Assembly: GCF_013391805.1 (NCBI RefSeq)
Contig: NZ_CP058364.1
Coordinates: 2,237,501 to 2,301,500, forward strand
Length of the DNA stretch: 64,000 bases
From: Galbibacter sp. BG1
Lineage (GTDB): Bacteria > Bacteroidota > Bacteroidia > Flavobacteriales > Flavobacteriaceae
Direction of reading: 5' to 3'
Part shown: in pieces, positions 1 to 64,000 of the stretch
Layout: every line of letters starts with the position of its first letter
Position numbering within the stretch: the first letter of the stretch is position 1
The notes under the pieces: generated by a model
Databases searched by the model: none
Seen by the model: the letters and a program-made list of their open reading frames with translations, nothing else
What the model was told of the DNA's origin: nothing
Translations under genes and position numbers: made by a program

Positions 1-1822
<1,822 letters not shown>

Positions 1823-1835
1823 TATGTACAACAGT

Positions 1836-1862
1836 CCCCTTGCCTTTGCAAAGGGCAAGGGG
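1836..1862 (+). repeat. Hairpin just after 23S rRNA
   Basis: Near-perfect inverted repeat: a 12-base arm beginning CCCCTTGCC pairs with its complement ending GCAAGGGG with one bulged G and a two-base loop. It lies about 14 bases after the 23S end, so it could be a processing site or part of the same GC-rich repeat family as the following hairpins. Confidence 0.6.
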
Positions 1863-1943
1863 GCGCAAACTCTTTTAAATTCTGTACGTTTTTTCTCAAA
1901 TAGGTACTTTTCCAGTGTTTTTTTATCTCCATATGTTAACTTA

Positions 1944-2033
1944 TTAAAGGCCCCACCTGACCTCCCCCAAGGGGAGGGACAAGGGGAACATTATCCCGCC
2001 CCCCTCCTTTGGAGGGGCCGGGGGAGGCTTTAA
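1944..2033. repeat. Composite GC-rich inverted repeat in 23S-5S spacer
   Basis: Two perfect short hairpins, CCTCCCC/GGGGAGG (1961-1977, loop CAA) and CCCCTCC/GGAGGGG (2001-2017, loop TTT), are framed by outer arms that also pair: TTAAAG plus CCTCCCCC on the left against GGGGGAGG plus CTTTAA on the right. The whole unit can fold as a cruciform or nested stem. It is much richer in G+C than the surrounding DNA and resembles dispersed REP-like elements of Bacteroidota intergenic regions, which is inference from its look. Confidence 0.6.
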
Positions 2034-2035
2034 GA

Positions 2036-2147
<112 letters not shown>

Positions 2148-2174
2148 TTGCCTGCCAACGGCAGGTTTATACAC

Positions 2175-2212
2175 AATCCCGACTTCCGGATGGAACGTCG
2201 GGATTTTTTTTT
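2175..2212 (+). terminator. rrn operon terminator
   Basis: A perfect 9-base stem (AATCCCGAC at 2175-2183 and GTCGGGATT at 2197-2205) with a 13-base loop, followed by a run of T to 2212. It lies just after 5S rRNA and ends the rRNA operon. Confidence 0.85.
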
Positions 2213-2556
2213 GCCCCTTCCCGAAAGTTACGGGGGCACACATGGTGCCCTTGGGCACGGCAACTGGCCACTATCTTTCCTATATCCAAAGGATTATTGA
2301 GTAATCCTAGTATATACAATACGGTTTTTAGAGTATTCTTAAAATCCTTTTCTTCTTCGAAATGGGATCGGGTAAAAATTAGTTAAGAATACGGTCATGC
2401 ACTACTAAAGTGCGTTAATGAGGTAATCAGAAGGGAATCGTTCTAAATCTAAGCGATCTATAGGGTTATTTTTATTGTATATACAGATCAATTGTCTTGA
2501 AGCTTTTTTGTGTATAATTTCGAGTGTATATCATATGGTGCTTATCGAAGAGTTGC
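2213..2556. other. Gene-free stretch between rrn and pnp
   Basis: No supported coding region. The only structure I see is a small perfect hairpin GTGCCC/GGGCAC at 2245-2258. The rest is AT-rich and without a recognisable element; open frames here are short and have no family features. Confidence 0.5.
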
Positions 2557-2590
2557 AAAAAAAAGAGTCCGACGCAAAACGCCGGACTCT
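2557..2590 (-). terminator. pnp terminator
   Basis: Stem AGAGTCCG (2564-2571) pairing with CGGACTCT (2583-2590). Read on the minus strand it is followed by a run of at least seven T (the A run at 2557-2563). It lies just after the pnp stop codon. Confidence 0.85.
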
Positions 2591-2618
2591 CCCACACTTT
2601 AAAAATTAAATAAATTAT

Positions 2619-4835
2619 TTAATCTCTTCTCGGCTTTCTATCGCCTCTATTATCTCTAGATCTATTATCCCTGTTTCCATCTCTTTCACGTGGTGGTCTT
2701 TCCTTATAACCTTCCGGTTTTGGTAAAATTGCTTTACGGGATACTTTTTCTTTTCTCGTTTTAGGGTCTATACCGAAATATTTAACCTCAAATACATCAC
2801 CTAAGTTTACCACATCGGTAACATTGTCTGTACGTTCCCAAGCAAGTTCCGAGATATGTAATAAAACTTCGTTCCCCGGTGCTTCTGTATATTCTACAAC
2901 GGCACCGAAATCTAGCATTTTAATTACTTTAACCTCGTACACTTCACCTTTTTCCGGCTTGAAAGTGATCGAGTCGATTTTGGCCAATACAGCTTCGATA
3001 CCTTCGCTGCCAACTCCTAGAATTTCCACAATACCTTCCTCGGTAACAGGATCTTCATTGATAACAATTTCAGTATTTGTTTCTTTTTGAAGTTCTTGTA
3101 TTACTTTTCCACCAGGACCAATTAAAGCACCTATAAATTCATTAGGAATACGTCTAGTAACCATTTTAGGTGAATGCTCTTTTACATCTTTGTTTGGAGC
3201 TGCAATGGTGTCTGTTAATTTTTCTAAGATATGTAAACGTCCTTCGCGAGCTTGTTTTAGTGCATTCACTAAAATCTCATAGCTCAAACCTTTTACCTTA
3301 ATATCCATTTGGCAAGCAGTAATACCGTCTGCGGTACCTGTTACTTTAAAGTCCATATCTCCTAAATGATCTTCGTCACCTAAAATATCGGATAGAACTG
3401 CATATTTTCCAGAATCAGCGTCAGAAATTAATCCCATAGCGATACCAGAAACTGGTTTCTTTAATTGAACCCCAGCATCCATAAGGGCCATCGTTCCAGC
3501 ACATACTGTAGCCATAGAAGAAGAACCGTTAGATTCCAACACCTCTGAAACCACACGAACCGTGTAAGGACAGTCGTCTGGAACCATACCTTTTAAAGCA
3601 CGTTGAGCCAAATTCCCATGACCAACTTCACGACGGGAAGTACCACGAATTGGGCGTGCTTCCCCTGTTGAAAAAGGAGGGAAGTTGTAATGTAAATAGA
3701 AACGTTCTTCCCCTTCGAAAGATGGCATGTCTATTTGGTTGGCTTCCCGGCTGGTACCTAAGGTAACTGTAGCCAATGCTTGGGTTTCCCCACGTGTAAA
3801 TATAGAAGATCCATGGGTGGATGGTAGGTAGTCTACTTCACACCAAATAGGTCTAATTTCATTTGTTTTACGGCCGTCTAATCTCAAACCTTCATTAAGC
3901 GTTAAATCTCTAACAGCTGCTTTTTCTGCTTTGCTGTAGTATTTGGATATTAGATCGCCAAATTCTTCTTGTTCCTCTTCAGAAAAGGAAGCAATTATTT
4001 CTTCTTTAATTTCTCCAAATGCGGCACCTCTTTCATGTTTTGAAGATCCAGCTTTTGCGACAGCATAAACTTTGTCGTAAGCCATTTTATGAACTTTTTC
4101 TTCTAAATCCTCATCTTCATTCTCAGGTTCGTATTCTCGAGTTTCTTTTTTACCAAACGCTTCAGCTAATTTTACTTGAGCAGCACATTGAACTTTAATG
4201 GCTTCGTGCGCAAACTTAATTGCCTCAGCCATTTCTTCTTCAGAAATCTCATCCATTTCACCCTCTACCATCATCACAGAATCTGCGGAAGCTCCAATCA
4301 TCATATCGATGTCAGATTCCAATAACTGGGCTCTTGTTGGGTTGATGATAAATTCACCATTTACACGACCAACCCTTACTTCAGAAATAGCACATTCGAA
4401 AGGTAAGTCGGATAATTGAATAGCTGCAGATGCGGCTAATCCTGCCATGGCGTCTGGCATAACGTCTTCATCATGAGACATTAATTGAATCATCACCTGT
4501 GTTTCAGCGTGATAATCTTTTGGGAATAATGGACGTAATACACGGTCTACTAATCGCATGGTTAGTACTTCGCCGTCACTGGGTCTGGCTTCTCTTTTAA
4601 AGAACCCTCCAGGATATCTTCCGGCAGCGGCAAATTTTTCTCTGTAATCTACCGTTAATGGCAAAAAGTCTACATCAGATTGTTTGTAGTTGGAAACAAC
4701 AGTACATAAAAGCATGCATTTTCCAGATTGTACCACAACACTTCCGTGTGCCTGTTTTGCTAGTTTCCCAGTTTCAAGAGTAATGGTTCTACCATCTCCC
4801 AAATCAATAATTTCTTGTTTTACTTCAGGAATCAT
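2619..4835 (-). CDS. pnp: Polyribonucleotide nucleotidyltransferase (PNPase)
   Basis: 3'-5' phosphorolytic exoribonuclease that degrades mRNA in the cytoplasm, releasing nucleoside diphosphates. The 738 residues show two RNase PH-like halves (the first with [21 protein letters not shown]-type sequence near residues 78-98, the second with [12 protein letters not shown] and [14 protein letters not shown]), a KH domain with the [10 protein letters not shown] loop, and an S1 domain ([20 protein letters not shown]). The C-terminus is a 25-residue Arg/Asp/Asn-rich tail, probably disordered RNA-binding sequence. Length fits the family. rpsO lies upstream on the same strand as in E. coli, but a terminator separates them. 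Two hairpins lie in the leader. Confidence 0.98.
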
Positions 4836-4850
4836 AAAGTTTTTAATTTA

Positions 4851-4897
4851 CCTGCAAATGCAGGGAGTTAAACAATGGGTTTCCGCGCATGGCGGAA
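4851..4897 (-). promoter_or_regulatory. Two hairpins in the pnp leader
   Basis: Perfect stem CCTGCA/TGCAGG (4851-4864, loop AA) and stem TTCCGC/GCGGAA (4881-4897, five-base loop) lie 16 to 62 bases upstream of the pnp ATG. In E. coli PNPase represses its own message through a leader stem-loop cut by RNase III; a similar role here is inference only. Confidence 0.4.
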
Positions 4898-5105
4898 GTA
4901 GTTGTGTTGTTGTTGCCCAATGAAAAACTATTAATTTTAAGCTTTTTTGTCCACCAAGTGGATCTGTATTTCAGAAACTTATAATGAAATAAGTAATTGA
5001 TTTATTTATAAGTGCTAAAGGTAGTAATTATAGTTGTATCTGCGGTAAGAAATTAACTGTCAGATTGTTTTTAGGGGCGAGCCTTTTGGGAAGGGATGCT
5101 TAAAA

Positions 5106-5135
5106 ACAAAAAAAAAGGGAGCAATTTGCTCCCTT
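5106..5135 (-). terminator. rpsO terminator
   Basis: Stem AAGGGAGCAA (5115-5124) with TTGCTCCCTT (5126-5135). The long A run on the plus strand gives a T run after the stem on the minus strand. It lies between rpsO and pnp and so partly separates their transcription. The rest of the roughly 300-base rpsO-pnp gap holds only the pnp leader hairpins. Confidence 0.85.
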
Positions 5136-5140
5136 ATGTC

Positions 5141-5410
5141 TTACTTTCTTAATCCTAATTCTTTGATGATCGCACGATATCTTTCAATATCCTTCTTCTT
5201 CAAATAATCAAGTAGGCTTCTTCTTTTACCTACTAATCTAACTAGGGAACGCTCTGTGTTGAAATCTTTACGATTCTTTTTTAAGTGTCCTGTTAGGTGA
5301 TCAATTCTGTGAGTGAACAATGCAATTTGTCCTTCTGCAGATCCGGTGTTGTTTTCGTCACCAGCATATTTTTTAAATATGTCTGCTTTTACTTCTTTAG
5401 CTAAATACAT
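5141..5410 (-). CDS. rpsO: 30S ribosomal protein S15
   Basis: Primary 16S rRNA-binding protein of the small subunit platform. The 89 residues are the normal family length and contain the S15 signature: GSAEGQIALFTHRIDHLTGHL in the middle (residues 23-43) followed by RKDFNTERSLVRLVGKRRSLLDYLKKKD. The ATG at 5408-5410 gives the usual N-terminus. It is followed by its own terminator and then by pnp. A TAnnTTTG promoter element lies about 55 bases upstream, shared back to back with the promoter of the lipoprotein gene on the other strand. Confidence 0.98.
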   Translation of the reverse strand: MYLAKEVKADIFKKYAGDENNTGSAEGQIALFTHRIDHLTGHLKKNRKDFNTERSLVRLVGKRRSLLDYLKKKDIERYRAIIKELGLRK

Positions 5411-5465
5411 GCCAATATTATTTAAATGATTCTTATGTATTTGATAGGTTTTCTATCATCGGGCG

Positions 5466-5473
5466 CAAAGATA
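5466..5473 (-). promoter_or_regulatory. -7 promoter element for rpsO
   Basis: On the minus strand reads TATCTTTG, matching the Bacteroidota -7 consensus TAnnTTTG, about 55 bases before the rpsO start. No good -33 TTTG is seen. Confidence 0.5.
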
Positions 5474-5508
5474 ACAATTTTTTAGGATATTCTACGTTTT
5501 AGTACTAT

Positions 5509-5516
5509 TATATTTG
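5509..5516 (+). promoter_or_regulatory. -7 promoter element for lipoprotein gene
   Basis: Reads TATATTTG, matching TAnnTTTG, 43 bases before the ATG at 5560. No clear -33 element. Confidence 0.5.
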
Positions 5517-5559
5517 TACCCAATATAAACCTATTTATTAATAAATAAATTTAAATCTT

Positions 5560-6423
5560 ATGAAATCAATTTGGAGAAATGCATTAATGATTTTAATACC
5601 CGCTACTACATTAATTGTTTCTTGTAATGATGATTCTAATAACGATGTAAACAACCCTCAAACGGAAGCCCTAAGTCCACAGGAGGTGAAAACAACCATG
5701 GAAGCTACTCAGCTTTCGGAAGATATTGATAATATCGTGAATGTGGTTTCCGGTTCTGGCTTGGAAGAAGGTGGCACAGCTAGCAAAAGTACGTTGGCCG
5801 CTAAAGGTTGGCTGCCAGAGTGTCTTACCGTTACTACCCAATCTACTAGCGATAGTTTTATGGCTACGTTAGATTTTGGTGAAGGTTGTGAAATGCCAGA
5901 TGGTAAAATGTTGGCAGGGAAACTTATGATGAGTACCGCAAATAATGCCGACTCCACTTCTTTTATGAATAATTCTGAAGTAACTTTTGAAAACTTTATG
6001 GTAGATACTGTTACCGTAAACGGTACGAAATCTTTCGAAAATGTTTTTGAGGAAGGTCAAGATCCTAAGTCGATGGTTAACACCGATGTTACTTTTGCTT
6101 ATCAAGACGAAACCACTTTGGATTATTCTTCGGAGCAGACCCGTGTTTGGGTGGAAGGTTATGACACCCAAGAATGGTTAAAAAGTGCTTTTGAAATTAC
6201 TGGAACTGCCAGTTTAACAACACGTGATGGGGTAACCTATAACGCGGAAGCTACTACGCCATTGAGAGCGGAACTTTTTTGCTCATACTTGGTAAGTGGA
6301 GTTTTAAGAATTACCAGTGAAGACGCCATGGCCGATTTAGATTACGGTGATGGAGAATGTGATGACAAAGCCACTGTAACTGGACCTAATGGAAATTCAG
6401 TAGAAATAGTATTGGAGAAATAG
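5560..6423 (+). CDS. Lipoprotein of unknown function with repeated DxGxGC motif
   Basis: 287 residues beginning with a lipoprotein signal peptide ending LIVSC (Cys22), followed by an Asp/Asn-rich linker, so an outer-membrane or surface lipoprotein is expected. No enzyme motif is recognised. Two segments look alike: one with ATLDFGEGCEMPDGK (about residues 105-120) and one with ADLDYGDGECDDKA near the C-terminus, each a D-[FY]-G-[ED]-G motif next to Cys. This suggests a duplicated beta-rich domain. It stands alone between divergent rpsO and convergent accD and has its own promoter element and a shared bidirectional terminator. Function unknown. Confidence 0.85.
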   Translation: MKSIWRNALMILIPATTLIVSCNDDSNNDVNNPQTEALSPQEVKTTMEATQLSEDIDNIVNVVSGSGLEEGGTASKSTLAAKGWLPECLTVTTQSTSDSFMATLDFGEGCEMPDGKMLAGKLMMSTANNADSTSFMNNSEVTFENFMVDTVTVNGTKSFENVFEEGQDPKSMVNTDVTFAYQDETTLDYSSEQTRVWVEGYDTQEWLKSAFEITGTASLTTRDGVTYNAEATTPLRAELFCSYLVSGVLRITSEDAMADLDYGDGECDDKATVTGPNGNSVEIVLEK

Positions 6424-6450
6424 TTTTTTCGATACTCTCAGAATATAAAA

Positions 6451-6483
6451 AATCCGTAAGGCGAAAGCTTTACGGATTTTTTT
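6451..6483. terminator. Bidirectional terminator between lipoprotein gene and accD
   Basis: Stem AATCCGTAA (6451-6459) with TTACGGATT (6470-6478), T run after it on the plus strand and A run before it, so it can serve both convergent genes. Confidence 0.85.
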
Positions 6484-6507
6484 ATAAATATGAACTACCA
6501 AAAGAGT

Positions 6508-7365
6508 TTACGCTCTAATAGGTTGGTTTTGTATGAGATCGATATATTGATTGATCTTGTTTTTTAAATCTCTTCTGTGGGTTATAAAATCTAAAAACCC
6601 GTGCTCCAGTAAAAATTCTGAAGTTTGGAAATTGTCTGGAAGATCTTTACCGGTAGCTTCTTTTACTACTCGAGGACCCGCAAAACCAATTAAAGCACCC
6701 GGTTCTGCAATATTTATATCCCCCAACATGGCATAAGATGCTGTAGTTCCCCCCGTTGTTGGATCGGTACATAAAGAAATATAAGGTATCCCAAGATCGG
6801 AAAGTTGCGCTAATTTGGCTGAAGTTTTAGCCAATTGCATTAAAGATAAGGCAGCTTCCATCATTCGGGCACCACCAGATTTGGAAATCATTAAAAATGG
6901 AATTTTCTTTTTAATGGAATAATCGATTGCCCTGGCTATTTTCTCACCAACAACACTTCCCATAGAACCACCAATAAATGCAAAATCCATGCTGGCGATT
7001 ACAATATCTTTCCCTTTAGATTTTCCAACTGCCGTTCTAACCGCATCTTTTAGATTGGTTTTTTCTTGCGCTTGCTTTAATCTGTCAGAATATTTCTTGG
7101 TGTCAACAAAATTTAATGGGTCTTTAGATTCTAAGTTTGTATCTAACTCCTTAAACTTGTTATCATCGAATAAAATGGAGAAATATTCTTTACTACCAAT
7201 TCGTACATGGTAATCGTCTTCTGGACTTACATAAAAGTTTTTAGCGAGTTCGTCGGTTTCTACAATTTTTCCCGTAGGGGATTTATACCAAAGTCCTTTA
7301 GGAGTGTCTTTTTTTTCTTCCGTAGAGGTTTGTATACCTTTTTCTTTTCTCTTGAACCAAGTCAT
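6508..7365 (-). CDS. accD: Acetyl-CoA carboxylase, carboxyltransferase subunit beta
   Basis: Transfers the carboxyl group from biotin to acetyl-CoA in the first step of fatty acid synthesis, as a heterotetramer with AccA. The 285 residues contain the crotonase-fold core: [19 protein letters not shown], the [11 protein letters not shown] oxyanion segment and [16 protein letters not shown], then GFAGPRVV. The N-terminal zinc-ribbon region is present by alignment (LWYKSPTG at 25-32 and FYVSPEDD at 44-51), but all four zinc cysteines of the E. coli protein are replaced by Ser, Thr/Gly, Ser and Asp, so no zinc should bind. It lies downstream of fbaA on the same strand with a strong hairpin between them. 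Confidence 0.97.
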
Positions 7366-7380
7366 ATTCTTACTGTATTT

Positions 7381-7419
7381 AAAAGAACATCCTGAAGATT
7401 AAAGATAACCTTCAGGATG
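7381..7419 (-). terminator. Hairpin between fbaA and accD
   Basis: A perfect 10-base stem, CATCCTGAAG (7388-7397) and CTTCAGGATG (7410-7419), followed on the minus strand by a T-rich stretch. It can end fbaA transcription or act as an attenuator, since it sits only about 16 bases upstream of the accD ATG. Confidence 0.6.
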
Positions 7420-7431
7420 CATAATCAGTTT

Positions 7432-8499
7432 TTATAACGTATTTACATTATTAAGATCTTCAAAAGCCTTTTTAAGTCGGGTAACAAAAGTTTTTTCACC
7501 TTCTCTAACCCAAACTCTTGGATCGTAATGTTTTTTATTAGGGACATCTGCACCTTCTGGATTACCAATTTGAGATTTTAAGTAATCTGCCTTAGCATCC
7601 ATATAATCTCTTATTCCTTCTAAATAAGCGTATTGAAGATCGGTATCGATATTCATTTTAATAACGCCGTAGCTAATTCCTTCCCTTATTTCTTCAACGG
7701 TAGAACCAGATCCTCCGTGGAAAACAAAATCGATGGAGTTATGCTCCAGTCCGTATTTTTCTGAAACGTACTCTTGAGAGTTTTTAAGAATTTTTGGAGT
7801 AAGCTTTACATTTCCAGGCTTGTAAACCCCATGTACATTTCCAAAAGCGGCAGCAATGGTAAATCTAGGAGAGATTTTAGAAAGCTCTTCGTAAGCATAA
7901 GCTACTTCTTCTGGTTGTGTATATAATTTTGAGTCGTCTACATCTGTATTATCAACTCCGTCTTCTTCACCACCTGTAATCCCTAATTCAATCTCTAAAG
8001 TCATATCCATTTTGCTCATGCGTGCAAGATATTCCTTACAGATTTCCATATTTTCTTCGATAGGTTCTTCCGAAAGGTCTATCATATGGGAGCTAAAAAG
8101 TGATTTTCCGTTTACTTTGTAGAACTCTTCACTGGCATCCAATAATCCATCGATCCAAGGCAATAGTTTTTTCGCACAATGATCGGTATGTAAAATTACA
8201 GGAACACCATATTTTTCTGCCAAGGCATGAACGTGCTTAGCGCCTGCAACTGCTCCCGCAATGGCCGCTTGTTGATTTTCATTGGAAAGTCCTTTTCCAG
8301 CATTAAACTGTGCGCCACCATTAGAAAACTGAATGATTACTGGAGCATTTAATTCTGCAGCGGTTTCTAAAACAGCGTTTATACTGCTGCTTCCAATTAC
8401 GTTTACTGCAGGAAGTGCAAATCCTTTCTCTTTGGCATAGTTAAAGATATTTTGTACTTCATCTCCTGTGGCTACACCTGGTTTAATGTTATGACTCAT
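7432..8499 (-). CDS. fbaA: Class II fructose-bisphosphate aldolase
   Basis: Zinc-dependent cleavage of fructose 1,6-bisphosphate into glyceraldehyde 3-phosphate and dihydroxyacetone phosphate in glycolysis and gluconeogenesis. The 355 residues match the E. coli FbaA type in length. The metal-binding segment VILHTDHCAKK has Asp106 and His107; the catalytic loop LEIELGITGGEEDGVDN and the C-terminal phosphate-binding part FVFHGGSGST and IKMNIDTDLQYAY are also seen. A TAAATTTG promoter element on the minus strand lies 14-21 bases before the ATG. accD follows after a hairpin. Confidence 0.97.
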   Translation of the reverse strand: MSHNIKPGVATGDEVQNIFNYAKEKGFALPAVNVIGSSSINAVLETAAELNAPVIIQFSNGGAQFNAGKGLSNENQQAAIAGAVAGAKHVHALAEKYGVPVILHTDHCAKKLLPWIDGLLDASEEFYKVNGKSLFSSHMIDLSEEPIEENMEICKEYLARMSKMDMTLEIELGITGGEEDGVDNTDVDDSKLYTQPEEVAYAYEELSKISPRFTIAAAFGNVHGVYKPGNVKLTPKILKNSQEYVSEKYGLEHNSIDFVFHGGSGSTVEEIREGISYGVIKMNIDTDLQYAYLEGIRDYMDAKADYLKSQIGNPEGADVPNKKHYDPRVWVREGEKTFVTRLKKAFEDLNNVNTL

Positions 8500-8512
8500 A
8501 AAATTTAAGTTT

Positions 8513-8520
8513 CAAATTTA
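8513..8520 (-). promoter_or_regulatory. -7 promoter element for fbaA
   Basis: Minus strand TAAATTTG, matching TAnnTTTG, immediately upstream of fbaA. It would give a very short leader. Confidence 0.4.
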
Positions 8521-8571
8521 TATTTAGTTGTTTTATATAATGCGTTTGCAAAAATAATAAATTTAGCTCGC

Positions 8572-11112
8572 TTAAAAAGGATAATTAATACCAATATTGT
8601 ATACTGCGTTGCCAAAATTATAATCGGTGAACCACCTGTTCCCTTTTTCGTAAGACGGATCGTAGGTTTTAAAACCAATATCGAATCGCAGTACAAAGAA
8701 ATTAAAATCGTACCGTAATCCAAATCCAGTTCCCAATGCCAATTCTTTCAGAGAGCTCAAGTCCTCAAAAACGGCTTCTTCCTCTTCCACATCATCCAGG
8801 AAATTCCAGATGTTACCAGCATCTGCAAACAAAGCGCCTTTAAAATCGCCTATTAGGTTAAATCTGTATTCTAGATTGAAGGCTATTTTTAAGTTTGCTT
8901 CGTTAAAATCGTTTACATCATCGGTTCTACCCGGACCCAAAGAGTAAGGTTGCCACGCCCTGTTATCGTTAGATCCTCCCGCAAAATAACTACGTATAAA
9001 AGGAATGTCGTCTGCATTTCCGTAAGGGATAGCAACCCCGAGAAAGCTTCTAAATGCGAGTACATCTTTTTTAGAAAGACGCCAATATTTAATATAATCC
9101 AATTCGGTTTTTACGTATTGCGAATATTGTACACCAAAAATGAGATTGTCGCCATCTTCGTTTTGCTCAAAATCCACCAAAGGTGCCAAAGCAGAAAGCA
9201 AATTTCCTGCAAGTTCTATTTTTCCTCTAAACTGAAAAAAATTGTTGTCATTAAAATTTCTTCTGTTGTTTTTAAAATATGTATAGTTCGTGGCAAATAT
9301 TAAATTGTTGGAGGTTAGTCGCTCTTCACGGTTTTCCAAGCGGGAGACTTCATTAAAATCATCGGTGGAAGTGGAGATATTACCATCCAACACATCGTTG
9401 GTGAAGCCGGTAGTTCCTTCTGGGATTATTAAATTTCCATTGTCGTCATAATAATCTGGGTTGGCTTCTGGTTGGTAAGTGTTCGCAATATCGTTGAGAT
9501 CTTCATAGCTATTATCATACACATTGTAATAGCGGTCGATATTTAAGTTCTTTACGTACTGTATATTTAAAAGCTCGAAGATATTTTTACGTTTGGTGGT
9601 AGGGCTCCAAGAATAACGTAAAACACCGTTAAACGTTTGCTTGTCTAAACCAATATTTTTTTGAAAAATGGTACCCACAGAAAACCGTGTCTGTGGCGCC
9701 ATATATTTTGGTATAAATCCATTGGTGTTAAAAGGCAATAGAATCCTTGGAAAATTTAAACCGATGTCGCCACCAAATTCAGCCAAATTAAAAAAGCTGC
9801 TGCTCGTATTTTTAAAATCTGCAGAAGAGCCAATACTTCCCCTTAAAGCCAGATCCAGCGTTTCTGCCCCCCGGAAAATATTTCTACTCACCACCGAGGT
9901 GCTAAAGGCAATACCAATATCCTGAATATTTGAGTGCAATACATCAGAACTGAAGCCAAGTGAGAAACGCGGTCGAGGTGCCAAGTATACATTTGTATTC
10001 AACTGGTTGTCTGTGCTGTCTGCATATTGGTAGGTAATGTTGGGGTATTTAAAAATCTTAAGGTTGGTAATTTGTTTAGCTGTAAGTGCCCTTTCAGATT
10101 CTTTGTAAACATCACCTGGCAAAATAGCTATTACATCTGTTAAGGCATTCGGGCGGTATTTTAATTTGTCTTTGTAATATATTTTATAGCCATCGTATTC
10201 AATAAACTGTAGGGAGTCGGGATTTTGATTGAAGGAGTAATCAGCGTAAATATTAACATCTTTTATCCTGTGAACCTTGTATTCCTGTATGGGCAGGGAA
10301 TCTTCATCTTCTTCGGAAATGCTTTCTATGGAAACCGTCACGGGCATTTTAAAATCTTCTCCCGATGTGGTGTCTCTTACAATATCGAAACTGATGGCAT
10401 TGGGTTGGAATTTATAAATTCCCGAATTGATAAATAGACTGTTTAAACGATCTTTTTCAGCTTGAAAATTATCGAGATCGAATTGTTGGTTCTCCTTAAT
10501 TATAGAAAAAGGCTTGTATTTTCTATAAATAGAGTCGATGTCTCTTGAAGAAATAACCGAATTTATAGAGTCTATGTAGTAAGCATTACCACGTTTTACG
10601 CGGTAAACCATTTCTGCTTTCTTTTCATCTTGATCGGTGGTGTCAATCTCGAAGGATACACTATTGTTAAAATAGCCTTTGGTATCGTAATACTGTTTTA
10701 TACGATCTGCTGAAGCTTTGGACTTTACGGGATCTATAATGGTAGGGGCTTCCCCAGTGTTCATCAACCAATTATTGAAATTTATTTTATAGTCGGCAAC
10801 TTGAACCAATTGCTTTTTGGAAATCATCCTTTCAAAAAAATTAATATCCTTTAAAGAAGAATCCAATTTTGCTACAAAAAAAGAATCGGGTTTGGGCCTG
10901 GCGAGGTTGTAGAGCGCCAAACGACCAATATTATTGGGTCTTTGGGTGATAAGCCCTTGAATTTTATCATCTTTAATTTTCGCACTGTCTACAAAAATAA
11001 CGTTCTTGGTAAGAAGTAATTCCCCTTCTTTTACCCTTTTTGTGGCATTGCAGGAGCATATAAATAGTATTACAAAAAATAATACTGTTATTTTTACAAA
11101 AAAATGTCTCAA
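8572..11112 (-). CDS. tamL: BamA/TamA-family outer membrane lipoprotein TamL
   Basis: 846-residue Omp85-superfamily protein. The N-terminus is a lipoprotein signal peptide ending FICSC (Cys21), which separates the Bacteroidota TamL type from BamA. POTRA-like repeats follow in roughly residues 25-360 (for example YYDTKGYFNNSVSFEI), then the surface-antigen beta-barrel with a C-terminus ending NAVYNIGINYPF. TamL works with TamB in outer-membrane assembly or lipid transport. No ATG is in frame at the right place: the start is TTG at 11110-11112, with an in-frame stop shortly upstream. It is divergent from a SpoU-type methylase gene with 43 bases between. Confidence 0.93.
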   Translation of the reverse strand: MRHFFVKITVLFFVILFICSCNATKRVKEGELLLTKNVIFVDSAKIKDDKIQGLITQRPNNIGRLALYNLARPKPDSFFVAKLDSSLKDINFFERMISKKQLVQVADYKINFNNWLMNTGEAPTIIDPVKSKASADRIKQYYDTKGYFNNSVSFEIDTTDQDEKKAEMVYRVKRGNAYYIDSINSVISSRDIDSIYRKYKPFSIIKENQQFDLDNFQAEKDRLNSLFINSGIYKFQPNAISFDIVRDTTSGEDFKMPVTVSIESISEEDEDSLPIQEYKVHRIKDVNIYADYSFNQNPDSLQFIEYDGYKIYYKDKLKYRPNALTDVIAILPGDVYKESERALTAKQITNLKIFKYPNITYQYADSTDNQLNTNVYLAPRPRFSLGFSSDVLHSNIQDIGIAFSTSVVSRNIFRGAETLDLALRGSIGSSADFKNTSSSFFNLAEFGGDIGLNFPRILLPFNTNGFIPKYMAPQTRFSVGTIFQKNIGLDKQTFNGVLRYSWSPTTKRKNIFELLNIQYVKNLNIDRYYNVYDNSYEDLNDIANTYQPEANPDYYDDNGNLIIPEGTTGFTNDVLDGNISTSTDDFNEVSRLENREERLTSNNLIFATNYTYFKNNRRNFNDNNFFQFRGKIELAGNLLSALAPLVDFEQNEDGDNLIFGVQYSQYVKTELDYIKYWRLSKKDVLAFRSFLGVAIPYGNADDIPFIRSYFAGGSNDNRAWQPYSLGPGRTDDVNDFNEANLKIAFNLEYRFNLIGDFKGALFADAGNIWNFLDDVEEEEAVFEDLSSLKELALGTGFGLRYDFNFFVLRFDIGFKTYDPSYEKGNRWFTDYNFGNAVYNIGINYPF

Positions 11113-11137
11113 GGGGGTGCTAAATTAATTTTAACGT

Positions 11138-11167
11138 CAAAAATACATTATTTGAATGGTTAGCAAA
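11138..11167 (-). promoter_or_regulatory. Promoter for tamL
   Basis: On the minus strand, TTTG (11164-11167) and TATTTTTG (11138-11145) are separated by 18 bases, close to the Bacteroidota -33/-7 pattern. The -33 part would overlap the start of the divergent methylase gene. Confidence 0.45.
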
Positions 11168-11881
11168 AGCGAAATAAAACTTATAACGAGCTTGCATCAA
11201 AAAAAGTACCGAATGAAGCATGGTCTTTTTATGGCTGAAGGGGTTAAAGTGGTGGAAGAGTTACTTAGATCGGACTTTAAGCTTTACAAAATATACGCTA
11301 CAGAAGAAAATTTAATGGAAGTTGATAGTAGTAAAGTAACCACGGTCTCCGAAGGTATCCTGAAAAAAATGAGCAGTTTAAAAACACCCAGTACTGTTTT
11401 AGCCGTTTTTTATATAAAACCGCCTAAGAAGGTTGCCGAAAGCAAATTGGTATTGGCTTTAGATGACATTAGGGATCCCGGAAATTTAGGAACTATTATC
11501 CGGCTTTGCGATTGGTTTGGAATTAATTCTTTAGTGTGCAGCAATAACACGGTAGATTGCTACAATCCTAAAGTAGTGCAGGCCACCATGGGTTCGTTAA
11601 CTAGGGTTAATATAGTTTATACCGATCTAAAAGCTTTTTTGGTAGATTCTACCTTACCAAAATATGCAGCTACTAAGGATGGAAGCGATGTTTACAGTAG
11701 TACGTTGCCCAAAGAGGCTATATTGGTGATGGGTAATGAGGCCAATGGCTTGTCGGAAGAAATTCTTTCCGTTATAAAAAATACTGTAAGTATACCGCGC
11801 TTTGGAGCCATTCAAGCCACGGAAAGTTTAAATGTTGCCACGGCAACAGCCATTCTTTTGAGCGAGTTTAAACGTAGGTAA
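11156..11881 (+). CDS. TrmH/SpoU-family RNA 2'-O-methyltransferase
   Basis: SAM-dependent ribose methylation of rRNA or tRNA by a SPOUT knot fold. The 241 residues show an N-terminal substrate-binding region (about 1-95) and the three SpoU motifs: LDDIRDPGNLGTIIRLC (about 103-119), VMGNEANGLSEEIL, and IPRFGAIQATESLNVATATAILL at the C-terminus. The exact nucleotide modified cannot be told; the RlmB/TrmH group is likely. It is divergent from tamL and convergent with porT. Confidence 0.93.
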   Translation: MVSKSEIKLITSLHQKKYRMKHGLFMAEGVKVVEELLRSDFKLYKIYATEENLMEVDSSKVTTVSEGILKKMSSLKTPSTVLAVFYIKPPKKVAESKLVLALDDIRDPGNLGTIIRLCDWFGINSLVCSNNTVDCYNPKVVQATMGSLTRVNIVYTDLKAFLVDSTLPKYAATKDGSDVYSSTLPKEAILVMGNEANGLSEEILSVIKNTVSIPRFGAIQATESLNVATATAILLSEFKRR

Positions 11882-11910
11882 TCCAAAAAGATGTGCTAGC
11901 TGGAATACGG

Positions 11911-12621
11911 TTATTCAAAAGTAAAATTAATAAAGACTGCCCGGGAATACATTCCGTCAATATTCGAAGTCCACGGACTGTTCGGGTTGTTGTCTTGCAC
12001 TAATTCATCCGATAAGGCAAAAACGCCTCTAATGGAAGGTGAAAATTTAAAATAGTACAAGTAGAAATCTATTCCGAAGCCAACTTCATAATAATAGGTG
12101 TTTTTCTTCATTCTAAAAGTTCCCGTGCTATTATCTTCGGCATTGTCTTGATTACTGCTTAAATTTAATGATGTTGAAACACCCCCAACAACATAAGGTT
12201 TAAAATTCCCCAGGCGTTTGGTGCTTGCTTTGAGCAAAAGCGGAACGTGTATGTAGGTGGATTTTACTTCCCTTAAATAATCGCGCTCATCTGAAAATCC
12301 TGGAAAACCTAAATCACGTTGGGTGTAGTAAAGGCCCGGTTCCAGACGAATGTCGAAATAATCGTTGATACGAAGCTCCCCGATGAGCCCCACATTAAAT
12401 CCTAAATTTTTAGCTGTTAAAACATCTGTTTTATTTTGGGAAGGGTCGTATTCATTATAATCAAACTTAAAACCGTATTGATTGAATCCCAAGAAATATC
12501 CCCAATTTAGACGTTTTTTATCTTCGTTTTCCAAGTTTAAAATAGGATCCTCTTTAAACTGAGAAAAAAGCGTCTGGGAGCAAGACAGCAAAAACATTGC
12601 TAAAAAGAATATTTTTTTCAT
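11911..12621 (-). CDS. porT: PorT-family outer membrane protein (type IX secretion)
   Basis: 236-residue outer-membrane beta-barrel protein. I place the start at the ATG at 12621, giving a standard signal peptide KKIFFLAMFLLSCSQTLFSQ; the longer open frame upstream overlaps ubiE and has no secretion signal. The mature part has the PorT pattern: GYFLGFNQYGFKF, a central LRLEPGLYYTQR-like strand (FDIRLEPGLYYTQRDLGF) and a C-terminus ending RAVFINFTFE. PorT is needed for type IX secretion and gliding-related export in Bacteroidota. It follows ubiE by 28 bases, a pairing that is typical of this phylum. Confidence 0.9.
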   Translation of the reverse strand: MKKIFFLAMFLLSCSQTLFSQFKEDPILNLENEDKKRLNWGYFLGFNQYGFKFDYNEYDPSQNKTDVLTAKNLGFNVGLIGELRINDYFDIRLEPGLYYTQRDLGFPGFSDERDYLREVKSTYIHVPLLLKASTKRLGNFKPYVVGGVSTSLNLSSNQDNAEDNSTGTFRMKKNTYYYEVGFGIDFYLYYFKFSPSIRGVFALSDELVQDNNPNSPWTSNIDGMYSRAVFINFTFE

Positions 12622-12649
12622 TTTACAGGTTAAGTTAGTCAAGGTTATT

Positions 12650-13381
12650 TTATTTATATGCTTCATAGATGGTAGCCACTCCAAAAGTTTGTGGCCTATC
12701 CTGTACATTAGTAAACCCAATTTTACGCAAAATATTGTTGAAATCTTCACCAAAAGGAAAAACTGAAGCAGATTTCGATAAATAAGCATAAGCGGAACGG
12801 TCTTTGGAAAATAATTTTCCAATAAGCGGCATAATTGCTCTGGTGTAAATATTGTAACCTTGTTTATAAGGAGGCTTGGTAGGTACAGAAGTTTCCAAAA
12901 CCACAAAAACCCCATCTTTTTTTAGCACTCTTAAAATTTCTGAAAGTCCTTTTTCGAGGTTTTCGAAATTACGAACACCAAAAGCTACGGTAATGGCATC
13001 AAAAGAATTGTCTTCAAAAGGGAGGGCTTCACTATCGCCAATGACCATTTCGATTTTATCGTTAAGTTTTTTTTGAGAAATCTTTTCTTTACCCACTTCA
13101 AGCATTCCCGGGGAAATGTCGAGTCCTATAATTTTTTCGGCAGTTGTTTTCAAGGCCATGTTAATAGCCAGGTCCCCAGTTCCGGTAGCAATATCCAAAA
13201 CGTTTTTTGGTTTGGTATTGTTTACCATGGCCACCACTTTTTCCCTCCACTTAACATCTATGCCAAAAGAAATTACCCTGTTGAGACCATCGTATTTCCC
13301 AGAAATGGTGTCAAACATTTGGGTTACCTGTTCTTTTTTCCCTAATTCTGAGTTTTCATAAGGGGTTATTTTCTTCTCCAT
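12650..13381 (-). CDS. ubiE: Demethylmenaquinone methyltransferase
   Basis: SAM-dependent C-methylation of demethylmenaquinone, the last step of menaquinone synthesis; in this phylum menaquinone is the quinone, so the menaquinone reaction is the relevant one. 243 residues from the ATG at 13381. The family hallmark motif VLDIATGTGDLA (about residue 60) binds SAM, and KVAFGVRNF-like sequence (VAFGVRNFENLEKGLSEILRV) and the DVKWREKVV segment are typical of UbiE/MenG. It is followed by porT in the same transcript. Confidence 0.96.
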   Translation of the reverse strand: MEKKITPYENSELGKKEQVTQMFDTISGKYDGLNRVISFGIDVKWREKVVAMVNNTKPKNVLDIATGTGDLAINMALKTTAEKIIGLDISPGMLEVGKEKISQKKLNDKIEMVIGDSEALPFEDNSFDAITVAFGVRNFENLEKGLSEILRVLKKDGVFVVLETSVPTKPPYKQGYNIYTRAIMPLIGKLFSKDRSAYAYLSKSASVFPFGEDFNNILRKIGFTNVQDRPQTFGVATIYEAYK

Positions 13382-13476
13382 CTGCAAAATTTTGGTAAAT
13401 ATACTACTTAGATTTTATCTAGTCGAGTCAAATTTTATAAAGGCTTGATAATCTTCATATGTAATTATATTTACTC

Positions 13477-13484
13477 TATATTTG
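13477..13484 (+). promoter_or_regulatory. -7 promoter element for trkAH
   Basis: TATATTTG, matching TAnnTTTG, 26 bases before the trkA ATG. Confidence 0.5.
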
Positions 13485-13509
13485 TATCTTAAAAGTCTAC
13501 AAATAGTCA

Positions 13510-14859
13510 ATGAAAATAATTATTGCAGGAGCTGGAGAAGTAGGTTTTCATTTAGCAAAACTCTTGTCTTACGAATCACAAGATATAACGCTAATTGATA
13601 ATGATAGGGATAGCTTAAACCATGCAGACACACATTTAGATATAAAAGTTTTAAAAGGGGATGCTACCTCGGTTTCAGTTTTAAAGGAAGCCCGTGTAGA
13701 TACCTCCGATTTGGTTATTGGGGTCACGGCTTCAGAAACCACTAACCTTACTTTGTGTTTGCTGGCAAAACAATTGGGCTGCAAGCGTACCATTGCCCGT
13801 ATTTCAAATACGGAATTCATTCACAACAAAGAGGAAATTCAATTTGATAAACTGGGGATAGATGAGCTAATTTCACCTGAAAAGTTGGCTTCGGAAGAGA
13901 TTCAGTTACTTTTGGATCAATCTGCTTTTAACGATAGCTACGAGTTTGAAGATGGTGCACTTATTATGGTGGGGACCTCTTTGCAACGAACCGCCCCTTT
14001 TATCGGTAAATCGGTACAGGAAGCGGCAAATATTTTTCCTGAATTACATTTTGTACCCATTGCCATACAGCGTTTTGGAACGCAGTATACATTGATTCCC
14101 CGTGGAGATACCGTTTTTAAGGAAGGCGACCAAGCCTATTTTGTAACCTTAAAAGAGGGGGTGGACGAATTGTATAAACTCACCGGAAAGACCAGGGAAG
14201 AGATTAAAAATGTGATGATTCTGGGGGGTAGTAAGATTGGATATAAAACGGCACGCGATCTTTGCAGTAGCAAATTTCGGGTGAAACTTATAGAAAAGGA
14301 TAAAAGTAAGGCCTTCGATTTAGCTGATGAGTTACCAAATGCCTTGATTATAAATGGAGATGGTAGAAATGTAGATCTTCTCGAAGAGGAAGATATTAAT
14401 GAGATGGATGCATTTATTGCGGTTACAGGAAATTCTGAAACTAACATCATGTCCTGTCTAATGGCAAAATCCAAGAATATTAAAAAAACCATTGCCTTGG
14501 TTGAGAATATGGATTACTTTCAACTTTCTCAATCTATTGGAATAGACACTCTTATTAACAAAAAGCTTTTAGCTGCAAACAATATCTTTAGGCATATAAG
14601 AAAAGGGGAAGTGGTGGCGCTTACTAAGCTTAACAATCTCAATGCCGAAATGTTGGAGTTTATTGTAAAGCCAACGTCTGCCGTTACCGGAAAAATTATC
14701 AAGGATCTCGATTTTCCAAGGTCTGCAATAATCGGCGGGGTTATTAGAAATGGAGAAGGAGTAATTGCTTTAGGGGATTTCGAGATTAAAGCGGGGGATA
14801 GAGTGGTTGTATGTTGCTTGCCAAGATCTATTTCACGGGTAGAAAAGCTGTTTCTATGA
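13510..14859 (+). CDS. trkA: Trk potassium uptake regulator TrkA
   Basis: Cytoplasmic NAD(H)-binding gating subunit of the Trk potassium channel. The 449 residues hold two RCK units: each begins with a Rossmann domain (IIAGAGEVGFHLAKLL at the start; MILGGSKIGYKTARDL near 236) and is followed by a TrkA-C domain (about 140-225 and 370-449). Length and double arrangement fit Proteobacterial and Bacteroidota TrkA. The stop codon overlaps the trkH ATG (ATGA), so the two are translationally coupled. Confidence 0.96.
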   Translation: MKIIIAGAGEVGFHLAKLLSYESQDITLIDNDRDSLNHADTHLDIKVLKGDATSVSVLKEARVDTSDLVIGVTASETTNLTLCLLAKQLGCKRTIARISNTEFIHNKEEIQFDKLGIDELISPEKLASEEIQLLLDQSAFNDSYEFEDGALIMVGTSLQRTAPFIGKSVQEAANIFPELHFVPIAIQRFGTQYTLIPRGDTVFKEGDQAYFVTLKEGVDELYKLTGKTREEIKNVMILGGSKIGYKTARDLCSSKFRVKLIEKDKSKAFDLADELPNALIINGDGRNVDLLEEEDINEMDAFIAVTGNSETNIMSCLMAKSKNIKKTIALVENMDYFQLSQSIGIDTLINKKLLAANNIFRHIRKGEVVALTKLNNLNAEMLEFIVKPTSAVTGKIIKDLDFPRSAIIGGVIRNGEGVIALGDFEIKAGDRVVVCCLPRSISRVEKLFL

Positions 14860-16358
14860 TTTTATCCAAAAGGCTGAACACAAAAATCATTTTTCATTTT
14901 ATGGGACTGCTGTTGCTCTGCAATGGTGGATTTATGATTTTGTCTGCTGTAATTAGTGGTTTGTACCGGGACGGAGCTACCATGGAAATTAGTTTTGCCG
15001 GAATGACGACCGTTCTGCTGGGTATACTTTTAATGTATACCACCAAAAACCATAAAAAGGAAATTAAAAAACGCGAAGGGTATATGATTGTAACCTTCGG
15101 ATGGGTTTTTATGACCCTTTCTGGGATGTTACCTTATTTATTTACCGGAGCAATCCCATCTGTTACCAATGCTTTTTTTGAAACGATGAGTGGTTATACC
15201 ACAACCGGTGCCTCAATTTTAAATGACATAGAAGTGCTTCCCAAAGGAATTTTATTTTGGCGGAGTACCACACACTGGATAGGAGGAATGGGGATAATTG
15301 TATTAGCAATTGCCATCTTGCCTTTGCTGGGAATAGGGGGGATGCAGCTATTTGCTGCGGAAGCACCTGGGCCCAGTGCAGATAAACTTCACCCTAGGAT
15401 TACGGATACTGCTAAACGGCTGTGGTTTATTTATGTGGGTTACACGGTAGCAGAAATACTTTTGCTTAAAATTGCTGGAATGGATTTATTCGATGCCATG
15501 AACCATGCCATGGCTACCCTTTCTACAGGAGGGTTCTCCACAAAAAACGCGAGTCTTGCCTATTGGAACGACAATCCTTTTATACAATACATTGTAATTT
15601 TCTTTATGTTCGTAGCAGGGGCAAATTTTGTGCTGAGCTACTTTGCATTCAAAGGGAAAGTTCAAAAAATTATTAATGATTACGAGTTTAGATTTTATGG
15701 CCTCTTGGTTGTTTGCGTTACTATAGTGGCGGCATTGGTGATTTATTTTAAGGCCAATGTTCCCATCAGCGAATACCACCCGATGGTATTGGGGGAGTGG
15801 GAAAGTGCTTTTAGGCACGCCCTGTTTCAAGTGGTTTCCGTAATTACTACTACTGGATTTGTGACTGCCGATTTTACCAGCTGGACACCTTTTCTTACCA
15901 TCGTTTTTTTCGGGTTAATGTTTGTGGGAGGCTCTGCCGGATCTACGGCCGGCGGTGTAAAAGTGGTTAGGCATTTGCTAATGATCAAGAATGGGATTTT
16001 AGAATTTAAACGAACTTTGCACCCAAGCGCTATTATCCCTGTGCGGTATAACGGTAAAACTGTTCCCGAAAATATTATTTACAACATTCTAGGGTTTTTT
16101 ATTATCTATATGTTGTTATTTATTACGGGAGCGGTAGTTTTAGGCTTTTTAGGTTTAGATTTTGAGTCGGCTATCGGGGGTTCGGCATCTTCGCTGGGAA
16201 ATATTGGTCCGGCGCTAGGATCCCTTCATCCACTCACAAATTTCGATTCGTTACCGATTCTTGGTAAATGGTGGTGTTCTTTTTTAATGCTTTTAGGAAG
16301 ATTGGAGCTTTTTACTGTTTTAATACTGTTTTCGCCTTTCTTTTGGAAGCGCACTTAA
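14856..16358 (+). CDS. trkH: Trk potassium uptake channel TrkH
   Basis: Pore-forming inner-membrane subunit of the Trk potassium system, paired with TrkA. I start at the ATG at 14856, which overlaps the trkA stop by four bases and gives 500 residues; longer upstream readings lie inside trkA. Four repeated membrane-pore-membrane units are seen, with filter-type segments such as SGYTTTGAS, ATLSTGGFST, ITTTGFVTADF and SASSLGNIGP. It is followed by a bidirectional terminator shared with the aminotransferase gene. Confidence 0.96.
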   Translation: MILSKRLNTKIIFHFMGLLLLCNGGFMILSAVISGLYRDGATMEISFAGMTTVLLGILLMYTTKNHKKEIKKREGYMIVTFGWVFMTLSGMLPYLFTGAIPSVTNAFFETMSGYTTTGASILNDIEVLPKGILFWRSTTHWIGGMGIIVLAIAILPLLGIGGMQLFAAEAPGPSADKLHPRITDTAKRLWFIYVGYTVAEILLLKIAGMDLFDAMNHAMATLSTGGFSTKNASLAYWNDNPFIQYIVIFFMFVAGANFVLSYFAFKGKVQKIINDYEFRFYGLLVVCVTIVAALVIYFKANVPISEYHPMVLGEWESAFRHALFQVVSVITTTGFVTADFTSWTPFLTIVFFGLMFVGGSAGSTAGGVKVVRHLLMIKNGILEFKRTLHPSAIIPVRYNGKTVPENIIYNILGFFIIYMLLFITGAVVLGFLGLDFESAIGGSASSLGNIGPALGSLHPLTNFDSLPILGKWWCSFLMLLGRLELFTVLILFSPFFWKRT

Positions 16359-16484
16359 TAGCAATTGGATACGGAAAATTATAAAAAGGGGATTTTTCCC
16401 CTTACACAACCCAAAGAGATTTTTCATCTTTGAAGTAATCAATGTCGTTCTAGATATTGGTTAATTTGAGGGAAATTAAGTTAA

Positions 16485-16516
16485 AAAAAATGCGAAGTGA
16501 AAACTTCGCATTTTTT
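16485..16516. terminator. Bidirectional terminator between trkH and aminotransferase gene
   Basis: Stem AATGCGAAGT (16489-16498) with ACTTCGCATT (16503-16512), flanked by an A run on the left and a T run on the right. Confidence 0.85.
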
Positions 16517-16544
16517 GATTTTATTGGTAGATTTTTCCCTTGTC

Positions 16545-17732
16545 TTAAGAAAGAACTTCTTTTATTCTTTTAATAGCTTCTTTTAATTCAGCTTCCGAAG
16601 CCGCATAAGATATTCTTATACAGTTAGGGTTTCCAAAAGCTTCGCCTGTTACGGTTGCTACATTTGCTTCCTCCAACAGCAACAATGAAAAGTCTGAAGC
16701 ATTTTCAATTTTCTTTCCTTTAATAGTCTTTCCGAAGAAACTGGAAATATTTGGAAAAACGTAAAAAGCTCCTTCTGGAACGTTCAACTGAAAGCCATCA
16801 ATCTCACCGAGCAATCCAAGAACAAGGTCTCTTCTCTCATGAAATTTATCAATCATAAATTTAATTTTTTCCACAGGGGCTTCCAGAGCCGTTATGGTAG
16901 CCCTTTGCGCAATACAATTAGCACCGCTGGTAATTTGACCTTGCATCTTATTGCAGGCTCTAGCAATCCATTCTGGAGCACCTATGTATCCAATTCTCCA
17001 ACCTGTCATGGCAAATGCTTTAGAAACACCATTTACGGTTACTGTTCTATCGTACATCCCTTCAATTGTAGCAATACTGGTATGGCCTTCCCCAAAATTG
17101 ATATGCTCGTAAATTTCGTCGGATACAATAATAATATTAGGGTGTTTTCTAAGAACAGCAGCCAACGACTCCAATTCTTCTTTGCTATAAACAGATCCAC
17201 TTGGGTTGCAAGGAGAGCTGTACCAAATCATCTTTGTTTTTGGGGTGATAGCCGCTTCCAATTGTTCGGCTGTCATTTTAAAATCATTTTCAATAGAAGT
17301 TTGTACTTCTACCGGAACACCTTCTGCAATTTTTACAATATCAGAGTAACTTACCCAATACGGAGCAGGTAAAATAACTTCGTCTCCAGGGTTTATTACC
17401 GCTAGGGCAACATTAGCCAAAGACTGTTTTGCGCCTGTAGATACAACAATTTGGTTGGGAGTATAAGTTAAACCGTTATCTCTTTTAAATTTATTGATAA
17501 CTGCTTGCTTTAAATCGGCATAACCATCTACGGGAGAGTAGCTGTTGTAATTTTGGTCGATAGCCTCTTTTGCGGCATCTTTAATGAAATCTGGTGTGTT
17601 AAAATCGGGTTCTCCTAAACTTAAGCCTATAATATCTTTCCCTTCGGCTCTTAATTCTCTTGCTTTAGCTGCCATGGCAAGCGTTGCAGAAGTTGCCATG
17701 TTTAAAACTCTTTCCGATAATTGTTGTGTCAT
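16545..17732 (-). CDS. Pyridoxal-phosphate aspartate-type aminotransferase
   Basis: Class I/II aminotransferase, likely aspartate transaminase of the Ib subgroup found in many bacteria, moving amino groups between aspartate and 2-oxoglutarate. The 395 residues show LSLGEPDFNTP at the N-terminus, PYWVSY, the CNPSG motif, SDEIYEH and the PLP lysine Lys238 in NGVSKAFAMTGWRIGY; the C-terminal CIRISYA carries the substrate carboxylate-binding Arg. It lies 15 bases downstream of the desaturase gene on the same strand. Other small amino acids could be substrates. Confidence 0.93.
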   Translation of the reverse strand: MTQQLSERVLNMATSATLAMAAKARELRAEGKDIIGLSLGEPDFNTPDFIKDAAKEAIDQNYNSYSPVDGYADLKQAVINKFKRDNGLTYTPNQIVVSTGAKQSLANVALAVINPGDEVILPAPYWVSYSDIVKIAEGVPVEVQTSIENDFKMTAEQLEAAITPKTKMIWYSSPCNPSGSVYSKEELESLAAVLRKHPNIIIVSDEIYEHINFGEGHTSIATIEGMYDRTVTVNGVSKAFAMTGWRIGYIGAPEWIARACNKMQGQITSGANCIAQRATITALEAPVEKIKFMIDKFHERRDLVLGLLGEIDGFQLNVPEGAFYVFPNISSFFGKTIKGKKIENASDFSLLLLEEANVATVTGEAFGNPNCIRISYAASEAELKEAIKRIKEVLS

Positions 17733-17747
17733 AAATTGAAAATGTGT

Positions 17748-18854
17748 TTAATTGTAAACATAGTTAGGTTTTTCACCTAATGCTTTTAAGTGTTTAAAAT
17801 GCGAAATTATAGCTTTTCTCGTAGTTTCATACTCGTAATACGGTAAATTAAACTCATTCGCAGTTTCTCTAACAATTTTAGCAATATTTGTGTAATGAAT
17901 ATGGCTGATATTTGGAAAAATATGATGTTCAACTTGGTGATTTAAACCGCCAGTAAACCAATTTACAATTCTGTTTTTTGTAGAGAAATTTGTGGTGGTA
18001 AACAGCTGATGTATGGCCCAGGTGTTTTTTACGGTTCCTGTTTGGTCTGGTAAAACGGTATTCGCATCTTCAACAATATGCGCTAATTGAAATACCATGC
18101 TCAAAATAAGGCCAGCAGTATAATGCATCACAAAAAAGCCTATTAAAACCTTCCACCAGGCTACATCTACAAAAAACAAGGGAATAACAATCCAAATGGT
18201 CACGTAGATTAATTTGGTAATTATCAATACACTCCATTCCTTAGTTGGATTCGGGAATTTACCGTAAGAAAGTTTTCTTTTCAAATACTTTCTCATTTGT
18301 TTAAAATCGGTTGTAATAGCCCAATTTATGGTTAGAAGTCCATATAAAAATATAGAATAAAAATGTTGAAATTTGTGGAAACGTCTCCATTTGGAATGTT
18401 CACTAAACCTAATAATTCTTCCAGCATCCAAATCTTCATCATGTCCAGGGATATTAGTATAAGTATGGTGAAGTACGTTATGTTGTACTTTCCAATTGTA
18501 AACATTCCCCGCAAGGATGTACATACTGCCACCCATTATTTGGTTGATCCATTTTTTTGAAGAGTAAGAGCCGTGATTACCATCGTGCATTACATTCATT
18601 CCAACCCCGGCCATACCAACACCAATCACCACTGTTAAAAGCAATTGTAACCATTGGTTCATGTTGATGGTTAAAATAAGAAAATATGGTGTTAGGAAAA
18701 TGGCAAACATAACCGCCGTTTTAAGATAGAGTTTCCAATTCCCTGTTTTTTTAATTTTATTCTCTTTAAAGTAATCGTTAACCCTAGAGTTAAGGGTTTT
18801 AAAGAATTTTGCCGGATCTTTCCGGGAAAATCGAATCGTTTTAGTCGTTTTCAT
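17748..18854 (-). CDS. Membrane fatty acid desaturase (acyl-CoA/acyl-lipid type)
   Basis: Di-iron integral membrane desaturase that introduces a double bond into acyl chains. The 368 residues show all three histidine boxes: HDGNH (near 91), HNVLHH (near 124) and QVEHH in LNHQVEHHIFPNISH near 308, with hydrophobic membrane spans between. The Gln in the third box is typical of front-end (delta-5/delta-6) desaturases, but the N-terminal cytochrome b5 domain usual in eukaryotic front-end enzymes is missing. Position specificity cannot be told. It precedes the aminotransferase gene by 15 bases. Confidence 0.92.
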   Translation of the reverse strand: MKTTKTIRFSRKDPAKFFKTLNSRVNDYFKENKIKKTGNWKLYLKTAVMFAIFLTPYFLILTINMNQWLQLLLTVVIGVGMAGVGMNVMHDGNHGSYSSKKWINQIMGGSMYILAGNVYNWKVQHNVLHHTYTNIPGHDEDLDAGRIIRFSEHSKWRRFHKFQHFYSIFLYGLLTINWAITTDFKQMRKYLKRKLSYGKFPNPTKEWSVLIITKLIYVTIWIVIPLFFVDVAWWKVLIGFFVMHYTAGLILSMVFQLAHIVEDANTVLPDQTGTVKNTWAIHQLFTTTNFSTKNRIVNWFTGGLNHQVEHHIFPNISHIHYTNIAKIVRETANEFNLPYYEYETTRKAIISHFKHLKALGEKPNYVYN

Positions 18855-18909
18855 AAGTTCTAATCATTGAAATTCCAACCACATTGAATTTTGAGGAATT
18901 GTAAGTAGA

Positions 18910-18917
18910 CAAAAATA
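18910..18917 (-). promoter_or_regulatory. -7 promoter element for desaturase gene
   Basis: Minus strand TATTTTTG, matching TAnnTTTG, about 55 bases before the desaturase ATG. Confidence 0.45.
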
Positions 18918-18972
18918 TAAATAATTAAATCTATAACGTTGTAAAAAGTTTAAAAGTACAGGTTTAAATGTC

Positions 18973-18980
18973 TATTTTTG
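18973..18980 (+). promoter_or_regulatory. -7 promoter element for rsmG
   Basis: TATTTTTG, matching TAnnTTTG, 19 bases before the rsmG ATG. Confidence 0.45.
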
Positions 18981-18998
18981 TCAAAATTTTAAGAAAGC

Positions 18999-19637
18999 AT
19001 GTCAGTCGCCCTTATTGAAAAATATTTTCCCACCCTCACAGAACATCAAAAAAAACAATTTTCCCAACTGGGAGAGTTGTATAAAGATTGGAATAGTAAG
19101 ATTAATGTGATCAGTAGAAAAGATATCGATGAGCTGTACACAAGACACGTGCTTCATTCTTTGGGGATTGCAAAAGTACAGCCTTTTAAACCAGGATCTG
19201 CTATTTTGGATGTTGGGACGGGAGGTGGTTTTCCGGGAATTCCTTTAGCAATCTTATTCCCTGAGTCCAATTTTTATTTAATTGATGCTATTGGTAAAAA
19301 AATAAAAGTGGTGAATGAAGTAGCAACATCACTTAACCTTAAAAACGTTACGGCAGAGCAAGTAAGGGCGGAAAAGGTAAAACAGAAATTTGATTTTATT
19401 GTAAGCCGAGCAGTTACCAACATGCCAGATTTTGTAAAATGGGTAAAGGGTAAAGTTAAAAAGGACTCTAAGCACGAGCTGAAAAATGGAATCCTATATT
19501 TAAAAGGAGGAGACCTATCGGAAGAGTTGGCCGTATATAAAACAGCTCAACTTTTCGATCTCACATCTATTTTTGAAGAAGACTTTTTCGAAACTAAAAA
19601 AGTTGTTTATCTGCCCTTAAAATACACAGGTAAATAG
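18999..19637 (+). CDS. rsmG: 16S rRNA (guanine-N7) methyltransferase RsmG
   Basis: Methylates N7 of G527 (E. coli numbering) in 16S rRNA. 212 residues. The SAM site is the family motif ILDVGTGGGFPGIPLAILFP at about residues 67-86, followed by LIDAIGKKIKVVNEV and FIVSRAV, all RsmG hallmarks; the N-terminal LYKDWNSKINVISRKD segment is also conserved. It ends two bases before the stop of the convergent small gene. Confidence 0.96.
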   Translation: MSVALIEKYFPTLTEHQKKQFSQLGELYKDWNSKINVISRKDIDELYTRHVLHSLGIAKVQPFKPGSAILDVGTGGGFPGIPLAILFPESNFYLIDAIGKKIKVVNEVATSLNLKNVTAEQVRAEKVKQKFDFIVSRAVTNMPDFVKWVKGKVKKDSKHELKNGILYLKGGDLSEELAVYKTAQLFDLTSIFEEDFFETKKVVYLPLKYTGK

Positions 19638-19639
19638 GG

Positions 19640-19909
19640 TTATATTTTAAGCATCGAATTGTAAGTATAGCGCCAACTGCTAAGAAAATGTTTTAAATAA
19701 GACATTTTCTCCGATACAAAGGCACGTTTACTTTTCTTATTCCTCAATTTATTCTCAAACTTCTGAATCTTCTCTAGTAAAGCTTCTTTATTTCGCGCAA
19801 TAAATACACGCTCTATTTCTGTTTTAGTGCTATTGGTATCGCTGGAAGTATCAATTATGGAATATTTAATACTTAAAATACATCTGTTATTTTCTTCTTT
19901 CATCATCAT
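19640..19909 (-). CDS. Small hypothetical protein
   Basis: 89 residues if it starts at the first of three consecutive ATG codons (19909); a longer reading to 19972 has no support. The middle is helical and charged (ARNKEALLEKIQKFENKLRNKKSKR), with a basic C-terminal part containing Trp and Tyr. No signal peptide or family is recognised. It is convergent with rsmG and stands apart from pruA. Coding status is likely because the frame is open and the protein looks well composed, but function is unknown. Confidence 0.55.
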   Translation of the reverse strand: MMMKEENNRCILSIKYSIIDTSSDTNSTKTEIERVFIARNKEALLEKIQKFENKLRNKKSKRAFVSEKMSYLKHFLSSWRYTYNSMLKI

Positions 19910-20022
19910 TGTCTTTATCAGATTTCTTTCAAATATACTAAAATTTACATTAAATATACAATTACATAACATTAAGTTAACATTGAAAAGTGGTTTTTGA
20001 GGCGTAAAGCTTAGTGTAGCTG

Positions 20023-20060
20023 CAAAAAAAAAGCCTTTGAAAATGAAGTCTCAAAGGCTT
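20023..20060 (-). terminator. pruA terminator
   Basis: Stem AAGCCTTTGA (20031-20040) with TCAAAGGCTT (20051-20060); the A run at 20024-20032 becomes a T run on the minus strand. Confidence 0.85.
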
Positions 20061-20083
20061 TGGATATTAGAATTTACAGGAAA

Positions 20084-21712
20084 TTACTCCCCTAAAAATG
20101 GATATCTATAATCAGTAGGACTTACAAAAGTCTCCTTGATCAATCGTGGAGATACCCAACGAAGTAAGTTTTGAGCAGAACCGGCTTTATCATTAGTTCC
20201 GGAATTTCTTGCTCCACCAAATGGTTGTTGCCCAACAACAGCTCCTGTTGGCTTGTCGTTAATATAGAAGTTACCCGCACAATTCTGTAATGCCTTGGTA
20301 GCTTCATCTATAGTATATCTATCAGCAGAAAAAACAGCTCCTGTTAATCCGTATTCTGATGTGCCATCTACAAGCTTTAACGTTTCGCTCCATTTTTCAT
20401 CTTCATAGATATAAACGGTAACCACAGGTCCAAACAATTCTGTAGTCATTGTTTTGTATTTAGGGTCGGTGGTAACGATAACCGTTGGGTTAACAAAGTA
20501 ACCTTTGGACTTATCGTAAGTTCCGCCGCAAAATATTTCAGCTTCTTTGTCTTCTTTTGCTTGGTCGATGTAGCTCGCCAATTTATCGAAAGAACCTTCA
20601 TGGATCACTGCAGTGATAAAGTTTTCCATATTGTTTGGAGGTCCAATTTTAAACGACTCTACATCTTCTTTTACGAAATCCAAAATTTCATTGGCAATCG
20701 ATTTTGGAAGGTAAATACGGGAAGCCGCACTACATTTTTGACCCTGAAACTCGAATGCACCCCTTGTAATGGCCGTAGCTACCTGTTTTGGGTTGGAAGA
20801 AGGGTGAGCGATTATAAAATCTTTACCACCTGTTTCCCCCACAATTCTAGGATAGGTTTTATAGATATTAATGTTATCTCCAATTTTCTTCCAAATACCT
20901 TTAAATACCTTGGTAGAACCTGTAAAGTGAATACCGGCAAAGTCTGGGCTAGCAAGCACAGTATCGGTAATCATTTCTGGGTCTCCATAAACAACGTTAA
21001 TAACGCCATCCGGAAGTCCTGCTTCTTTAAAAATATCTACAATTACCTTAGCGGAATAAATTTGACTGTCGCTAGGTTTCCAAACCACAACATTCCCCAT
21101 TAATGCTGCGCTGCTAGGTAAGTTCCCTGCTATAGCCGTAAAGTTGAATGGTGTTACAGCATATACAAATCCTTCCAAAGGTCTGTATTCAACACGGTTC
21201 CAAATACCCTCGTCGGACTCTGGCTGGTCGTCATAGATTTTAGACATGTACTCAATATTAAACTTTAAGAAGTCTATGAGTTCGCATGCCGAATCGATTT
21301 CAGCTTGGTGGATATTTTTAGATTGTGCCATCATCGTAGCAGCATTTATCTTATCCCTGTAAGGCCCAGCGATTAAATCGGCAGCTTTTAAAAATACTGC
21401 TGCGCGCTGTTCCCATGTTAAATTAGCCCATTTTTCCCTAGCTTCTAGATTGCTGGCAATGGCTTTTTCAATATGAGATTTTTCTGCTAAATGATACTCA
21501 CCTATTATGTGTTTGTGGTCGTGTGGAGGCGATAGAGGCTTTGTATTGCCTGTTTTAATCTCCTCACTTCCTATGTAAAGCGGAATTTCAACTTTACTGT
21601 TGTAAAATTCGTCATACTGTTTTAATACTGTTTCTCTTTCTTTAGAACCAGGTGCGTAAGATCTCACTGGCTCGTTTATTGCCGTAGGAACATGAAAAAA
21701 ACCTTTCCCCAT
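20084..21712 (-). CDS. pruA: 1-Pyrroline-5-carboxylate dehydrogenase
   Basis: NAD-dependent oxidation of glutamate semialdehyde/P5C to glutamate, the second step of proline breakdown and the last of ornithine/arginine breakdown. The 542 residues are the monofunctional P5CDH length. They show VTPFNFTAIAGNLPS, the VGETGGKDF motif with the general-base Glu, the active-site Cys in FQGQKCSAASR, and ELFGPVVTVYIYED. No proline dehydrogenase domain is fused and none is adjacent. A TATCTTTG promoter element lies upstream. Confidence 0.96.
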   Translation of the reverse strand: MGKGFFHVPTAINEPVRSYAPGSKERETVLKQYDEFYNSKVEIPLYIGSEEIKTGNTKPLSPPHDHKHIIGEYHLAEKSHIEKAIASNLEAREKWANLTWEQRAAVFLKAADLIAGPYRDKINAATMMAQSKNIHQAEIDSACELIDFLKFNIEYMSKIYDDQPESDEGIWNRVEYRPLEGFVYAVTPFNFTAIAGNLPSSAALMGNVVVWKPSDSQIYSAKVIVDIFKEAGLPDGVINVVYGDPEMITDTVLASPDFAGIHFTGSTKVFKGIWKKIGDNINIYKTYPRIVGETGGKDFIIAHPSSNPKQVATAITRGAFEFQGQKCSAASRIYLPKSIANEILDFVKEDVESFKIGPPNNMENFITAVIHEGSFDKLASYIDQAKEDKEAEIFCGGTYDKSKGYFVNPTVIVTTDPKYKTMTTELFGPVVTVYIYEDEKWSETLKLVDGTSEYGLTGAVFSADRYTIDEATKALQNCAGNFYINDKPTGAVVGQQPFGGARNSGTNDKAGSAQNLLRWVSPRLIKETFVSPTDYRYPFLGE

Positions 21713-21743
21713 ACTAATTTTATTTTTTCATTAATAATTCTTT

Positions 21744-21751
21744 CAAAGATA
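21744..21751 (-). promoter_or_regulatory. -7 promoter element for pruA
   Basis: Minus strand TATCTTTG, matching TAnnTTTG, about 32 bases before the pruA ATG. Confidence 0.45.
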
Positions 21752-21800
21752 CTAAATGAAAAAAGGTTTAAAAAGTAAAATCATGTTAAAGGTTGCCCTC

Positions 21801-22187
21801 TTAGTTTAAGGCAAAAGGCGCGTGAAATTTAAAGGTTGGTATCATTACCCGAAACCTTCTTGTGGAAGTGAAATTAACCATATTGAAATGCCCTCTCATT
21901 GCTCCAATAGGTGAAGTTAAAAGGCATCCAGAGGAATAGGTGTGCGATTCTCCAGGTTTTAAAACCGGCTTTTTCCCTATAACACCTTCGCCATCCACAA
22001 TTTCAATATCATTTAAAGAATCGAAAATTTGCCAATGTCTGGAAGTTAATTGAACCGAATCTTTACTTTGGTTTTCTATGGTTATTCGGTAACCAAACGC
22101 AAAATGAATCTTGTAGTTCTTGAGGAAAGTGCCCTCAAAACTAGTTTTAACAGAAATCTTAATGCCTTTGGTAATTTGTGTAATCAT
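21801..22187 (-). CDS. apaG: ApaG domain protein
   Basis: Single-domain ApaG protein, a fibronectin-III-like beta sandwich whose biochemical role is not settled. I start at the ATG at 22187, giving 128 residues, the usual length; the longer reading overlaps the upstream gene. Conserved parts are YRITIENQSKDSVQLTSRHW, IVDGEGVIGKKPVLKPGESHTYSSG and GAMRGHFNMV. It begins four bases after the stop of the DUF3667 gene, so the two are co-transcribed. Confidence 0.93.
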   Translation of the reverse strand: MITQITKGIKISVKTSFEGTFLKNYKIHFAFGYRITIENQSKDSVQLTSRHWQIFDSLNDIEIVDGEGVIGKKPVLKPGESHTYSSGCLLTSPIGAMRGHFNMVNFTSTRRFRVMIPTFKFHAPFALN

Positions 22188-22191
22188 AAAT

Positions 22192-23277
22192 TTAATAGGT
22201 GAAAATGCCAATAGCAATAACCAAAATAGTCGATACGATAGCTAAAATAAGGAAAATACTGTTAACATAGATAAATTTAACAATTGTTTTCCATCTGTTC
22301 TCCTTGTAAAACCCTCTCATTGATTTATATAGATAAATAAAGAAGGCAACGATGGCCACTAAATGAAGGTCTATTTTAAATAACCATTTAGCTATAAGAA
22401 CACAAATTAATAGGAGTGTAAAAAACGTTTGTGTATGAAAGCTGAAGATTAAATGATCGATATAATGATATTTTTTAAAGGAATAGATGAGCCAGATAAA
22501 TATTGAAAATACAGGGAGATAGAAAAAGATAATGAATGGAAGTTTTGCAATTAAACTCGCTGCAAAAAGATGCGGATTTATATAGATTCGGTAAGAGTTT
22601 TTTGCTAAGTTGAAAGCCACATGATTCTCTATGGATGGTTCTATCCCTAATTTTTCAACTGCTTCTTTGTAATTTTTGTATTTGTCCAACTGAAAATCTT
22701 CATAGAAATATTCTGTTTTATCGGTAAATCTGTTGATGAGCAATTTGTTATCTGCTTTCTCAAAGAATTCTCTTGGAGAATTTAAAGTATTTACATCTCT
22801 TGTCGGTTGATATTTTAAAATTAAAGAGTCAACTACTATTTTGTCCTCTGAAGAAATGCCTGTTCGGTTTAATTTGAGCAAAATATTTTCAATGTATACG
22901 CTATCATTGGCCAAACCCTGGGCTACAGAATTTTCGTTCCCCAATTCGCTTCCGTAGCTAACCATCAAAAAATAAAGTATGGTGACACTTAGAAAAAAGC
23001 GAAACGGATTGGTGTAAGTGGCTCTTTTTCCCTTAACATATTCCGTAGTAATCCTTCCTGGTCTTAAAACTAGGGCAGTTAAGGTTTTTCGCAGTTTGGA
23101 ATCGTAAGAAAATAAACTGGAAAAAAATTCTTCCAGCATATCAAAAATGGTTGGCTTTTTGGTGCTATTGAGTTGTCCGCAATATGGGCAATATACATCC
23201 GTTTTATCAAGAGGTAATTCACAATTAAGGCACTTAGTGCCGCGATATTTTTTGGATGTACGATCGCTTTTAATCAT
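22192..23277 (-). CDS. DUF3667-type membrane protein with zinc ribbon
   Basis: 361-residue integral membrane protein. The N-terminus has a zinc-ribbon pattern, CLNCELPLD...VYCPYCGQLN (Cys17, Cys20, and a second CxxC near 29-32), followed by FEEFFSSLFSYDSKL-like sequence (LEEFFSSLFSYDSKLRKT), LRPGRITTEYVKGKR and TNPFRFFLSVTILYFL, the signature of this Bacteroidota family. About five hydrophobic segments follow, mostly C-terminal. Function is unknown. It sits between the T9SS Plug gene and apaG, with 11 and 4 base gaps, in one minus-strand operon. Confidence 0.85.
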   Translation of the reverse strand: MIKSDRTSKKYRGTKCLNCELPLDKTDVYCPYCGQLNSTKKPTIFDMLEEFFSSLFSYDSKLRKTLTALVLRPGRITTEYVKGKRATYTNPFRFFLSVTILYFLMVSYGSELGNENSVAQGLANDSVYIENILLKLNRTGISSEDKIVVDSLILKYQPTRDVNTLNSPREFFEKADNKLLINRFTDKTEYFYEDFQLDKYKNYKEAVEKLGIEPSIENHVAFNLAKNSYRIYINPHLFAASLIAKLPFIIFFYLPVFSIFIWLIYSFKKYHYIDHLIFSFHTQTFFTLLLICVLIAKWLFKIDLHLVAIVAFFIYLYKSMRGFYKENRWKTIVKFIYVNSIFLILAIVSTILVIAIGIFTY

Positions 23278-23288
23278 AAGTTGGTCGC

Positions 23289-24545
23289 TTAGTTGGAAAT
23301 GTTTACCGAAGATGTACTTCCCACACCAATGACGCTATCGTAATTTTCGCCAAATTCCCGGTAATAAACTAGGATAGTGTAGTTATTTTCCGTCTCCCAA
23401 TGGCTCCCGCTAATAAAATTTAGGTCGATAGTGCCATCTTCTCTAAGCTTCACAAATTTATAATTATAAAAACCTTGTTTTAAAAGAATGGCCGCATCTA
23501 AAGTTTTTGTTTTTGAATTGAGCTTCAGTAAATTCTCTTCCGTTAAAGCATAATTGTTAAATTTTCCGTAGACATATATTTTATCGAGACCAATGGTATT
23601 GTCGTATTCCAAACTAAATCTTATAAATGAATAATCTGCTTCCCGATTCGGGTTTTGATCGGTTCCGTCGATGGTACGAATGTAAAAATCCCCATTAATA
23701 TCTGGATTATAAGTGTATTCATCATTTTTTCTAATTCGGTTGGTGAATAGGTAATGGTTGTATCTGTTAGTAAGATTTACCCTTGCTACGCTATTGTTTG
23801 AAACCCTTATTTCTTTGGTGTCAAACCAAAAATATTCGTTCCCACCCTCAAAAGACGTTTCTTTATTGTATTTATAAATAAGTTGCCTTCCAGATATAAA
23901 TTGGGGTTTTATTCCCATAATCATTCTGTCGAAATTGCTGTTTTGCATAATGGCAACCTTGACTTCCTGCTGGGGGTTTACAAGTTCATAATCGGGTGCA
24001 TTGATTACAAATTCCAATCGCTGCATCTTGCTAATGTTATTAAAATCCCTCGAGGTTTTTGGGGTGATGCCTACAGAAACGGCATCTTTGTAAATTATGA
24101 ATCTTCGGGAAAAAATGACTTTGCCAGCGTTGTCGGTAATTTTTAAAATATAGTTTCCTGTAACTCTAAAGTTGGTCTGCTGGTTGGGTAGGGTTAAAGT
24201 GTAGTTGGTGTATGGTTGAATAGTGGCAAGGGAATTTTCGTATGTTATGATACGCTGATCGTCGATGCCCTGTAAAAATTGGGATTTTAAAAGTATGGAA
24301 GGTGTCCAGTCGTAATTACAGTGTTCAATGCTGTAGTAATAATCTTTTTCATCGGCATACAGATCGTCGAAGGTAAGGGTGAATTTTTCGCCTCTTCGGA
24401 CGATGGGAAATTGATCTCCTTCATTGGAAGATTTAAATACTACCGATTTAATATTTTCAGGAGGATTTATCTCTTTCTGAATTTGCGAAAAACAGAGATT
24501 CCCAATAAAAAAAACGACAGCGAAAACCTTGTAGTTTAGTTTCAT
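23289..24545 (-). CDS. Type IX secretion system Plug protein (DUF5103)
   Basis: 418 residues with a signal peptide (KVFAVVFFIGNLCFSQ). The body matches the DUF5103 family: FTLTFDDLYADEKDYYYSIEHCNYDW, SQFLQGIDDQRIITYENS, and a C-terminal domain with IYVYGKFNNYALTEENLLKL and ILLKQGFYNYKFV. In Flavobacterium johnsoniae a protein of this family plugs the periplasmic side of the SprA outer-membrane translocon of type IX secretion. That function is assigned here by family. First gene of the Plug-DUF3667-apaG operon. Confidence 0.85.
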   Translation of the reverse strand: MKLNYKVFAVVFFIGNLCFSQIQKEINPPENIKSVVFKSSNEGDQFPIVRRGEKFTLTFDDLYADEKDYYYSIEHCNYDWTPSILLKSQFLQGIDDQRIITYENSLATIQPYTNYTLTLPNQQTNFRVTGNYILKITDNAGKVIFSRRFIIYKDAVSVGITPKTSRDFNNISKMQRLEFVINAPDYELVNPQQEVKVAIMQNSNFDRMIMGIKPQFISGRQLIYKYNKETSFEGGNEYFWFDTKEIRVSNNSVARVNLTNRYNHYLFTNRIRKNDEYTYNPDINGDFYIRTIDGTDQNPNREADYSFIRFSLEYDNTIGLDKIYVYGKFNNYALTEENLLKLNSKTKTLDAAILLKQGFYNYKFVKLREDGTIDLNFISGSHWETENNYTILVYYREFGENYDSVIGVGSTSSVNISN

Positions 24546-24630
24546 TTATCAAAAAAATTTGCGCTAAAGATAATCAAAATACACAACGGCTGTGTAAGAC
24601 GGGAATTGTATTTAAAAATATAGGTTTTTA

Positions 24631-24662
24631 TTGTGTGAACTCTTTTTTAATTATTAAATTTG
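24631..24662 (+). promoter_or_regulatory. Promoter of the nqr operon
   Basis: TTG (24631-24633) and TAAATTTG (24655-24662) separated by 21 bases fit the Bacteroidota -33/-7 promoter. The nqrA ATG follows 41 bases later. Confidence 0.6.
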
Positions 24663-24702
24663 CACGAATTTTTGAGTTAACTAATTTCATTAGATAGATA
24701 GC

Positions 24703-26046
24703 ATGTCAAACGACATTAAGATTAGAAAAGGCTTAGATATTAAGCTAAAAGGTGAAGCAGAAAAACTAGTTTCTGATGCGCCAAGATCTAAAAACTTCGC
24801 TATTAAGCCTACCGATTTTCATGGGGTAACACCTAAAATGACAATCAAGGAAGGTGAGTCTGTAAAAGCCGGAGATATTATTTTTTATTCAAAGTACAGC
24901 GATCAAGTGAAGTTTGCTTCACCAGTGAGTGGTACTTTAAAAGAGATAAGGCGAGGTGCCAAGCGAAGAATTTTAGAAGTTGTTATTGAAGCTGATTCAG
25001 CCGATACTTACAAAGAATTTGGTAAAAAAGATGTAGGTGCTATGTCTGCAGATGAGGTAAAGCAACATTTGCTGGAAAGCGGATGCTGGCCTTTTATAAA
25101 GCAGCGCCCTTACGATATAGTAGCCAATCCTGAAGATGCGCCAAAAGCAATCTTTATTTCTGGACTTGCAACTGCGCCACTGGCAGCAGATGTTGAATTT
25201 TTACTTGGGAAAAGAAAGGAAGAATTTCAGTTGGGTATCGATGCAATTTCGAAACTAACTGAAGGAAAAACGCATCTTTCAGTAGATAAAAGTTCAGCTT
25301 CTTTCTTTAATGATGTAAAAGGATTTCAGTTGCACAAAGTATCTGGGCCGCATCCGGCAGGAAATGTAGGGGTGCAAATCCATCATATCGACCCTATCAA
25401 TTCTGGGGAGCGTGTGTGGGTTGTAAACCCGGAAGATGTTGCAATTATCGGTTCTTTCTTTAAAACCGGGAAGCTCGATCTTACACGTACAGTTGCCGTA
25501 GTGGGTACAGAAGCACCAAAAGCGCAGTACTACAGGTTTAAAATAGGATCTAATGTAAAAGATATATTAGGGCAGTTGCCAGCGAATGTTAGGATTATTA
25601 GTGGCGATGTTCTTACAGGGGACAAAGTGGCTAACGATGGTTATGTTGGTTTTTACCACAACACTATCTCTTTAATTCCAGAAGGTAATGATTATAGAAT
25701 GTTTGGTTGGTTGCCTTTTAAAGACAACAACATACCAAGTATGTCCCGTACTTCACTTTCTTGGTTGTTTCCAAATAAAAGGTATAAAGTAGATACCAAT
25801 TTAAATGGAGAAGAGCGTGCTTTGGTAGTAACTGGAGAGATGGAAAAAGTAATGCCTATGGATATTTATCCAATGCAGTTGTTAAAAGAATGTATGGCAT
25901 CTAATATAGAGAAGATGGAGAATTTAGGGATTTACGAAGTAGCCCCCGAAGATTTTGCATTGGTAGATTATGTAAACACATCGAAGTTGGAAGCGCAAGC
26001 TATTATACGAGAAGCTTTGGATGTGATGATAAAAGAAGTTGGTTAA
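24703..26046 (+). CDS. nqrA: Na+-translocating NADH:quinone reductase subunit A
   Basis: Cytoplasmic quinone-binding subunit of the Na+-NQR complex, which couples NADH oxidation and quinone reduction to sodium export. 447 residues, normal length. Recognised by KGLDIKLKGEAEK at the start, VKFASPVSGTLKEIRRGAKRRILEVVIE (biotinyl-lipoyl-like part), PHPAGNVGVQIHHIDPI and MDIYPMQLLKECMASNIEKMENLGIYEVAPED. First gene of a complete nqrABCDEF cluster. Confidence 0.97.
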   Translation: MSNDIKIRKGLDIKLKGEAEKLVSDAPRSKNFAIKPTDFHGVTPKMTIKEGESVKAGDIIFYSKYSDQVKFASPVSGTLKEIRRGAKRRILEVVIEADSADTYKEFGKKDVGAMSADEVKQHLLESGCWPFIKQRPYDIVANPEDAPKAIFISGLATAPLAADVEFLLGKRKEEFQLGIDAISKLTEGKTHLSVDKSSASFFNDVKGFQLHKVSGPHPAGNVGVQIHHIDPINSGERVWVVNPEDVAIIGSFFKTGKLDLTRTVAVVGTEAPKAQYYRFKIGSNVKDILGQLPANVRIISGDVLTGDKVANDGYVGFYHNTISLIPEGNDYRMFGWLPFKDNNIPSMSRTSLSWLFPNKRYKVDTNLNGEERALVVTGEMEKVMPMDIYPMQLLKECMASNIEKMENLGIYEVAPEDFALVDYVNTSKLEAQAIIREALDVMIKEVG

Positions 26047-26059
26047 TAAAACCTAAGAT

Positions 26060-27217
26060 ATGGACGCTTTAAGAAAAAAGTTAGATCAACTAAAAAAGCC
26101 TTTTAATAAAGGTGAGAAGTGGGAGAAATTTGCTCCTGCAATTAATGCATTCGATACCTTTTTGTATGTGCCAAATCATACAACAAAAGAAGGAGCACAC
26201 ATTCGAGATGCAGTAGATTTAAAAAGAACAATGATTACCGTTGTGTTGGCGTTACTTCCCGCGTTATTCTACGGAATTTACAATGCAGGATACCAACATT
26301 TTTCTCAGCTTGGGGAAGCATTTACTTTTTGGGATGCTTTTGCTCACGGAGCTTGGAAAATCATTCCAATGGTGGTGGTTTCCTATGCAGTAGGACTTGG
26401 GATTGAGTTTGTATTTGCTATTTATAGGGGTCATGAGGTGAATGAAGGTTATTTGGTAACCGGACTTTTAATCCCGATGATCATGCCCGTAGATATGCCA
26501 CTTTGGATGGTTGCAGTATCGGTAGCTTTTGCCGTTTTAATCGGGAAAGAAGCTTTTGGTGGTACAGGAATGAATATTTTAAACCCAGCGCTTACAGCTC
26601 GGGCTTTTGCTTTCTTTGCATATCCAACATTTATGTCGGGTAACAAAGTATGGGTTTCAGAAGCTTCGAATGTAGATGCTATTTCTGGGGAAACTATTTT
26701 AGGAACCCTTGCTGCTGGTAAAGATGTGGCTTACAATTCTTGGTCGATGTTCTCTGGGGCTATACCAGGGTCTATTGCAGAAACGTCTACTTTACTGATT
26801 TTGGTAGGAGCTGCTGTTCTTATCTTAACTGGTGTAGGTAGCTGGAGAATTATTTTAGGAGGTGCCATTGGGGCTGCTTTTATGGGATTTTTATTCAATC
26901 TTTGGAGCGCCAACGAATTAATGGCTTTTCCATGGTACCAACAATTAATTGTAGGTGGATTTGCATTCGGACTTGTTTTTATGGCAACCGACCCTGTGTC
27001 GGCAGCGCAAACGCTTAAAGGAAAATGGATCTACGGAATCTTAATCGGAATCTTCAGTATAATGATTCGTGTGTTCAATCCGGCATATCCAGAAGGTGTT
27101 ATGTTGGCCATTCTTTTAATGAATGTTTTTGCACCAACAATCGATCACTACGTGATTCAATCTAGTGTAAAAAGAAGAAAGAAACGTTTATCTACCGTAG
27201 CGGTAAAATCAGCATAA
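26060..27217 (+). CDS. nqrB: Na+-translocating NADH:quinone reductase subunit B
   Basis: Membrane subunit with about ten spans carrying one covalent FMN and forming part of the sodium path. 385 residues. GKEAFGGTGMNILNPALTARAF (about 162-183) is a family hallmark. The FMN attachment site appears as DAISGETILG with Thr212; the common form is SGAT, so Ala is replaced by Glu here. GSIAETSTL and FMATDPVSA follow. It starts 13 bases after nqrA. Confidence 0.97.
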   Translation: MDALRKKLDQLKKPFNKGEKWEKFAPAINAFDTFLYVPNHTTKEGAHIRDAVDLKRTMITVVLALLPALFYGIYNAGYQHFSQLGEAFTFWDAFAHGAWKIIPMVVVSYAVGLGIEFVFAIYRGHEVNEGYLVTGLLIPMIMPVDMPLWMVAVSVAFAVLIGKEAFGGTGMNILNPALTARAFAFFAYPTFMSGNKVWVSEASNVDAISGETILGTLAAGKDVAYNSWSMFSGAIPGSIAETSTLLILVGAAVLILTGVGSWRIILGGAIGAAFMGFLFNLWSANELMAFPWYQQLIVGGFAFGLVFMATDPVSAAQTLKGKWIYGILIGIFSIMIRVFNPAYPEGVMLAILLMNVFAPTIDHYVIQSSVKRRKKRLSTVAVKSA

Positions 27218-27219
27218 TT

Positions 27220-27942
27220 ATGAACAGAGATAGTAACGCATATACATTTATATTTGCTGCAATTATGGTTGTTGTGGTAGCTTCAGCATTGGCTTTTGCT
27301 GCTACGTCTTTGCAACCTATTCAAGCAAAGAATGTAAGAATTGAGAAAATGCAAAATATTCTGGCTACTATAGGGGTAGAAGCTTCCAAAGAAGAAGCAC
27401 AGGATACCTATAATAAGTATATTAAAGAAGAGGTTGCATTAGATAAAAATGGAGAGGTTAAACCAGATGTAAGTGCATTTGAGATCGATCTTGCTAAAGA
27501 ATTGAAGAAATCTGATGATGAGCAGAGCTTTCCGCTTTATATTGCAGATGTTGAAGGGAAAAAATATTATGTAATTCCGCTTCGTGGATCTGGACTTTGG
27601 GATGCAATCTGGGGATATATCTCCCTTAAAGATGATATCAATACGGTTAAAGGAGCAGTTTTCGATCATAAAGGGGAAACACCTGGTTTAGGAGCCGAAA
27701 TTACACAAGCTTGGTTTCAGCAACGTTTTGAAGACGAAAAGATTTACGATGACTCTGGGAATTTTGTAGGGGTTTCTGTGGTAAAAGGATATTCCGGAGG
27801 AAATGATAAAGACGATAATGCTGTAGATGCAATTTCTGGAGCTACAATTACTGGTGATGGTGTTACAGATATGATTTCAAAAAGATTGAAATACTATCTT
27901 CCATACCTAAAGAAACAGAATGTTAACGTCGCTTTAAACTAA
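27220..27942 (+). CDS. nqrC: Na+-translocating NADH:quinone reductase subunit C
   Basis: Periplasm-facing FMN subunit anchored by one N-terminal membrane helix (about residues 9-30). 240 residues. The flavinylation motif DAISGATITGDG is intact, with Thr209 as the FMN-carrying residue attached by ApbE. GLWDAIWGYI and DHKGETPGLGAEI are further family hallmarks. Two bases separate it from nqrB, six from nqrD. Confidence 0.97.
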   Translation: MNRDSNAYTFIFAAIMVVVVASALAFAATSLQPIQAKNVRIEKMQNILATIGVEASKEEAQDTYNKYIKEEVALDKNGEVKPDVSAFEIDLAKELKKSDDEQSFPLYIADVEGKKYYVIPLRGSGLWDAIWGYISLKDDINTVKGAVFDHKGETPGLGAEITQAWFQQRFEDEKIYDDSGNFVGVSVVKGYSGGNDKDDNAVDAISGATITGDGVTDMISKRLKYYLPYLKKQNVNVALN

Positions 27943-27948
27943 ATTATA

Positions 27949-28671
27949 ATGGCTGATACAAAAAACAAAAAAGAAAAATCACCAGTGGTGCTTTTTGTTG
28001 CTGAAGAAAAAGAGCCGCTTTTATCTAAAAAGAACAGAAAATTATTATCAGATCCTTTAAATGATAATAACCCAATTACAGTACAAGTATTAGGGATATG
28101 TTCTGCGCTTGCAATTACAGTGCAATTGAAACCTTCTATAGTGATGGCTATTGCTGTAATGGTGGTAATGGCGTGTAGTAACGTAATTGTTTCGCTAATT
28201 AGAAACTTAATCCCAAACCGTATTCGTATCATCGTTCAATTGGTGGTAGTGGCAGCCTTAGTAATTTTGGTGAACGAGGTATTAAAAGCTTTCGCTTACG
28301 ATGTGAGTAAAGAACTTTCGGTTTTCGTAGGGCTTATTATTACCAACTGTATTGTGATGGGACGTTTGGAAGCTTTCGCTTTGGGTAACGGTCCATGGAA
28401 ATCTTTCTTAGATGGAATTGGGAACGCAGCTGGTTATGGTTTAATACTTATCATTGTTGCTTTTTTCCGTGAACTTTTAGGTTCTGGTAAGTTATTAGGT
28501 TTCGAAGTTCTTGGGCATAAAGGAGCTACTGTTGCAGAGTCTACAGGACTTTATGCTATGGGGTACGAAAATAACGGACTTATGTTATTGTCGCCAGCTG
28601 CCTTATTGGTTGTGGGTGTAATTATATGGGTGCAGCGTTCAAGAAATAGAGAACTAATCGAAAAAAATTAA
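27949..28671 (+). CDS. nqrD: Na+-translocating NADH:quinone reductase subunit D
   Basis: Membrane subunit that with NqrE holds the intramembrane iron site. 240 residues, about 22 more than the Vibrio protein at the N-terminus; this extra segment is charged ([19 protein letters not shown]). The iron-ligand cysteines are seen at Cys51 (VLGICSALA) and Cys134 ([13 protein letters not shown]), each offset by 22 from the Vibrio positions. Confidence 0.96.
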
Positions 28672-28700
28672 GCAACACGCTTTTCAAAAAACATTAAAAA

Positions 28701-29315
28701 ATGGAATACGTAAACCTTTTTGTAAGAAGTATTTTTATTGAGAACATGATTTTTGCCTATTTCTTAGGGATGTGTTCTTATCTGGCTGTATCCAAAACAG
28801 TAAAAACGGCTGTTGGTTTAGGAGCTGCGGTTATATTCGTTTTGGCCATTACAGTGCCAATAAACTTTTTACTGGATAATTATTTGTTAAAACCTGGTGC
28901 TTTAACTTGGTTGAGTCCAGAGTACGCAAACATTGACCTTAGCTTCTTAAGCTTTATCATGTTTATTGCGGTTATTGCATCTATGGTACAATTGGTGGAA
29001 ATGATTGTAGAAAAATTTGCTCCTGCACTTTACGGAGCTCTTGGTATCTTTTTGCCGCTAATTGCTGTAAACTGTGCGATTCTTGGGGGATCTTTATTTA
29101 TGCAACAAAAAGACTTCGGAGGTGTATCAGAAGCTGCCGTTTATGGATTGGGATCTGGTGTTGGTTGGTTCTTGGCCATTCTTGCCATAGCAGCCATTAG
29201 AGAGAAAATTACTTATTCAAATGTTCCCGCTCCATTGCGCGGACTTGGAATCACTTTTATCATAACGGGACTTATGGCGCTTGGTTTCATGAGTTTTATG
29301 GGAATTAAATTATAA
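28701..29315 (+). CDS. nqrE: Na+-translocating NADH:quinone reductase subunit E
   Basis: Six-helix membrane subunit, inverted-topology partner of NqrD. 204 residues, usual length. The two iron-ligand cysteines are Cys25 ([12 protein letters not shown]) and Cys125 ([14 protein letters not shown]). [25 protein letters not shown] is the family signature. Confidence 0.97.
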
Positions 29316-29335
29316 ATCTTATCAGTTAAAAGCAT

Positions 29336-30628
29336 ATGGATTATTCAGTAATCATAGCAAGTTTAGTAGTATTTTTAGCACTTATATTTTTATTGGTGGT
29401 AATTTTATTGGCAGCGAAAGCGAAACTTGTTCCTTCGGGTCCTGTTACCTTAAAAATTAACGGAGAGAAAGATGTAGAAGTTTCTTCTGGTGGAACATTG
29501 CTTTCTACCTTAGGGAATAATAAAATATTCTTGCCATCTGCCTGTGGTGGCGGTGGAACTTGTATACAGTGTAAATGTATCGTAGAAGAAGGAGGAGGGC
29601 AAATACTCCCTACAGAAGAGCCACACTTCACCCGTAAGGAAATAGCAGAAGGTTGGCGTCTTGGTTGTCAGGTGAAAGTAAAACAAGATATGGTTATCGA
29701 AGTACCTGAAGAGGTTTTCGGTATTAAAAAATGGGAAGCAGAAGTGGTTCGTAACTGGAACGTTGCTTCTTTTATTAAAGAGTTTGTAGTGCGTATTCCA
29801 GAAGATATGGATTACCAAGCGGGAGGATATATTCAAATTGAAATTCCACCGTGCGAAATTAAGTACGAAGATGTTGATATTACAGCACACCCAGAGGAGC
29901 ACGACGATCCTAAGAAATTTCAATTGGAATGGGATAAGTTTAACTTATGGCCGCTTGTAATGAAAAATACAGAAACAGTAGAAAGAGCCTACTCTATGGC
30001 TTCTTACCCTGCTGAAGGAAGGGATATTATGTTGAACGTTCGTATTGCTACCCCACCATGGGATCGCAACAAAAACGGATGGATGGACGTAAATCCGGGG
30101 ATTGCTTCATCTTATATCTTTGCTAAAAAGCCTGGTGATAAAGTAGTTATTTCTGGACCTTACGGAGAGTTCTTTATAAACCACAGTGAAGCAGAAATGC
30201 TATACGTTGGAGGGGGAGCTGGAATGGCGCCAATGCGTTCGCATTTGTATCACCTTTTCAAAACCCTAAAAACGGGAAGAAAAGTTACTTATTGGTATGG
30301 TGGGCGTTCTAAAAGAGAGCTTTTCTATATGGAGCACTTTAGAGAATTGGAAAGAGAATTCCCTAACTTTAAGTTTTATATTGCCCTTTCTGAACCTTTG
30401 GAAGAAGATAACTGGAAAGTTAAAGATAGCTTAGATGCTGAAGGAGATGGTTTTGTAGGGTTTGTTCACCAAGTTGTTATTGATAACTACTTGAATCATC
30501 ATGATGCTCCGGAGGATATAGAGTTCTACTTCTGCGGACCTCCATTGATGAACAAAGCGGTTGAAAAAATGTGTGACGATTTTGGTGTTCCACCAGAAAA
30601 CGTACGTTTCGACGACTTTGGAGGATAA
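29336..30628 (+). CDS. nqrF: Na+-translocating NADH:quinone reductase subunit F
   Basis: NADH-oxidising subunit. 430 residues: one N-terminal membrane helix (5-27), a [2Fe-2S] ferredoxin domain with Cys70, Cys76, Cys79 and Cys111 (the same numbers as in Vibrio), an FAD domain with RAYSMASYP, and an NADH domain with [13 protein letters not shown] and a C-terminal [13 protein letters not shown]. Last nqr gene before a strong terminator. Confidence 0.97.
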
Positions 30629-30660
30629 AAGTTAGAAATAAATTTTTATAGATATAAAAA

Positions 30661-30697
30661 AGACCATTTAGTTGAACTAAATGGTCTTTTTGTTTTT
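30661..30697 (+). terminator. nqr operon terminator
   Basis: Stem AGACCATTTAGT (30661-30672) with ACTAAATGGTCT (30676-30687), three-base loop, then TTTTGTTTTT. Confidence 0.9.
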
Positions 30698-30814
30698 AAA
30701 TGTTGTCTTGTCCTCAAATACATGTATTTATATTTAACGCTATAAAAAACTATATTGTTTTGTTTTTGAAATGGATGCTTCAGAATAAATAAAATAGGAT
30801 CAGAAAGATTTACG

Positions 30815-30822
30815 TACTTTTG
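30815..30822 (+). promoter_or_regulatory. -7 promoter element before the small gene and apbE
   Basis: TACTTTTG, matching TAnnTTTG, about 50 bases before the ATG at 30873. It suggests that the small gene and apbE have their own promoter after the nqr terminator. Confidence 0.45.
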
Positions 30823-30872
30823 TTCGAAGATTAAGAAGCTATTCTAGTATTGCAATATTGAAGACTTAATAT

Positions 30873-31232
30873 ATGTCGCACGAATTTACAGAACAAGAAT
30901 TACATAACTTAGCCATGAACGTAGTTGGCAAGGATCTGGAGAAACAAGGTTTCGAATTTATGTCTGTAAATAGTCAGCTCAAGAAAGACCCACAGTTTGT
31001 ATGTCTAAAAAATAAAAAGCTTCACTTCGTCGTTGTAAAGGCAATTCTTTATCCTGAAAATCCTCAGAAATATAATGTTACCTTTATGGAAACCATGAAG
31101 GAACATGCTTTAAAATTTAAGGCACGAACTTATTTTGCTGGGGTAGGAATAGCAAATGCAAAAAATTATGAAGCACCGCTCAAAAAAGGGGAAAAATATA
31201 TAATCAATTATAATGGTATTACAGAAATTTAA
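30873..31232 (+). CDS. Conserved small protein next to nqr and apbE
   Basis: 119 residues, cytoplasmic by look (no signal or membrane span). Proteins at this place in related genomes are often labelled as NqrF, which cannot be right since the true NqrF is intact upstream and this protein has no cofactor motif. The segment DPQFVCLKNKKLHFVVVKA (about residues 39-57) resembles the core of YraN/PD-(D/E)xK folds (D, hydrophobic strand, FVxVK), with Val where the catalytic acidic residue would be; this is my inference. Its 3' end overlaps apbE by 20 bases, suggesting coupled translation and a role linked to Nqr or flavin attachment. Confidence 0.75.
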   Translation: MSHEFTEQELHNLAMNVVGKDLEKQGFEFMSVNSQLKKDPQFVCLKNKKLHFVVVKAILYPENPQKYNVTFMETMKEHALKFKARTYFAGVGIANAKNYEAPLKKGEKYIINYNGITEI

Positions 31233-32256
31233 TCAATTTTTTACATTTTGTCTTTTCCTAATTGTGCTTTCTACTGGCTGCTCTACCACGGATGAGGATG
31301 CTAATTACAAAACAGAACAAGGATATGCCTTGGGTACCACCTATAGCATAAAATACGAGGTAAAAAACGATTCAGTTAACCTTAAAAAACAAATTGAAGC
31401 TGTCTTTGATAGTGTAAACGCTTCTATGTCTACCTATTTGCCAACTTCTGATATTTCTGCCATTAACCGCGGCGATTCCACCATTGTAGTCGATAAATAC
31501 TTTAGGGAGGTTTATACCACAGCTAAAGAGATTTGGCGTAAAACCAATGGTTTTTTCGATCCGACCATTGGAGCTTTGGCAAACGCTTGGGGCTTCGGTC
31601 CAGAGATGGCCATAAATGATATGAAAAGCGAAGAAGTGGACAGCTTATTAGAATTTACTGGTTTCGATAAGGTATTTATGTCTTCAGATAATAGGGTTAT
31701 CAAGGAAAAAAAGAACATTTACCTAGACTTTAATGCTTTGGCCAAGGGCTATACGATTGATTTAATAGGGCGCATGTTTGATAGAAATGGGGTTGAAAAT
31801 TACCTCATTGAAGTTGGAGGGGAAATCTTAACTAGAGGAAATAGTAAAAATACCAGTAAAGTAAAAAATTGGGTGGTTGCTATTGATAGTCCAATTCAAG
31901 ACAATGAACAGCGTGTGTTAATTGCCAAAGTGAAGTTGGAAGATAAGGCCATGGCGACCAGTGGAAATTACCGCAAGTTTAGAATTGACAAAAAGACAGG
32001 GGAACATTACGTTCATATTATCAATCCGCTTACGGGGTATCCACAAAAAAGTAACGTTCTAAGTGTCTCGGTTGTTGCTAAAACATGTATGGTGGCCGAT
32101 GCTTATGCCACTGCACTTATGGTAATGCCTTTGGATAAAGCTAAGGAATTATTAAAATCTACTCCTTCTATCGATGCATACATTATTAGTGCTGATAAAG
32201 ATGGAGATCTTGTGGAATACAAAACCAGTGGTTTTCAGGAGCTTCTTTTGGATTAG
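31213..32256 (+). CDS. apbE: FAD:protein FMN transferase
   Basis: Attaches FMN by a phosphoester bond to Thr in SGxT motifs, as in NqrB and NqrC. 347 residues. A lipoprotein signal ends LSTGC (Cys23), so the enzyme is membrane-anchored outside the cytoplasm where NqrC faces. The ApbE motifs are YALGTTYSI, GFFDPTIGAL, LDFNALAKGYTIDLI, YLIEVGGEI, ATSGNYR and HIINPLTGYP. It overlaps the small gene upstream; location right after nqrA-F says its main targets are NqrB Thr212 and NqrC Thr209. Confidence 0.95.
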   Translation: MVLQKFNQFFTFCLFLIVLSTGCSTTDEDANYKTEQGYALGTTYSIKYEVKNDSVNLKKQIEAVFDSVNASMSTYLPTSDISAINRGDSTIVVDKYFREVYTTAKEIWRKTNGFFDPTIGALANAWGFGPEMAINDMKSEEVDSLLEFTGFDKVFMSSDNRVIKEKKNIYLDFNALAKGYTIDLIGRMFDRNGVENYLIEVGGEILTRGNSKNTSKVKNWVVAIDSPIQDNEQRVLIAKVKLEDKAMATSGNYRKFRIDKKTGEHYVHIINPLTGYPQKSNVLSVSVVAKTCMVADAYATALMVMPLDKAKELLKSTPSIDAYIISADKDGDLVEYKTSGFQELLLD

Positions 32257-32262
32257 ATGAAT

Positions 32263-33036
32263 CTATTGTGCTGGTTTATGGCAAACAGGTAAGATTTCAT
32301 TAGGGTTTAAAGAGTATTTTTTAATTTCTTCGGAAGTTAATTTTGTTTGATAAGTCACTTCATCCACTTTAAACCCTACTTTTCTAAGCCGATCGAAGTA
32401 ATCCAGGCCATATACCCTTACATGATCGTATTGGCCAAAGATTTCGGCTCTTTTTTGTCGGTCGGTTATACTGTCATCTTCAAAAGTTTCATTTCTATGG
32501 ATATCTTGCGGAATTTGAAATATACCCCAGCCACCGGGCTTCATAACCCGATATAACTCTTCCATCGCTTTTTTATCGTCTTTAATATGTTCCAGCACAT
32601 GGTTGCATAAAATTACATCGTATGCATTGTCTTCAAAAGGAAGGTTGCATATATCCGCTTTTACATCTGCCAAAGGAGATTCTAGGTCTGTGGTCGTGTA
32701 ATCAATGTTCTTAAGCTTTTTAAAACGCTTAAAAAATGCTTGTTCCGGTGCAAAATGGAGTAATTTAATTGGGTCGCTAAAAAAGGTTGTTTCGTTTTGT
32801 AAATACAACCAAAGCAATCTATGGCGTTCTAATGAAAGAGTTCCTGGTGCCAATACATTATTTCGCTGTGTACCGTATCCGTAGGGCAAAAAAGATTTAA
32901 AACTTTTTCCGTCAATGGGATCAGTGTAAGTATCTCCTTTGTAAATGGTAACAATGATAGGTCTTATCCAGTAGCTTAATTTAATAAGCAAGGGTCTGGG
33001 AACGGTGTTTAAAATAAATTTAAAAAGCTTTTTCAA
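32263..33036 (-). CDS. Class I SAM-dependent methyltransferase
   Basis: 257 residues, starting at TTG (33034-33036); a stop codon lies in frame shortly upstream and no ATG fits. The Methyltransf_11-type core is visible: LLHFAPEQAF in place of motif I, DYTTTDLESPLADVKADICNLPFEDNAYDVILCNHVLEHI, and LYRVMKPGGWGIFQIP. The N-terminus has a weak hydrophobic start. The substrate is unknown. It follows map by seven bases and ends six bases from the convergent apbE. Confidence 0.85.
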   Translation of the reverse strand: MKKLFKFILNTVPRPLLIKLSYWIRPIIVTIYKGDTYTDPIDGKSFKSFLPYGYGTQRNNVLAPGTLSLERHRLLWLYLQNETTFFSDPIKLLHFAPEQAFFKRFKKLKNIDYTTTDLESPLADVKADICNLPFEDNAYDVILCNHVLEHIKDDKKAMEELYRVMKPGGWGIFQIPQDIHRNETFEDDSITDRQKRAEIFGQYDHVRVYGLDYFDRLRKVGFKVDEVTYQTKLTSEEIKKYSLNPNEILPVCHKPAQ

Positions 33037-33043
33037 CTTAAGT

Positions 33044-33865
33044 TTAGCTGTTTGCTATTAGGTGATTTTTAAACTCGTCTTCTTCATTGCTTTCTATTCC
33101 CAAAGCATCATAAATGTATTTAAAGGTAGAAAGAATTTCCGGTTTCCCGTCGATTAGAGCTACATCATGTTCGAAATGAGCGCTTGGTTTGCCATCTGCA
33201 GTTACAATGGTCCAGCCGTCCTTAAGTTGTTTTATGCGGTGTGTCCCCAAGTTTATCATAGGCTCTATAGCAACCACCATACCATCTAAGAACTTTTTAC
33301 CACGCCCACGTTTACCGTAGTTTGGCATCTCTGGGTCTTCGTGCATTTTTTTTCCTAAACCATGTCCTACCAATTCGCGTACAACTCCGTATCCATTCTT
33401 TTCGCAAAAATCCTGAATGGCAAAGCCTACATCCCCAACTCGGTTTCCTTTTTTAAATTCACGAATTCCTATATACAAAGATTCTTTGGTAATTTCTAAA
33501 AGCTTCTTGGTTTCTGGTTCTACTTCCCCGATTTCAAAAGTATAGGCATGATCTCCGTAGAATCCATTTTTTAAAGCACCACAATCAATAGACACTATAT
33601 CTCCTTCTTTAAGCGGGGTATCTGTTGGAAGGCCGTGAACAACGGCTTCGTTGGTGCTGGTAAGTAGGGTAGAAGGACAACCGTATAAGCCTAAAAAACC
33701 AGGCTCGGCTCCTTGTTCGCGAATGTATTCTTCTGCAATTTTATCTAAATATTTGGTAGTTACACCCGGCTTTAACTCGGTGGCCAACATTCCTAAGGTC
33801 TTAGAAACTATAAGCGCGCTTTCTCTCATGATTTCAATTTCCTCGAGTGTCTTTATTTGGATCAT
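33044..33865 (-). CDS. map: Type I methionine aminopeptidase
   Basis: Removes the N-terminal Met from new proteins. I start at the ATG at 33865 (MIQIKTLEEIEIM), 273 residues; the longer reading adds a stretch not seen in the family. Metal ligands are in DIVSIDCGALKNGFYGDHAYTF (two Asp), VGHGLGKKMHEDP (His), AIEPMI (Glu) and HFEHDVAL (Glu region). A C-terminal tail of about 20 residues extends past the catalytic core. A promoter element lies upstream; the methyltransferase gene follows. Confidence 0.96.
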   Translation of the reverse strand: MIQIKTLEEIEIMRESALIVSKTLGMLATELKPGVTTKYLDKIAEEYIREQGAEPGFLGLYGCPSTLLTSTNEAVVHGLPTDTPLKEGDIVSIDCGALKNGFYGDHAYTFEIGEVEPETKKLLEITKESLYIGIREFKKGNRVGDVGFAIQDFCEKNGYGVVRELVGHGLGKKMHEDPEMPNYGKRGRGKKFLDGMVVAIEPMINLGTHRIKQLKDGWTIVTADGKPSAHFEHDVALIDGKPEILSTFKYIYDALGIESNEEDEFKNHLIANS

Positions 33866-33922
33866 CTTGCGTATTTTTAAACTTGAAACTATCTTTTGAA
33901 ACGTTAATCGCATAATAAGATG

Positions 33923-33930
33923 CAAAAATA
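33923..33930 (-). promoter_or_regulatory. -7 promoter element for map
   Basis: Minus strand TATTTTTG, matching TAnnTTTG, about 58 bases before the map ATG. Confidence 0.4.
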
Positions 33931-34063
33931 AGTATTATTTTTTGTTTTGTAGTTCTTAATGCTTTCAGTTTGTTTTAAAACCAATAAAACGGAAGGTTCG
34001 GCATTTTTAGTTTCAAATGAGGGAAATGTACCAAATAAAAAATTATAAGGATGAATAGAAACT

Positions 34064-34102
34064 AAAAAAGGACTATCTCATGTACTGAAATAATCCTTTT
34101 TT
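34064..34102 (-). terminator. Probable terminator of the M1 peptidase gene
   Basis: Arms AAAAAAGGA (34064-34072) and TCCTTTTTT (34094-34102) pair, with a long loop; AT-rich arm, so a weak terminator at best. Confidence 0.4.
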
Positions 34103-34121
34103 ATTGAATTTTCTAAAGAGT

Positions 34122-36443
34122 TTAGTTTTTCTGAACTTTCTTTTTGAATTTATCAAAATCAGATTCTCCTTTTTGTTCTGGCCAAGAATTATTATCGGTA
34201 TCCACATCTGCCGTTTCGGCTTTTGGGTCTACCACAATTCCTGTAATTTCTTTATCGGTAGCCATAACCCTTTTTACCTCTTTGTCATTTTTTCTCCAGA
34301 TCTCTACTGGATATCTAATCATTTCGGTAGTTCCATCGGCATAGCTGTATTCTACAATTAAAGGCATTGGGATTCCACCTGGCTTGGTAAATGTAACCTC
34401 ATAAAAATACTTCGGAGTTTTCATTTTACTTCTTTCATCGGGAGTAAAATTATCCATAAGGTATTCGTTGAGGGACTTAAAGTTTTCTTCTTCAGATTTT
34501 TTGGAAACCTCATTTTTATAATCGTCGCTATCTTCAGCCACTAAATAAACAAGGTCCGGTAATTCTGATTCCGCCATTCCCCTCTGCTCCAAAATTTCCT
34601 TCACCTTTTCATTCGGAGTGGAAGAAACATGATATTTCTTAACACCTTCAACTCCTATGTCTACGTAATCTGTGGTGTAAAACCATCCTCTCCAAAACCA
34701 ATCCAAATCTACTGCTGAAGCATCTTCCATGGTTCTAAAGAAATCTTCTGGAGTTGGGTGTTTAAACATCCATCTTTGGGCGTATGTTTGGAAGGCGTAA
34801 TCGAATAATTCTGGCCCCATTACCGTTTCCCGTAAAATATTTAATGCGGTTGCCGGTTTTCCATAGGCATTTGCACCTAGTTGATACACGTTTTCTGGAT
34901 TGGACATGATAGGGGCGATGTAATCTTGATCCCCTTTCATGTAATCGGTTATTTTTGAAGGTTCTCCTCTTCGCGATGGATATTTTCCATCGGGGCCAAC
35001 TGCTTCAGGATATGTCTTGGCAAATTCTTGCTCGGTTAAATATTGGCAGAACGTATTAATACCTTCGTCCATCCATCCCCATTGACGCTCATCAGAATTT
35101 ACGATCATTGGGAAATAATTATGTCCAACTTCATGAATAATTACACTAATCATTCCATATTTTACACGATCGCTATACGTTCCATCTTCGTTTGGACGGC
35201 CGTAGTTCCAACAAATCATTGGGTATTCCATACCTTGATTTTTGGCATGTACTGAAATTGCTTTTGGATAAGGGTAAGCAAACGTATGCTTAGAATAGGT
35301 CTTTAAAGTTTGTACCACAGCTTTTGTGGAATATTCTTCCCAAAGAGGGTTTCCTTCTTTTGGATAAATGGAAACAGCCATCACTGTTTTTCCATTGCTC
35401 ATTTTAACGGCTTGTTGCTCCCAGATGTATTTTCTAGAAGTAGTAAACGCAAAATCCCGAACGTTTTCTGCTTTTAATTTCCACGTTTTTTGATCTGTTG
35501 AGTGTCCTTTTTCATTTTGAGCGGCCTCCTCTTCAGTAACTATAAAAACAGGTTTGTTAAAAGATTTTTTTGAATTCTCGTAGCGCTTAAACATTTTATC
35601 TGTAAGTACTTCTTTAGGATTTTGAAGTACCCCTGTACCATCTAAAACGTGGTCTGAAGGAACTGTTATGTTTACCTCATAATTTCCAAAAGGAAGAGCA
35701 AATTCGCCGCTTCCCCAGAATTGATGGTTCTGCCAACCCTCTACGTCATTATAAACGGCCATACGTGGGAAAAACTGAGCAATAACATAGTTTTTATTTC
35801 CGTCAGGGAATTCCTCGTATCCACTACGGGCACGGTCTACTAAATGATTATTTACGTTGTACCACCATTTTATTTCGAAAGAATACTTATCTCCAGGCTG
35901 CAAAGGTTCCGATAGATCTATACGCATCATGGTTTGATTGATGGTATAAGGGAGATTTTTGCCTTTGGTGTCTTTTACATGCTGAATATTAAAACCACCA
36001 TCGAATGGCGCTTTGTAGTATTTGCTGGCAAAATTTGCGGTTTCTTCTGCTGGAGGGACTCCTTGTCCATCTCTTAATGGAGACTTAGAGTCATTAGCTC
36101 TTACATTTTGATCTAGCTGCACCCATAGGAACTCCAATTTATCAGGAGAATTATTGGTGTAAGTAATGGTTTCTACCCCATAAAGTTTCTGGGTATCATC
36201 GTTTAATTCGATGTCCATTTTATAATCCGCTTGTTGCTGATAGTAAGCCGGCCCGGGAGCTCCAGATCCTGTTCTGTACATATTGGGAGTAGCGAACTCC
36301 TCGTACATTTGTCTAAATTTATTAATGTTTGTGTGACCTTGCTGTTTTCTCTCTTTGCCTTTGCCGCCACCCTCTTCTTGGGCGAAAATGGCGCTAATGG
36401 ACAAAAAGCAGCAAGCTGCTAATAGGTACTTTAATTTGCGCAT
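34122..36443 (-). CDS. M1-family zinc metallopeptidase (secreted aminopeptidase)
   Basis: 773 residues with a signal peptide (to about AIFAQ, 17-21), so periplasmic or exported. The zinc site is HEVGH (437-441) followed by Glu460 in WMDEGINTF, the gluzincin HExxH-x18-E arrangement of M1. The exopeptidase motif GxMEN appears as GMEYP at 404-408. The N-terminal beta domain and a C-terminal beta-rich part are present; the last residues are Lys-rich, without a type IX sorting domain. It is followed upstream by the DUF6702 and CarboxypepD_reg genes on the same strand, a common set in flavobacteria. Confidence 0.92.
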   Translation of the reverse strand: MRKLKYLLAACCFLSISAIFAQEEGGGKGKERKQQGHTNINKFRQMYEEFATPNMYRTGSGAPGPAYYQQQADYKMDIELNDDTQKLYGVETITYTNNSPDKLEFLWVQLDQNVRANDSKSPLRDGQGVPPAEETANFASKYYKAPFDGGFNIQHVKDTKGKNLPYTINQTMMRIDLSEPLQPGDKYSFEIKWWYNVNNHLVDRARSGYEEFPDGNKNYVIAQFFPRMAVYNDVEGWQNHQFWGSGEFALPFGNYEVNITVPSDHVLDGTGVLQNPKEVLTDKMFKRYENSKKSFNKPVFIVTEEEAAQNEKGHSTDQKTWKLKAENVRDFAFTTSRKYIWEQQAVKMSNGKTVMAVSIYPKEGNPLWEEYSTKAVVQTLKTYSKHTFAYPYPKAISVHAKNQGMEYPMICWNYGRPNEDGTYSDRVKYGMISVIIHEVGHNYFPMIVNSDERQWGWMDEGINTFCQYLTEQEFAKTYPEAVGPDGKYPSRRGEPSKITDYMKGDQDYIAPIMSNPENVYQLGANAYGKPATALNILRETVMGPELFDYAFQTYAQRWMFKHPTPEDFFRTMEDASAVDLDWFWRGWFYTTDYVDIGVEGVKKYHVSSTPNEKVKEILEQRGMAESELPDLVYLVAEDSDDYKNEVSKKSEEENFKSLNEYLMDNFTPDERSKMKTPKYFYEVTFTKPGGIPMPLIVEYSYADGTTEMIRYPVEIWRKNDKEVKRVMATDKEITGIVVDPKAETADVDTDNNSWPEQKGESDFDKFKKKVQKN

Positions 36444-36506
36444 ATTATGTTTAGAAATGAATTAGGGTTGAAAAATAAATAATTTGTATTTTTTATAGGT
36501 TCAACG

Positions 36507-37016
36507 TTACAATTTTAACAAAGCTTTATCATTCTCTTTTACGAGCATAAAACTCTTTTTCTCATCTTTTACCGATATATGAACTACATTTTGTTGTTCG
36601 GGATACAGATCGAATAGCACACGGCTTTGAATGCTTATACTTTCTATTTTTTTAGGCTTCATTTTGGGAATTTCCAAGTAGCATTTCATAACGTCTACGT
36701 CGTATTCCTTTCCTATAAAGTTCCATGCTATTTCTTCTCCGTCAATGCGTACCACAAATTTATCCCTTAAGTACTTTTCTATATAGAAATCGGCGTTTTT
36801 AAGCTCTTTTTTGGTCATTAATTTGGTGTCAACCCCATAACGCTCCTTTAAAAGCTTTTCCATGTCGTCAATAAAATAACGGGAAATTATTTGTAAGGCT
36901 TGATCTTCTTCGGAATATTTTACATCGGTAACACTTACATAAAACTTATGAAAAATACCAAAGCTTAGAAGTGGAAGGATAAAAAGAAGGATGAAGTATT
37001 TTTTTGAGGATTGCAT
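36507..37016 (-). CDS. DUF6702-type exported protein
   Basis: 169 residues from the ATG at 37016, which gives a signal anchor (KKYFILLFILPLLSFGIFHKF); the longer open frame adds an unsupported N-terminus. The mature part begins YVSVTDVKYSEEDQALQIISRYFIDDMEKLL, characteristic of a flavobacterial family found beside this M1 peptidase. The function is unknown. Length fits the family. Confidence 0.8.
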   Translation of the reverse strand: MQSSKKYFILLFILPLLSFGIFHKFYVSVTDVKYSEEDQALQIISRYFIDDMEKLLKERYGVDTKLMTKKELKNADFYIEKYLRDKFVVRIDGEEIAWNFIGKEYDVDVMKCYLEIPKMKPKKIESISIQSRVLFDLYPEQQNVVHISVKDEKKSFMLVKENDKALLKL

Positions 37017-37141
37017 GCAGTTATAATTAAACGCGATGTTTTGTCTTACAAAAATAACCAATCATGGCCACTATGTGTTGCCCTCTATAAAATCTTTAAC
37101 ATTTATGATTCAAAACAAGTTTTTTAGGATAGATAGATTTG

Positions 37142-37885
37142 TTATTCTGAAGTTTTTAAGGCTTTAAAGTCTTTACTCTCATCTACTAAAAAATCAATTA
37201 ACTCAAATTCGTTGTCTTTCTTCAGTAGGGCTTGAGAAGGTAATTTATCATCTAAATAATACAAAAACTCATCGATTTCATCTTGAGGGATTTTCAAATC
37301 TGTCACAAAGAACTCATCTTCATAAACCTGTCTAAGTACTTCACTTGGTTTAATTTCCCGAGTGGTTTTGGTTTCTTTGTTAGAATTGAAAATAGCTTTA
37401 TAAATATTCACAAAATTGATACCGTACTGCATCCCTCGCTGACTTACTGGAATGGCATAATTTGTTACCGGGGTTGCTTTATCGGTATCATAATCCACTT
37501 GTTTAAACTCTTCGTTTTTAACCTTTAGGTAAGCCTCCCTGTTTTCTGGGGTGATAATAACTTGATCCAGTTCTGTAACTTTTTCGTCTACGGTAACCAC
37601 TAGACGTTTGTTTTCTAAAATTTGATCGGTAATTTCCACGGTTTTAAATTGGTAATTAAGCGCTGTAAACGCGAGTTTGTCGCCTTTGTTTACCAAAATT
37701 TCAAATTCTCCATTATCATTGGTAATGGTAGCCCTTTCAGTATTAATATTTATAACGTTTTCATTGGCAACGCTAGTGTTTCCGTATAAAACTTTTCCTT
37801 TTAAAAGTTGGGGTTTTTGCTCTTGAGAAAGAGCAAAAAATGGAAATACGGCAACCAAAAATAATATAAGTGTCGTTTTTTGCAT
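37142..37885 (-). CDS. Carboxypeptidase-like regulatory domain protein
   Basis: 247 residues with a signal peptide (LILFLVAVFPFFALSQ). Residues about 28-105 form a CarboxypepD_reg-like beta-sandwich (LKGKVLYGNTSVANENVININTE, TITNDNGEFEILVNKGDKLAFTALNYQ), the same fold as the N-terminal domain of SusC proteins, but no TonB receptor follows. The C-terminal half (DQVIITPENREAYLKVKNEEF and on) is helical and acidic. Probably periplasmic. First gene of the group with DUF6702 and the M1 peptidase. Confidence 0.85.
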   Translation of the reverse strand: MQKTTLILFLVAVFPFFALSQEQKPQLLKGKVLYGNTSVANENVININTERATITNDNGEFEILVNKGDKLAFTALNYQFKTVEITDQILENKRLVVTVDEKVTELDQVIITPENREAYLKVKNEEFKQVDYDTDKATPVTNYAIPVSQRGMQYGINFVNIYKAIFNSNKETKTTREIKPSEVLRQVYEDEFFVTDLKIPQDEIDEFLYYLDDKLPSQALLKKDNEFELIDFLVDESKDFKALKTSE

Positions 37886-38078
37886 GGTGTAGTTTTGAAA
37901 TTATAAATTAAGAGGTAATCTTGGCAACCAACAAGAAACAGTAGGTAAATTTTTGTTAAACTACTTTTTAAAGTCGAATAGATTCCAATAGCGATGTGTT
38001 ATTTTTTAATCACCTTTAAGTCTTTTTTTGAGTTGCCTGTTTTTATATAAATTTACGAAAAATCTAATTGCAACGTAT

Positions 38079-38792
38079 ATGAAACCATCATTAAAAAAAT
38101 TAATTATTGCGAGTACTTCTACCGTCCATGGAGGAAAATATTTGGGCTATATTAAACCTACCTTAGCTGATTTTTTTAAAGATACGGACGAAATTATTTT
38201 TGTTCCCTATGCGCGACCTGGAGGTATTTCTCACGACGAATACACCGCAATTGCACAAAAGGCTTTTGCTGAAATAGGAAAGAAAATTACAGGCCTACAT
38301 ACTTTCGATAATCCGATTGAAGCGTTGGAAACGGCAAAGGCGGTCTTTACTGGGGGAGGGAATACTTTTTTATTGGTTTCGCAACTGTACAAATTTGAAG
38401 TGATGCCATTTCTAAGGCAACGTATTTTTGAAGGGCTGGCTTATTTTGGAACCAGTGCAGGTGCTAATATAACCGGGCTTACCATGCAAACCACTAACGA
38501 TATGCCCATAATTTACCCGCCCAGTTTTAAAACCTTGGGTGCTATTCCTTTCAATATTAATCCGCATTACTTAGATCCTGTCCCGGGAAATAAGCACATG
38601 GGTGAGACTAGGGAAACTAGAATAAATGAGTTTCATAAAATAAACCCACAGCCCGTTGTTGGACTCCGGGAAGGGAGTTGGCTGGAAGTAAAAGGTGACC
38701 GAATTTTTCTAAGGGGGGAGCTAAAAGCTCGTGTTTTTGAGCAAACCAAACCAGCTTATGAAATCGAGAGTGGAAGTGAGTTGCGGTTTTAG
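38079..38792 (+). CDS. pepE: Peptidase E (alpha-aspartyl dipeptidase)
   Basis: Cytoplasmic S51-family serine peptidase that cuts dipeptides with N-terminal Asp. 237 residues from the ATG at 38079; the longer reading adds residues not found in the family. The nucleophile is Ser126 in GTSAGAN; His163 (NINPHYLDP) and Glu198 (REGSW) match the Salmonella PepE Ser-His-Glu triad. It has no signal peptide, unlike the S51 lipoproteins at 49-54 kb, and is followed by a terminator. Confidence 0.94.
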   Translation: MKPSLKKLIIASTSTVHGGKYLGYIKPTLADFFKDTDEIIFVPYARPGGISHDEYTAIAQKAFAEIGKKITGLHTFDNPIEALETAKAVFTGGGNTFLLVSQLYKFEVMPFLRQRIFEGLAYFGTSAGANITGLTMQTTNDMPIIYPPSFKTLGAIPFNINPHYLDPVPGNKHMGETRETRINEFHKINPQPVVGLREGSWLEVKGDRIFLRGELKARVFEQTKPAYEIESGSELRF

Positions 38793-38799
38793 AAGGAAG

Positions 38800-38844
38800 T
38801 TTTGCTGTCTGTTTAATATTTATTGATAGCAAAAAGCTTTTTTT
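38800..38844 (+). terminator. pepE terminator
   Basis: Stem TTTTGCTGTC (38800-38809) with GATAGCAAAA (38825-38834, one G-T pair), then a T-rich run to 38844. Confidence 0.65.
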
Positions 38845-38874
38845 CTAAATTGGGACCATTTACACGATTTCCTT

Positions 38875-39603
38875 TTATTCAAACGTCTTCTTCGACTCTT
38901 CAGTTAAGCGCTCTATTTCCTGAAGTTCTTTTTTTGTAAGGTCTCGGTACTCTCCAACGGGGATATCTAAGGTGACGTTCATAATGCGAATACGTTTTAG
39001 CGAAGTAACATTGTAGCCTAAATATTCGCACATACGCCTTATTTGTCGGTTTAAGCCTTGTGTAAGGATAATTTTAAAGGTTTTGGCATCAATCTTTTCT
39101 ACGTCGCACTTTCGGGTGATGGTATCGAGAATGGGAATTCCATTGCTCATCCGTTTTATAAAATCATCTGTAATAAACTTATCTACCGTAACTATGTATT
39201 CCTTTTCGTGTTTATTGCGCCCTCGTAGGATTTTATTTACGATATCACCGTCATTGGTAAGAAATATAAGCCCTTCGCTGGGTTTGTCTAGTCGACCTAT
39301 TGGGAAAATGCGCTTTGGATAATTTATAAAATCGATGATATTATCCTTTTCCACGCGTGTGTCTGTAGTGCAAACAATCCCTACAGGTTTGTTAAATGCG
39401 AGGTATACAAAGTCTTCTTTTGGCTCTACAATAAGCTTCCCATCTACCCGTATTTCATCTTCCGAGCTTACCTTTGTTCCCATTTCTGGAATGGCTCCAT
39501 TAACAGATACCCTGCGTTGTTGAATAAGTTTATCGGCTGCTCTTCGCGAGCAGTAGCCAACTTCACTTAAATATTTATTAATGCGTGTTACTTGCTTTTC
39601 CAT
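38875..39603 (-). CDS. rluF: 23S rRNA pseudouridine synthase RluF
   Basis: Isomerises uridine to pseudouridine in 23S rRNA (U2604 type in E. coli). 242 residues: an S4 RNA-binding domain at the N-terminus ([22 protein letters not shown], residues 7-28) and the RsuA/RluB/E/F catalytic domain with [18 protein letters not shown], whose Asp is catalytic, then [18 protein letters not shown]. The RluF label is by similarity of these parts; RluB cannot be fully excluded. tRNA-Gly lies just upstream on the same strand. Confidence 0.9.
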
Positions 39604-39630
39604 GACTTTTTAAAGGTACGTATTTCCCAT

Positions 39631-39658
39631 AAAAAAAGCCCAACATAGTGTTAGGCTT
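39631..39658 (-). terminator. tRNA-Gly terminator
   Basis: Imperfect stem AGCCCAACA/TGTTAGGCT (one mismatch) followed on the minus strand by a T run, directly after the tRNA. Confidence 0.55.
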
Positions 39659-39659
39659 T

Positions 39660-39735
39660 TGGAGCGGGAGACGAGGTTCGAACTCGCGACATTCAGCTTG
39701 GAAGGCTGACGCTCTACCAACTGAGCTACTCCCGC
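39660..39735 (-). tRNA. tRNA-Gly (anticodon TCC)
   Basis: Reads GCGGGAG/CTCCCGC acceptor stem, D arm GCTC/GAGC, anticodon arm TCAGC-CTTCCAA-GCTGA with anticodon TCC, and T arm GCGAG-TTCGAAC-CTCGT. The discriminator base is T and the CCA end is encoded (39660-39662). It reads GGA-type glycine codons. Confidence 0.96.
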
Positions 39736-39878
39736 ATTTTTATTTGTGGAGGCAAATATAAAGAAACTACTAAATTCTTTCCAAGCAAATTCTAATTTTT
39801 TTCATTACAATTTTGCATTCCCACTCGAACAGTTTGGTTAATTGTGCTAACTTTATGGGGAATAAAAGAAAATAAACC

Positions 39879-40166
39879 ATGAGTAACGATATAAAGCAGG
39901 AGTCGTCGGCAAGTAAAGGCCGATTTTATTTGGAAAAAGAAGGGAAAGCAGTTGCAGAGATGACTTATTCTGTAGCTGGGAGCCATAAAATAATTATAGA
40001 TCATACCGAAGTGAACGATTCCTTAAGGGGACAGGGCATTGGTGAAAAATTATTGAAAACATTAATTGAATATGTCCGTTCAGAAGATATTAAAGTAATA
40101 CCGTTATGTCCTTTCGCCAAAGCAAAGATTCAAGAAAATAAAGAATATCAAGATGTACTCGTTTAA
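39879..40166 (+). CDS. Small GNAT-type N-acetyltransferase
   Basis: 95 residues of the short GNAT type (PF14542-like). The acetyl-CoA site is VNDSLRGQGIGEKLLKTLIEYV (Q/RxxGxG/A loop) and the typical ending is VIPLCPFAKAKIQENKEY. The substrate is unknown; small proteins of this group may act on amines or coenzyme A thioesters. It is followed after 11 bases by a second GNAT gene, so the two are probably co-expressed. Confidence 0.9.
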   Translation: MSNDIKQESSASKGRFYLEKEGKAVAEMTYSVAGSHKIIIDHTEVNDSLRGQGIGEKLLKTLIEYVRSEDIKVIPLCPFAKAKIQENKEYQDVLV

Positions 40167-40177
40167 ATTAGTAAGTT

Positions 40178-40618
40178 TTGTATAAAGTAAGAGAAATAAG
40201 CGCCGAAGAAGCACACTCGGTTCGGCATCCGGTTTTAAGAAAAGGAAAACCTTTCGACTCGGCTATCTTTCCTGAAGATTCGTTAAAAGATACATTCCAC
40301 GTGGGTGTTGTAATAGATGATGTAGTGGCAGGTACGGTAACCTTTATAAAAAACAGCAACGATAATTTCAAGGAAAAAGCGCAATATCAACTAAGGGGGA
40401 TGGCAGTTTCAGAGGAATATCAGCGCAAGGGAATCGGCGAGGTAATGGTGAAAAAAGCGGAAACCTTGATGTTGGAAAGAGGGGGCAAGTTTATTTGGTT
40501 GAATGCCCGCGAAGTGGCGGTGTTGTTCTATGAAAAAATGGGGTACGAAAAATATGGGAAATCATTTCTCGTACCCGGTATTGGAAAACATTTTGTAATG
40601 ATCAAAAAGATGCTTTAG
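40178..40618 (+). CDS. GNAT-family N-acetyltransferase
   Basis: 146 residues. The acetyl-CoA motif is LRGMAVSEEYQRKGIGEVMVKKAE (about 69-92), with C-terminal WLNARE and FYEKMGYEKYG, the usual GNAT ending. The start must be TTG at 40178-40180, since a stop codon lies six bases upstream and the next Met is inside the catalytic core. Substrate unknown. Confidence 0.85.
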   Translation: MYKVREISAEEAHSVRHPVLRKGKPFDSAIFPEDSLKDTFHVGVVIDDVVAGTVTFIKNSNDNFKEKAQYQLRGMAVSEEYQRKGIGEVMVKKAETLMLERGGKFIWLNAREVAVLFYEKMGYEKYGKSFLVPGIGKHFVMIKKML

Positions 40619-40698
40619 TCCCGGCAACTCTAACTACTGACTTCTATCAGTTTTGGATAGGCGAAGCATAAGGGTCAAGATGCGAAATGAATAGCCTT

Positions 40699-41289
40699 CT
40701 ACGAAAGGGAATATCCAATCTTTTTATCCCAATCGATACATCCGTGAAAAGGACCCGGCACCGGTTCGTACACTTGAACTTGCTCCCCTATAAACTCACT
40801 TTCTTTAAATGCCCAAACGGTGTTGGCCCTCACTTTAATTAAGAAATTGTAGATAAGGGCGTCGGCATCAAAATTATTTTGACGAATATTCGTAAGATAT
40901 TTTTGTTGAATATCGGCAGGGGCATTTAAATAGGAGGCAAGTAAAGAGTCGCAGGACTTTTCAGAAAAATCATTATCCAATTTAACAACGGTTTCTTCGG
41001 CTCCTTTCTTTATGTTCTTTTTCTCTTCTTCAGTGAGGAGTTCTTTGAAACTTAGATCTATAAACATGGGAATGTTTAGGTCTTTTGCTCCAGGCAGATT
41101 ATCTGTTTTCGGAAGGATAAGATCTGTAATTGTATTAACCATGGATGCTTGTGCTTCCGTAAAAAAACTGGGCTGCCAATCTAGATCGGGTTCATTTTTA
41201 CAACTTTGAAGTATCGAAAAAAGTGTCGGAGTAGCGGCAACATACCCAAACGATAACCCTATGTTTTTAAGTGCTTTTCTTCTTTCCAT
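40699..41289 (-). CDS. Gluconate 2-dehydrogenase subunit 3-type protein
   Basis: 196-residue small subunit of a membrane dehydrogenase. The N-terminus has a twin-Arg pattern, ERRKALKNIG, and a possible lipobox ILQSC (Cys30), so Tat export and lipid anchoring are likely. The body has FTEAQASMVNTITDLILPKTDNLPGAKDLN and FIDLSFKELL, typical of this family. It is immediately downstream (3 bases) of the GMC oxidoreductase gene; the small subunit probably carries the flavoenzyme across the membrane and anchors it. Confidence 0.9.
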   Translation of the reverse strand: MERRKALKNIGLSFGYVAATPTLFSILQSCKNEPDLDWQPSFFTEAQASMVNTITDLILPKTDNLPGAKDLNIPMFIDLSFKELLTEEEKKNIKKGAEETVVKLDNDFSEKSCDSLLASYLNAPADIQQKYLTNIRQNNFDADALIYNFLIKVRANTVWAFKESEFIGEQVQVYEPVPGPFHGCIDWDKKIGYSLS

Positions 41290-41292
41290 TTT

Positions 41293-42984
41293 CTAGCTGA
41301 TTTTTTTATAGTTTTTTGCTGCATGATTAGCGGCCCTAGCTGTAAATGCCATATAGGTTAACGACGGATTTTGACATGCTGCGGAAGCCATAAAGGCACC
41401 ATCGGTAACATAAACGTTGGGTACCGCATGCAGTTGGTTGTTTTTGTTTACCACAGAAGTTTTTGGGTCTTTACCCATACGGGCGCCACCCATTTCGTGG
41501 ATTCCGAGTCCAGGCCCACCTGGATCGTCGTAGGTGGTAACATCCTTAAAACCTGCATTTTCCAGCATTTCGGCAGCCTGCGTTACGATATCCTTTCTCA
41601 TATTATATTCATTCTCTTTAAACTCTACTTCAAAGTCTAAAGTTGGGAGTCCCCAATCATCTAGTTTTTCGTAGTTCAAAGAAAACTTATTATCATCGTA
41701 CGGAAGCATTTCACCAAAACCGGTCATACCAAAATGCCATCCACCGAGCTCCATGATGTTTTCCTTTAGATCTTTTCCGTAACTCATTTCTGCTACAGAG
41801 GTTGTCCAATCGCCACGGCCGGCACCGCCTTGATATCCATAACCTCGTATAAAATCTTTCGCGTTAGTGTCGCCTCCTAAATTTCTAAATCGTGGAATGT
41901 AAATTCCATTTGGCCTGCGGCCTTTATAGTATTTGTCTAAATATCCTTCCACACTGGCATTGGCCCCTAAACGGTAGTGATGATCCATGATATTGGTTCC
42001 CAACACTCCAGAGTCGTTCCCCATTCCGTTCGGGAATCTATTCGATTTAGATTGCATTAAAATAGAAGTTGATGCTATGGCAGAAGCACACAAGAAAATA
42101 ATATTCGCAGAAAATTCGTGCTTTTCTTTGGTCTCCGCATCTATAATTTTTACACCAGTAGCTTTTTCCTTGCCCTCGTCATAGATAATTTCGTAGGCTA
42201 TGGAATTAGGCCTAAGGGTCATGTTGCCGGTTCTGTCGGCTGCTGGAAGGGTAGATGCATTACTGCTATAATATCCTCCAAACGGGCAGCCACGGGAACA
42301 TCTATTTCTAGATTGGCAAGTGCCCCTGCCTTCAAAACTTTTGTCTCCTGTAATGTGGGCAACTCGACCGATGGTTAACAAACGGTCGTCATAATTTTCA
42401 GAAATTTTTTGTTGCAAGTGTTCCTCCACACAATTTAAATCCATAGGGGGGAGGAATTTTCCATCGGGAAGTTGTTTAAGACCCAAGTTTTTTCCGCTTA
42501 CACCAATATAAGACTCTACTTTATCATACCATGGTGCAATATCTTTATATCGAACTGGCCAATCCACCCCAATACCGTCTTTAAGGTTAGCCTCGAAATC
42601 TATATCACTCCATCTGTAACTTTGCCTTCCCCAGGTTAGCGATCTTCCACCAACTTGATAACCTCGAATCCAATCGAATCTCTTTATTTCGTTGTAAGGG
42701 TGCTTAAGGTCGTTTACAAAAAAATGTCTATTACTTTTGTCTGGTGCCCAACCAACACGGTGCTGTACATGCTGCTCTTCTTTTTCCTGTGGGGTAAGAG
42801 CGCCTTTAAGCTCATAATCCCATGGATCTTTATTCATGGTTGGGTAATCTTTTAAATGTTCTACCATTCTTCCTCTTTCCAATACCAGTGTCTTGAGTCC
42901 GTTTTCACAAAGTTCTTTAGCGGCCCATCCTCCACTAATACCGGTACCAATAACTATGGCATCATATTGTGGTGTATCTTTCAT
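41293..42984 (-). CDS. GMC-family FAD-dependent oxidoreductase
   Basis: 563-residue flavoenzyme oxidising an alcohol or sugar. The FAD-binding start is VIGTGISGGWAAKELCENG. A Cys-rich stretch, CQSRNRCSRGCPFGG, lies near residue 220-235. The GMC C-terminal part is HEMGGARMGKDP and a CQNPSLTYMAFTARAA segment with the catalytic-side residues. It has no signal peptide of its own, so it is expected to hitch-hike on the Tat signal of the following small subunit. Substrate unknown; no cytochrome c subunit is nearby. It is divergent from susC. Confidence 0.9.
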   Translation of the reverse strand: MKDTPQYDAIVIGTGISGGWAAKELCENGLKTLVLERGRMVEHLKDYPTMNKDPWDYELKGALTPQEKEEQHVQHRVGWAPDKSNRHFFVNDLKHPYNEIKRFDWIRGYQVGGRSLTWGRQSYRWSDIDFEANLKDGIGVDWPVRYKDIAPWYDKVESYIGVSGKNLGLKQLPDGKFLPPMDLNCVEEHLQQKISENYDDRLLTIGRVAHITGDKSFEGRGTCQSRNRCSRGCPFGGYYSSNASTLPAADRTGNMTLRPNSIAYEIIYDEGKEKATGVKIIDAETKEKHEFSANIIFLCASAIASTSILMQSKSNRFPNGMGNDSGVLGTNIMDHHYRLGANASVEGYLDKYYKGRRPNGIYIPRFRNLGGDTNAKDFIRGYGYQGGAGRGDWTTSVAEMSYGKDLKENIMELGGWHFGMTGFGEMLPYDDNKFSLNYEKLDDWGLPTLDFEVEFKENEYNMRKDIVTQAAEMLENAGFKDVTTYDDPGGPGLGIHEMGGARMGKDPKTSVVNKNNQLHAVPNVYVTDGAFMASAACQNPSLTYMAFTARAANHAAKNYKKIS

Positions 42985-43389
42985 TAATTTTGAGATTTGT
43001 TTGTTAGTTTAGTGTCCATAAATATATAAATAAAATACTTATAGTTAATATAACCATAACTTAATTTAACTTTGGAATACCATTAAAACATTCAAATTGT
43101 ATTTCTGGTTTTGATGGTTGTAGCTCTTGGTGCTTAAAATGATATCAGCTAACTTTCAGTAAATTAGTTATTTTAATCGGAGCCAATAAGTCGTTTTTGA
43201 TAATTTGAAACTATTTTTTATTCATATTAAATTTTCCTTAAAATGAATATCGCTTTAATTTTAAATTAATAAAAAGAGAGCAAAAAGTTAAACTTTTGTT
43301 GCGATTTAATATTTTTTGACTATTTTTATTAAAAATTTTAACACTTCAATAGATTTTGAAACAGGGTAAAGAACATATCGTTTCTTATT

Positions 43390-43439
43390 GCAAGCCACTT
43401 ACACTACAAGGTTTGCAGCCAATTTTTGATTGTTAAATC
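43390..43439 (+). repeat. Hairpin element, copy 1, upstream of susC
   Basis: Stem GCAAGCC (43390-43396) with GGTTTGC (43410-43416, one G-T pair), followed by a block shared exactly with copy 2 over 24 bases (43416-43439), which is T-rich. The 48-base unit is about 41/48 identical to copy 2. Confidence 0.6.
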
Positions 43440-43578
43440 TACCCGTATTTCCCATTTTTTGATTTTTAACTGAAGTTTTTTAAAAGCTTTCAGTACCTCC
43501 CTTAAATTTTTAATGAATATTTTGTTGTAATATCATTTAATATGTATCGCACAAATTTAAATTACTCCACAGTTCCAA

Positions 43579-43637
43579 ACCTTTTATGTAAGTCGCTTAC
43601 CTTAAAAGGTCTTCAGCCAATTTTTGATTGTTAAATC
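43579..43637 (+). repeat. Hairpin element, copy 2, upstream of susC
   Basis: Two-step stem: ACCTTTTA (43579-43586) with TAAAAGGT (43603-43610), and inside it GTAAG (43588-43592) with CTTAC (43596-43600) and loop TCG. It is followed by the same 24-base block as in copy 1 (43614-43637). The stem sequence differs from copy 1 yet still pairs. Confidence 0.65.
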
Positions 43638-43744
43638 AATCCTTTAAAATGTTCTCTTAGTGCTTTAATATTTTTAAAGCGCCTGGGCTACTATTGCCTT
43701 ATACGTAAGTATTTCATCAAAATTTTAATCAAACTATCTAAAAA

Positions 43745-46744
43745 ATGAAACTACCAAATTATTTAATTATTTGTTTGTTGATGTGTTTTGTGGCGACAGC
43801 TTCCTATTCGCAACGTGTAATCACGGGATCTGTTGTAGATCAAGACACTCAAGAGCCCTTATTGGGTGCCAATATAGTTGTGCCTAACTCTTCAACAGGG
43901 GTTGTGACGGATTTCGACGGAAATTTTTCCATCGATGTACCAGAGACCACAACTTCCTTGGAAGTATCTTATATAGGTTATGAATCTAAAACAGTTCAAC
44001 TTTCTGATAAAGACACTTATCAAATTCAATTGAGTCAAGGAGAAGTTCTCGATGAGGTTGTCGTGGTAGGATACGGAACTCAATCTGAAAAAGATGTGAG
44101 TAGTAGTATTCAAACCATTAAAAATGAAGATGTGGCCAAAATTCCATCTTCCAGTTTTGAAAACACGATACAAGGGCAAACGCCTGGGGTAAACATTGCT
44201 TCTTCCTCGGCTACGCCCGGCGCCGCTGTAAATGTTAATATTCGCGGTGTTTCATCCATATCAGCTAGTAGCCAACCATTGTTTATTGTAGATGGCGTTC
44301 CTCTTGTATCAAGAAATAATTCAGCTTTAAACAGTAATATCCAACCTGCAAACCCAATAGCAGATATCAGTCCGAGTGATATTGAGTCCATTACCATTCT
44401 TAAAGATGCGGCAGCAGCTTCTATTTATGGTTCCAGAGGTGCAAATGGTGTTATTTTAATAAAAACTAAGCGAGGGGCTCAAGGAAAAACGTCTGTCGAT
44501 ATCGGGTACTATACTGGTTTTTCTACTATTAACAACGTGCCAGAAATGGCCAGTAGTACACAATTTAAGGAGTTCTTTAATACTGCGGCAGAGTTTGATG
44601 GTCTGGGTCCAGATTATTTCGATTTTATTGACACCTCAAATGGGGTAAATACAGATATCTACGACGAAATTTTTAGAACCGGTATTACACAGAATTTAGA
44701 TGTAAGTGTAAGTGGAGGTTCAGAGAAAACCAAGTTTTATTTAAGTGGTAATTATTACGATCAAGAAGGAATACAAATAGGACAAGGGTTTAAAAGATTG
44801 AGTACTAGGGTGAACCTAGACCATAAAATTAGTGATAACCTACGTGTAGGAACCACTACCTTTATAAGTAGAGGGGATCATGAAAGAACTATTGGGGAAA
44901 ATGATGAGTTTGGAGTAGTAACCAATGCCCAGGGTTGGGACCCGACAGCACCTATTTTTGATGAAGAAGGGAATTATACCGATCCTTTTGACTATAATAC
45001 ATTTTGGCCGTTGGAAAATCCAGTTTACATTGCCAAGGAATATATAAATACTTCCCGGAGCACAAGAATACAGAGTTCTAATTTTGTAGAATGGAATCTG
45101 ATTCCAAACCTTAAGTTTAGATCGGCTTTTTCATTGGAATATTCCAATTTTGTAGAAGAGTCTTTTACCCCGGTAGGATCTCGAAAAGCACCAACGGGAG
45201 AAGCAATTTTTGCCACTTATGAGGAAACTACGTGGCAGTGGGAGAATACTTTAAATTATAATAAAATTTTTGGTGGGGTTCATGCCTTTGATTTAACGGC
45301 AGGTTGGACCCTACAGGAAACAAAAGCACAATTCTCCGATCAATCAGGTACAGGGTACGCTACCAATAATACAACGAGTATTTCTGCAGCGGGAACTATT
45401 AACACCAGTTCTACTGGTAAGAATCAGTTTGGTCTGCAATCGTTTTTTGGAAGAACAAATTACACTTACGATAATAGGTATATCTTCTCTTTTACCTTAA
45501 GAGCAGATGGTTCATCACGTTTTGGGGAAGACAATCAATACGGATATTTCCCATCGGGATCTGTAGCTTGGAGGTTAAACCAAGAAGATTTCTTTGATGT
45601 GGAAAGCATTTCCAATTTAAAGTTTAGAGCTAGTTACGGTATTACCGGTAACCAAGAAATAGGTTCGAATTGGGTGGGAACCTATTCTTTAAATGCAAAT
45701 TACGACGGAACGCCGGGAACAGCTCCAAATCGATTGGAAAATAGCGACCTGGGTTGGGAGCAAACAAAACAGTTTAATGTTGGGGTGGATTTTGGGATGT
45801 TTAATCAACGTCTAAGCTTTACCGCAGATTATTTTAACAAGCAAACAGAGGATTTGTTATTAAGTGCCAATGTTTCTGGTTTAACTGGTTTTGGTTCGGT
45901 ATTTAAAAATATCGGTGAAATTCAAAATACAGGATTGGAATTCAGTGTAAATGCAAACGTAATTCAAGGGGAGAAGTTCAATTGGAATACTGGTTTCAAT
46001 ATTTCTTTTTTGGATAATGAAATTAAAAGTTTGTTGAATGACGGGGAGATTATAGGAAGAAACCATATTTTAAAAGAAGGCGAAGCAGTAAGTACTTTGT
46101 TCTTGATAGAATATAACGGTGTTGATCCACAAACGGGAGACGCTCTTTTTACCGATGTAAACGGTGATGGAGAAATAGACTTTGATGATAGACAAATTGC
46201 GGGAAGTGCCCTACCGAGCTATTTCGGGGGTTGGACCAACAGTTTTTCTTATAAAGGGTTTAGTTTAACAGCCAATTTCCAATTCTCTGGTGGAAATAAA
46301 ATATTTAACCAGAGTAGATTTGTATACGAAAATTTTGGATTTACAGACGCAGGCTTACCATACGGTCCGGTTAGCGAAAGGGTGTTCAATAATTACTGGA
46401 GGGAGCCAGGCCAAATTACAAACGTACCAAGACCTTCCACAGAAGAGGGACAATTGCAGCGTTTTAGTTCACAATTTCTAGAAGATGGAGATTACATCCG
46501 TTTGAAAACGTTACGTCTTGGGTATAACATCCCTCAGAATATTTTAGATAAGCTTGGCTTGAACAATTTATTGCTGTATGTACAGGGACAAAATGTGTTT
46601 ACCATTACAGATTACTTAGGGTTCGATCCTGAAGTATCTACAAACACCTCAAGCCAAGGAGACCTTAACGTGTTGCAAGGAGAAGACTTTGGAACCGTAG
46701 GACAGGCAAGAACCATTACCATTGGTTTAAATACATCATTTTAA
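43745..46744 (+). CDS. SusC/RagA-family TonB-linked outer membrane transporter
   Basis: 999 residues: signal peptide (to about ATASYSQ, 22), CarboxypepD_reg-like domain (about 24-100, with ITGSVVDQDTQEPLLGANIVV), TonB-box region (LDEVVVVGYG, near 106), plug with SIYGSRGANGVILIKTKRG, and a beta-barrel ending TITIGLNTSF. It imports a bulky ligand through the outer membrane using TonB energy, with SusD as the lid. It lies 21 bases before susD, and is followed by peptide-degrading rather than sugar-degrading genes, so a peptide ligand (cyanophycin fragments) is inferred. Confidence 0.95.
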   Translation: MKLPNYLIICLLMCFVATASYSQRVITGSVVDQDTQEPLLGANIVVPNSSTGVVTDFDGNFSIDVPETTTSLEVSYIGYESKTVQLSDKDTYQIQLSQGEVLDEVVVVGYGTQSEKDVSSSIQTIKNEDVAKIPSSSFENTIQGQTPGVNIASSSATPGAAVNVNIRGVSSISASSQPLFIVDGVPLVSRNNSALNSNIQPANPIADISPSDIESITILKDAAAASIYGSRGANGVILIKTKRGAQGKTSVDIGYYTGFSTINNVPEMASSTQFKEFFNTAAEFDGLGPDYFDFIDTSNGVNTDIYDEIFRTGITQNLDVSVSGGSEKTKFYLSGNYYDQEGIQIGQGFKRLSTRVNLDHKISDNLRVGTTTFISRGDHERTIGENDEFGVVTNAQGWDPTAPIFDEEGNYTDPFDYNTFWPLENPVYIAKEYINTSRSTRIQSSNFVEWNLIPNLKFRSAFSLEYSNFVEESFTPVGSRKAPTGEAIFATYEETTWQWENTLNYNKIFGGVHAFDLTAGWTLQETKAQFSDQSGTGYATNNTTSISAAGTINTSSTGKNQFGLQSFFGRTNYTYDNRYIFSFTLRADGSSRFGEDNQYGYFPSGSVAWRLNQEDFFDVESISNLKFRASYGITGNQEIGSNWVGTYSLNANYDGTPGTAPNRLENSDLGWEQTKQFNVGVDFGMFNQRLSFTADYFNKQTEDLLLSANVSGLTGFGSVFKNIGEIQNTGLEFSVNANVIQGEKFNWNTGFNISFLDNEIKSLLNDGEIIGRNHILKEGEAVSTLFLIEYNGVDPQTGDALFTDVNGDGEIDFDDRQIAGSALPSYFGGWTNSFSYKGFSLTANFQFSGGNKIFNQSRFVYENFGFTDAGLPYGPVSERVFNNYWREPGQITNVPRPSTEEGQLQRFSSQFLEDGDYIRLKTLRLGYNIPQNILDKLGLNNLLLYVQGQNVFTITDYLGFDPEVSTNTSSQGDLNVLQGEDFGTVGQARTITIGLNTSF

Positions 46745-46765
46745 TAATTATTGAAACGTATAAAG

Positions 46766-48118
46766 ATGAAAAATATAAATATTTGGTTTTTAGCATTAAT
46801 AGCATGCCTTGTGCTGTCGCTGCAAAGTTGTAGTGAAGTATTAGAGGTGAATTTAGACGATGAAGTGCCTTCTGAAGAGGCTATTACAGACGATATTTCA
46901 TTAAGGTCGGCCGTTGTAGGATTGTACGATATTATGCAAAGCTCTACCTATTATGGAGGCGAATTTACGCTAGCTCACGCTTTAACGGGGGGAATTGGTG
47001 AAGCTACCGGTTTTAGGGAGCGCTTTGAGCAGTTGGCCGAAGCGAGAATACCAACTTCCAGTTTATATGTAGAGAGTGCCTGGATAGATGCTTATGCGCT
47101 TGTAAATTCCAGTAACTTAATTTTGAGTAAAGCCGAGGAATTACAAATCGATGATCCAGATGCCATTGGAGCGGCACATTTTTTAAGGGCACTTGGTTTA
47201 TTCGACGTACTGAGACAGTTTGGGCAGTTTACCGATATGTCTTCGGAATTCGGCGTACCGGTCTATACCAATTATATCGGAGCGGAAGAGGCTTTAACTA
47301 TTCCAAGGAGTTCTGTGTCAGAATCATACGCTCAAATTACCACTGACCTTTTGGAGGCAATTGATTTGTTGGATTATAGTAGCAACAAATTTTTCGCCAG
47401 TAGAGGTGCTGCTGAGGCACTACTGGCTCGTGTTTACCTTTACCAGGGGGAATATGCTTTGGCAGAGCAATATGCAGATGCAGTTATTAACAGTGGCGAG
47501 TACGAATTGAATGGTAATTACAATGATATTTATGATGTAAAAGCTTCGGAAGAATCTATTCTTGAACTCCAATTTTTGGATACTGATGGAAACGGACTTA
47601 CTTCACTCTTGTCGCTTTCTACCCCAGAGATATCTGCGAACTATGAAGATTTTTATGTAAATATGTTGGATGATGATGATCCTCGAGGGGATTTATACTA
47701 TGATAATGGTCGGATTGTTTTCGTAGACAAATATGGATCAGATCCAAATTTTGTTAGTGGCAACGCCATTCTTATAAAACTTTCTGAAATTTATTTAATA
47801 AAAGCAGAAGCGCAAGCAAGACAAAACCCAACTAACTTAACCCCAGCTATAGAAACCTTGAATGTGGTAAGAACGCGATCTTTGCCTGAGATGCCTATTA
47901 CTGCTAGCGATGCACCAAATTACGATGCATTTGTAGATGCTCTTTTAGAAGAAAGAGCTAGGGAACTGGCTTTTGAAGGACACCGATGGTTCGACATTGT
48001 TCGCCTTGGAAGAGCAGAAGATATCCTCGGGATAGAATCTTTTAGGACAGTCTACCCGATCCCCCAATCGGAAGTGGCAATTTCTAAAGGTGTCATTGCA
48101 CAAAACCCCGGGTATTAA
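46766..48118 (+). CDS. SusD/RagB-family nutrient-binding lipoprotein
   Basis: 450 residues from the ATG at 46766 (a TTG 15 bases earlier is less likely). The lipoprotein signal ends LQSC, followed by the acidic sequence SEVLEVNLDDEVPSEEA typical of surface-exposed lipoproteins of this phylum. The SusD helices are seen in ALLARVYLYQGEYALAEQYADAVI and the C-terminal EERARELAFEGHRWFDIVRLGR, and the protein ends in a PIPQSEVAISKG-type segment. It caps SusC and binds the ligand. A hairpin follows the stop. Confidence 0.95.
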   Translation: MKNINIWFLALIACLVLSLQSCSEVLEVNLDDEVPSEEAITDDISLRSAVVGLYDIMQSSTYYGGEFTLAHALTGGIGEATGFRERFEQLAEARIPTSSLYVESAWIDAYALVNSSNLILSKAEELQIDDPDAIGAAHFLRALGLFDVLRQFGQFTDMSSEFGVPVYTNYIGAEEALTIPRSSVSESYAQITTDLLEAIDLLDYSSNKFFASRGAAEALLARVYLYQGEYALAEQYADAVINSGEYELNGNYNDIYDVKASEESILELQFLDTDGNGLTSLLSLSTPEISANYEDFYVNMLDDDDPRGDLYYDNGRIVFVDKYGSDPNFVSGNAILIKLSEIYLIKAEAQARQNPTNLTPAIETLNVVRTRSLPEMPITASDAPNYDAFVDALLEERARELAFEGHRWFDIVRLGRAEDILGIESFRTVYPIPQSEVAISKGVIAQNPGY

Positions 48119-48167
48119 ATTGGCTGCCCAAACCTAAATCCCCAAAACTACAACCCCCAAACCTAAC

Positions 48168-48215
48168 GTCAAGGAGTCTTTTTGTTCCATGTTCTAAAAC
48201 GGCTCCTTGACTTTT
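48168..48215 (+). terminator. Hairpin after susD
   Basis: Stem GTCAAGGAG (48168-48176) with CTCCTTGAC (48203-48211), then TTTT. It may partly end the susCD message so that the downstream genes are made at a lower level. Confidence 0.6.
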
Positions 48216-48283
48216 AAAAAAATCGATCAGTTTTTAGGATGTCAGCACGTAGCGATAATCCTTTTTGAATTATAATAATTAGA

Positions 48284-49228
48284 ATGAGTAGAAAACAAAA
48301 ATTTTCATTGTGTATCCACGGTGGGGCCGGAGTAATAAGTCAGGATGAATTATCTGACAAAGAGAAAAATTTAATAGTAAACGACCTTAGGAAAAGCCTT
48401 GCTGCTGGAGAAAAAGTATTGGCCAATGGAGGAAGTGCCGTAGAAGCAGTATGCGCTGCAGTAGAGAGTTTAGAAAATAGTGAACATTTTAATGCCGGCA
48501 AAGGAGCTGTTTACGCCAGAGGCGGGAAGCATTTTTTAGAAGCTTCTGTAATGGAAGGAGCGAATTTACAAGCTGGCGCCGTTGCCAACAGCGAGCGTGT
48601 TAAAAACCCTGTTCTTTTTGCGAAGGAATTATTGGCGAATAAAGATGTAGTTATGATGTCTGGTACCAATGCCGATGCGTTAGCAGAAAAGCTGGGCTGC
48701 GAAATGGTAGATAACAACTACTTCGATAACGATTTTCGGAAAAAGCAATGGGAGCAGGCCAAAAAACTATCGGAAGATGCCATATTTTTAGATCATTCCA
48801 ATCTTAAAATGGGAACCGTAGGAGCTGTTGCTATCGATATGGATGGAAATGTAGCCTCTGCGACTTCCACAGGAGGGATGACCAATAAATTAGATGGAAG
48901 GGTAGGCGATACAGCAATTATTGGTTGTGGAACTTATGCCAATAACAAAACCTGTGCGGTTTCCTGTACGGGGATAGGAGAATTTTTCATTCGTGCTACG
49001 GTAGCTTCTTTGGTTTCAAATTTAATGGAATTTGGTAAGCTTTCTTTGGAAGAGGCTTCCAGAATAGCCATTCACGAACATCAAGGTAAAATGGGAGGCG
49101 AAGGCGGACTCATAGCTGTGGGAAGTGATGGAAAGTTTACCATGCCCTATAATTCCGGTGGGATGTATCGTGGTTTTGTTACCAATGAGGAGAAAAAGGT
49201 GTTTATTTGGGATGAGGAAGAATTGTAA
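48284..49228 (+). CDS. iaaA: Isoaspartyl peptidase / L-asparaginase (Ntn hydrolase)
   Basis: Threonine-nucleophile hydrolase of family T2 that cuts beta-aspartyl dipeptides. 314 residues without a signal peptide, so cytoplasmic. It starts LCIHGGAGVIS. The self-cleavage site is before Thr178 in NLKMGTVGAVAIDMDGN, which becomes the catalytic nucleophile. Substrate-binding parts are STGGMTNKLDGRVGDTAIIGCGTYA. In cyanophycin breakdown this family hydrolyses beta-Asp-Arg to Asp and Arg, the expected role in this locus. It is preceded by susCD and followed by cyanophycinase. Confidence 0.93.
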   Translation: MSRKQKFSLCIHGGAGVISQDELSDKEKNLIVNDLRKSLAAGEKVLANGGSAVEAVCAAVESLENSEHFNAGKGAVYARGGKHFLEASVMEGANLQAGAVANSERVKNPVLFAKELLANKDVVMMSGTNADALAEKLGCEMVDNNYFDNDFRKKQWEQAKKLSEDAIFLDHSNLKMGTVGAVAIDMDGNVASATSTGGMTNKLDGRVGDTAIIGCGTYANNKTCAVSCTGIGEFFIRATVASLVSNLMEFGKLSLEEASRIAIHEHQGKMGGEGGLIAVGSDGKFTMPYNSGGMYRGFVTNEEKKVFIWDEEEL

Positions 49229-49309
49229 GTTTTAAACAATTCTTACGTGTTACCAATTAAAAAAGATGTTCTTAACAATTGCGTATAGATATACTATAAA
49301 CTAAAACAT

Positions 49310-50203
49310 ATGAGAATATCCAAATATTTAAAAATGCTGGTATTATGTTTGGTTATTGTTAGCTGCGGAAGCAATAACGAAACCGAAAAAAATACACCGC
49401 AAAAAGCGGAAGTGATAAATTCGGCCAAAGGAAAACTCTTTATTATTGGCGGAGGAAAAAGACCTCCCGAATTAATAAAAAAACTTGTGGAAATTAGTAG
49501 TTTTAAAAAAGAGGATTACATAGCAATACTTCCAATGTCGAGCAGTGAGCCCGATTCTGCGGTGTATTACGCTTCCAAACAGTTTTTAGATCTAGGTATC
49601 TCCCATAAAAAGATAAAAGGTTTCAATTTTTCAAAAGATAGCCTACCACAACAATGGCTTGATTCTTTGGAAAAGGCAAAACTGATTTACATTTCAGGCG
49701 GGGATCAAACAAAATTTATGGAGATTGTTGCCAACACACCTATTGAAAATGCAATAAAATCGGCTTACAAAAATGGAAGTACCATTGCAGGTACAAGTGC
49801 AGGAGCAGCCGTTATGAGTGCAAAAATGATTACTGGAGACGAATTTAAGCACCCTGTCTACACGGGAGATTTTAGAACTATCGAAGCAGATAATATGGAA
49901 TTGGTAGAAGGGTTGGGATTGGTTAAGAATGCCATTATCGATCAGCATTTTATCCAAAGAATGCGTATGAATAGATTACTGAGCGTAGCATTGGAAAATC
50001 CAAATGAAACTGCAATAGGCATCGATGAATCCACCGCTATAATTGTAGAGGGTGATTCCGCAACAGTGGCAGGAAAGTCTCAGGTAATTGTTCTTAAAAA
50101 TAAGGCATCACAAATAATAAAGGAAAACGGACTTCTAGGTGGAGATTCCCTTCAAACGCAAGTTGTTTTGCCTGGTGGAAAGTTCAGTTTAATAAACAAA
50201 TAG
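49310..50203 (+). CDS. Cyanophycinase lipoprotein (S51 family)
   Basis: 297 residues. The lipoprotein signal ends VIVSC (Cys19), so the enzyme is lipid-anchored outside the cytoplasm. The cyanophycinase motifs are present in order: LFIIGGGK (near 46), ISGGDQ (129-132), nucleophile Ser163 in GTSAGAAVMS, IDQHFIQRMRMNRLL, and GIDESTAIIV. This is a serine exopeptidase that releases beta-Asp-Arg dipeptides from cyanophycin. Length and motifs are closer to CphB/CphE than to peptidase E. It lies 82 bases after iaaA and 16 before the transporter gene. Confidence 0.9.
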   Translation: MRISKYLKMLVLCLVIVSCGSNNETEKNTPQKAEVINSAKGKLFIIGGGKRPPELIKKLVEISSFKKEDYIAILPMSSSEPDSAVYYASKQFLDLGISHKKIKGFNFSKDSLPQQWLDSLEKAKLIYISGGDQTKFMEIVANTPIENAIKSAYKNGSTIAGTSAGAAVMSAKMITGDEFKHPVYTGDFRTIEADNMELVEGLGLVKNAIIDQHFIQRMRMNRLLSVALENPNETAIGIDESTAIIVEGDSATVAGKSQVIVLKNKASQIIKENGLLGGDSLQTQVVLPGGKFSLINK

Positions 50204-50218
50204 ATAAACTATAATTCT

Positions 50219-51601
50219 ATGCAGCTTAAAAAGTTTCCCGATACTATTACCATTATTCTCGTAATAAGTCTTTTTTTTATTGCGCTAACATGGATAATTC
50301 CGGCTGGTGAGTTTGATAAGGCCGTGGTAGATGGACGCGAAGTCATTGTGGCAGATTCCTACAAGCAAGTAGATCCAGCACCGCAGGGATTGGCTGCATT
50401 TTTAACAGCTCCTATTAAAGGATTTAATGCTGCATCTTTTGTAATTGCATTTGTTTTTTTGGTAGGTGGAGCTTTTTCGGTGCTCACTTACACAGGAGCC
50501 ATCAATGCTGGGTTGTACCGTATAATTACCTTCGGAAAGAAATACCCAAGATATAAAATCATCATTTTGGGAGGAATTACAGCTTTATTTTCATTGGCAG
50601 GGGCAACTTTTGGAATGAGTGAAGAGGTTTTGGTGTTTATATTAATTACCATTCCTTTAGCAAAAGCTATGGGGTACGATGCGCTCTTGGGAACAGCAAT
50701 TCCCGTGTTGGGAACTGGGGTTGGATTTGCAGGCGCAATTACCAATCCGTTTACCATAGGGATAGCTCAAAGTATCGCGCAGATTCCAATTTTTAGTGGT
50801 ATTGAATACCGTCTAATTGTTTGGGTGATCTTAACTCTTATTGCTTGCTTGGCGGTAGTGCGCTATGCACGGAGATTGGATAAAAATGTTAAAAACAGTT
50901 TGCTTCACGATTTAGAGATAAAAGAAGAAACATACGAGGCGGGAGACTTTCCAGAATTGAATACCAAACGAAAACTAATATTGTTAACTTTTTTCTTGGC
51001 ATTGGCCTTGCTAATCGTTGGAGTGGTTTATTTTGAATGGTATATCAATGAAATTGCAGGACTGTTTATTGGATTGGCTATACTTTCGGCCGTTATTTTT
51101 AAAATTCCTATTAACAAAGCAATCTCAGTCTTTATTGATGGCGCTAAGGAGATGATGACTGCCGCCCTTGTAATTGGGCTGGCCAAAGGATTGTTGGTTA
51201 TAGCCCAAGACGGTAAAATTATCGATACCATTTTAAATGAAGTAGCCTTGGTGGCCGGAAATATGCCCAAATTTATATCGGCAGAATTGATGTTTATTTT
51301 TCAATGTTGCCTAAACTTTTTCATTCCTTCCGGTTCGGGTCAAGCCGCTCTAACAATGCCTATTATTGCCCCTTTAAGCGATCTTATTGGTGTGAGTAGG
51401 CAAGTGGCCGTTCTTGCTTTCCAAATGGGCGATGGGCTTACAAATATGATTGTACCCACAAGTGGGGTTACCATGGGAGCTTTGTCCATTGCAAAAATAC
51501 CTTACAATAAATGGCTAAAGTGGATAGCCCCCGTATTCGTGATCTTATTTATAGTTGCCATGTTACTTATGTTACCGCCATTGTTATGGTTTAGTTGGTA
51601 A
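50219..51601 (+). CDS. YfcC-family membrane transporter (amino acid/dicarboxylate type)
   Basis: 460 residues with about twelve hydrophobic membrane segments. It belongs to the YfcC/DcuC group by LTWIIPAGEFDKAVVDGRE, FVFLVGGAFSVLTYTGAINAG, FGMSEEVLVFILITIPLAKAMGYD, TNPFTIGIAQSIAQIPIFSGIEYRL and the C-terminal NFFIPSGSGQAALTMPIIAPLSDLIGVSRQ. Relatives move basic amino acids, ornithine or C4 dicarboxylates. Here an inner-membrane step for beta-Asp-Arg, arginine or aspartate is inferred from its position between cyanophycinase genes. Confidence 0.88.
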   Translation: MQLKKFPDTITIILVISLFFIALTWIIPAGEFDKAVVDGREVIVADSYKQVDPAPQGLAAFLTAPIKGFNAASFVIAFVFLVGGAFSVLTYTGAINAGLYRIITFGKKYPRYKIIILGGITALFSLAGATFGMSEEVLVFILITIPLAKAMGYDALLGTAIPVLGTGVGFAGAITNPFTIGIAQSIAQIPIFSGIEYRLIVWVILTLIACLAVVRYARRLDKNVKNSLLHDLEIKEETYEAGDFPELNTKRKLILLTFFLALALLIVGVVYFEWYINEIAGLFIGLAILSAVIFKIPINKAISVFIDGAKEMMTAALVIGLAKGLLVIAQDGKIIDTILNEVALVAGNMPKFISAELMFIFQCCLNFFIPSGSGQAALTMPIIAPLSDLIGVSRQVAVLAFQMGDGLTNMIVPTSGVTMGALSIAKIPYNKWLKWIAPVFVILFIVAMLLMLPPLLWFSW

Positions 51602-51628
51602 TAATTATAAAAATTAATTTAAAACAAT

Positions 51629-52708
51629 ATGAAGATGAATAATTTACGAACGATGTTTTTAATGATAGGAATTTTGGCAATCTCTTGCTCATCTGGAGGT
51701 AATGATGAAACTCCGGTAGATCCAGAGCCAAATCCTTCTCCAGCTCCATTAAATTATACTTCTTATAAAGTGGGTGCAGAAACAGATGTAAAAACGGAAC
51801 CATTGGGAGGAGTATGCCTTATGGGAGGTGCTACAGAAAATGATAGGGCCATGAAATGGTTTTTAGACCGTGCAAATGGCGGGGATGTTTTAGTGTTAAG
51901 GACTTCTGGTAGCGATGGATATAACAACTATTTGTATTCTGAGCTGGGAGCGGATATTAATTCCGTGGAAACTATAGTGTGTAAAAATGCAGATGCCAGT
52001 GCCGACACTTATATTCATGACAAAATAAATAAAGCGGAAGCTATTTGGTTTGCCGGCGGAGATCAATGGGATTATGTTTCTTTTTGGAGAGGTACCAAGG
52101 TTGCAGAACTCATCAATAAAGGGATTGCTGAAAGAAATATGGTTGTTGGTGGCACCAGTGCCGGGATGGCCATTCAAGGAGGTTTTTACTATTCCGCACA
52201 ACGAGGTTCTGTTAAATCAGATGAAGCTCTTGAGGATCCTTATAACCAAGATATGACCATTGGAAGCGAAATGTTTATAGATAATAAATTTCTTGCAGAC
52301 GTAATTACTGATACACATTACGATAACCCCGATAGAAAAGGCCGTCATGTAGCATTTCTCGCTCGTATCAACAAAGAGAGCGATCTAGTGGGGAAAGGAA
52401 TTGCCTGTGATGAATATACATCGGTTTATATTGATGAAAAAGGGTTAGCGACCATATACGGTGGTGCGCCCGAGTACGACGACAATGCTTACTTCATTCA
52501 ACCAAACCCAGAGATCTCAGGGAATACTCCAGAAGTCTGTAAAGAGGGTACACCTTTAGAATGGAATAAAGAAAAAATGGCATTAAAAGTCTACGCCGTA
52601 AAAGGAACCAATGACGGTGCCCACACTTTCGATCTAACCAATTGGGAAACTGCAAACGGTGGAGAATGGCAATATTGGTATGTAGAAAACGGGAAATTAA
52701 AGGATTAA
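51629..52708 (+). CDS. Cyanophycinase-like S51 lipoprotein, paralogue 1
   Basis: 359 residues. The lipoprotein signal ends AISC (Cys20), followed by a Gly/Asp/Pro-rich linker. The S51 core is present: GVCLMGGATE (60s), FAGGDQWDY (141-149), nucleophile Ser177 in GGTSAGMAIQG, DTHYDNPDRKGRHVAFLARI (His230) and ACDEYTSVYID (Glu262). The C-terminal 50 residues (KVYAVKGTNDGAHTFDLTNWE...WQYWYVENG) form an extra segment shared with the next gene and absent from the cyanophycinase at 49.3 kb. Substrate should be cyanophycin or a related isopeptide. Confidence 0.85.
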   Translation: MKMNNLRTMFLMIGILAISCSSGGNDETPVDPEPNPSPAPLNYTSYKVGAETDVKTEPLGGVCLMGGATENDRAMKWFLDRANGGDVLVLRTSGSDGYNNYLYSELGADINSVETIVCKNADASADTYIHDKINKAEAIWFAGGDQWDYVSFWRGTKVAELINKGIAERNMVVGGTSAGMAIQGGFYYSAQRGSVKSDEALEDPYNQDMTIGSEMFIDNKFLADVITDTHYDNPDRKGRHVAFLARINKESDLVGKGIACDEYTSVYIDEKGLATIYGGAPEYDDNAYFIQPNPEISGNTPEVCKEGTPLEWNKEKMALKVYAVKGTNDGAHTFDLTNWETANGGEWQYWYVENGKLKD

Positions 52709-52888
52709 GCTTCTTTTAGAACGGGTAAGCAATCAACAAAATGGAATAAGTCCCTGTTGGAAATCTTTCTAATGGGAGCTAACAAAAGAAAACTGATTTT
52801 TTCAGTTATAGATTTCTATACCAAGCATTTATTGACTTGAATAGGATTCTCTTTTATAATTTTTTATTAACCATTTAAATCTTAAATC

Positions 52889-53962
52889 ATGAAGAATTTT
52901 TTAAAGATTACGCTTACCATGTTACTAATTTTTAATGTGTCTTGTTCCGTAGAGGAAAGTGAAGAAGTGGAGCCCAATGCGGTTCTTGCCAGAAAAGGCA
53001 GAAAGGGCTATACGTCTTCTAAGGTAGGTAGCAATACAGATGTTGTTACGTCGCCTACTGGAGGGGTTTGCTTAATGGGTGGAGCTTCAGAAGACGATAA
53101 TGCCATGAAGTGGTTTTTAAACCGAGCAGACGGTGGCGACATTCTAGTATTAAGGGCTAGTGGAACCAACGGATACAACAATTACTTTTATTCCGATCTT
53201 GGCGTTACGGTAAATTCTGTGGAAACTATTATTTTCAGCAATAGTTCCGCAAGTACAGACCCATATGTAATAGACAGGATTAACAAAGCGGAGGCTATTT
53301 GGTTTGCTGGTGGAGACCAGTGGGATTACATCTCTTTTTGGCGTAATACCCCAGTTTCTACGGCTATTAACAATGGAATTAATAATAGAAATATTGTAGT
53401 GGGAGGCACCAGTGCAGGAATGGCCATCCAAGGAAAGTATTATTATACTGCGGAAAATGGTTCGGTTACTTCTAGCGAAGCACTCTACAATCCTTACGAC
53501 AGTTATGTAACCATTGGAAGCGCACCTTTTATTGATAACGATTACCTCACGGATGTTATTACGGATACCCATTACGACAATCCAGATAGAAAAGGGAGAC
53601 ATGTTACCTTTTTGGCGAGAATTGTAAAAGACTATGGTATTAGGGCTAAAGGCATTGCTTGCGATGAATATACCGCCGTTTGTATTAATGGAAGCGGAAT
53701 TGCCAAAATTTATGGTGGACATCCAAACTACGATGACAATGCCTACTTCATTCAACCCAATCCTGCAAACAGTAATTATGGTCCAGAGGTTTGTAACTCC
53801 AACAATTCGTTGGACTGGTACCGAAACAAACAAGCATTAAAAGTGTATGCTGTAAAAGGAACATCCGACGGATCGAAAACCTTCAATCTGAATAATTGGA
53901 GCAGTGGTAGTGGAGGCCAATGGGAATATTGGTATGTAGACCAAGGGGTTTTGGTAGATTAA
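52889..53962 (+). CDS. Cyanophycinase-like S51 lipoprotein, paralogue 2
   Basis: 357 residues, clearly a tandem copy of the gene before it, with the same motifs: lipobox FNVSC (Cys19) and an acidic EESEEVEP stretch after it, CLMGGASED, FAGGDQWDY, Ser175 in GGTSAGMAIQG, DTHYDNPDRKGRHVTFLARI (His228), ACDEYTAV (Glu260), and the C-terminal KVYAVKGTSDGSKTFNLNNWS...WEYWYVDQG. The two differ mainly in the N-terminal linker. It is 180 bases from paralogue 1 and convergent with the AraC gene, 74 bases away. Confidence 0.85.
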   Translation: MKNFLKITLTMLLIFNVSCSVEESEEVEPNAVLARKGRKGYTSSKVGSNTDVVTSPTGGVCLMGGASEDDNAMKWFLNRADGGDILVLRASGTNGYNNYFYSDLGVTVNSVETIIFSNSSASTDPYVIDRINKAEAIWFAGGDQWDYISFWRNTPVSTAINNGINNRNIVVGGTSAGMAIQGKYYYTAENGSVTSSEALYNPYDSYVTIGSAPFIDNDYLTDVITDTHYDNPDRKGRHVTFLARIVKDYGIRAKGIACDEYTAVCINGSGIAKIYGGHPNYDDNAYFIQPNPANSNYGPEVCNSNNSLDWYRNKQALKVYAVKGTSDGSKTFNLNNWSSGSGGQWEYWYVDQGVLVD

Positions 53963-54036
53963 TTTACTTTTATAGGAAAATCATAATAAGGGTTGACAGC
54001 TTCGGTTTGTTGGCCCTTTTTATTTTAAGAATGTCA

Positions 54037-54885
54037 TTAGTCTTTATATTGAGACCTGTAGGTCGATGGGGTCATTGCCTTAAGCTGTTTAAATTTCCTA
54101 TTAAAATTGGTAATGTTTTGAAAGCCGCAAATCTCTGCAATTTCGGCAATGGATAATTCCGGATTTTTATACAATAGTTTACAAGCATTTTCGATTCTAA
54201 TTTCTATTAGAAACTGAAAAAAGGTCTTGTTGGTTCTTTTTTTAAAGTACCTGCAAAAAGCATTTTTTGTCATGTTCGCTTTCTCAGCAATATCGTCTAA
54301 AGAAATCTGTTGGTTGTAACACTTCATGGCGTGTTCAAAAACTGCTCGCATACGTTTTCCTTCATCATCGGAATATTTTTTGCCATATACAAAAGACGAA
54401 AGTGGAATTTGTTCCGCAGCCATGATTTCATTCATTACTTTCAACAGGGTAGCTATTCTTTCAATTTTATTTCGGTGCTGAAGTTCTTTGAAGCTTTCAA
54501 TAATGGCTTTGTTGCCTTTCGATATTTTCATTCCAAATTCAGCATTCCGAAAAAACGGTTTTAGCCCTTTCAAATCGGGGATCGAAAAAAAGTCTTCCCC
54601 AAAAGAATTCTCAGTAAAAAATAAGGTGTACATCACCGAAGGGTTGGTAGACTCAAGATCACTTTTAAAAACGTGTGGTACATTTCCGCCAATTACCAAA
54701 ATATCGTTTGTTTGGTAAGAATTGATGGAGTCTCCTACGATTAATGTCCCACTTCCCTGAAGAATAAAGCTAATTTGTATCTCCTCGTGCTGGTGTAGTT
54801 GGTCGTAAAAAACCACCTCACGATCTTCTTGATATACCAAGGCTTCTTGTGCCGGCTTCGGAATTTTAAAAGGAAGTACTTTCAA
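54037..54885 (-). CDS. AraC-family transcriptional regulator
   Basis: 282 residues, with TTG start at 54883-54885 (a stop codon lies in frame upstream). The N-terminal half is a cupin sensor (HQHEEIQISFILQGSGTLIVGDSINSYQTNDILVIGGNVPHVF); the C-terminal 100 residues hold two HTH units (ISLDDIAEKANMTKNAFCRYFKKRTNKTF and LSIAEIAEICGFQNITNFNRKFKQLKAMTPSTYR). Ligand unknown. It faces the cyanophycinase locus and may control it. Confidence 0.92.
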   Translation of the reverse strand: MKVLPFKIPKPAQEALVYQEDREVVFYDQLHQHEEIQISFILQGSGTLIVGDSINSYQTNDILVIGGNVPHVFKSDLESTNPSVMYTLFFTENSFGEDFFSIPDLKGLKPFFRNAEFGMKISKGNKAIIESFKELQHRNKIERIATLLKVMNEIMAAEQIPLSSFVYGKKYSDDEGKRMRAVFEHAMKCYNQQISLDDIAEKANMTKNAFCRYFKKRTNKTFFQFLIEIRIENACKLLYKNPELSIAEIAEICGFQNITNFNRKFKQLKAMTPSTYRSQYKD

Positions 54886-54904
54886 AAGAGTTGAATTTTA
54901 GTTT

Positions 54905-54912
54905 CAAAAATA
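54905..54912 (-). promoter_or_regulatory. -7 promoter element for the AraC gene
   Basis: Minus strand TATTTTTG, matching TAnnTTTG, 20 bases before the start codon. Confidence 0.4.
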
Positions 54913-54971
54913 CAGATTAATTATAGTTGAAACACGCTTATTACCTTTTGAAATTCAGCAGTAAAACAAAC

Positions 54972-55691
54972 TTATAGCTCGAAGTTAAAACCTTTTTTGG
55001 TTAACTTTTCATAAATGGCGGGATCGAATTTGTAGAGCTTTGCGGCTCGATGCGATACATCCTGTTGCTTCTCTTTAAGATCTACCAAAAGTTTCATTTT
55101 GAGTATTTTTCTTCGGAAGTTGGGCTTGTCCAATTCAACATTTAGAATTTCCTGGTAGAGTTGCATAAGTTGCAAAAGCGTAAATTTTTCAGGAAGTAAA
55201 TTGAAGCCTATAGGAGCTTGGCGAACCCTGTTTTTTAGATGTTCGAGACTGTAATTTAAAATTTCATCGTGGTCGTAAATAAGCTTTGGGATGTCACTTA
55301 GCTGATACCATTTCGCATCTGAGGCAGTAAAACCTGCTTTTACATCGTAATCATCTTTTTTAATCAAGGCATAGTAACCAATGGTTATAACCCTTCCCAG
55401 TGGAAAACGATTGGGATCTCCAAAAGCTTTTAACTGCTCCAAATAAAGATCGGATATTCCTGTTAGTTCACTCAAAATTCTGTTGGCTGCAAGATCGATG
55501 CTCTCATCTTCTTTAATCCATCCTCCGGGTAGCGCCCATTTTCCTTTGCTAATACCTTCGGCATGTTCTACTAAAAGAACTTCCAGTTTACCTTTCTCGA
55601 AACCAAAAATAACGCAGTCGATGGTAATAGCGTTCATTACCTTTTGTTCTGTGATCTTTCCAGACTCCCTATCGATGAATTTTTTAATCAT
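54972..55691 (-). CDS. Nudix-type transcriptional regulator (NrtR/AraR-like)
   Basis: 239 residues: a Nudix fold (about 20-150) followed by a winged-helix DNA-binding domain (about 160-239). The Nudix box is degenerate: GWIKEDESIDLAANRILSELTGI lacks the two catalytic Glu of REUXEE (Ile and Leu instead), which fits a regulator rather than a hydrolase. Related Bacteroidota regulators respond to pentose metabolites (AraR of B. thetaiotaomicron belongs here). It is divergent from xylB-xylA with a strong palindrome in between, so it is likely the xylose repressor. Confidence 0.85.
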   Translation of the reverse strand: MIKKFIDRESGKITEQKVMNAITIDCVIFGFEKGKLEVLLVEHAEGISKGKWALPGGWIKEDESIDLAANRILSELTGISDLYLEQLKAFGDPNRFPLGRVITIGYYALIKKDDYDVKAGFTASDAKWYQLSDIPKLIYDHDEILNYSLEHLKNRVRQAPIGFNLLPEKFTLLQLMQLYQEILNVELDKPNFRRKILKMKLLVDLKEKQQDVSHRAAKLYKFDPAIYEKLTKKGFNFEL

Positions 55692-55828
55692 TTAAAGCCT
55701 CACGTAAAATTTATGCATAGATACAAAATAATTTAAATATGCTTGTTTTTGCCTAATATGCTTCACTAATTTAAGGATTTATGTGTAAAATTTTGAAAAT
55801 GATAAAATAATTAAGTAGTATTGTAGTC

Positions 55829-55861
55829 ATATTTACTATAAGTTGTTTTATAGTCAAATAT
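55829..55861 (+). promoter_or_regulatory. Palindromic operator candidate upstream of xylB
   Basis: Perfect inverted repeat ACTATAA (55835-55841), spacer GTTGTT, TTATAGT (55848-55854), extended on both sides by ATATTT (55829-55834) and AAATAT (55856-55861) with one bulged C. It ends 14 bases before the xylB ATG. Likely binding site of the divergent Nudix-type regulator. Confidence 0.65.
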
Positions 55862-55875
55862 TTCAATTGAATTGT

Positions 55876-57369
55876 ATGTGTTTTTTAGGAATAGATTTAG
55901 GGAGTTCGTCCATTAAACTTTCAGTTTTAGATGCTAAAACAGAGCGTTGTATAACTTCCATTACCGTCCCAGATTTCGAATTGGAGATGAAGGCTCCCGA
56001 ACACGGTTGGGCAGAGCAGGATCCAGATATGTGGTGGCAATATGTGAAAGAAGGGATTGCCAAATTAAAAGAAGAAGAAGGGATTGCCATCCAAAACATT
56101 AAAGGGATTGGTATTGCCTATCAAATGCATGGTTTGGTGCTGGTAGACGAAAATTTAAATCCAGTGCGCTCTTCAATGATTTGGTGCGATAGCCGAGCTG
56201 CTGAGGTTGGCGAGGAAACTTATAAAAAAATGGGACCCCGGAAATGTCAAGAACTAATCCTGGGCAGTCCAGGTAACTTTACGGCTTCTAAATTAAAATG
56301 GGTAAAAGAAAATCAACCGGATATATTCGGGAAAGCTAAATATTTGATGCTTCCCGGAGATTACATAGCTGCGAGATTATCCAATGTTCCCCAAACGAGT
56401 ACCTCTGGACTATCGGAAGCAGCGCTATGGAATTTTAAGGAAAACCGATTGGCCACCGAAGTATTGGAGGCTATGGGAATACCTGTTGAAATGGTACCCG
56501 AGGTGGTGAACAACTTTGGCAAACAAGCAAAAATAGATTCTACCATTGCCAAGGAATTAGGCCTTGCAGAAGATGTTTATGTTACATATCGCGCAGGAGA
56601 TCAACCTAACAATGCGTTATCCCTTAATGCCCTAAGTCCCGGTGAAATAGCCGCCACTGCAGGGACATCGGCTGTGGTGTACGGGGTGAGCGAAACAGAT
56701 GATTACGACCCCAATAACCGGATAAACACTTTTCTTCATGTAAATAATCAAGCAAATCAAAAAAGAAATGGGGTCATGGTTTGTATCAATGGTTCTGGAA
56801 TCCTTTATCAATGGTTGCGAAAAATTCTTTCAGAAGATAAAGAGCAACTTTTAGATTACAATATCCTTAATTCTCTAGCTGCTGATAGTGAAATTGAGGC
56901 AAAAGGACTTCGGTTTTACCCATTTGGAAATGGTGTGGAGCGAATCTTTAACAACAAACCAGCGTTCTCTGGAGTGGAAGGCTTAAACTTCAATAGACAT
57001 CAAAAAGAAGACTTGGTAAGAGCTGCCTGCGAAGGAATTGTATTTGCCCTAAACTACGGTTTCGAAATTATGCGGAATGTTGGGGTACATGGGAAAGTAG
57101 TGCGCGCGGGAAAAGCAAACCTCTTCTTAAACCCTGTTTTTAGGGAAATATTTGTAAATACCACCAACACTACCTTAGAGCTTTACAATACATCAGGAAG
57201 TGAAGGAGCCGCTCGTGGTGCTGCTTTTGGATACGGATATTTCTCCAAGCTATCGGATGCTTTTAAAGGTTTGGAGTGTCTGGAAAGTACCAAGCCAGAT
57301 CCCGAATTGGTTAAAAAGTATGAAGAAGTATATAAAGATTGGAAAGAGGGCATTCGAGTAAAAGCCTAG
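55876..57369 (+). CDS. xylB: Xylulokinase
   Basis: FGGY-family kinase phosphorylating D-xylulose to xylulose 5-phosphate. I start at the ATG at 55876, 497 residues; the longer reading adds residues upstream of the phosphate-binding FLGIDLGSSSIKLSVLDA. Further features are AYQMHGLVLVD, the catalytic Asp in YRAGDQPNNALSLN, and the C-terminal SGSEGAARGAAFGYGYF. xylA follows 42 bases later; the operator-like palindrome lies just before it. Confidence 0.95.
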   Translation: MCFLGIDLGSSSIKLSVLDAKTERCITSITVPDFELEMKAPEHGWAEQDPDMWWQYVKEGIAKLKEEEGIAIQNIKGIGIAYQMHGLVLVDENLNPVRSSMIWCDSRAAEVGEETYKKMGPRKCQELILGSPGNFTASKLKWVKENQPDIFGKAKYLMLPGDYIAARLSNVPQTSTSGLSEAALWNFKENRLATEVLEAMGIPVEMVPEVVNNFGKQAKIDSTIAKELGLAEDVYVTYRAGDQPNNALSLNALSPGEIAATAGTSAVVYGVSETDDYDPNNRINTFLHVNNQANQKRNGVMVCINGSGILYQWLRKILSEDKEQLLDYNILNSLAADSEIEAKGLRFYPFGNGVERIFNNKPAFSGVEGLNFNRHQKEDLVRAACEGIVFALNYGFEIMRNVGVHGKVVRAGKANLFLNPVFREIFVNTTNTTLELYNTSGSEGAARGAAFGYGYFSKLSDAFKGLECLESTKPDPELVKKYEEVYKDWKEGIRVKA

Positions 57370-57411
57370 AGCTCAAAAAAAAGATTATAAAAAATTAAAA
57401 ATATATATAAA

Positions 57412-58725
57412 ATGAAATCAACCTATTTTAAAAACATCGATAAAATACAATACGAGGGGAGGGAAAGCGATAACCCTTTAGCTTTTAAATGGTACGACGA
57501 GAATCGGGTAGTGGCAGGAAAAAGCTTAAAAGAACATTTACGTTTCGCTACGGCCTATTGGCATACTTTCAATAACAAAGGAGGGGATCCTTTTGGGGCT
57601 CCTACGGAAACATTCGCTTGGGATAAAAATAATGATCCTGTGGGTAGGGCCAAGGATAAAATGGATGCTGCTTTCGAGTTTATGAGTAAACTTGGAACGC
57701 CTTTTTATTGTTTTCACGATGTAGATGTGGTAGATGAAGCTCCCACGTTAAACGAGTTTGAAAATCGAATCCAGGAAATGGTTTCTTATGCCAAGGAAAA
57801 GCAAAAAGAAAGCGGGATAAAGCTTTTATGGGGAACTTCGAATTTATTCAGCAATCCGCGTTATATGAATGGTGCAGCTACCAATCCTAATTTCGATGTG
57901 GTAGCTTATGCCGGTGCACAGGTAAAAATGGCCATCGATGCGACCATAGCATTAGGTGGAGAAAACTATGTGTTCTGGGGAGGTAGAGAAGGCTATATGA
58001 GTTTATTGAATACCGACATGGGCAGGGAATTGGATCACTTGGCCAATTTTCTAACGATTTGTAGGGATTATGCTAGAAAACAAGGTTTTAAAGGAAACTT
58101 TTTAATAGAACCCAAACCTATGGAACCTACAAAACATCAATACGATTTTGATGCGGCAACATCGCTTGGGTTTATTAATAAATATGGTTTGCAGGACGAT
58201 TTTAAACTGAATATAGAAGTAAACCACGCTACATTGGCGGGGCATACGTTTGAACATGAACTGCAAGTAGCTGCCGATAATGGTATGTTGGGAAGTATCG
58301 ATGCCAATAGAGGGGATTACCAGAACGGATGGGATACCGACCAATTTCCGGTTAACATTCAAGAAATTACCGAAGCCATGCTCATCATTCTGGAAGCTGG
58401 TGGCTTACAAGGCGGTGGAATAAATTTTGACGCAAAGGTTCGAAGAAATTCTACCGATTTAGAAGATAAATTTATTGCACATATCTCTGGAATGGATGCT
58501 TTTGCGCGCGGACTTATTTGTGCCGATCACGTATTGCAAAACACAGATTTTAAAAAGTTAAGAAAACAACGCTACGAAAGCTTTGATAGCGGTAACGGTG
58601 CAAAGTTTGAAAATAAGCAATTGAGCTTGGAAGAACTTAGCAACATCGGGAAAGCAAACGGTGAACCAAAGCAAATAAGTGGAAAACAAGAACTTTATGA
58701 GCAGCTTATAGCCAATGCTATCTAA
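57412..58725 (+). CDS. xylA: Xylose isomerase
   Basis: Isomerises D-xylose to D-xylulose with divalent metals. 437 residues, the class II length of the family. The active-site His is in [13 protein letters not shown], the WGGREGY motif near 183-189, the metal ligands in [15 protein letters not shown] (Glu) and [14 protein letters not shown] (His), and [14 protein letters not shown]. It is followed by a terminator. Together with xylB it feeds the pentose phosphate pathway. Confidence 0.97.
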
Positions 58726-58762
58726 AAAATTGGTTTTTATTTTTTGATTTTAAATTTTGAAG

Positions 58763-58809
58763 GGATGTCCAATGAATATCATACGTAATATTTTTGGGCA
58801 TCCTTTTTT
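58763..58809 (+). terminator. xylBA terminator
   Basis: Stem GGATGTCC (58763-58770) with GGGCATCC (58796-58803, one G-T pair), an inner AATAT/ATATT stem, then six T. Confidence 0.7.
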
Positions 58810-58875
58810 AATAGCTTCTTTTTATATTAAATAAAAATAGTGGGCCATTTTATAAAAAGAAAAGAATGGAGCCCT

Positions 58876-60237
58876 TTATAAACCTAAATACAACTGGGCT
58901 TTTTCTTTGTTAAAGTCAGATTTCCTAAAAGGATGTGCTTCTGTACTAAAAACATATTCATCAATATTTAAAGGGGCATCTTCATTGAATATTAAATAGA
59001 AGTACTTCATGGTTTCGGCTATAAAAAAAGTCTCCATTTGATCATCTTTTTCCATAGTCCTAACATCCTTAATGTGTGCGTAAGCTATATCGGTGCGGCA
59101 ATACTTCTGAAGGTTATTAAAGAATGCTGCAGCGTAATTATAATATTTTTCGTCCTTTGTTTTGGAGTATAGGTAAAATGCCGATTCTATAATCTCCGGA
59201 TTTAATTGATAGTAACCGTTGGTAATGGAATCCTTCTTGAAATTATAGCCCCACATTGGAAAAACATATTTATCGGTTAAACTTTTCCAAGCATTAAAAT
59301 TCAATTTTGCCTTTTCCACATCCCCCGATAAAACTTGTAAAGCCGGAAAGTAGGCATCCCATAAAGTGATGTCATATCCATTTAATTCCCCGGTTTTCAT
59401 ATCTGCCTTGGCATACCATAGTTTTTGTCCCTCCTGTACCGGCAAATAAGTATTGATGGCACTAATATTTTTATCCCAAATAGCCTTCAATTCATCATCC
59501 CCAAAAAGCAGCCATGATTTATATAAATACTCGAAATACGAATCGGCATAAGCGCCAACCATACTTTGTGTTTGAACCCATTCGCCTGTGTTTACGTTAA
59601 TGTCCCGCCCAAACAATCCCAAGTTACTTTTTAGTTCGTTTAGTTTTAAAATCGCTTTTTTAGCTGTTTGATAATAAATCGGGTTTTTGGAGTAATAGCT
59701 TAAAATTCCAAATTCAAAAGCATAAGAGGCAGCTTCTGCCAGGTTTACTACTTCCCCTTTAGTTTTTCCGGTTTTTAAATTAACATAATAGTAAGGCAAA
59801 CTTGTTGGGGAGTCGAAAGCTTTGAGCAATCGGTTTCCAAAATCTTCAGCTTTATTTAAAATTTCAGGATTTCCTGTGTAACTATACATGCATAAAAGCC
59901 CTCCGAGTATACGAATGTTTACCTCGAATACTTTCACATCGATATTTTTATCGAAAAGCAGGCTGTCCTGCACAAATTTCTCGATGCGTTCCGCTTTGGC
60001 ATCAAACCCCATTAACTTTAAAGTGCTGTAGCCATCAATAGGGGCCATGAAAATAGAATTTTCATACCAGTTTCCCGAAGAACCCGAAAGCGGGAGTAGA
60101 TTGTCGTTGGGCCAAGCATATTTTTCATAGGCTTCCCAGGTTCGTAAAGTTTCATCTTTTACTTTATCTGATATATTTTCTTCAGAACAGCCATAAAAAA
60201 TAAGTGTAAGGCCAAAGAGAAGTAACAGTCGGTTCAT
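58876..60237 (-). CDS. GH47 alpha-1,2-mannosidase-like lipoprotein
   Basis: 453 residues from the ATG at 60237. The lipoprotein signal ends FYGC (Cys17). Family GH47 is recognised by the order of conserved blocks: VKVFEVNIRILGGLL (catalytic acid-type Glu105), GAYADSYFEYLYKSWLL, LNPEIIESAFYLYSKTKDEKY, METFFIAETMKYFYLIF and the end DEYVFSTEAHPF, whose Thr binds the calcium ion. GH47 removes alpha-1,2-mannose and is mostly eukaryotic; bacterial members exist (a Caulobacter enzyme has been studied). It stands alone and is convergent with xylA. Confidence 0.88.
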   Translation of the reverse strand: MNRLLLLFGLTLIFYGCSEENISDKVKDETLRTWEAYEKYAWPNDNLLPLSGSSGNWYENSIFMAPIDGYSTLKLMGFDAKAERIEKFVQDSLLFDKNIDVKVFEVNIRILGGLLCMYSYTGNPEILNKAEDFGNRLLKAFDSPTSLPYYYVNLKTGKTKGEVVNLAEAASYAFEFGILSYYSKNPIYYQTAKKAILKLNELKSNLGLFGRDINVNTGEWVQTQSMVGAYADSYFEYLYKSWLLFGDDELKAIWDKNISAINTYLPVQEGQKLWYAKADMKTGELNGYDITLWDAYFPALQVLSGDVEKAKLNFNAWKSLTDKYVFPMWGYNFKKDSITNGYYQLNPEIIESAFYLYSKTKDEKYYNYAAAFFNNLQKYCRTDIAYAHIKDVRTMEKDDQMETFFIAETMKYFYLIFNEDAPLNIDEYVFSTEAHPFRKSDFNKEKAQLYLGL

Positions 60238-60429
60238 AATTTTAAGTTGGTTTGGTGCTTTAAATATAAGGAAAAGATCTGAGGATGACTGAAGCAAGAA
60301 TTACCTAGATTTAAGATAAAATGTTTTCTTATGCGGAATTATTAGGGAGCTCCACAGAAATTCGTGATTCCAATTAGTATTTTTTCAATTATAGCTTATT
60401 AATAATGCTTTGCTCAAGTTTTATGGATT

Positions 60430-60470
60430 AAAAAACTCCCAAGTACTTAGTTGAAGTAAAGACTTGGGAG
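60430..60470 (-). terminator. pgl terminator
   Basis: Stem CTCCCAAGT (60436-60444) with ACTTGGGAG (60462-60470); the A run to the left reads as T on the minus strand. Confidence 0.8.
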
Positions 60471-60498
60471 CGAAATTATTTTAAAAAATAAATGCGTT

Positions 60499-61224
60499 TT
60501 ATAAACTCAATTTACTGGCGGCAGCTTTATCTACCATCCAAGTAACATTTCCTTTACTTAAATCGATAAGTTGGGTTGGGTATAAATCACTGTTGCGAGC
60601 GCCTTCGATTACTTCGTAGAGCGCCTTCGATTTTTTCTCGCCAAAAACCAGAAATACAATTTGCTTGGCATTGTTAATTAACGGGGCGGTAAGTGTAATT
60701 CGATACATTTCCTGGGGCGCCAAATAATAGGCTGCCACCTTTTTTTCTTTCTCCTGAAGGATGATTTGCTCATTTGGGAAAAGGGAAGCGGTGTGTCCGT
60801 CGTCTCCCATTCCAAGCAAGATAAGGTCGAAGCGATCCCCCAATTCTAAATGATCCTCTAGAATGGCTTCGTATTCTTTGGCGTATGCTTCCGGTTCCAT
60901 ATCTTTTTTCCACATAGGGAAAATATTTTTCTTCGGAATAGGAACATGATTTAAGAAGTCATTAAAAGCAGCCCCTGCATTGCTCTTTTCATTTTCTATG
61001 GGAACCCAACGCTCATCTCCCCAAAACACATAAACCTTAGCCCAATCAATTTGGTTTTTATAAGCTTCGGAAGCTAAAAGTGTGTACAGTCCTGCCGGGG
61101 AGGATCCTCCGGTAAGCGCCACGGTAAATTTACCATTGGCTTTGATGGCGTTATTTGCTTTTTCTACAAAAAGATCTGCAGTTTGTTTATTTAATGTTTC
61201 TATATTATCAAAAACTTGTATCAT
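60499..61224 (-). CDS. pgl: 6-Phosphogluconolactonase
   Basis: Hydrolyses 6-phosphogluconolactone in the oxidative pentose phosphate pathway. 241 residues, the normal length. LTGGSSPAGLYTLLAS (phosphate binding), VYVFWGDERWVP and LLGMGDDGHTASLFPNE (catalytic His) are the family motifs. It follows zwf on the same strand after about 100 bases and ends at a terminator. Confidence 0.96.
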   Translation of the reverse strand: MIQVFDNIETLNKQTADLFVEKANNAIKANGKFTVALTGGSSPAGLYTLLASEAYKNQIDWAKVYVFWGDERWVPIENEKSNAGAAFNDFLNHVPIPKKNIFPMWKKDMEPEAYAKEYEAILEDHLELGDRFDLILLGMGDDGHTASLFPNEQIILQEKEKKVAAYYLAPQEMYRITLTAPLINNAKQIVFLVFGEKKSKALYEVIEGARNSDLYPTQLIDLSKGNVTWMVDKAAASKLSL

Positions 61225-61322
61225 TATTGCTCATTTTTTTGAGAATTCATCTTCAACTGTAAACAGTGTTTCTTCGAGTGCCCACTGAAGTATCTCAAGC
61301 AGCTACGTGATAATCATTCTCA

Positions 61323-62837
61323 TTATTTATTTTCGTTTGTATGTTTGTTTACCGCCCAAACATGTCCTTGTCTGGCAATTAGAGCTTCTGCAGTCTCTGG
61401 TCCCCAACTTCCAGCGGGATAATCTGGAAAGTCTAAAGAATCCCTATTTTCCCAAGCTTCCTGAATTACCGAAATAACGTCCCAAGCCTCTTCAATTTGG
61501 TCGGAGCGCATAAATAAAGTTGTATCTCCCACCATGGCATCCAGTAACAACGTTTCGTAAGCCTCTGGGGTTTGTTTGGAACCGGTATCGTAATCGAAGA
61601 TCATTTCAGACGGATTCAAATTCATTTCCAATCCCGTACGCTTGGTCATAAATCGCAAGCGGATGTCCATCTGTGGTTGAATATTTATGGTAAGTCGGTT
61701 TGGCTTTATGCTATCTACCTGTGTTGCTGGAAAGGAAGCGTGTGGCACTGGTTTAAACTGAATTGTGATGGAGGATGTTTTTTCCTGCATACGTTTTCCT
61801 GTTCTTAAGTAAAACGGCACATTTTGCCATCTCCAGTTATCGAGGTAAAATTTAATGGCCGCGTAGGTTTCGGTATTCGACTTTTTATCCACGCCATCTT
61901 CCTCACGATATCCCGGAACTTTTTCCCCCTTGATCCAACCTTCGGCATATTGCCCGCGAACGGCATAATGATGCACTTCTTCTGGTTTTATTCTTCGGAT
62001 GGCTTTAAGGGCATCGTATTTTCTACTTCGTATTTCTTCGGCATCAAAAGAAGCTGGAGGCTCCATGGCCACCATACACAAAATTTGAAGCAGATGATTT
62101 TGAATCATATCCCGAAGTGCTCCTGCACCTTCATAGTAGCCTCCTCGATCTTCCACCCCCACTTCTTCAGCAACCGTAATTTGTACCGAATCGATATAAT
62201 TTCGGTTCCAAAGGGGCTCAAAAAGGGTGTTTGCAAAACGAAATGCTAAAATATTCTGTACGGTTTCCTTTCCGAGGTAATGATCGATCCTAAATATTTG
62301 TTCTTCATCAAAAGTATTGGTAAGCATTTGGTTGAGCTCTACTGCCGAAGCTTTATCGTATCCAAAAGGCTTTTCCACAATAATTCTATCTTTGGCCTTA
62401 TCGCATGCCAGTCCAGAATTTTTAATGTTTGATGTTGAGGTTTCTATAAAACGTGGTGAAACCGATAGGTAAAACAATCTATTGGCTCTAACGCCCCAAG
62501 AATCATCGGCGCTTTCTACTTTAGAAAGTAGTTCTTTATAAGAACTTTCGTCATTGATGTTGGAAGTAAAATAATGCAGCGATTCCTTAAATTTATTCCA
62601 TTGCGCATCTTCGGGTTTTCCACTTCTGGAAAAATCAGTAAGACCTTCGTGTAGATTTTCTCGGTATTCTTCGTCTGTAAGTTCGGTTCTTCCGAGTCCA
62701 TAAATGGCAAACTTATCTGGCATCCAATTTTCTATAAATAAGTTATAGAAAGCTGGGATAAGTTTTCTTTTTGCCAAATCTCCGGTGCCTCCAAATATTA
62801 CAATTACCGTAGGGGTTGCCTTTTTATTTGTTTTCAT
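61323..62837 (-). CDS. zwf: Glucose-6-phosphate 1-dehydrogenase
   Basis: Oxidises glucose 6-phosphate to 6-phosphogluconolactone with NADP. 504 residues. The Rossmann start is [19 protein letters not shown]; the substrate site is the signature [14 protein letters not shown] with active-site Asp and His; [11 protein letters not shown] carries the conserved Lys. The gene order gnd-zwf-pgl on the minus strand means that the complete oxidative pentose phosphate branch is in one cluster. Confidence 0.97.
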
Positions 62838-62958
62838 GTGTTTTTATCTATCGTTTTAGAGGTCACATAGAACATCCATCCTGTAAATTGACTTTTCTTA
62901 AAAGATAAATCATTAGATGTTTCCATTTTTAAATTTGTATTGAAAAGAGGTTTGAAAA

Positions 62959-64000
62959 TTACCATTCAGTATGGAAGATTCCTTCTTTGTCGATACGTTC
63001 GTATGTGTGTGCTCCAAAGTAATCTCTTTGTGCTTGTATAAGGTTGGTTGGTAAAGTTTCGCTTCTGTAGGCATCAAAATAAGAAAGGGTAACTCCGTAA
63101 ACCGACATTGGGATTCCCTTGTCAATTCCAATTTTAACCACTTCCCGCATTGCTTTTTGATGTTTATTTAATCCTTTCGCAAGATTTTTATCCAATAATA
63201 AATTAGGGAGCTCTTTGTTTGCTTTGTATGCATTTCTAAAATCCTCCAATACGGCAGCGCGAATAATGCAACCACCACGCCATATTTTGGCCACTTCCTC
63301 TAAATTTAATCCATAATCGAACTCTTTGGAAGCAATGGTGAGTTGGGCCATCCCTTGCGCATAAATGGTTACCATGGCAAAGTAAAAGGCGTCTTTAAAG
63401 AGTGCCGTAACGTTTTCATTACTTAAGTCTTTAGCATCGCCATTCCATGTATAGGTTTTAGACGCTTGTACTCTTTCTTCTTTGTATTTGGAAATATCAC
63501 GCATGTTCACCGCCAGATCGATGGAAGGGACGGGGGCTTGGATATCCATAGCGTTTTGGGAAGTCCATTTTCCGGTACCTTTAGATTTGGCGGTATCAGA
63601 AATTAAGCTTACCAAGCGTTTTCCTGTAATATCATCATCTTTTTTAAGTATGGCTGCTGTAATCTCAACTAGATACGATTGTAGTTCACCTTGATTCCAA
63701 GATTCGAAAACCTGTTGTAATTCGTCATCTTCAAAATTAAATCCGCGTTTTAAAACGTCGTAGGTTTCTGCGATTAATTGCATAATGGCATACTCAATTC
63801 CATTATGAACCATTTTTACGTAGTTTCCAGCAGAACTACTTCCTAAATAAGTAACACAAGGCTCTCCATTTACTTTGGCCGCGACAGCTTCAAAAATAGG
63901 GCGCAATCTGTCATAAGCATTTTCGTTGCCTCCAGGCATCATGCTGGGGCCAAAACGGGCACCTTTTTCTCCTCCAGAAATCCCCATTCCGAAGTAATTA
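62959..64000 (-). CDS. gnd: 6-Phosphogluconate dehydrogenase, decarboxylating (5' end outside window)
   Basis: Oxidative decarboxylation of 6-phosphogluconate to ribulose 5-phosphate. Only the C-terminal two thirds (about 347 residues) lie in the window; the frame stays open to the window edge, reading NYFGMGISGGEKGARFGPSMMPGG, the substrate-binding segment. Downstream parts are VKMVHNGIEYAIMQLIAE (catalytic Lys and His region), GTGKWTSQNAMD and the C-terminal AQRDYFGAHTYERIDKEGIFHTEW. It precedes zwf by 121 bases. Confidence 0.96.
   Translation of the reverse strand, partial: NYFGMGISGGEKGARFGPSMMPGGNENAYDRLRPIFEAVAAKVNGEPCVTYLGSSSAGNYVKMVHNGIEYAIMQLIAETYDVLKRGFNFEDDELQQVFESWNQGELQSYLVEITAAILKKDDDITGKRLVSLISDTAKSKGTGKWTSQNAMDIQAPVPSIDLAVNMRDISKYKEERVQASKTYTWNGDAKDLSNENVTALFKDAFYFAMVTIYAQGMAQLTIASKEFDYGLNLEEVAKIWRGGCIIRAAVLEDFRNAYKANKELPNLLLDKNLAKGLNKHQKAMREVVKIGIDKGIPMSVYGVTLSYFDAYRSETLPTNLIQAQRDYFGAHTYERIDKEGIFHTEW

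Follow-up and report, generated by a model that had tools for sequence, protein, structure and literature searches.

A SusCD-type locus of Galbibacter sp. BG1 probably dedicated to the scavenging of exogenous cyanophycin

Cyanophycin is a nitrogen-storage polymer of cyanobacteria. We propose, with a probability of about 0.8, that a run of seven genes in Galbibacter sp. BG1 serves specifically to scavenge cyanophycin from outside the cell, with uptake through SusCD. This reading we base on the conservation of the gene order, on the retention of the active-site residues, on the absence of a cyanophycin synthetase, and on the repeated recruitment of different SusCDs to such loci.

Layout of the locus

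Within the window, by which we mean the whole 64,000-nucleotide stretch of DNA analysed, the list of open reading frames (ORFs) contains seven genes from susC through S51C, all on the + strand (43745-53962) and separated by gaps of 6-180 bases (Table 1), so that adjacent susC and susD genes share one run with putative substrate-degrading enzymes, as in SusCD loci generally. The initial annotation had described this co-directional series over 10 kb, with no glycoside hydrolase among its members, and both statements held: the ORFs were found as described, and a profile search matched no glycosidase within the run.

Table 1. Features of the locus and its 3' flank, in window coordinates.
Feature	Coordinates	Strand	Assignment and score
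susC	43745..46744	+	SusC/RagA-family TonB-dependent outer-membrane transporter; TIGR04056 903.6 bits (cut-off 368)
susC domains	43745..46744	+	Plug and CarboxypepD_reg, found by profile search
susD	46751..48118	+	SusD/RagB-family surface lipoprotein, SusC lid; PF07980 80.9 and PF14322 68.1 bits, both above cut-off
iaaA	48284..49228	+	T2 isoaspartyl peptidase/asparaginase; PF01112 (Asparaginase_2) 318.5 bits
S51A	49310..50203	+	Lipoprotein cyanophycinase, CphB type; TIGR02069 154.6 bits (cut-off 126.6)
yfcC	50219..51601	+	DcuC-family inner-membrane carrier; PF03606 349.7 bits
S51B	51629..52708	+	S51-family lipoprotein, CphE-like; PF03575 32.0, TIGR02069 56.7 bits
S51C	52889..53962	+	S51-family lipoprotein, CphE-like; PF03575 33.6, TIGR02069 56.0 bits
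Terminator-like stem	53988..54018	+	12 pairs, T-rich tail; end of run, 3' of S51C; consensus match
AraC-family regulator	54037..54885	-	Convergent to the run; HTH_18 78.9 bits

The S51 proteins and the isoaspartyl peptidase

The hallmark cyanophycinase motifs with which S51A had been credited are present: the protein passes the equivalog cut-off of TIGR02069 (cyanophycinase) and keeps all nine CphB residues compared, namely S132, H174 and E201, the last of which we take to be the catalytic Glu of the triad, together with Q101, D172, Q173, R178, R180 and R183. Over the same nine positions a single cell deviates among 87 S51A-type proteins. The best PDB sequence match of S51A was 7uqv, whose title is pseudo-CphB; the list of six pocket residues follows the available text of PMC3235067.

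S51B and S51C, for their part, lie under the TIGR02069 cut-off and above that of Pfam Peptidase_S51. When aligned to CphB, both have an intact catalytic triad and a pocket in which Q101, D172, R180 and R183 are retained, while Q173 is replaced by T and R178 by P. According to the text available to us of PMC3235067, Thr also replaces Gln173 in the extracellular CphEal, and Arg178, critical in CphB, has a retained equivalent in CphE; by that description the CphE of Pseudomonas is, like S51B and S51C, an exported S51 enzyme with Thr for Gln173, but differs from them in keeping the Arg178 equivalent where they have Pro. The predicted model of S51C (pLDDT 90.8) had the cyanophycinases 7uqw and 3en0 as top folds (TMt 0.79), and the fold as modelled is CphB-like. 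The earlier claim of two further S51 lipoproteins is therefore retained as regards family and triad, but not as regards a canonical cyanophycinase type: from their sequences the two proteins look like members of a CphE-like S51 family rather than canonical or proven cyanophycinases, and they resemble the extracellular, CphE-type enzymes.

Lipoprotein signals were read by eye from the translations. The lipobox is IVSC in S51A, AISC in S51B and LQSC in SusD, where SEVLEVNLDDE follows it; in S51C the acidic stretch SVEESEEVE follows a presumed lipobox Cys at which the lipobox script made no call. The count of acidic residues after the lipobox Cys was 2.4 for SusD, 1.3 for S51B/C-type and 0.7 for S51A-type proteins by a crude script that misread the SusD and missed the S51C of the window, and as a surface-export signal on lipoproteins this ranking is only a hint. 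Six of 25 S51B/C-type proteins bear T9SS tails. For S51A a periplasmic site is the more likely.

No signal peptide was seen in iaaA, for which reason we place IaaA in the cytosol. Its closest solved chain is 2zak (E 4.9e-71), and residue 178 aligns to the first residue of the solved beta chains, as expected of the self-cleavage Thr; the score against the equivalog NF007589 was 285, below the 567 required. A second PF01112 gene lies elsewhere in the genome. Near the S51A genes of 100 loci, among the matches listed, two unrelated isoaspartyl dipeptidases were found, IaaA and IadA. An M20 peptidase occurs in L092 and L191-L193.

RagAB of Porphyromonas gingivalis is a SusCD-type importer of peptides, not of glycans. 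The window SusCD, here proposed for polypeptide fragments, would resemble it in this, and RagB is among the weak PDB matches of SusD (E 9e-5); RagAB is not known to be tied to S51 or isoaspartyl enzymes. The RagB match favours the strongest rival reading, which we nevertheless deem unlikely: a broader peptide-uptake locus of the RagAB kind, importing mixed isoaspartyl or acidic/basic peptides whose isoaspartyl bonds the S51 and T2 enzymes would clear, with cyanophycin as at most one substrate. The deviation of S51B and S51C at one critical pocket Arg also fits such breadth, as does the promiscuity that the accessible text of PMC10206079 ascribes to IaaA and IadA, the isoaspartyl dipeptidases encoded in cyanophycin clusters. 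Against it stand the complete set of tested CphB pocket residues in S51A with its passing of the equivalog cut-off, and the run itself, in which neither the ORFs nor the profile search revealed a general endopeptidase, an oligopeptidase, or a peptide ABC or POT carrier. Ornithine aminotransferase-like genes, moreover, recur within 9 kb of S51A (20 of 100 loci among the matches listed, 17 of them Flavobacterium-type; two of the proteins were profiled, and both exceeded the TIGR01885 cut-off), and such neighbours point to arginine.

Conservation and repeated recruitment of SusCD

The order susC-susD-iaaA-S51A-yfcC is retained in six relatives (L043, L081-L084 and L189), among them the cultured Flavobacterium aquariorum (L082). 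The window SusC is 74% identical to the L081 SusC, with which it pairs as sister in the tree. The locus is rare: within the family, 7 of 397 genomes have an S51A at E<=1e-50, and two genomes of the same genus have none at that threshold. In a search for the gene set across genomes, among the matches listed a same-strand run of an S51A relative, susC and susD was present in 28 of 80 named loci and 7 of 20 further loci, and lacking in the other 52 and 13. Set against the 17 SusD-family matches in the 3.7 Mb of the own genome, and comparing raw counts, the linkage of susCD to S51A would be more than chance.

Distinct SusCD lineages occupy the same kind of run across several families. A single clade for the S51A-linked SusCs was rejected with a p-AU of 1.2e-5, the group having been defined after the tree was seen; for this test the near-duplicates L045, L083, L134 and L153_2931 and the extra SusC L153_14130 were removed, and a length filter of 850 residues excluded L084, L088 and L097 and was passed by 14 SusCs of the own genome. 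Because the linked SusCs do not form one clade, the pairing would have arisen or been replaced more than once, and the tree indicates that SusCD was recruited more than once to S51A loci. This plurality of lineages, together with a run devoid of glycosidases, makes it very improbable that the S51, T2 and YfcC proteins serve cyanophycin while SusCD is a glycan importer, adjacent by chance or through regulation only; that arrangement would agree with the position of the closest own-genome paralogue of the window SusC (45%), which in L176 has a secreted glycosidase-like ORF (4467-5567; by eye) nearby, and with the occurrence of iaaA-S51A-yfcC free of susCD in L080/L190 (one contig).

No cyanophycin synthetase over the cut-off was found in the own genome, where the best TIGR02068 match reached 123 bits versus 850, and this points to scavenging rather than storage. 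Among the matches listed, a synthetase over the cut-off is encoded by 9 of the 28 genomes in which susC, susD and S51A share a run and is lacking in 19, several being MAGs of completeness not given. Those nine carriers would suit the mobilization of an own cyanophycin store, a role that we reject as scarcely credible for Galbibacter sp. BG1, given its lack of a synthetase over the cut-off and the lipoprotein-like N-termini (by eye) of all three S51 proteins.

YfcC and the compartment of dipeptide cleavage

YfcC scored 381.8 against NF008611, below the cut-off of 500, and is assignable to the DcuC family only; the nearest folds to its AlphaFold model (pLDDT 81.7) are YdaH and MtrF (TM 0.62-0.66). 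Among the matches listed, yfcC accompanied a cytosolic dipeptidase in 15 of 18 loci and an exported IaaA in none of 17 (Fisher p 3e-7), an association that on the tree amounts to only 2-3 independent contrasts, too few for a sign test to reach significance. The three exceptions were L085, L093 (IadA) and L118. The count set aside loci with S51A under 40% identity (L052 and L053 included), iaaA matches of <=39% (L051) and yfcC matches of <=35% (L140), and the iaaA start of L080 was moved by hand to an internal Met. Some of the exported-IaaA loci, in which YfcC is absent, contain an SDF (DctA-type) symporter. From its co-occurrence with cytosolic dipeptidases, in few independent events, YfcC becomes a candidate importer of beta-Asp-Arg.

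A wider scheme, to which we would give slightly less than even odds, is that Bacteroidota recruited SusCD several times independently for cyanophycin, a non-glycan polymer, and that the pathway shifts compartment as a unit: cytosolic IaaA or IadA with YfcC as importer of the beta-Asp-Arg isodipeptide, or exported IaaA without YfcC and in some instances with SDF.

Regulation and flanking genes

The AraC gene had been presented as a regulator facing the run, and it is indeed convergent; its membership in the locus is doubtful. It lies 86 bases from an NrtR/AraR-like NUDIX regulator gene (54972-55691), which diverges from genes at 55843 (xylulokinase by reading) and 57412 (xylose isomerase), and it has no counterpart in the syntenic loci L043 and L081-L084. 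Its partners are probably the NUDIX regulator and the xylose genes rather than the cyanophycin locus. ECF sigma and anti-sigma genes (by eye) precede susC in L044, L045, L049 and others; the ORF list has no such pair directly 5' of the window susC. The Bacteroidetes-type promoter pattern TTTG-N19-21-TANNTTTG matched once in the window (48129-48161, minus strand) versus 2.4 matches expected, an uninformative result, and a terminator scan of the window returned 5 hits versus 9.9 expected in shuffles, so that the stem after S51C is weak evidence of a terminator.

Relation to known systems

The abstract of Ben Hania 2017 reportedly describes a transport complex for cyanophycin that shows homology to polysaccharide utilization loci. 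The initial annotation had supposed a new substrate class for SusCD, a claim that we withdraw. Sharon and Schmeing (2023; PMC10206079, in its available text) credit a Bacteroidetes strain with a "cyanophycin utilization locus", with reference to Ben Hania 2017, and give Flammeovirga pacifica WPAGA1 as a further cyanophycin-scavenging carrier; the gene set found in WPAGA1 is the same. Their definition of such a locus comprises a cyanophycinase, an isoaspartyl dipeptidase and a transporter in a genome with no synthetase of its own, all of which we find here. By description (PMC10206079), the locus of strain L21-Spi-D4 (Salinivirga cyanobacteriivorans) resembles that of the window in combining cyanophycinase genes with genes for an isoaspartyl dipeptidase and a scavenging transporter, but has iadA where the window has iaaA; it is reportedly of the SusCD type (see also PMC10206079 and PMC6243061). 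Salinivirga was not among the 80 named loci listed from the scan of genome contigs.

In WPAGA1 (L157) we found S51, susC, susD, S51A, iaaA without a signal peptide, yfcC and S51, with a SusC 37% identical to that of the window; its S51B/C-type proteins are 639 and 717 residues long, and peculiar to it are a PKD-domain protein between susD and S51A and an ornithine aminotransferase at the end. The idea of TonB-dependent uptake is shared with Citromicrobium, an alphaproteobacterium. In Citromicrobium sp. JLT1363 a TonB receptor adjoins a cyanophycinase, and cyanophycin uptake was predicted from gene context in 2012 (PMC3400609, the main text of which does not contain "SusD"). Within the open-licence PMC literature, what would be new here is the repeated recruitment of SusCD and YfcC as a candidate beta-Asp-Arg importer.

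Proposed pathway and significance

For the scavenging of exogenous cyanophycin we infer the substrate, the site of each lipoprotein, the transport steps and the regulation as follows. S51B and S51C at the cell surface would attack insoluble cyanophycin; SusD would capture the soluble beta-Asp-Arg oligomers, which SusC would import; S51A would trim them in the periplasm to beta-Asp-Arg dipeptides; YfcC would move the dipeptide to the cytosol; and IaaA would cleave it to Asp and Arg, the latter possibly continuing via an arginase-family enzyme and an ornithine aminotransferase, both encoded at other sites of the genome. The polypeptide locus first envisaged, with surface cyanophycinases, SusCD uptake and cytoplasmic release, thus remains the best reading in view of the gene order, the residues and the lack of a synthetase, with the amendment that the surface role would fall to S51B and S51C and not to S51A.

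The locus would add to the SusCD systems a compact, conserved case with a polypeptide as its target, and such loci, with SusCDs of different lineages, are spread over several families of Bacteroidota. YfcC, from a poorly assigned transporter family, and the two CphE-like lipoproteins become directly testable. Ecologically, the locus would mark Bacteroidota that may feed on the nitrogen store of dying cyanobacteria.

Layout of the locus and its S51 enzymes

The initial annotation had described a SusC/SusD uptake pair, a T2 isoaspartyl peptidase (IaaA), S51 lipoproteins and a YfcC-type carrier in a single direction, a set borne out by ORF calling and profile searches, which placed seven genes on one strand with intergenic gaps of 6–180 bases and a weak terminator-like stem at their 3' end. 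The source genome, a single contig of 3.71 Mb of which the window is 2237501–2301500, contains four S51 matches, namely S51A, S51B, S51C and a PepE-type (alpha-aspartyl dipeptidase) gene. No cyanophycin synthetase over the cut-off was found in that genome (top match 123 bits versus 850 needed). Elsewhere the genome encodes an ornithine aminotransferase that exceeds its cut-off at 668.9 bits, as well as three members of the arginase family.

The designation of the S51 lipoproteins as cyanophycinases held for S51A, which is of the CphB type by its profile score and by nine out of nine triad and pocket residues, the pocket list being taken from the available part of PMC3235067; but S51B and S51C scored under the cyanophycinase cut-off, though with the catalytic triad intact, and the AlphaFold model of S51C (pLDDT 90.8) has a cyanophycinase as its closest fold. 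Both proteins carry Thr at the position of Gln173 (CphB numbering), as is reported for the extracellular enzyme CphEal in that same part of PMC3235067, and, unlike CphEal, Pro at the position of Arg178. Among 36 S51B/C-type proteins, two of them from the window, position 173 was Thr in 21, Gln in 10 and Ser in 5; position 178 was Arg in 22, Pro in 12 and Glu in 2; and position 201 was Glu in 25 and Asp in 11. As to IaaA, no signal peptide was seen, and its residue 178 aligned with position 1 of the beta chains in solved structures.

Coordinates of the features discussed, within each stretch
Feature	Stretch	Position	Remarks
susC, susD, iaaA, S51A, yfcC, S51B, S51C	window	43745-53962	
PepE-type S51 gene	window	38028-38792	over its NCBIfam cut-off; 5 kb upstream of locus
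Gluconate-2-dehydrogenase subunit 3 and GMC oxidoreductase	window	40699-42984	opposite strand to locus, upstream
NUDIX/NrtR-AraR-like regulator, sugar kinase, xylose isomerase	window	54972-58725	regulator divergent; kinase read by us as xylulokinase
Glycoside hydrolase family 47 protein	window	58876-60297	N-terminus lipoprotein-like
Long S51B/C-type proteins (about 640-750 residues)	L086	388-2649	T9SS sorting tail
	L087	5868-7871	S51 sole domain detected
	L157	1994-3913	
M20 peptidases, 3' of S51A	L092	10851-12164	N-termini of all four resemble signal peptides; Pfam scan for two of the four
	L191	7997-9316	
	L192	8266-9579	
	L193	10308-11627	
PKD-domain proteins	L157	8465-9694	
	L143	10798-11925	also DUF5050 over cut-off
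Closest own-genome SusCD pair	L176	6609-10995	SusC 45%, SusD 35%; ~17 kb beyond locus end

Probable compartments and proposed dipeptide transport

A surface location had been proposed for all the cyanophycinases, which placement we would keep for S51B and S51C but not for S51A, the latter being probably periplasmic, because of the lengths and N-termini of the S51A-type proteins and the T9SS tails, present in 6 of 25 S51B/C-type proteins. Of 90 S51A-type ORFs at at least 40% identity, 86 were 250–340 residues long, so that a sorting tail is ruled out by space, and the N-termini listed mostly resemble, by eye, lipoboxes or plain signal peptides.

The yfcC gene occurred in 15 of 18 loci with a cytosolic dipeptidase versus none of 17 with an exported IaaA, an association seen with two unrelated cytosolic enzymes, IaaA and IadA; the statistics are weak because the tree offers 2–3 independent contrasts at most. 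The one IadA scanned gave 504.6 bits with TIGR01975 (cut-off 331), the others being assigned by BLAST; likewise, of the SDF-type symporters in 5 of the 17 exported-IaaA loci, one was scanned (DctA, over cut-off) and the others came from BLAST. The closest folds to the YfcC model (pLDDT 81.7) are YdaH and MtrF, whose entry 4r1i bears the PDB name aminobenzoyl-glutamate transporter, the cargo being a small amide-linked amino acid; a candidate role as importer of beta-Asp-Arg would be compatible with that fold.

Four loci (L092, L191, L192 and L193) had neither iaaA nor iadA by BLAST labelling and carry an M20 peptidase, which is a candidate for the isoaspartyl dipeptidase(s) of Bacteroidota, called undiscovered so far in the available part of PMC10206079.

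Distribution and recruitment of SusCD

Relatives of S51A were found in 170 of 395 genomes of the class at E<=1e-10, and at E<=1e-50 in 11 of 395 (our own counted) and in 7 of 397 of the family; since those family genomes are few and two same-genus genomes lack S51A at E<=1e-50, the locus is patchy. The proposed search for the same gene set in other genomes recovered the order susC-susD-iaaA-S51A-yfcC in L043, L081–L084 and L189, followed downstream by an S51B/C-type gene in all of these except L189. SusCD was counted as linked where both of its genes shared a same-strand run with S51A (gaps <=400 bases); this held for 28 of 80 among the named S51A matches listed (not for 52) and for 7 of a further 20 loci (not for 13). 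Few such runs would be expected by chance, on an informal estimate, because SusD-family matches number 17 in the 3.71 Mb of the genome.

In a SusC tree of 69 rows, built by a quick method and including some branches that are long, the SusCs neighbouring S51A split into several groups with own-genome paralogues in between: one joined the window to Aquimarina, Fulvivirga, Flammeovirga, Chryseolinea and Bacteroidales, another was mainly Pedobacter and Sphingobacterium, and there were further groups. A single clade of run-linked SusCs (29, the window's included, versus 14 own-genome paralogues, in a group chosen after the first tree was inspected) was rejected (p-AU 1.2e-5, lnL difference 216), and the SusD of L048 belongs to a different Pfam family, SusD-like_2. 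SusCD thus appears, from these sequences, to have been recruited to S51A loci more than once. The own-genome SusCD pair closest to that of the locus has no S51 gene beside it, since all four lie inside the window.

In a second, Flavobacterium-type neighbourhood (19 loci between L101 and L144) a protein of the penicillin amidase family comes after S51A; most of these loci also have a regulator of the AsnC/Lrp type upstream of S51A, and 17 of the 19 an ornithine aminotransferase-like gene close by. PKD-domain proteins, found by BLAST also in L086, L159 and others, lie between susD and S51A or 3' of S51A, occupying the slot held by SusE/F-like surface binders in glycan loci.

Relation to known loci

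The abstract of an earlier study by Ben Hania reportedly describes a cyanophycin transport complex as homologous to polysaccharide utilization loci. For a "cyanophycin utilization locus" of cyanophycinases, iadA and a transporter, the available part of PMC10206079 cites Ben Hania (2017), whose title refers to a clade of Bacteroidetes that specializes in scavenging cyanobacteria, and it gives Flammeovirga pacifica WPAGA1 as another carrier; in the WPAGA1 stretch (L157) we found the single run S51-susC-susD-PKD-S51A-iaaA-yfcC-S51-rocD. Because of these reports, that run and the prediction in 2012 of cyanophycin as a TonB-receptor substrate (PMC3400609, available part), the concept is not new, and the claim of a new SusCD substrate class falls. 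The accessible parts of the open-licence literature searched contained no experiments in which SusCD was tried on cyanophycin. That the locus scavenges cyanophycin we hold to be likely (probability about 0.8), and it is a sound, rather clear example of an already known kind of locus. The points that lend themselves to testing are whether YfcC imports beta-Asp-Arg, what the CphE-like lipoproteins do and whether SusCD was recruited repeatedly.
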